A DNA stretch of 20,764 bases from a virus. Positions 1 through 20,764 of this stretch are shown here, piece by piece (position 1 is the stretch's first letter; every line of letters starts with the position of its first letter). The DNA is taken from positions 44,035 through 64,798 of the IMG/VR virus record IMGVR_UViG_3300000116_000016. One strand, given 5' to 3'. The position numbers and the translations under genes were made by a program. The notes below the pieces were generated by a model. The model was not told where the DNA came from, made no database searches, and was given only the letters and a program-made list of their open reading frames with translations.

Positions 1-1
1 C

Positions 2-187
2 GAGAAAGAGATTTTAGAACCTGAATTGGAGGAATTAACAAAGGAAAAAACACCTATGGATAGAGTTTCTACTACTCCTTCCAAACTACCCCAAGATGAA
101 AAGGCGGCAGAAAGAACAAAGAAAAACGAAGCGGATTTATTAGCAGAAATGATGGCTAGAAACGAAAAAACAAGAGAAAATAGATAG
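2..187 (+). CDS. C-terminal fragment of an unknown hydrophilic protein (5' end outside window)
   Basis: An open frame enters from the left edge and ends at TAG 185-187, giving 61 residues. The piece is highly charged, rich in Glu, Lys and Thr, and has a Pro/Thr/Ser-containing stretch (TPMDRVSTTPSKLP) followed by a Lys/Glu/Arg-rich probable helix. It has no cysteines or hydrophobic segment and resembles a flexible C-terminal tail. The stop lies immediately before the next gene, so the two are probably co-transcribed. The family cannot be named from this fragment. Confidence rests on the frame being open and its amino-acid composition being protein-like. Confidence 0.6.
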   Translation, partial: EKEILEPELEELTKEKTPMDRVSTTPSKLPQDEKAAERTKKNEADLLAEMMARNEKTRENR

Positions 188-196
188 GTGTTTCAT

Positions 197-853
197 TTGG
201 TAACTAGAAAGCGTTGTGTCGTATGTAATCATGAGGACAGATACGAAATTGAACATAGAGTCGAAGAATTACATATTAGTACAGACATTATAGATAGAGA
301 ATATGATTGGTCTAGTGGTACAACTTCTAGACACCAAAGAAATCATATGGGGGAATACGTTAACTCATCTAATCCTAAATGTGGGTTATGTGTTAGTCCT
401 ATTAGAAAAGAATTGGAAGAACAATTACATGCCGGTAATATGACTCCACTTAAGGCCGCAGAAATTGTAGGATGCTCAGAAGAACAAATAGTGCGTCATG
501 TAAAAAATCATTTGCAGCCCTTAGTTCAACAATCCGCAGCAAATATAATTGCTGTGAAGGAAATAGATGAGATAGAAACATTAGAAAGAAACATTGGTAG
601 ATTAGATACTATGATAGAATCATTATTTGATGAAGGAAGTACAGACCCAAAATCTATTGATAGTTTAACCAAACTCGCTAGAGAAATTAGAGAGAGTCTA
701 AAGTATGTTATGGAGTTCAAAGGTAAACTTGTACATAAGAGGCAAGATACAATTATAGTTGCACAAATGCAAATAGTGCAAGAAGTATTAGCACAAAACC
801 ATCCTGATGTTTGGTTAGATGTTAGAAATAAAATGGAGGAGAAGTTACAATGA
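197..853 (+). CDS. Protein with two Cys2-His2 zinc/HTH modules, candidate small terminase subunit
   Basis: About 218 aa from a TTG start at 197. AGGTG (186-190) lies 6 bases before this TTG, the spacing seen at other genes here; a GTG at 188 directly after the upstream stop would add three residues but has no Shine-Dalgarno. The N-terminal half holds two copies of one module: C7-x2-C10 with H46-x3-H50, and C62-x2-C65 with H101-x3-H105. The second copy contains a helix-turn-helix-like segment (LKAAEIVGCSEEQIVRHVKNH). The remainder is helical. Small CxxC...HxxxH proteins with such a helix pair, followed by a helical tail, occur in phages and some act in DNA recognition near terminases. A small terminase role is therefore plausible, although the large subunit lies 5.6 kb downstream. 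The C-terminus overlaps the next gene by 4 bases (ATGA). Confidence 0.75.
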   Translation: MVTRKRCVVCNHEDRYEIEHRVEELHISTDIIDREYDWSSGTTSRHQRNHMGEYVNSSNPKCGLCVSPIRKELEEQLHAGNMTPLKAAEIVGCSEEQIVRHVKNHLQPLVQQSAANIIAVKEIDEIETLERNIGRLDTMIESLFDEGSTDPKSIDSLTKLAREIRESLKYVMEFKGKLVHKRQDTIIVAQMQIVQEVLAQNHPDVWLDVRNKMEEKLQ

Positions 854-2448
854 CTAATCTATTGAAAGCACTTCCGAGAAAGACTGCTGATGATTATAGG
901 AGAATTTTAGTCAATCTCTATACTGATAAACAAATGGATAAATTGATTTCGGAGACTGTTGCTGCAAATGTTGCAGGTAGAAGAAAAGCAATACAATATT
1001 TTTTAGATAATCCTGAATCATTTGCTGAGATTAGAGCCATTGATGGAGTAGATGATAGGGCTAAGAAAATACTAGAGGCAATAAAGAATATCAAAACAGG
1101 TCAACAAGTTAGTGGCAGTAAAGGAAGTCTATTCCCGTCTATATTAGAGAAGTTCAAATCAGGAGACATAGAATCTTTATCAGATTGGACTGAATCTGCT
1201 AAAACTCCTCAGACAAAAGTAGATAGAGTAAAGGATGTAAGAGATAATAAAACAAAATTGTTTGATGCAATCAAAAATTTTGATGAAGCAAAACAAACTC
1301 AAGCATATGAAATGCTGAAAAATACTTACAAAATTGATAAACCTGCACCCGATACATATACTATAACTTCTAGACCTAATTCTCAAAAAATGATTGCATA
1401 TTTGAGAAAAGTTGTTACTAGTAGTAATATTCCTAATAGAGTTAAAACACAAATATTACCTGATACAGATATATTTGGTGATAATTATAATGAATTGTTT
1501 CCCACTTTAGTTTATATTATAGAAACTAAACAATTACCCACTGATGCATCAGGTGATTTGAGTTCTTCTGATTTCCAAAGAAAAAAAACCAAACTATCAA
1601 TTGCTACTAAACAGGCTTTGAAAGGGTTGAGAGGTAGTGACGCTCCTGAAGGATTAAGAAAAATAATGAGTAACATAATAAGTACCACTAAAGAGAATAT
1701 TAAAAATAAAAATGTATATCAAGATAATAAGTTCCTAGAATCTATTGCTAAAGATGTAGATTTGAAGAAACAATTTGAAGAGTATGTAAGGAGGTTATCT
1801 GCAAGTGTAACTTTGAATAAAATACCTGCTCAAGATTATCTCGATTTATCAAGTGAAGAAGATAACGAAACGTATGATGACTATGGATTCGAAGATGCTC
1901 AAGATTTTGAAGATTGGTTAACTGCTTATGATGAAAGGGAAAGGGCTTTTTCTGCTATGGAATTAAGAGGCGGTTCATATGTGTTATCATCTGTAAATGA
2001 TTTAATACATTTATCTGATTTATTTACAGAAGCGGATGTTGATTTAAAAGAAACATTCATGAATATTAGTAGAAAAGACTTAGGAAATTATAGTAAGCGA
2101 TTTAGAGAGTTTAAAGATTTAATACCTATGTTATATGATATAGGTCAAGAGTTAAACTTAGTAGAAAGAAAAAAAGGTTTCGGGTTACATTATAGTAAAT
2201 TTAAAAATGGTGACGAAGAAGACAAGAAAGAGAACTATGAGTTAATGTTAAAAGAACTAATTAATAACGGCATGTATAGTAAGATACGCCAAGGTCTGCG
2301 AAAAATGATTTATGATTCTATGAAAAAAGTCGTAGAAGATAATTATAGAGTAAATGTTCAAGGTGTTACTGAACCTATAAAAATCTTAGAAAATTTAAAA
2401 ATAGCAACTAAGAAAGTAGAAAGTAGTGAGGTGCAATCGGATGAGTGA
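850..2448 (+). CDS. Large protein of unknown function with an N-terminal helix-hairpin-helix-like segment
   Basis: 532 aa. The ATG at 850 overlaps the previous stop (ATGA), with GGAGGAG at 835-841 as a strong ribosome binding site. Residues about 51-81 (FLDNPESFAEIRAIDGVDD and the following helix) have the look of a helix-hairpin-helix: a hydrophobic turn I-x-G-V-D between two helices, a fold often used for non-sequence-specific DNA contact. The rest is Lys/Glu/Asn-rich and mostly helical, with an acidic patch near residues 335-355. There is no signal peptide, membrane segment or catalytic motif. It begins MTNLLKAL, loosely like the N-termini of several small proteins further along. It probably belongs to the head module by position. 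I do not recognise the family. Confidence 0.8.
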   Translation: MTNLLKALPRKTADDYRRILVNLYTDKQMDKLISETVAANVAGRRKAIQYFLDNPESFAEIRAIDGVDDRAKKILEAIKNIKTGQQVSGSKGSLFPSILEKFKSGDIESLSDWTESAKTPQTKVDRVKDVRDNKTKLFDAIKNFDEAKQTQAYEMLKNTYKIDKPAPDTYTITSRPNSQKMIAYLRKVVTSSNIPNRVKTQILPDTDIFGDNYNELFPTLVYIIETKQLPTDASGDLSSSDFQRKKTKLSIATKQALKGLRGSDAPEGLRKIMSNIISTTKENIKNKNVYQDNKFLESIAKDVDLKKQFEEYVRRLSASVTLNKIPAQDYLDLSSEEDNETYDDYGFEDAQDFEDWLTAYDERERAFSAMELRGGSYVLSSVNDLIHLSDLFTEADVDLKETFMNISRKDLGNYSKRFREFKDLIPMLYDIGQELNLVERKKGFGLHYSKFKNGDEEDKKENYELMLKELINNGMYSKIRQGLRKMIYDSMKKVVEDNYRVNVQGVTEPIKILENLKIATKKVESSEVQSDE

Positions 2449-5194
2449 GCAGTTTAATACTTGGTTAGAAGATTTAGATTTCTTTGATGAAGTTATGGAT
2501 ACGATAATAAGAGGTAAAACTATTTCATTGAACTCAATATTAATGCCTTATGTTACAGGTGGTTCTGAACAAGAAGATGTTGATATTAAACCTATAAGAA
2601 GGAAATTTATACAACATGTAAGAGAAACTACACCTCCTAATGATGTAGCATACGCAATTTTATTAGCAGAAAAACAAGATAATCCTGAAAATGGTATGGC
2701 GGGTAAAATAGGCAGAACACAAGATATTAAAATTAATCCTAAATTTTTTGGAAGTACAGCAGATAAAGAAACAGGAGAGTTTTCACCAACATCGTATAAA
2801 AATGCAGTAAGAGATGAGATAAGTAAATACAAAGGGTTTGCAAAATTTCCTGAATCAACCAAACGAAAAGTGTTAGATTTATTCTATGATTATGCTAGAA
2901 CCTCATCAGAAGGATTCAAGGTTGCCTTCGGAGATATTGCCTCGACAGATACAGTCATTAAAGATACTCTAAGACCTATTTTAAGAAACCTACTCTTTGA
3001 TGGTAAAAGTGTTACAGTTAAAACTGCAATCAAAGGAATTAAAACTCCAATTAATAAAATATCTTTATCTGATGAAGGAAGAGATAATTATTTGAGCGAC
3101 CCTGTAAAGTTAAACGCTCATATTTCACAACTAGAAGATTTAACTAATAATTATTCACATTTGAAAACACGACTATCAACAATTCTTAGGAAATTGAAAT
3201 CTATTAATGTGTCAGGGCAAGAGGATATTAAGAAAGTAAGTGTTGATTTATTAGTTGGTTCTCTATCTTTAAAGTCATTAGATAGAAGAGATAAGATATA
3301 TGATTATTGGGAAAAGAAACATTCTGATTTTGAAAAATATATTTCTTCTCAAGATGAGTTTATAGAAGCATATGAAAAATATCTTTCTAGTGAAAGAGTG
3401 TCTGAGGAGAATATGCCTAGTATTCTTCAACGGATTGCACAACTCAAAGATAATCGTTTAACTAATGAGGATAATTATATTGTTAAAGTACCTAAGCAGC
3501 GCATTGAAAAGGATGATAGAAGTATTCAGGCAATATTATTATTAGGAGATTTTTTAGAAGGATATTTGAAAGACCAAGAGGCGTTTCAAAGTATTGAATT
3601 AGATACTGCTACTTCTGCTGCGAGTGATTATGATTCAATGGATGTTAGGATAGAACCTGAGTTTGCAGAACAATCTACAAAAACTCAAACAGATTTAGCA
3701 ACTAGAGAAGCGTTTGGTAATAAAACTGAAACCGCATTATTCCAAGATATAGAATCTTTCAAAACTCTAAAGGAAGTTGACCCACTATTTCAATATGTTT
3801 GGGAACAAGGTGCTTTTGGAAGAGTCGCTGCGTTCAAGAAAGATATTCAATCCTTGAAGCGTAGAGCAAAAAAGTATGCTACTAAAATAGATGTAGAACT
3901 AAATGATTCTGATTTTAATAAATTGGAAAATTACATAGATGATTTAGAAGAGTTTGCTACGGAAGATAAGGTAAAGGATTTCTACTATCTCCCATTAACA
4001 AACAAATTAGTTGATGAGTTTAATCTAGAAAATAAAGAAGGCCTAAATAAAAAATTATTAGAACATTTTGATATAATGTATGATATTCTAAACTTGGGAA
4101 CTGCATCAGAAAAGGCTGCTATGCCTACTGGCGCAAGAACAAGTGCAGGTAGAACTGGTAAAGATGATAAATCAAGAGCAAAAGAACAAACATATTCTTC
4201 TTTATTTACTGGAAGGAAAGGGACTAAGTTAAAGGAAGTTTTGACTGAAATTGAAAATGAGTATGATGACTATGTTGATGGATTAATAGATTATGTAATT
4301 AGACCATTGCTTAGTGAAAATATGCCTTTCGATGATGAGCCTGAATATGTAACTAATAAGGTGATGGACTTTTTCATGTCTCAAGAAGGAAAAGAACCTA
4401 CTGCATTCACAACATTATTAGCACGTTATGCTGAAATGGGTACTGCAACACTATCAGTTAAGGCATTGACAAGATTAACTGAATTATTAGAAGAGATTGG
4501 GAATGTTGCACCCGGCTCAAGATTATCAGGAATAAAATCTAAAATGGAACTTGCCGCTAAACAATTAGATTTAATTTTTGAAACACAACATACCAAAGAT
4601 ATTGATATTGAGTTTGGTGCAGCACTTCAAGAAATAAAGGAAAAAAATAATTTGAATATAGATGTAGAGTTTAACGGTACTCCTGTTGAGGAATTAGCAA
4701 AAGAATATAGCAACGATAAATTATATCCTTTGGCAGTATTAGTTAAACATATTAGAAAAAGAAGAGGTGATTATCAAGGAGATGCTTTGTTGAATCCTAG
4801 AGCAAAAGATTCAGGATTGTCTTCGTCAGGATATGGTAAAACTAAAGAAGGTACGTCTGCAAGTAGAAACTTAGTATCTTCATTTTTACAAAGTTATGAT
4901 AATTTAACTACTAAGGGATTACTTATCAAAAGTAATTTTGAAATTAATTTATTAGAATCACATGACTCTATCAGAAAAATGTTGAATAAGCCAGTGTATT
5001 ATGGTATATCTAAACTAGATAATTTTTACCATGTTAATAGTGCTATCAATAATGTGCATAATATACACAAAGTAGAGTTGACTGCTAATGATATAGAATC
5101 CATTGTTACTGAATTAGATTCAATGTCGAGCATTGCTAAGAAGCATGGTATATCTGAAGAGGCAGTATATTATTTGAAAGGTAACTTTAGGTGA
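2441..5194 (+). CDS. Very large helical protein of unknown function
   Basis: 917 aa, the longest gene in the window. I chose ATG 2441 over the in-frame GTG at 2426 because GAGGTG (2428-2433) sits 7 bases upstream; the start overlaps the preceding stop by 8 bases. The protein is soluble, charged and mostly alpha-helical, with no transmembrane stretch, Walker motif or cysteine cluster. A low-complexity, Gly/Ala/Arg/Lys-rich linker near residue 600 (MPTGARTSAGRTGKDDKSR) separates two helical halves. The last 30 residues (SMSSIAKKHGISEEAVYYL) resemble a helix-turn-helix. Its place among terminase and portal genes makes a virion or internal core protein plausible; a packaged, injected protein would fit the size. 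No family recognised. Confidence 0.8.
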   Translation: MSEQFNTWLEDLDFFDEVMDTIIRGKTISLNSILMPYVTGGSEQEDVDIKPIRRKFIQHVRETTPPNDVAYAILLAEKQDNPENGMAGKIGRTQDIKINPKFFGSTADKETGEFSPTSYKNAVRDEISKYKGFAKFPESTKRKVLDLFYDYARTSSEGFKVAFGDIASTDTVIKDTLRPILRNLLFDGKSVTVKTAIKGIKTPINKISLSDEGRDNYLSDPVKLNAHISQLEDLTNNYSHLKTRLSTILRKLKSINVSGQEDIKKVSVDLLVGSLSLKSLDRRDKIYDYWEKKHSDFEKYISSQDEFIEAYEKYLSSERVSEENMPSILQRIAQLKDNRLTNEDNYIVKVPKQRIEKDDRSIQAILLLGDFLEGYLKDQEAFQSIELDTATSAASDYDSMDVRIEPEFAEQSTKTQTDLATREAFGNKTETALFQDIESFKTLKEVDPLFQYVWEQGAFGRVAAFKKDIQSLKRRAKKYATKIDVELNDSDFNKLENYIDDLEEFATEDKVKDFYYLPLTNKLVDEFNLENKEGLNKKLLEHFDIMYDILNLGTASEKAAMPTGARTSAGRTGKDDKSRAKEQTYSSLFTGRKGTKLKEVLTEIENEYDDYVDGLIDYVIRPLLSENMPFDDEPEYVTNKVMDFFMSQEGKEPTAFTTLLARYAEMGTATLSVKALTRLTELLEEIGNVAPGSRLSGIKSKMELAAKQLDLIFETQHTKDIDIEFGAALQEIKEKNNLNIDVEFNGTPVEELAKEYSNDKLYPLAVLVKHIRKRRGDYQGDALLNPRAKDSGLSSSGYGKTKEGTSASRNLVSSFLQSYDNLTTKGLLIKSNFEINLLESHDSIRKMLNKPVYYGISKLDNFYHVNSAINNVHNIHKVELTANDIESIVTELDSMSSIAKKHGISEEAVYYLKGNFR

Positions 5195-5198
5195 TTAA

Positions 5199-5759
5199 AT
5201 GGAAGAAGAAAAGTATCCCGAACTTCCTTCCACTAATTATACTGCTGATGATATTTATTTTAAAACAATGTCAGAAGATGAAGCAGTCAAAGTTTTCACA
5301 AAAGATGGTTATAGTGGATTTAAATCTCGCTCTAATAGGTTTAGAAATACTCCTAAAGATGGTAAGTTTGCAACACAGCCCTCAGTACATCATATTGCAT
5401 ATGAAAAAGATACGGATAAACCCGTAGGTGTAATTGGTTATGCTCCATATAAAGAGTTTTTATTAGGTTCAGGAATACATGTTAGAGATACTTCTAGAGG
5501 TAGAGGATTAATGAAATTATTATTCCGTGAAATGATTAGAGTAAAAGGCAATAAAAAACTTATAGTAAATTTTTCAAGTAAAGTTGCTATGAATCATTAT
5601 CTATCGGAAGGATTTAGACAATTGGATGAATCAGAATTACCTGATGAATTAATTAATGAGATTTCTATTGGTGCAGCAAATGGTAATATAGGCACATTAG
5701 AAAAATATTATGTTCATAGTTCTAGTTGGTGGGCTGCAATAAAAACTGAGATGATATAA
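5199..5759 (+). CDS. GNAT-family N-acetyltransferase
   Basis: 186 aa from ATG 5199, with GGTGAT at 5190-5195 overlapping the upstream stop. GNAT enzymes move an acetyl group from acetyl-CoA to an amine. The central core fits: strand GVIGY (77-81), then HVRDTSRGRGLMKLLF (94-109), which matches the pyrophosphate-binding loop and following helix, although the usual Arg/Gln at the loop's first position is Thr. Then comes a beta strand (KLIVNFSS) and the C-terminal N-x-Y-x-x-x-GF pattern (132-139). About 70 residues precede the core and 45 follow. The stop overlaps the next start. The substrate is unknown; acetylating a virion or host protein, or self-protection, are all possible. Tandem position with two small basic, Lys-rich proteins is suggestive but not evidence of substrate. 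Confidence 0.85.
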   Translation: MEEEKYPELPSTNYTADDIYFKTMSEDEAVKVFTKDGYSGFKSRSNRFRNTPKDGKFATQPSVHHIAYEKDTDKPVGVIGYAPYKEFLLGSGIHVRDTSRGRGLMKLLFREMIRVKGNKKLIVNFSSKVAMNHYLSEGFRQLDESELPDELINEISIGAANGNIGTLEKYYVHSSSWWAAIKTEMI

Positions 5760-6196
5760 TGGATGTATGGTTTGATGTTTTAAAGGCTAAGAAGAAAAAG
5801 CCTCGTAGACGTAAAACCCAAAAGTCGGGTAAAAAACAAGATGCTTGTTATTACAAAGTTAGAAGCCGCTATAAAAAATGGCCTTCTGCTTATGCTAGTG
5901 GTGCTTTAGTTCAGTGTAGAAAAGTTGGGGCAAAGAATTGGGGCAATTCTGTAAAGAAAGGTGGAGACAATTTCAAAAGAGAAAAAGATGAAGGATTACA
6001 CGGTTGGTTTTCTAGAAGAGGTGGAAAAGAAAAAGGTGGTAAAACTCAAAGAGGTTGGATAGATTGTTCTAGTTGTGGCAGTAAAGATGGGCCAAAGCCT
6101 TGTGGTAGAAAGGATGCTTCTAAAGGAACTAAAAGAAGATGTAGGCCAACTTGTGCGGCTTGTAAAACATATACAAGAAGGAAGGGAACAGCATGA
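5759..6196 (+). CDS. Small basic cysteine-rich protein related to phage and giant-virus DUF5872-like proteins
   Basis: 145 aa; ATG overlaps the preceding stop (TAATG). After a basic Lys/Arg-rich N-terminus come two conserved blocks. One is WPSAYASGALVQCRKVGAKN (41-60). The other runs from GLHGWFSRRGGK (79-90) through GWIDCSSC (99-106) and PCGRK (114-118) to CRPTCAACK (128-136). I recall the same WPSAYASG and GLHGWFSR/PCGRK/CRPT blocks in small proteins of marine phages and giant viruses. The clustered cysteines probably bind zinc, and the charge suggests nucleic-acid binding. The N-terminus MDVWFDVLKAK fits the M-x-W-x-D-[IV]-x-K pattern described in the findings. Function is unproven; DNA condensation inside the virion is one possibility. 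Confidence 0.82.
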   Translation: MDVWFDVLKAKKKKPRRRKTQKSGKKQDACYYKVRSRYKKWPSAYASGALVQCRKVGAKNWGNSVKKGGDNFKREKDEGLHGWFSRRGGKEKGGKTQRGWIDCSSCGSKDGPKPCGRKDASKGTKRRCRPTCAACKTYTRRKGTA

Positions 6197-6456
6197 ATTG
6201 GTTTGACGTAGTTAAAGAAGGGCAATGTACTAGGGCTACAAAAAAAACATCATCTACTCGTAAGGGTAAGAAATGGATGAAGTGTGTTCCTAACGGTAAA
6301 GGTGGATATAAAAGAGTACATTGGGGTCAAAGAGGAGTGACTGTTTCAGGTAAAAGAGATGGTAAAAGAAGAAAATCGTTTAGGGCAAGACATAAATGTT
6401 CTACGTGTAAAAGAAGTGACTACTCCGCTAGATGTATGGCTTGTAGAGATTGGTGA
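6193..6456 (+). CDS. Small basic zinc-ribbon-like protein
   Basis: 87 aa; ATG 6193 overlaps the previous stop (ATGA). The protein is strongly basic. C12, C31 and the C-terminal set C69-x2-C72 and C81-x2-C84, with His 67 nearby, suggest a small zinc-binding fold. The C-terminal block KSFRARHKCSTC...CMACRDW resembles a conserved tail I recall in marine phage and giant-virus hypotheticals that often sit beside the previous gene's family. It opens with MNWFDVVKE, matching the shared N-terminal peptide. It lies 4 bases before the terminase start. A nucleic-acid-binding or virion role is inferred from charge and cysteines only. Confidence 0.8.
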   Translation: MNWFDVVKEGQCTRATKKTSSTRKGKKWMKCVPNGKGGYKRVHWGQRGVTVSGKRDGKRRKSFRARHKCSTCKRSDYSARCMACRDW

Positions 6457-6460
6457 TATA

Positions 6461-7897
6461 ATGGAACTAGGTAGTACGGATTTTATGACTTCTATGGATA
6501 TGGAATTATCCAAGACTTCTTTTCCGTATTTTTTTAAGAATGTATTAGGAATGATGTATCCTGAATATATGCAAGAATGGTTAGAGTTAATGCAGGGTAC
6601 AGATAGAACTGTTATTGTTTGTAGTCGTGACCATGGAAAATCCGTCTTTATGCATAGTTGGGTAGTATGGAATCTTGTGTTTCAAGAACCACCTTTTCAA
6701 ATGCTATACATATCTTCTAATCAAAAACAGACTTTAGTACATATGCGTGAAATTGATAAATATTTTAATCTTCCACAATTAAAAAAATTCAGACCTTCTA
6801 GAGGTTGGGCTATTGGGAATATTCAACTGACTAATGGTAATGCAATTTTAGAGCGTTCTGTTGGTTCTCAAATTAGAGGACTTCACCCTCAAGAAATAAT
6901 TATTGATGACCCTTTGAAAGAGTTTAGTTTATCAGGTATTCAAAGAGTTACAGATTGGTTCTTTGGAGATATGATACCGACATTACACCATACTGCAAGT
7001 TTGAGAATGATTGGTACTCCTTTTACATATACTGATATATTTTCACAGTTAGAAGAGAATGATGCTTATACTGTTAGAAAATATCCATGCTTAAATTCAA
7101 TGAATAAACCTCTTTGGCCTGAAAGATGGGACTATGATGCATTAATGCAAAGAAAATCGGAAATAGGGTCATTGAAGTTTACTAGAGAGTATTTATGCAT
7201 ACCAGTTTCAACCGGAACTGCACTTTTTGACCCTGATTATGTAAATAAATGTAAAAATAAAGAATATGTGTTAAAATTAGGCCATCGTAAAGATAAAGGA
7301 TACAAATATTACGTTGGAGTTGACCCTGCTATCTCTACTGATGGTGATTATAATGTAATTGTTGTTTTAGAAGTAGATGAAGAGAAAAATAAAACAATTG
7401 TTCATGTTGATAGAGCAAAAAATGTTGAATTTAGAGAAAATATTGAAAAAATAAGAATAATAGGCCAAGTTTTTGAGCCTGAGCAGATATTATATGAAAC
7501 AAATACATTTGCTAAGGCATTTACACAAGAATTACGCAGTTTGACTGATATGAACATCAAAGACTTCAACACAACAAGAAAAAAGAAGCAAGAAATCATA
7601 TTAAATCTACAAATGAACATAGAAAATGGTAAAATTAACTTTCCTTATGGTGATAATAACAGTAGGAGTATGACTACTGCATTAATTGAAGAATTATCTA
7701 TGTTTTCTATAACAGAATCCGGCAGATTTGAGGGGGTAGGGGCGCATGATGACTTAGTTATGGGATTAGCATTGGCTAATGCTGCTACTCAGTCTCCTAC
7801 TGACTCCTTTATACTACTAGATGACCTCGGAGTGTTTGATGCGCCACAAAAGCCATCTATAAATATGAACACAGGATTGATGGGATTGAATTTTTAA
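6461..7897 (+). CDS. terL: Terminase large subunit (packaging ATPase and nuclease)
   Basis: 478 aa from ATG 6461, with GGTGAT at 6452-6457; the frame is open further upstream but that part overlaps the previous gene. The protein pumps DNA through the portal into the prohead and cuts the concatemer. ATPase part: Walker A-like CSRDHGKS (54-61), Walker B IIIDDP (146-151), and the coupling motif IGTP (184-187). The linker KPLWPERWDYDAL is typical of the family. RNase H-fold nuclease part: GVDPA with Asp 288, ILYE with Glu 346, and AHDD with Asp 430/431 supply the expected acidic metal ligands. All catalytic positions are present and the length is normal, so it should be active. Portal follows after one intervening gene. 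Confidence 0.96.
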   Translation: MELGSTDFMTSMDMELSKTSFPYFFKNVLGMMYPEYMQEWLELMQGTDRTVIVCSRDHGKSVFMHSWVVWNLVFQEPPFQMLYISSNQKQTLVHMREIDKYFNLPQLKKFRPSRGWAIGNIQLTNGNAILERSVGSQIRGLHPQEIIIDDPLKEFSLSGIQRVTDWFFGDMIPTLHHTASLRMIGTPFTYTDIFSQLEENDAYTVRKYPCLNSMNKPLWPERWDYDALMQRKSEIGSLKFTREYLCIPVSTGTALFDPDYVNKCKNKEYVLKLGHRKDKGYKYYVGVDPAISTDGDYNVIVVLEVDEEKNKTIVHVDRAKNVEFRENIEKIRIIGQVFEPEQILYETNTFAKAFTQELRSLTDMNIKDFNTTRKKKQEIILNLQMNIENGKINFPYGDNNSRSMTTALIEELSMFSITESGRFEGVGAHDDLVMGLALANAATQSPTDSFILLDDLGVFDAPQKPSINMNTGLMGLNF

Positions 7898-7912
7898 AAA
7901 GAGGCAAATATT

Positions 7913-9280
7913 ATGGCGACTCCTAATTCTGAACAACTACAAGCATTAACAGACAAAGTAAAGGAAGTTGAAGAACTTACTGCTGAACAACGTCAACTAG
8001 AGCAGGAGATGGAACTAGAGGCCAAGATGTTATGGCTCGATGGTAGGCCATTATCTAGCCACAATGATTTAGTAAAAGAATTTGCAGAAGATTTCAATAT
8101 GTCTTATACAAAGGCAGATAGAATATTAGATTTATCACTTAAGGAATACACAATAGAGAGTAAGAACATTCCTGATTTGGTTAAAGATATGAGAATGTTC
8201 AGAAGAACCCTTAAGGGTGAAAAAAGGTTGGATATGAGTAAATCTATTGATAATTTAATAGATGCTTACGCAGACCATTTAGATAAGAGTATTGATAAGA
8301 TTTATTGGGCTAGTCCATATAAACCTATAATTAAAGATATGACTTGTTCGGAATCACAGATAATCAAACTTAGCAAAATTCAAGATATAGATACCAAAAG
8401 ACAGGTTATAGATTCTCTTTGTAAGTATTGGGAGAATAAATTAGAAATAAAAGATATGCCTTTAAATAAACAATATATTTCTATTAGTAAAGAAATGACA
8501 ACAGCAAAAAAAGATTTTAAGAGAATTATAAAATCTCAAAGTTCTACAAAAGGAATTAAGAAAAGGATTAAAGAAAATATTTTGAAATCTGTTTGTAATT
8601 CACCGGGAATATCTTCTAGAGAAATACACGAAGCATTACCTGATAATCTTAAGAAAATGTCTTCTCCTCAAATTATTTCTAAATTAGCAATTAGTCAAAA
8701 TATTACTAATGTGGATGGAGCATATTATAAAATAAATGATGATATTAAAAAGAATGTTTGGGCCTATACTGCGGCATTCATAGATTCTGATGGATATATT
8801 ACTATGGATAGAAATAACAATCCTAGAGTTGGTTTAGTTGCTACGGGAGATAGAGGTAAGGCTTTCATGTTAGAATTACACAAGTGTTTAGGTATGGGTA
8901 GATTACATTTAGACCAAAAATCTCCACAAGATACTAGACTAGTTAATAGATTAAATTTTTATTCTCAAAAAGATGTGCATGAATTATTGACTAAATGTAG
9001 GCCACACTTTAGAATGAAAGGTCCGAATGCAGATATATTACTAGAGTTGGTTAGAATCAAAAAAGGATTTAAAAAACAACCTTGGGCTAAAGGTAGGATG
9101 GGAGAATTATTTAAATTAATGAAATATCATAATCACAGGGATAATGTGAACTTTGACTTTTCTGCTTTCGATATTGATTTGGATTCTATAAGTAAACTAG
9201 AAGAAAATTCTAAAATGAGTTGGATGGATAAGTTAGAGAGAGATGATGCTTCAAATCTGATAGGAGTAAATAGCACATAA
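7913..9280 (+). CDS. Helical/winged-helix protein with a C-terminal LAGLIDADG domain
   Basis: 455 aa, ATG 7913 with only a weak GAGG upstream. Residues 10-40 are a Glu/Gln-rich probable coiled coil. Residues about 214-275 look like a winged helix (ENILKSVCNSPGISSREIHE, then a recognition helix and a beta wing). From 283 comes WAYTAAFIDSDGYITM, a clear version of the LAGLIDADG motif with the acidic Asp 293 retained, followed by a domain ending in a helix typical of single-motif LAGLIDADG proteins (ILLELVRIKKG). Such domains are homing endonucleases that act as dimers when one motif is present, or regulators such as WhiA. Its place between terminase and portal, a common homing spot, favours a mobile origin. 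The N-terminal 210 aa are not a known endonuclease part, so this could instead be a virion gene that acquired the domain. KMSW (434-437) recurs near the C-terminus. Confidence 0.82.
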   Translation: MATPNSEQLQALTDKVKEVEELTAEQRQLEQEMELEAKMLWLDGRPLSSHNDLVKEFAEDFNMSYTKADRILDLSLKEYTIESKNIPDLVKDMRMFRRTLKGEKRLDMSKSIDNLIDAYADHLDKSIDKIYWASPYKPIIKDMTCSESQIIKLSKIQDIDTKRQVIDSLCKYWENKLEIKDMPLNKQYISISKEMTTAKKDFKRIIKSQSSTKGIKKRIKENILKSVCNSPGISSREIHEALPDNLKKMSSPQIISKLAISQNITNVDGAYYKINDDIKKNVWAYTAAFIDSDGYITMDRNNNPRVGLVATGDRGKAFMLELHKCLGMGRLHLDQKSPQDTRLVNRLNFYSQKDVHELLTKCRPHFRMKGPNADILLELVRIKKGFKKQPWAKGRMGELFKLMKYHNHRDNVNFDFSAFDIDLDSISKLEENSKMSWMDKLERDDASNLIGVNST

Positions 9281-9286
9281 AGGAAC

Positions 9287-9295
9287 TTTAATATG
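9287..9295 (+). promoter_or_regulatory. Possible TATA box before the portal gene
   Basis: TTTAATATG lies in the 56-base gap after the LAGLIDADG-domain gene, about 42 bases before the portal ATG. A start of transcription 25 or so bases downstream would leave a short leader carrying the strong AGGGGGA (9324-9330). It would let the portal be transcribed independently of the gene upstream. Weak by itself in AT-rich DNA. Confidence 0.25.
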
Positions 9296-9336
9296 TGTTT
9301 GGGAAATCGGATAATTAACAATTAGGGGGATAAGAT

Positions 9337-10983
9337 ATGGTAGAAGAAAAAAGAAGATTCAGCATAACGAATCTATTCAGAAGAACAACCCCAAGACCTG
9401 CTGACCGTAAGGTGTTTAATCCGGGTATTCAGGAGAAAGATAATTCCTATATGTTAACTGCACCTATTATCTATCATATAGCAAATCAATCTATAATAGT
9501 TAGAACGTGTGTTACTCAATTAAAAAATGAAATATTTAGAAGGGGATATGTTTGGGAAGAAAAGTTTGTCGCTAAGTGTGATGACTGCTGTAAAGAACAT
9601 AAAACTCCAACAATCGAATGTGTAGATTGCGGCTCTACAAATTTGTCTAAACCTAATCGTGACCAACTAAAATACGCATTATCATTCATGGAGGGGTATG
9701 TCAACAAATCAGAACAATTGTTTATTGATGTGCTTAAGGAGTTGGAAGATGATTTGAACATAATGGATGACGCATACTTAGTCTTAGTTAAGGAATATTT
9801 CTTAGATAACGATTCAGAAGTAATGATGCACCGTATAAAGGAAATCTATCGAGGCGACCCAGTTGGTATGCATATTTATGCTGATGACTTAGGTGAAAGA
9901 GGTAATGAGGGATTTACCTGTTTAAGGCATAGAGATTTCATTAGTGATACTCCGGTAGGGTCTTGTCCTCATTGTGGTACATCTGAATTATATCCTATAC
10001 ATTATGTTAATAGAGTAAATGGTGAAGAACAATATTTCTTAGAAGGTGAAGTCTTACATTTTAGTAAATATACACCTAGTAGGCTATATGGTCTATCACC
10101 ACTAATTACTTTATGGAATAGTGTTACAACACTTATTGCTATGGATAATTATATCAATTCATCATATACTAAGGCAAGAATGCCTAGAGGATTACTTGCA
10201 GTACAGACTAGAAACATAGAATCTATGAAATCTTTTTGGAAAGGCGTAAAAGAAAAGATGGAACAAGACCCACATTTTATACCTGTAATGGGTATTGAAT
10301 CAGAAGGTGGTAAAGGTTCTATTGAATGGATTAAGTTTATGGATAGTCTAAAAGAAATGGATTATGTCTCAGTCAAAGATGATTTGAGAGATAGGGTATC
10401 AGGTTTCTATGGAGTAAGTAAAATATTTATGGCTGATAATTCTTCTAGTGGAGGATTAAATAATGAAGGTATGCAAATCCTTGTTACTAATAGAGCAGTA
10501 GAAATGGCTCAGACAATTTGGAATAATTATGTATTTCCTTTTGTAACAAAAGAGTTTGGAATTACCGATTGGGTTCTAAAACTTCCACCATCGGAAGAAG
10601 AGGATGAAGTTGCTAAACTAAGAAAAAGAGAACTTGAAGTTAATATTGCTGCATCAATTAAAAATTTAGGATTTGAAATAGATATGGATGATGAAGGTAG
10701 GTTCTCTTATAGTAAACCTGAACCAAAACCTGAACAAGAAGGTGCAGGTGGAGAGCAAGAAGAAAAGGTTGAGTTAGACCCGTATGCAGGTACAAATATT
10801 GATGCAAGTCAATTAGGGCAAATGCAAGAAGAGATGATGAATCAAGGTAAAAAACAAGAGAATCCTGCTACAACTAGAAATAAACCTAGTATGGATAGTG
10901 GGCCTGATAAAAGATTTAGTGGTTTACCCGAAGCAGCCGGAAATCAAAATGTTGATAAAAGAACTGAAAGAAGGGTAGGTTAG
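9337..10983 (+). CDS. Portal protein with two zinc-binding loops
   Basis: 548 aa, ATG 9337 with a strong AGGGGGA at 9324-9330. The portal is the dodecameric ring at the capsid vertex through which terminase moves DNA. The family is indicated by the order of segments: an N-terminal wing, LHFSKYTPSRLYGLSPL (245-261), the stem region, then DRVSGFYGVSKIFMADNSSS, GGLNNEGMQ and a helix ending MAQTIWNNYVFPF. It carries two insertions with likely zinc sites: C81-x2-C84 with C95-x2-C98, and C195-x2-H198 with C210-x2-C213. The final 80 residues are Gln/Glu/Pro-rich and probably disordered. Placement after terminase and before the protease and capsid genes is the standard order. Confidence 0.92.
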   Translation: MVEEKRRFSITNLFRRTTPRPADRKVFNPGIQEKDNSYMLTAPIIYHIANQSIIVRTCVTQLKNEIFRRGYVWEEKFVAKCDDCCKEHKTPTIECVDCGSTNLSKPNRDQLKYALSFMEGYVNKSEQLFIDVLKELEDDLNIMDDAYLVLVKEYFLDNDSEVMMHRIKEIYRGDPVGMHIYADDLGERGNEGFTCLRHRDFISDTPVGSCPHCGTSELYPIHYVNRVNGEEQYFLEGEVLHFSKYTPSRLYGLSPLITLWNSVTTLIAMDNYINSSYTKARMPRGLLAVQTRNIESMKSFWKGVKEKMEQDPHFIPVMGIESEGGKGSIEWIKFMDSLKEMDYVSVKDDLRDRVSGFYGVSKIFMADNSSSGGLNNEGMQILVTNRAVEMAQTIWNNYVFPFVTKEFGITDWVLKLPPSEEEDEVAKLRKRELEVNIAASIKNLGFEIDMDDEGRFSYSKPEPKPEQEGAGGEQEEKVELDPYAGTNIDASQLGQMQEEMMNQGKKQENPATTRNKPSMDSGPDKRFSGLPEAAGNQNVDKRTERRVG

Positions 10984-11026
10984 TGCCGGAGTTGTTATTC
11001 TAGCATATTTAAAAAAAGGTGATTAA

Positions 11027-11239
11027 ATGACTGAAAAAAGTGTAAGACAATTAGAAAGAGAACTAGCAGAGGCAAGAGCAAAAGTGTATAATGCACGTAA
11101 GGTAGAAGTGAATAGAGATTTAGATGCAGTAGGTATTGATTTGTCTAGAACAGTAGAAAAGAAAATTCCTGACAGCAATGATATTCCTGACGTAATTTTA
11201 ATGCCAAAGAGAAAAAGAAATACAGAAAATAAGTGGTAA
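11027..11239 (+). CDS. Small charged protein of unknown function
   Basis: 70 aa, ATG 11027 with GGTGAT at 11018-11023, 3 bases away. The first 40 residues form one amphipathic, Arg/Glu-rich probable helix (VRQLERELAEARAKVYNAR), and the basic end PKRKRNTENKW may be extended. There are no cysteines or hydrophobic segments. It lies directly after the portal, where small head-assembly or portal-accessory proteins are often coded. A short coiled coil with a basic tail would fit a core or connector role, but no family is recognised. Confidence 0.7.
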   Translation: MTEKSVRQLERELAEARAKVYNARKVEVNRDLDAVGIDLSRTVEKKIPDSNDIPDVILMPKRKRNTENKW

Positions 11240-11241
11240 GT

Positions 11242-12591
11242 GTGTCTATACTATTGAAAGCAGATATTCGCGGTCATAAAGAGCCTACGGCTAAAACTGC
11301 TTTTGTATTAGACCAAATTAAAAAAACATTTTCTCCTAAAGTAAAAGATTTATTGTCTAGTAAAGTTCCTGATAACTTCGTTAACAATTTGGAAAATGTA
11401 GTTAGAGTTACTGATGGTAATTGGAAAGATAGGCTTCGAGAATCTTTATCTGATGACTTGATGACTGCTTCAGGTGGATATAATAGATTAGGTTCACAAA
11501 ATTTTAGAGATTCAGGAGAACCTGTAAGAGAACCTAAGATAGATATGAGTAAAATATTTGTAGCCATTACAGCACATCGTAAAGTGTTTAAACAAATTCT
11601 AAAAATTAAACAAGATAATGCTACTATGTTTTTATTAGCGGGTATGTCTGATGATATGCGTTCAGAAGAAAATCAACAACAATTAGATAATTTTGTAGAA
11701 AATTTAGAAGAAGGTTCAGATGAAAAGGCTATCTATGATGCGTTTGTAGTCGATGAAAATATATTCAGTAAATTAGAAACTGCTATATCTACGCTCGATA
11801 AGTTAGAAGACCAACTATCTAGAAAAGAAAGAAGGTCTTCTAGTGATTATTCTTTTATCTCCACATTAACTAATTTACTTAATAGATATGGTAAAGACTC
11901 TAGAATGGAAAATTATAGAGGTGAATTGGATACATTACAAAGTGAGTCTAGACTATTTTCTCAAGAAAATGTATTTAAATTTCTAGATAAATATGAACAA
12001 GGTAGACACCCTGTTAGATTGTTAGAAGTATTAAATGATGAGTATTCTGGTAAAACAGGAATAGAATTGTTGAAAGAAATATTTACTAAGAAAGGATTTA
12101 AATTAGAACAAATAAAAGTTGGAGATACAAAACGATTAAGAGGGTTTATAGATTTAAATTATAGAAAAGTAGCAACAGATATTAAACAAGCAATGAATCC
12201 TGATGCTACTAAATCACAGGTAAAAATATTTACTGAAATGAAAGAGTCTAAGATTATTGATTATGCTGATGCAATAGAAATAAGACTTGGTGATTTATTA
12301 GATGATGAAGAGGCTAAAGAATCCTATTACTTGGCTGAACCTGACCCTATGTTTGATGAAAAGGGATTACCTGAAGATGTTAGTATAGGTGTAGCAGATA
12401 TAAAAGATGAGGATTATCGTATGGAATTAAAAAGAACTACTGAATTATATGCATTTATGTATTATTTAGCAGAATTAAGGGAAATCTCTTTAGATAAGTC
12501 GTTCTTACGAAATGATGCACATACTGTTGAAGTTGAGTCTTTACCTGAAAAGTTTGCTATATTAAGAGAAGTCATGGGTGATTTAGAATGA
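11242..12591 (+). CDS. Unknown helical protein in the head module
   Basis: 449 aa from GTG 11242; GTG 11233, overlapping the previous stop by 7 bases, is equally possible (452 aa), and neither has a clear Shine-Dalgarno, so translational coupling is likely. The chosen start gives MSILLKAD, similar to other N-termini in this cluster. The protein is mixed-charge and helical with many Lys, Glu and Asp. It has no catalytic motif, cysteine cluster or membrane segment. The C-terminal quarter is acidic (LGDLLDDEEAKESYY and following). It overlaps the next start by 4 bases. By position it should be a structural or assembly protein. It may be a counterpart of the large unknown proteins at 850-5194, though I see no firm alignment. 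Confidence 0.75.
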   Translation: MSILLKADIRGHKEPTAKTAFVLDQIKKTFSPKVKDLLSSKVPDNFVNNLENVVRVTDGNWKDRLRESLSDDLMTASGGYNRLGSQNFRDSGEPVREPKIDMSKIFVAITAHRKVFKQILKIKQDNATMFLLAGMSDDMRSEENQQQLDNFVENLEEGSDEKAIYDAFVVDENIFSKLETAISTLDKLEDQLSRKERRSSSDYSFISTLTNLLNRYGKDSRMENYRGELDTLQSESRLFSQENVFKFLDKYEQGRHPVRLLEVLNDEYSGKTGIELLKEIFTKKGFKLEQIKVGDTKRLRGFIDLNYRKVATDIKQAMNPDATKSQVKIFTEMKESKIIDYADAIEIRLGDLLDDEEAKESYYLAEPDPMFDEKGLPEDVSIGVADIKDEDYRMELKRTTELYAFMYYLAELREISLDKSFLRNDAHTVEVESLPEKFAILREVMGDLE

Positions 12592-12836
12592 GTTGGGAAG
12601 ATATAATTAAATTTAAGTATTATCCTTATCCTGAAGATGAAGATGCAGAGTTTAATAGAGTTAAAGTAAAAAGGGAAGGAAACAAAAAAGGAACACCAAA
12701 ATCTGCATCTGTTGATATGCCAAAAAGAAAAATAAAAGACAGAAAGGATTTAGAAAAGATAGCAAGGGAATTAGATAAAGCCGTTGAAATGCACACATCT
12801 CAAGCAAAAAGAATTAGAGAAATTATAGGTGATTAA
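12588..12836 (+). CDS. Small protein with the MSWEDIIK N-terminus
   Basis: 82 aa, ATG 12588 overlapping the previous stop (ATGA), GGTGAT at 12577-12582. It begins MSWEDIIKFKYYPYPEDEDA. A basic middle (VKVKREGNKKGTPKSA, then PKRKIKDRK) follows, and the C-terminus is a helix (LEKIARELDKAVEMHTSQAK). No known family. The opening peptide is the clearest example of the shared M-S-W-x-D-I tag, and the rest looks like a small, flexible, basic protein that could be packaged with DNA or sit inside the prohead. Confidence 0.75.
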   Translation: MSWEDIIKFKYYPYPEDEDAEFNRVKVKREGNKKGTPKSASVDMPKRKIKDRKDLEKIARELDKAVEMHTSQAKRIREIIGD

Positions 12837-12837
12837 T

Positions 12838-13170
12838 ATGGGTTGGCAATATACACTTCAAAAAGCAGATAGTGGTTTATTGGAAAAACTAGAACCTAAA
12901 GAAAAAAAGAAATTGAAGAAATTACTTCAATCTACTCAGCCATCTGAATACTTTGGTCAAGATTTAACTAAACTATCTTCTCTTATAGATGAGATGAAGA
13001 AAGTTGAATTAATTAAAAGTGATAAGAAACTAACTAAGAAATTAAATGGGTTTGATGAAAAGAACTTAAGTATTGTAGCGTCAGCAGCAGAACTAAGGAA
13101 GGATTACGAGACTTTGTATAATCAGTTGCGAAGTATGGTGTATCCCAGTAAAAAAGGTGATTTGAAATGA
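12838..13170 (+). CDS. Small lysine-rich helical protein
   Basis: 110 aa. ATG 12838 is preferred to GTG 12829 because GGTGAT at 12828-12833 would otherwise overlap the start codon. It begins MGWQYTLQKAD, a variant of the shared Trp-containing N-terminus. Next comes a Lys/Glu/Leu-rich helix (LEKLEPKEKKKLKKLLQS) and further helices to the end. No cysteines, no membrane segment. It ends with an ATGA overlap into the next gene, and its length and composition match those of its two neighbours, as if these small genes were related in role. Family unknown. Confidence 0.72.
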   Translation: MGWQYTLQKADSGLLEKLEPKEKKKLKKLLQSTQPSEYFGQDLTKLSSLIDEMKKVELIKSDKKLTKKLNGFDEKNLSIVASAAELRKDYETLYNQLRSMVYPSKKGDLK

Positions 13171-13487
13171 GTTGGGAAACGACATTGAAAAAAGAACGTA
13201 AGGTAGCAAGAGATATAAGAACATTTAAAGGGATTTTAGAAAAGGAAGTAGATAACTTCCTAAATAGGAATATATTTGATGAAAGCGATTATACCGAAGA
13301 AAAATTAAAACAATTACAAGGAGATATTGATAGTGGAGAGGTAATGGCAGGTCTTGGCCGTTTTCTTAAAATAGAGTTGAGCCTTATTGATGGAGAAGGG
13401 TTTTATATTGATGTTGCAGAAAAAGATGATACAAAAGTAGTATCCTTTCAATTTGATTCAGATGGTAAATTAAAGAGGAGGGGTTAA
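13167..13487 (+). CDS. Small protein with the MSWETTLKK N-terminus
   Basis: 106 aa, ATG 13167 with GGTGAT at 13156-13161. It opens with MSWETTLKKERKVARDIR and continues as a helix, then a compact alpha/beta-looking C-terminal half (LKIELSLIDGEGFYIDV, then VVSFQFDSDGKLKRRG) with alternating beta strands. The pattern is a helical tag plus a small globular domain. No family recognised. It abuts the next gene without a gap and shares its Shine-Dalgarno style with neighbours. Confidence 0.72.
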   Translation: MSWETTLKKERKVARDIRTFKGILEKEVDNFLNRNIFDESDYTEEKLKQLQGDIDSGEVMAGLGRFLKIELSLIDGEGFYIDVAEKDDTKVVSFQFDSDGKLKRRG

Positions 13488-13715
13488 ATGAGTGAAGAAA
13501 ATGAAATGCTTATGCTAATGAAAGAGTTAGTTGATAAAGTGAAAGCACTAGAAGATACAGTATATAGACAAGATAATTTATTAATGAAATCAGGATTTGT
13601 AGTTTCTACATCTCCTAAACCTGCTATGGTAAATGGTGCTGCTCCTTCAAGTGATATAATATCTAAAATGAATTGGGATGATATTCACAAAATTGTGGAA
13701 AGAATTGAGGGGTGA
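13488..13715 (+). CDS. Small protein sharing its C-terminal peptide with the scaffold
   Basis: 75 aa, ATG 13488 directly after the previous stop, with AGGAGGGG just upstream. Residues 1-30 form a helical heptad-like segment (MLMLMKELVDKVKALEDTVY) that could be a short coiled coil. A Pro/Ser/Ala-rich linker follows. The C-terminus is IISKMNWDDIHKIVERIEG, nearly the same pattern as the end of the protease/scaffold protein (LSSMSWGDIHNLARKF). In several phages the scaffold's C-terminus binds the capsid protein, so this protein may dock on the same site or be a minor scaffold component. That is inference from the shared tail. Confidence 0.72.
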   Translation: MSEENEMLMLMKELVDKVKALEDTVYRQDNLLMKSGFVVSTSPKPAMVNGAAPSSDIISKMNWDDIHKIVERIEG

Positions 13716-13720
13716 AAAAA

Positions 13721-14470
13721 ATGCCGGAAAGAGTAACAAAAGAAGAAAAAATGATTGAACTAGCAATATTGAAAGCAAAAGAAGTTTTGGCTGAATTTAA
13801 TGATGGAACTACTGTTGCTAATGAACAAGATGTTATGGGTGAAGAAGTTAAGTTGAAAAGCCCTCCTAAAAATCCTAAAGAAGAAAAGATATCAAATCCT
13901 ACTGGCGAAGAAGGATATGGTTACGTTGGTAAATCAGTAATGAAAGATTTCTTATCTGATGAAAGAGATAGAGAAAAACAAAAGAGAATTAAAGAATTGC
14001 AGAAAGATTTAGATGATGTTAATACTGAACTAGAAGAATTAGAAATTACAGGTTCAGATAAAAATTCTATGGGATTTGATGCAACACAAGGTAGAAGGCA
14101 GAAAAAACTATTAGAAGACGAACAAAGATTGAATCAACAGATTGGTGATTTACACGATTCTTTGGGTAAAGCAATTATGCTAAAGAGACTATTAACAGTA
14201 GCAAAAGGATTAGATTTAGTTAGAAGTTTAGAAATGGATAGTATTGCAAAAGGAGAACTAGAAGATTTGGATGCTCAGTTTATAGAAGCATTTGAAAAAT
14301 TTAATTCTAGCCCTAAAAAGGACGCTGATTTTGCTAGATACGAAAAAGAATATTCAGAACTAAAAGCACTAGTCAAAAAATTAGGTTTAGAAGGCACAAC
14401 TTATATGGATGCTGAACATGGTGGCCGCGTTCAAATGGAAAGAAAATATGGGTTTAATCTACACGAATAG
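13721..14470 (+). CDS. Coiled-coil protein of unknown function
   Basis: 249 aa. ATG 13721 is chosen over GTG 13712 because GAGGGGTGA at 13707-13715 sits 5 bases before it and would overlap the GTG. Residues about 80-150 are a strong coiled coil (DREKQKRIKELQKDLDDVNT and on), with a Gly/Asn/Ser break (TGSDKNSMGFDATQGRRQ) in the middle. A second helical part carries EDLDAQFIEAFEKFNSSPK and ends in a short globular stretch with ...YGFNLHE. No enzyme motif is seen. A role as a core or assembly protein inside the prohead fits the coiled coil and the position. Family unknown. Confidence 0.75.
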   Translation: MPERVTKEEKMIELAILKAKEVLAEFNDGTTVANEQDVMGEEVKLKSPPKNPKEEKISNPTGEEGYGYVGKSVMKDFLSDERDREKQKRIKELQKDLDDVNTELEELEITGSDKNSMGFDATQGRRQKKLLEDEQRLNQQIGDLHDSLGKAIMLKRLLTVAKGLDLVRSLEMDSIAKGELEDLDAQFIEAFEKFNSSPKKDADFARYEKEYSELKALVKKLGLEGTTYMDAEHGGRVQMERKYGFNLHE

Positions 14471-14479
14471 AGTGGTTAA

Positions 14480-17032
14480 ATGTCAATTTCAGGTATAGTA
14501 TTTGAAAAGAAAAAAGATGTGCTAACAAAGCGCGTATTAGATTTTTTTGAGCGAACTAGATTTTCATATTTATCTGCATTAGAAGACCCAAAAGAATACA
14601 GTAAAAAATGGAAAAAAACTGTAAAGTCTATACGGACTCAATTTGATTCTTTAGATGCTTTTACAGGATTATTGAAAAAACATTTAGATGAAGATATTTT
14701 ATTTGATGAAAGGACAGAAGATGTAACTTCTACACAAGCAAAAAAATTATATGATGCTGTTAAATCATTGAGATTTGAATCTAAAGAAATAAGTGACCCG
14801 TTTGCAGAACAGTTAGGTGATAATGTAGTAGATACATTGTTATCTAATGATAGTGTATATGCTGCATTTATACATTATGCATTAAGAGCGCACAATGTTC
14901 CATTGCCTTCTGAAGCGTGGGAAAAACATGGTCTTCTTCCTGATGAAATTACTCAGGGTGCTATGGGATTAGATTTAGAATCTAAAGATATTCCATTATA
15001 TATTTCTGAACACTATGGTGAAAATAAAGATACTAAGAGAATTAAAACTAAGTTTAGTAGTATGTTGTCTCTGTTAAAGAAAGTATTTTTAGAAGAATAT
15101 ACTAATGTACAATGGAATAAGTTAGTTGATATTAATATAAAAAAATCTGATGATACTAAATCAGAAGAAGAAAAAGCAGATATTAATTTTATAATTCCAA
15201 ATAAGCCTATGTATAGAATATTTGAATTAAATGATATGGAACAATTAAAAGGTTTTAGTGGTGAATATGTTGTTCAAGAAAAATATGACGGAATGAGGGT
15301 TCAATTACATAAGATAGATGGTAAGATAAAAATATATTCTTATAATCAAAAAGATATTACTGATAAATGCCCTGAGCAAGTAGAACAATTAAATAAAAAG
15401 CAATTTGGAGATTGTATATTAGACGGAGAATTAATGTTATTTAGAGGTGAAGAACCTTTACATAGAGCATCAGTAATTAATTATATGTTCAAGAAACCCG
15501 TAGATGGATTAAAACTTAGACTCCATGTATTCGACATAATGAGACATGAAGAAAGAGATTTAATGGATGAACCATTGAGAGAAAGAATTAATATTTTAAT
15601 GTATCAATATTCACAACATTCCTCAGAAGATTTGGCATTCCCATCTAAAAAAGATACTAGGATAGCAGATTCTATCAAAGAAGTAGGCACTTATTCTGAA
15701 ACTATAATGCAACTACCTGCGTCAGAAGGTGTAGTGATTAAAGATATAGAATCTACTTATCAGATAGGTAGTAGAAAAAATCCTAAATGGGTTAAGTGGA
15801 AAAAGTTTGTTGATTTAGATGTTGTAGTATTAGATTCTAAAAAGACTAAGAGTGATTTATATTCTTATACTATTGGTATTGGGCCTGTAACCGCAGAACA
15901 ATCAAGAAAATACAAAACTACGGAATTAAAAGATAAAGCATATATTCCTGTTGGGAAAGCGTTGAATACAAAAGAATCTGTTGAGGTTGGTGAAATAGTT
16001 AGGGTAAAGGTTGATGAAGTAAAGAAAACTAAAGAAGGATTTAGTTTGTATTCTGCTAAAGTAATTGAAATACCTGAAGTTACTGAATCTGATAAATTAG
16101 CAACTTTAGAATTATTATCTGATAAAACTAAAAAATCTATTTGGGAAGATTTAGATAAGCCATTTAAGTATAGATTGAAAGGTGTCAAAAAGATGTATAT
16201 TACTGATGATATACATGGTGAAGCAGAAATATTATTGAAAAATGATTTCGATGGATTTACTATTATGGGTTTTAGTGGTGACACATTGATGGAGAAAAAG
16301 GCGTTGTATGATATTGATGTTTGGAAAGAAGATTTGAAAGCAGCCATAAAAAGTATGCGTTCTGAGTTGAGGTTATCAATAAAGAATAAATTATTAGAAA
16401 TGGATGAGCCAGTTACTTTTGAACAAATAGTAGAGTTTGTTAAAGAACATCATATGGATAAGTTTGAAAGCACTGCTTTTAATTCAGATTTGAAAAGATT
16501 AAAGAAATGGTTAATTAGACAAGAAGATATTGTGTATAATAAAACAGAAGATAATTTTGTGGCTAATAATGATACAATAGAAAAACAACCAAAAAAAAAT
16601 CCTAAAGAAGCAAACTTTGTAATTCAAAGAAGAGGAGATAATAATTTAGATTTTATTATTGAAACATCAGAAAAAAGTATGGCTTGGTTATTTGATATAG
16701 AAACAACTTCGGATGTTTATAACTTATTTGGTAAGTCTGGTAAGTTTCCTGCTAAAATAAGTTTATCGGGTATTAAAGAAGGTAAAGTGATTGATAGTGG
16801 TAAATTAATACTAGGAGTACAAAAGGATGGTTATCATGAGTATAAATTAGAAGGTGATAAGTTTGATACTAGATTACACGTTAGGGTCGTACCTTTAGAT
16901 GGTAAAGATACTTGGGTTACATGGACTGGTAAAAAACAAACTATGTTAGATACTAAAGAAGATGAAGGAGTATGGGATATTACACTTGACAGGTATAAAA
17001 AATTAGACTTACCTGAATCTGAAACCGCTTAG
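14480..17032 (+). CDS. ATP-dependent DNA ligase core within a large multidomain protein
   Basis: 850 aa, ATG 14480. The nucleotidyltransferase core spans about 245-445: motif I EKYDGMR with the adenylated Lys 268 and Arg 273, motif III LDGEL (314-318), motif IIIa VFDIM (350-354), motif IV EGVVIKD (416-422) and motif V WVKWKK (437-442). An OB-fold region follows to about 535. All catalytic residues are present, so it should join nicked DNA using ATP. Motif I with KYDGMRVQLHK resembles archaeal ligases. Residues 1-240 are helical but not a recognisable ligase DNA-binding domain. Residues 550-700 are mostly alpha, and 712-825 (FVIQRRGDNNLDFIIETSEK, then YHEYKLEG) recall faintly the 3'-phosphoesterase domain of LigD, without firm support. 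A ligase in the middle of the head module is unusual. Confidence 0.9.
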   Translation: MSISGIVFEKKKDVLTKRVLDFFERTRFSYLSALEDPKEYSKKWKKTVKSIRTQFDSLDAFTGLLKKHLDEDILFDERTEDVTSTQAKKLYDAVKSLRFESKEISDPFAEQLGDNVVDTLLSNDSVYAAFIHYALRAHNVPLPSEAWEKHGLLPDEITQGAMGLDLESKDIPLYISEHYGENKDTKRIKTKFSSMLSLLKKVFLEEYTNVQWNKLVDINIKKSDDTKSEEEKADINFIIPNKPMYRIFELNDMEQLKGFSGEYVVQEKYDGMRVQLHKIDGKIKIYSYNQKDITDKCPEQVEQLNKKQFGDCILDGELMLFRGEEPLHRASVINYMFKKPVDGLKLRLHVFDIMRHEERDLMDEPLRERINILMYQYSQHSSEDLAFPSKKDTRIADSIKEVGTYSETIMQLPASEGVVIKDIESTYQIGSRKNPKWVKWKKFVDLDVVVLDSKKTKSDLYSYTIGIGPVTAEQSRKYKTTELKDKAYIPVGKALNTKESVEVGEIVRVKVDEVKKTKEGFSLYSAKVIEIPEVTESDKLATLELLSDKTKKSIWEDLDKPFKYRLKGVKKMYITDDIHGEAEILLKNDFDGFTIMGFSGDTLMEKKALYDIDVWKEDLKAAIKSMRSELRLSIKNKLLEMDEPVTFEQIVEFVKEHHMDKFESTAFNSDLKRLKKWLIRQEDIVYNKTEDNFVANNDTIEKQPKKNPKEANFVIQRRGDNNLDFIIETSEKSMAWLFDIETTSDVYNLFGKSGKFPAKISLSGIKEGKVIDSGKLILGVQKDGYHEYKLEGDKFDTRLHVRVVPLDGKDTWVTWTGKKQTMLDTKEDEGVWDITLDRYKKLDLPESETA

Positions 17033-17040
17033 TTAATATA
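17033..17040 (+). promoter_or_regulatory. Possible TATA box for the protease-capsid genes
   Basis: TTAATATA directly follows the ligase stop and is centred about 28 bases before ATG 17065. No Shine-Dalgarno precedes that ATG, while nearly all neighbours have one. Archaeal transcription starts around 25 bases below the TATA box, so the message could begin at or next to the ATG and be leaderless. This depends on the chosen start and on AT-rich background. Confidence 0.3.
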
Positions 17041-17064
17041 GTCGTTGAAAAAAACATATTGCTA

Positions 17065-18252
17065 ATGCTGTCTGCCCCAATGCGTCTTGTTAATCAAGAT
17101 GCACGTGATTTTAGTATTCTAAAGTCAGATGATTTAATTATTGGTGGTTATGCTTCAATAGAAATGATAGATAAACAAAATGATTTGATTACTATTAAGG
17201 CATTAGAAGAGGCTGTTGATGGCTTTATGGTTAATAAAAAATTTAGAAATGTAATGTCTAACCATTCTAATGTGCAAGTAGGAGAAGTAATTGATTCTTA
17301 TAGAGATAAAAATGGTTTAGTGCATAAGACTCACGTAGATGACGTTGGATTTTATGTTGTTATTAAATTAAGAGATGATATTGAAAAAGCAAAAGAAATA
17401 TCTAGAAATATTAGAAAAGGAACATTGCGTTCTTTTAGCATAGGAGGTCAGGCTATTTCTAAAAGAAGCCGTAAATCAAATGATTTAGGTGAATATAATG
17501 AAATAGATGGTCTTGAATTACACGAAGTCACAATTTGCGAAAAAGGAATTAATCCTGAAGCCAAGTTTGATATATTAAAGGAAGAAAAAGGTGAAAAAAA
17601 TATGACTGAAAAGTTAGAAAAAGCCCTTGAGGAGTTGAATGACTTGATGAAACAAGTTAATTCTCTCAATAAGGAAGAAGAAACGATGGAAGCCCCAATG
17701 GAAGAAGACATGGAGTACATGGCTACTGAAGACGGGAAAGATGAGATGGAAATGACTCTTGATGATGAAGAAGCAAAAGCATTAGATGACCAAGACTTAG
17801 TACATATAGAAGCAGGTGAAGAAGTAGTAGTAAATGGTAACCCAACTGCAACTCCTGCACCTCTAAAAGTATCTAAAGAATGGGATGCATCAGAATTTAA
17901 ATCACTAGATTTATCTGCTGAAAATGTTGAAAAGGCTTATGAACAATTCAAAGCAGAGCAATTAGAAAAGATTGCTTATGAAAACCTATCAAAACAATTT
18001 GAAACAAGATTTGTTTCAGAACAGGCTGTAAGAAAGTCTGCTAATGAGAGAGCAGAATATGATGCTCGTACCGAAGTAGCAGCATTAAAAGAAGAGTTTG
18101 CTGTACTACGCAAATCATTATCTGCTAAAGATACTGAAATCGCAAAAGCAAAAGAAATTTCGTTTGGATTACCTGAAGGTTTCCCTGCAACATCAGAAGA
18201 GTTATCTTCTATGAGTTGGGGAGATATTCATAATCTAGCGAGGAAGTTTTAG
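17065..18252 (+). CDS. Prohead protease fused to scaffold domain
   Basis: 395 aa from ATG 17065; TTG 17059 or ATG 17080 are alternatives, none with a Shine-Dalgarno. Residues 1-175 are an HK97-type (U35/S78-like) prohead protease: NVMSNHSNVQVGEV holds the likely catalytic His 67, SFSIGG the nucleophile Ser 125, and LHEVTICEKGINPEAKF the third acidic residue (probably Glu 154). The enzyme cleaves scaffold and sometimes capsid protein during maturation. Residues 180-395 are acidic and helical, typical of a scaffold delta region, with a Met-rich acidic patch and a long coiled coil (ANERAEYDARTEVAALKEEF). The end, LSSMSWGDIHNLARKF, recurs in a neighbour. The capsid gene follows after 12 bases. 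The catalytic assignment is from motif order only. Confidence 0.9.
   Translation: MLSAPMRLVNQDARDFSILKSDDLIIGGYASIEMIDKQNDLITIKALEEAVDGFMVNKKFRNVMSNHSNVQVGEVIDSYRDKNGLVHKTHVDDVGFYVVIKLRDDIEKAKEISRNIRKGTLRSFSIGGQAISKRSRKSNDLGEYNEIDGLELHEVTICEKGINPEAKFDILKEEKGEKNMTEKLEKALEELNDLMKQVNSLNKEEETMEAPMEEDMEYMATEDGKDEMEMTLDDEEAKALDDQDLVHIEAGEEVVVNGNPTATPAPLKVSKEWDASEFKSLDLSAENVEKAYEQFKAEQLEKIAYENLSKQFETRFVSEQAVRKSANERAEYDARTEVAALKEEFAVLRKSLSAKDTEIAKAKEISFGLPEGFPATSEELSSMSWGDIHNLARKF
17590..17594 (+). promoter_or_regulatory. Internal ribosome binding site inside the protease gene
   Basis: GGTGA sits 7 bases before an in-frame ATG at 17602, exactly at the protease/scaffold domain boundary. The surrounding run of A would keep it unstructured. 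This is the same GGTGA type used by neighbouring genes. Confidence 0.5.
17602..18252 (+). CDS. Predicted nested scaffold protein (internal start of the protease gene)
   Basis: 216 aa, in the same frame as the protease-scaffold gene, starting at its Met 180 (MTEKLEKALEELNDLMKQVN). The start has its own GGTGA at 17590-17594 and falls at the point where the protease domain ends and the helical, acidic scaffold begins. Lambda makes its scaffold Nu3 in just this way within protease gene C. If used, it would supply scaffold in excess of protease, which assembly usually needs. The C-terminal MSWGDIHNLARKF would be the capsid-binding end. Evidence is the start signal and domain boundary only; the ATG could be unused. 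Confidence 0.45.
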   Translation: MTEKLEKALEELNDLMKQVNSLNKEEETMEAPMEEDMEYMATEDGKDEMEMTLDDEEAKALDDQDLVHIEAGEEVVVNGNPTATPAPLKVSKEWDASEFKSLDLSAENVEKAYEQFKAEQLEKIAYENLSKQFETRFVSEQAVRKSANERAEYDARTEVAALKEEFAVLRKSLSAKDTEIAKAKEISFGLPEGFPATSEELSSMSWGDIHNLARKF

Positions 18253-18264
18253 GAGTGAGAAAAG

Positions 18265-19641
18265 ATGAGTGGATACACAAACACAATTAAAGATTTAGAA
18301 GCCGCAACCTATGGATTAACTGGCCCTGCCGGAAATGCTCTATTAAAGAGTTCAGGTGTTGTCGGTGGATTCGGAACGCCCCATGACGCTGCATCAAACC
18401 CGTTTAGTGCAGCAAGTGGATTGGGAGATTTATACAATGTTCTTTACGGACAAAAAGTATGGTCAATGCTAAACCAAGAGGTTAACCCTCTTTCAATTCT
18501 AGCAAAAAGACCTTACACATCATCAGGATGGAGAGTTCTAAAGAGCCGACCTACTGGTGGTAGTGGTTCTGCATTTGGAACAGGAACAACTGCTGTTGCT
18601 GCAAACACTGCTGATTTATCTACACCTAGAGTAGACCAAATTGGTGGAGTAGAAGAAAATGCAACATTAGACGGTGCAAATGGGTTTAGACCACTTTCAC
18701 CTGAATACGCTAAATTATTCGTAAGTCCAAAAACTGTTGCTCATTTGTTTGAGTTCTCAGAACTTGGTATGGAATTGGCTGCTATTGATGATGGTGTCGG
18801 AGACATTCGTGCAATCGTTAGAGAAGATATGGGTAAGCATCATGCAGAAACACAAAGCAAAATGCTAGTTATGCCATACGAATCATATGATGATGGTACA
18901 GCAACAAACATTGAAAGAAACTATACTTCTTTGATGAAGATTGTTTCTTCTGCGGGTGAAATCGCGGCTATGTATAATGCTAACTTATTGACTACTGGCG
19001 CAAACAATGGAGATAACTCCGCAGTTGTTGCAGATGTAGTTAATCTGTTTGGTACAACAAGAAGTGTTACTATTAGTAGTAATGCTGCAACAGGTGTTGC
19101 TTCTTTCTTGGATGCAGAGGTTGACTTTGGAGATGGATATGCAGCAGGTGATGCTAGAGTTCTAACTCTCACTATGATTAATAGTATGATTAGAAGAATC
19201 CGTCAAAATGGTGGAAACCCAAAATGTATTCTAACAGGATACGATACTATTCAGCACATTGCTGACTTACTACAAAGCCAAGAAAGATTTATGGATAGGA
19301 AAGAGATTGTTCCTACACATAATGGTGTAAAAGGTGCAAAGGGTCAAGAAGTTGGATTTAGAGTAGCAACATACTTTGATATCCCTCTAATCCCTGCAAA
19401 GGATATGCCTTCAACTGGTAGTAACTCAACAAATGAACTGAGTGATATGCTGTTCCTAGATACAGACCATATGTGGCTATCTGTTATGAAACCAACTCAA
19501 TACTTTGAGGATGGAATTACTAACGGAAACCCATTCGGTGTCGGTAAACTTGGAAACCAAGGAATGTACAGAACAATGGGTGAAACTTGCTGTTCTTTCT
19601 TCAAGGGTCAAGGTAAGATTACTAACATTAAGAGTGCTTAG
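18265..19641 (+). CDS. Major capsid protein (HK97 fold)
   Basis: 458 aa, ATG 18265 with AGGAGTGAG at 18251-18259. It forms the capsid shell. Support is its position right after protease/scaffold, its length, the absence of other motifs, and segments typical of archaeal tailed-virus capsid proteins: PKCILTGYDTIQHIADLLQS (residues about 314-333), then RFMDRKEIVP, EVGFRVATYFDIPLIPAKDM and a C-terminal MKPTQYFEDG. The N-terminus is Gly/Ala/Ser-rich and extended, without the long helical delta domain of HK97, consistent with a separate scaffold. Codons here use C and G in third position more than the AT-loving genes upstream, as expected for a very highly expressed gene. The family call is by pattern and context. 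Confidence 0.9.
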   Translation: MSGYTNTIKDLEAATYGLTGPAGNALLKSSGVVGGFGTPHDAASNPFSAASGLGDLYNVLYGQKVWSMLNQEVNPLSILAKRPYTSSGWRVLKSRPTGGSGSAFGTGTTAVAANTADLSTPRVDQIGGVEENATLDGANGFRPLSPEYAKLFVSPKTVAHLFEFSELGMELAAIDDGVGDIRAIVREDMGKHHAETQSKMLVMPYESYDDGTATNIERNYTSLMKIVSSAGEIAAMYNANLLTTGANNGDNSAVVADVVNLFGTTRSVTISSNAATGVASFLDAEVDFGDGYAAGDARVLTLTMINSMIRRIRQNGGNPKCILTGYDTIQHIADLLQSQERFMDRKEIVPTHNGVKGAKGQEVGFRVATYFDIPLIPAKDMPSTGSNSTNELSDMLFLDTDHMWLSVMKPTQYFEDGITNGNPFGVGKLGNQGMYRTMGETCCSFFKGQGKITNIKSA

Positions 19642-19650
19642 GTGATTTGA

Positions 19651-20004
19651 ATGGCTTTAGCATATACAGTTACTTTGCTTGCAGACCATAAGGGAGTTAC
19701 ACTTCCAAAGGCTGTTGGTGATGAATATGTTGTAGATGCTTTGATAGATGTAACGTCAATAGTCGCAGCAGGGTCAGTAATCCCTGCTTCGGCTCTTGGC
19801 CTTTCATCACTTCATTGCGTAACTATTACAGGTTCAGACAATGCTAATGCAGTGTTACCATTAGTAGAAATTAGTGCCGCAGGTGCGTATGAGAGTGGAA
19901 CATCTTTTGCTCTTATGTTTACAGCATTAGATGGTACTAACGCTACTTTGGCTAATGATGCTAACGGTGGTTCAGTTCGAGTAAGAGCATGGGGCAACCT
20001 TTAA
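19651..20004 (+). CDS. Small beta-rich protein, putative capsid decoration protein
   Basis: 117 aa, ATG 19651 with GGTGAT at 19641-19646 overlapping the capsid gene stop. The sequence is Ala/Val/Thr/Gly-rich with alternating hydrophobic strands (YTVTLLADHKG, LHCVTITGSDNANAVLPLVE, SFALMFTALDGTNAT, then VRVRAWGNL) and no helix-forming charged runs, i.e. a small beta sandwich or barrel. A gene of this size and fold right after the major capsid protein usually codes a cementing or decoration protein, or sometimes a head-closure protein. The codon use matches the capsid gene, pointing to abundant product. Confidence 0.75.
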   Translation: MALAYTVTLLADHKGVTLPKAVGDEYVVDALIDVTSIVAAGSVIPASALGLSSLHCVTITGSDNANAVLPLVEISAAGAYESGTSFALMFTALDGTNATLANDANGGSVRVRAWGNL

Positions 20005-20010
20005 AATAGA

Positions 20011-20019
20011 AAATATATA
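20011..20019 (+). promoter_or_regulatory. Possible TATA box
   Basis: AAATATATA lies just after the decoration gene stop, in the only sizeable gap of this section. Transcription from about 25 bases downstream would start within the hairpin at 20020-20080. It could drive the genes from 20092 on. Weak in AT-rich DNA. Confidence 0.3.
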
Positions 20020-20080
20020 CCATTATAATAACGTAGTCTTATTCCCTTCTTTACTGAGGGGAATGAGATTACTATAATGG
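20020..20080 (+). terminator. Long imperfect hairpin, putative terminator, processing or regulatory element
   Basis: Arms GTAGTCTTATTCCC (20033-20046) and GGGAATGAGATTAC (20059-20072) pair over 14 positions with two G-U wobbles around a 12-base loop. After a 5-base bulge (ATAAC, 20028-20032) the outer arms CCATTATA (20020-20027) and TATAATGG (20073-20080) pair perfectly over 8 bases. No U-run follows, so a bacterial-type terminator is unlikely. The outer arm runs into the GGAGG ribosome binding site of the next gene (20079-20083), so the fold could also limit translation, or mark an RNA processing site separating capsid from downstream messages. Confidence 0.5.
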
Positions 20081-20091
20081 AGGAAAAGAAA

Positions 20092-20508
20092 ATGAGTAAT
20101 GTAAAATTGAAAAGAGTAAAACACGATGGCCCACTTCTACTAAGAAGAGGTGGTACAGTTTACCAAATAAGCCATGATGTTAATTGTGTAGTACCTGTTG
20201 GAATTGCAGTAGGTATGCTAGGAGATGCAGGGCTAGTAGTCGAATTGACAGGTGAAGATAGAGAGGCTATTTCTAACTTTGGGGCTAATGAATTAAGATT
20301 AATTAAGAAAGAATTTAATCTACAAGGTTCATCAGAAGAAGTAGCAGAAACTTTATTTCCTAGTAAAAAGAAAACAAAACCAAAGAAAAAGACTATTTCT
20401 AAACCAAAGGCAGAAACACCTACTAAATTTGAGGATTTAGTTAACGCTGCTAAAAAAGATTCACTAAAAACTAAAAAAGAAAAAGTTGTTTCTGATTTAG
20501 AAGAATGA
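20092..20508 (+). CDS. Small lysine-rich protein of unknown function
   Basis: 138 aa. ATG 20092 is chosen over ATG 20077 because GGAGG at 20079-20083 lies 8 bases before it. Residues 1-55 look like a small beta domain (KLKRVKHDGPLLLRRGGTVY, then VVPVGIAVGMLGDAGLVVEL). Residues 60-90 are helical (ELRLIKKEFNLQGSSEEVAE). Then comes a Lys/Pro/Thr-rich flexible linker (SKKKTKPKKKTISKPKAE) and a charged C-terminal helix. A structured N-terminus on a basic tail would suit a minor virion protein or one that meets DNA. No family recognised. Confidence 0.75.
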   Translation: MSNVKLKRVKHDGPLLLRRGGTVYQISHDVNCVVPVGIAVGMLGDAGLVVELTGEDREAISNFGANELRLIKKEFNLQGSSEEVAETLFPSKKKTKPKKKTISKPKAETPTKFEDLVNAAKKDSLKTKKEKVVSDLEE

Positions 20509-20557
20509 ACCGAAGATTGATAAGGCAACCCCTTGTTTCAGTGGTTGAGGAATAGGC

Positions 20558-20764
20558 ATGAGTGGTTGTAGTACAAGTGGAGTATTAGCGGCATCTACGG
20601 TTGTTTCAACATCAAGATGTAGACTAGTAAGTGTACACATGACTTCTACCACGAATTCTTTATTCACAATTAAAATTTGGGACAGTGCAAATAGCACTCT
20701 TTCAGGTAAAAAAGAAGTATTGCGACTTCATATGCACGCAGGTAATACTGCGGCGGCATTAGAG
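20558..20764 (+). CDS. 5' part of a beta-rich, probably virion protein (runs off the window)
   Basis: At least 69 aa, ATG 20558 with GAGGAATAGG at 20547-20556. The frame is open to the right edge. The visible part is Ser/Thr-rich with beta strands (TVVSTSRCRLVSVHMTSTT, then LFTIKIWDSANSTLSGK). Such a small beta-sandwich start (a strand, a turn giving T-x-x-x-I-K-I-W-D, then KKEVLRLHM) is common in minor head or tail proteins. The gap before it (20509-20557) is short and holds only a weak 5-bp inverted repeat. Function is not assignable from this fragment. Confidence 0.6.
   Translation, partial: MSGCSTSGVLAASTVVSTSRCRLVSVHMTSTTNSLFTIKIWDSANSTLSGKKEVLRLHMHAGNTAAALE

Follow-up and report, generated by a model that had tools for sequence, protein, structure and literature searches.

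An eight-residue terminal peptide on unrelated proteins of magrovirus-like viruses recalls the tail of their prohead protease

The window, by which we mean the whole stretch of 20,764 nucleotides analysed here, is part of a 64.8 kb magrovirus-like contig and holds a Caudoviricetes head module with coat, portal, terminase and protease genes, as in the Magrovirales. In that order the replication and morphogenesis clusters are oppositely directed, and the viruses have their own PolB, PCNA, RFC, primase and ligase (PMC10768690). The arms of our contig run in opposite directions as well, with the replication genes identified by eye; the ligases match each other by BLAST, and the one of the head cluster also matches Pfam. 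The features of the window are as follows.

850..2448, + strand: 532-aa protein with the start MTNLLKAL, no Trp; two cluster-mates fully N-tagged
5724..5756, + strand: tag-like C-terminal end SWWAAIKTEMI of an acetyltransferase-like protein (ORF 5199-5759), outside the tag regex
5759..5785, + strand: N-terminal tag MDVWFDVLK of a 145-aa basic protein (ORF 5759-6196; DUF5872 match under the cut-off)
6193..6216, + strand: N-terminal tag MNWFDVVK of an 87-aa basic protein (ORF 6193-6456; DUF5754 match under the cut-off)
6359..7897, + strand: terminase large subunit, untagged landmark
9337..10983, + strand: portal protein, untagged landmark
12588..12611, + strand: N-terminal tag MSWEDIIK of an 82-aa protein (ORF 12588-12836)
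12838..12864, + strand: N-terminal tag MGWQYTLQK of a 110-aa protein (ORF 12838-13170)
13167..13193, + strand: N-terminal tag MSWETTLKK of a 106-aa protein (ORF 13167-13487)
13668..13712, + strand: C-terminal tail MNWDDIHKIVERIEG of a 75-aa protein (ORF 13488-13715), family-conserved, coiled-coil-like by eye
18211..18249, + strand: C-terminal tail MSWGDIHNLARKF of the prohead protease (ORF 17059-18252; Peptidase_S78 at 27-175)
18265..19641, + strand: major capsid protein, SU10-like, untagged landmark at which the tags nearly cease

The five N-termini from which the earlier note set out (5759, 6193, 12588, 12838 and 13167) are all present where it had placed them. For the 12838 gene the longest ORF form begins upstream, with a GTG at 12829, and the 6193 gene was overlooked by the ORF caller because it overlaps the long form of the terminase. 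The true start of terminase ORF 6359 probably lies further downstream, judging from 71 of 80 terminase relatives that align only from residue 24-45 onward. Two more starts had been proposed as looser versions of the peptide. For 850 this holds in part: two cluster-mates carry full tags (MTWFATLK in L092, MNWFSALK in L093), while the other four lack Trp and start with MTNL or MSNLL, two of them in the longer form LHWGILKMSNLLKA. The start at 11242 (MSILLKAD) was discarded, with Trp absent from all 11 cluster members that reach the N-terminus (13 are listed). Some cluster-mates of the acetyltransferase-like ORF 5199-5759 have clear N- or C-terminal tags. What had been missed before are additional tags that the contig carries upstream of the window, the C-terminal tags, and the tails of the prohead protease and of ORF 13488-13715.

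Across relatives of viruses of common ocean archaea, dozens of otherwise unrelated proteins carry at one end a near-identical peptide of eight residues, approximately MSWxDILK, with the consensus M-[STN]-W-x-[DN]-[IV]-[LI]-K. In a sample of loci chosen via the coat protein or the terminase and not via the tag, the N-terminal tag was found in 165 of 699 protein clusters, counting one representative per cluster, against a mean of 2.06 and a maximum of 7 in 300 shuffles. Our regex was fixed after the window sequences had been seen, and since a match must contain Trp, a pair of hydrophobic residues and a Lys or Arg, the position percentages and the consensus are partly built in. For this reason the enrichment was retested on the Trp position alone: M-x-W, with Trp two residues after the start, occurs in 233/699 clusters (200 shuffles: mean 44.6, maximum 62), and behind it the unrequested residues Asp (41%), Ile (50%), Leu (51%) and Lys (77%) appear, Lys being the most constant residue after Trp. 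The enrichment over shuffled N-termini that the earlier note had asked about is thereby confirmed. Clustering was done after trimming 20 residues from each protein end, so the tag cannot create a cluster, and no residue is conserved beyond the tag Lys in either the regex set or the M-x-W set, the block ending after eight residues. Single linkage does fuse some families, the largest such cluster having 402 members. Altogether 387 clusters bear the tag, singletons counted, in a sample partly chosen by the tag pattern, and 6-15 N-tagged ORFs were counted per genome. Loci chosen by that pattern enter the post-Lys regex counts, the consensus alignment, the codon counts, the 1348-cluster C-terminal count and, partly, the tail counts; the 165/699 count, the M-x-W test and both location counts below are free of them.

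The tagged genes lie on the head-gene side. In 8 genomes, 90/262 ORFs upstream of the coat gene on the same strand are tagged (one of the 90 is a chance match inside the G006 terminase) and 0/663 elsewhere, with a 32 kb limit that was chosen after the map of tagged genes had been seen. Around 80 coat loci the counts are 190/649 upstream versus 1/795 downstream, and the tag is present in every coat locus (50/50, some of them near-identical) whose upstream sequence extends for 8 kb or more. The opposite, replication strand has no tags, and the region downstream of the coat gene has almost none. The proposal that the tags are limited to the interval between portal and protease did not hold, as the first tags lie far upstream of the terminase. 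Tagged genes also turn over fast: 73% of the 90 have homologues in at most one of the 7 other genomes, compared with 32% of 149 untagged head-cluster ORFs. Recognisable among the products are two tRNA-processing enzymes, putative metalloproteases, a pentapeptide-repeat protein, acetyltransferase-like proteins and phosphatases, including two tagged proteins that match PAP2 phosphatases. A phosphodiesterase and a tRNA nucleotidyltransferase are among the tagged proteins, as are proteins with HExxH. Among 123 tagged representatives Pfam recognised 13 families, each in a single protein and several probably by chance, and among a further 78 it recognised 17 families. Net charge does not clearly set the tagged proteins apart as more basic (p 0.17 and 0.05).

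In a few families the tag sits at the C-terminus instead, and one acetyltransferase-like cluster bears it at opposite ends in different members. By regex such C-terminal use is rare, with 5/699 clusters (null mean 0.9, maximum 4) and 9/1348 in a larger, partly tag-selected set (null 1.5, maximum 6). The C-terminal tag is placed on a tail modelled as disordered in the predicted structure; for the C-tagged 363-aa family, a fold search found nothing in the PDB at E 0.001 or better, and three unnamed viral matches.

A near-copy of the peptide closes the prohead protease. Indeed, the tail M-[SD]-W-x-[DE]-I-[HN] is found in 111/112 members of this family, with 52 distinct tails, and Met stands two before Trp in 88% of them although it has no start codon role there. 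The family of the small 13488 protein has the same tail in 73/79 members (40 distinct tails, Met in 97%). At 27/27 further loci, on 26 contigs with coat identity of 50-75%, the ORF adjoining the coat gene ends in a near-copy; these 27 extra tails were gathered for the tail count by a motif-requiring pattern, and an unfiltered check found the tail at all 27 loci. Conserved C-terminal W-x-[DE]-[ILV] occurs in 3/32 untagged families with at least 10 members, one of them discounted, versus 0/277 interior windows. A third scaffold tail seemed at first to be present in the 188-853 family, which ends in P-x-V-W-L-D-[IV]-[KR], but it was dropped, its context being different. Scored with the cargo matrix, the tails are middling: in G000 the 13488 tail takes 8th place among 19,469 interior 7-mers, with the protease tail in 3rd place among 259 Trp sites; in G006 the latter comes 6th among 28,231 interior 7-mers and 1st among 309 Trp sites; and in G011 and G014 neither tail is among the best matches listed. 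At the positions filled by His-[Asn/Lys] in the protease tail, cargo tags have Leu-Lys, and the two may therefore use different sites. A tethered fold of tail and coat protein reached a mean pLDDT of only 34, which we count against the docking proposed below.

From the sequences, a head-directed tag akin to the T4 capsid-targeting sequence is the best-supported reading. More precisely, we propose with a probability of about 0.68 that the tag is a head-loading peptide resembling the docking tail of the scaffold, and that docked cargo is enclosed in the prohead. The part of the protease ORF beyond the Peptidase_S78 domain would be the scaffold, docking by its C-terminal peptide during head assembly, most likely on the inner face of the coat protein; the small 13488-encoded protein would probably dock by the same peptide. 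Cargo from the same late cluster, with its similar peptide that is usually N-terminal and in some cases C-terminal, would dock likewise, become enclosed in the prohead and later be packed with the DNA, and part of it may then be delivered into the archaeal host. Of the T4-like prohead targeting suggested earlier, the head-gene side, the near-copy on the protease and the spacing of the T4 core speak for the idea; the restriction to portal-protease genes fell away, and for removal of the tag by the prohead protease a search for residues conserved after the Lys, made without a set cleavage specificity, gave no support.

The tag might instead bind the scaffold core, as is said of the T4 targeting peptides, and then be cut off by the prohead protease. 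To this we give a minor chance: extracts of PMC9026906 report an affinity of T4 propeptides for the core, and the near-constant Lys (77%) could be a P1 residue, but a near-copy at the very end of the protease fits a scaffold-to-coat contact better, and a conserved residue after the Lys is missing. A function elsewhere, be it docking to a host protein or membrane or assembly onto the head exterior, seems doubtful to us. It gains from the fact that we infer the head packaging of tagged proteins, and from the two PAP2 matches, since such enzymes can act at membranes; the tag-free replication strand, the nearly tag-free side downstream of the coat gene and the near-copy on the protease tail argue against it. 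A PCNA-binding motif was also considered and rejected, the tag differing from that pattern; two replication-arm proteins of the contig seem, by eye, to end in what we take to be this motif.

Explanations in which the peptide has no role of its own fare worse. A nucleic-acid signal for translation coupling or ribosome binding, with the peptide as by-product, is very improbable and largely refuted. ATGA does open 326/436 distinct tagged starts, and a second-position Ser is written AGT in 94% of cases (in a set partly pattern-picked in favour of this explanation). ATGA, however, explains only an A-initial second codon; Asp, Ile, Leu and Lys are each written with several codons, albeit with some skew (Ile as ATA in 61% versus a background of 41%), and copies occur at C-termini and protease tails, away from any start. 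That gene starts spread through recombination without selection for function is hardly credible, even though the genes are small accessory ones in a variable region and three tagged contig neighbours (39212, 39799 and 40565) belong to one family. The conserved block stops after eight residues, MSWKDILK is found in 16 clusters in 11 codon spellings, and the acetyltransferase-like cluster has its tags at opposite ends. A simple duplicated gene start, raised earlier as a possible refutation, is ruled out for most clusters, since these were formed from sequences trimmed at both ends; together with the many codon spellings and the C-terminal copies, this settles the matter as far as function is concerned.

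If the head-loading reading is true, hundreds of unknown proteins are marked as possibly carried into the host cell, and the otherwise unreadable small proteins of archaeal viruses become a defined head-cargo list from sequence alone. This would amount to an inventory of proteins that are candidates for anti-defence and takeover functions in viruses known from metagenomes only, and would give a handle on protein loading by archaeal tailed viruses as well as, possibly, a short peptide for putting chosen proteins into an archaeal virus capsid. One may speculate further, at somewhat less than even odds, that a scaffold-tail-derived 8-mer serves as an either-end ticket to the head across this archaeal-virus group, for a fast-changing and mostly unknown arsenal that includes the tRNA-processing enzymes, putative metalloproteases and pentapeptide-repeat protein and is injected against archaeal defence. 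That cargo copies the docking peptide of the scaffold is an idea open to direct test.

Among known systems, the distant archaeal viruses HVTV-1 (21 genes) and HGTV-1 (13 genes) show no such starts by eye; the HVTV-1 terminase ends in EWSTVVNDAW, a loose look-alike of the tag. Herpesvirus pUL26/26.5 is a protease-scaffold fusion whose C-terminal tail binds the coat protein and thus resembles our protease with its conserved C-terminal peptide; to our knowledge no cargo proteins copy that tail. Encapsulins similarly use a short terminal loading peptide to bring unrelated enzymes into an HK97-fold shell, but they are cellular nanocompartments with few cargoes and without scaffold. Phage P1 DarB has an N-terminal packaging signal, its N-terminal 30 residues being enough to take a reporter to the capsid according to extracts of PMC9024508; in contrast to the present case this is a single protein system, and its phage is a temperate one of bacteria. 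T4, with IPI, IPII and IPIII, is likewise similar in having a short conserved N-terminal peptide on diverse, otherwise unrelated proteins. IPII and IPIII begin with MKTYQEFIAEA, and the two peptides share an aromatic-x-acidic-hydrophobic-hydrophobic core (Y-Q-E-F-I in T4, W-x-D-I-L here). By extracts of PMC9026906, residues 4 and 7 matter most for targeting in T4, and the cargo changes among relatives while the tag stays. The i, i+3 spacing of Y4/F7 is also that of W3/I6, our consensus having an aromatic residue and a hydrophobic one three further on (W, I/V), which we regard as likeness and not as homology. Outside the core there is no resemblance, and where T4 has its cleavage signal the tag ends in a near-constant Lys. 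Different from T4, too, the tag of this archaeal-type virus is used at C-termini as well, marks 6-15 N-tagged ORFs per genome and resembles the tail of the prohead protease.

The Trp-containing N-termini that the earlier note had reported, five in number, are all present in the window as described when the sequence is read directly. The source record totals 64,798 bases, of which the window covers 44035–64798, and the same short peptide, of the type MSWxDILK and here called the tag, is found in the contig upstream of the window at either end of further proteins:

Tag copies upstream of the window (contig coordinates)
39212, N-terminal tag MSNSWFDILK
39799, N-terminal tag MTWFDILK
40565, N-terminal tag MWFDILK
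41487, C-terminal copy, end LDWKDTIKRE
42474, C-terminal copy, end KDWRTIMKVVA
43535, N-terminal tag VSWMDIVK
43756, N-terminal tag MSWQRYLK
43910, N-terminal tag MTKWQEILK

The window encodes terminase, portal, prohead protease and an SU10-like coat protein, while an arm of opposite direction carries genes for PolB, PCNA, RFC, primase, TFB and ribonucleotide reductase (named by eye). Within the head cluster, an 850 aa ATP-dependent DNA ligase (14480–17032) adjoins the prohead protease, and a second ligase lies in the replication arm; the former has a match at the equivalent place in seven other mapped genomes, in two of them as a shorter ORF, and bears no terminal tag, only an inner W-K-K-T-V-K near residue 44. 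In the collected locus L003, two ORFs of opposite direction at the border of the arms (15808–16365, minus strand, and 16486–17055) each have a C-terminal SSQEEE, and one of them has an inner start METWEDTKKK. Two replication-arm proteins of locus L002 (8935–9849 and 16210–17070, minus strand) end in TLDEWW and TLDKWL, which we take to resemble clamp-binding C-termini. The two-arm layout matches that described for magroviruses of marine archaea (PMC10768690, PMC12999244), and we regard the virus as magrovirus-like, its host being inferred.

For the statistics we gathered loci by coat protein (the 80 best of 565) and by terminase (the 80 best of 275), and matched W-x-[DETSQNYA]-[ITVLM]-[ILVM]-(x)-[KR]. 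In successive 10-residue bins from the N-terminus this pattern was found 411, 60, 8, 6 and 40 times, and then 1–3 times per 10 residues; the bin of 40 probably reflects mainly the late ligase, whose match lies around residue 44. Among 100 families with at least three members, clustered after removal of 20 residues from each end, at least half of the members carried the tag N-terminally in 38, C-terminally in 3 and inside in 5. The enrichment over shuffled sequences, a test proposed in the earlier note, is indeed strong: with one representative per cluster and loci not picked by tag, 165 of 699 clusters have the N-terminal tag, whereas 300 shuffles averaged 2.06 and never exceeded 7. The same holds for clusters with at least three members (32/137 vs 0.54, loci not picked by tag) and when loci found by the tag pattern are included (368/1348 vs 4.28). 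C-terminal copies are much rarer (5/699 vs 0.86, maximum 4). In the wider set, which includes tag-picked loci, 343 of 387 tagged clusters have their Trp at residue 3. Because the regex itself fixes part of the consensus, we repeated the test with M-x-W alone and obtained 233 of 699 clusters against 44.6 (maximum 62, 200 shuffles). The Trp is followed by K/E/F/Q and then by Asp (41%), Ile (50%), Leu (51%) and Lys (77%); beyond the Lys no residue exceeds 24% in the M-x-W clusters from loci not picked by tag. The consensus is therefore M-[STN]-W-x-[DN]-[IV]-[LI]-K.

The peptide MSWKDILK, found in 16 clusters, is spelt with 11 different codon combinations, and the Asp, Ile, Leu and Lys codons of the tags roughly track the background with some skew. 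ATGA, the bases that permit overlap with an upstream TGA stop, opens 326 of 436 distinct tagged starts, and gene coupling, with the upstream stop presumed, largely accounts for the second residue. We conclude that the peptide is real and selected at the protein level.

We mapped the tags in eight genomes of 64.8–102.7 kb, five read whole and three over the first 98 kb. On the coat strand, within the 32 kb that precede the coat gene (a limit picked after the map was known), 90 of 262 ORFs are tagged (one of the 90 being a chance match inside the terminase), compared with 0 of 663 other ORFs. Likewise, in the 80 coat loci the N-terminal tag is present on 190 of 649 coat-strand ORFs upstream of the coat gene and on 1 of 795 downstream, and all 50 coat loci with at least 8 kb upstream, some of them near-identical, contain at least one tag. 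The tag is thus specific to genes upstream of the coat gene. A tag-pattern scan of the viral collection matched at least 119 stretches; of 117 new loci, 101 had at least one tagged ORF, 94 at least two and 16 none. Of 30 contigs hand-picked from these, most of them chosen for low similarity to the first set, 26 have a coat protein and 2 more a terminase related to those of the window, the other 2 being fragments, and by eye the head genes of HVTV-1 and HGTV-1 carry no such tags. As far as seen, the tag therefore marks the magrovirus-like group.

Most tagged proteins have no match at all. Among those with a match, two are PAP2-type phosphatases, one is a pentapeptide-repeat protein and one a tRNA-ligase-type phosphodiesterase; a tRNA nucleotidyltransferase and an acetyltransferase (7e-10) are further examples, a metallopeptidase match falls short of the cut-off, and one weak match is ocr-like (3e-4). 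Six of 387 tagged clusters contain HExxH, compared with 1 of 961 without a tag (p 0.003). The tagged genes behave as accessory genes: of 90, 73% have homologues in no more than one of seven other genomes, whereas the share is 32% for the 149 untagged ORFs of that gene cluster.

The tag can sit at either end of a protein. Of 58 acetyltransferase-like proteins that form one cluster (both members tested match Pfam below cut-off), 6 have an N-terminal regex tag (MNWFDLLK, MSWWNIIK), 15 a C-terminal one (NWKDILRR, SKWMQVLRRHV) and 37 neither. In the 363 aa family of contig 42474 the C-terminal Trp is at least 90% invariant in 37 aligned members and the Lys is often replaced; the motif lies on a tail modelled as disordered (residues 337–363, pLDDT <50; mean 82.5 overall). 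The tRNA nucleotidyltransferase of locus L298 carries a copy past its last domain, which ends at residue 406 of 428. Its cluster-mate in locus L293, labelled from Pfam on the L298 protein, starts with MGWMQILK and ends with LWKSILKKQYNIK, and is hence tagged at both ends. This L293 protein (6429–7679) adjoins an N-tagged tRNA-ligase-type phosphodiesterase (7687–8100, minus strand), possibly as a packaged tRNA-repair pair.

Judged by sequence, the tag also resembles the tail of the prohead protease, M-[SD]-W-x-[DE]-I-[HN] or a close variant, which is present in 111 of 112 sequences, with 52 distinct tails and Met in 88%. The 75 aa protein of window 13488–13715 has the same tail motif in 73 of 79 sequences (40 distinct tails, Met 97%), and in 27 of 27 further loci on 26 contigs, with coat proteins 50–75% identical to that of the window, the ORF adjacent to the coat gene has the motif at its end. 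Because the Met in the protease and 13488 tails is not a start codon, it belongs to the tail peptide; in N-terminal tags the start Met occupies this position, and the constant M-x-W spacing would follow from that. Two points speak against a shared site: cargo tags have Leu-Lys where protease tails have His-[Asn/Lys], and the tails rank unevenly by a cargo matrix, with first place among 309 Trp sites in genome G006 but places outside the top lists in G011 and G014. Close to the C-terminus, 3 of 32 untagged families with at least 10 members conserve W-x-[DE]-[ILV], compared with 0 of 277 interior windows. We discounted the family of window 188–853 as a third such tail, since its motif context differs. 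This 220 aa protein has an N-terminal Cys/His cluster and a conserved C-terminal P-x-V-W-L-D-[IV]-[KR] (70/71); judging by where it lies and by an HTH-like stretch, it may be a small terminase subunit. Between terminase and portal, ORF 7913–9280 looks like a fusion of a LAGLIDADG-type endonuclease with a core protein and has no Pfam match. It ends in KMSWMDKLERDD..., kept in close relatives and perhaps one more tag-like tail.

We found no published mention of the tag in the partly covered literature on magroviruses, Poseidoniales head genes and archaeal-virus capsid targeting: PMC10160649 has none of six terms looked for, PMC5332604 does not mention N-terminal or motif, and three passages of PMC8651126 gave no record of it. 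The peptide is most likely a head-loading tag, and the cargo would be present in the virion and may be injected. In phage T4 the internal proteins start with MKTYQEFIAEA (IPII and IPIII) or MKTFKEFT (IPI); residues 4 and 7 are the main determinants of targeting, and residues 8 and 10 those of processing (PMC9026906), and T4-type internal proteins are described in PMC3012670 as diverse defence proteins with the targeting sequence alone in common. The earlier note's analogy to this capsid-targeting tag holds in part. The present system differs in that no cleavage signal is seen after the tag and that C-termini are used as well, yet it resembles T4 capsid targeting in features that could be tested.
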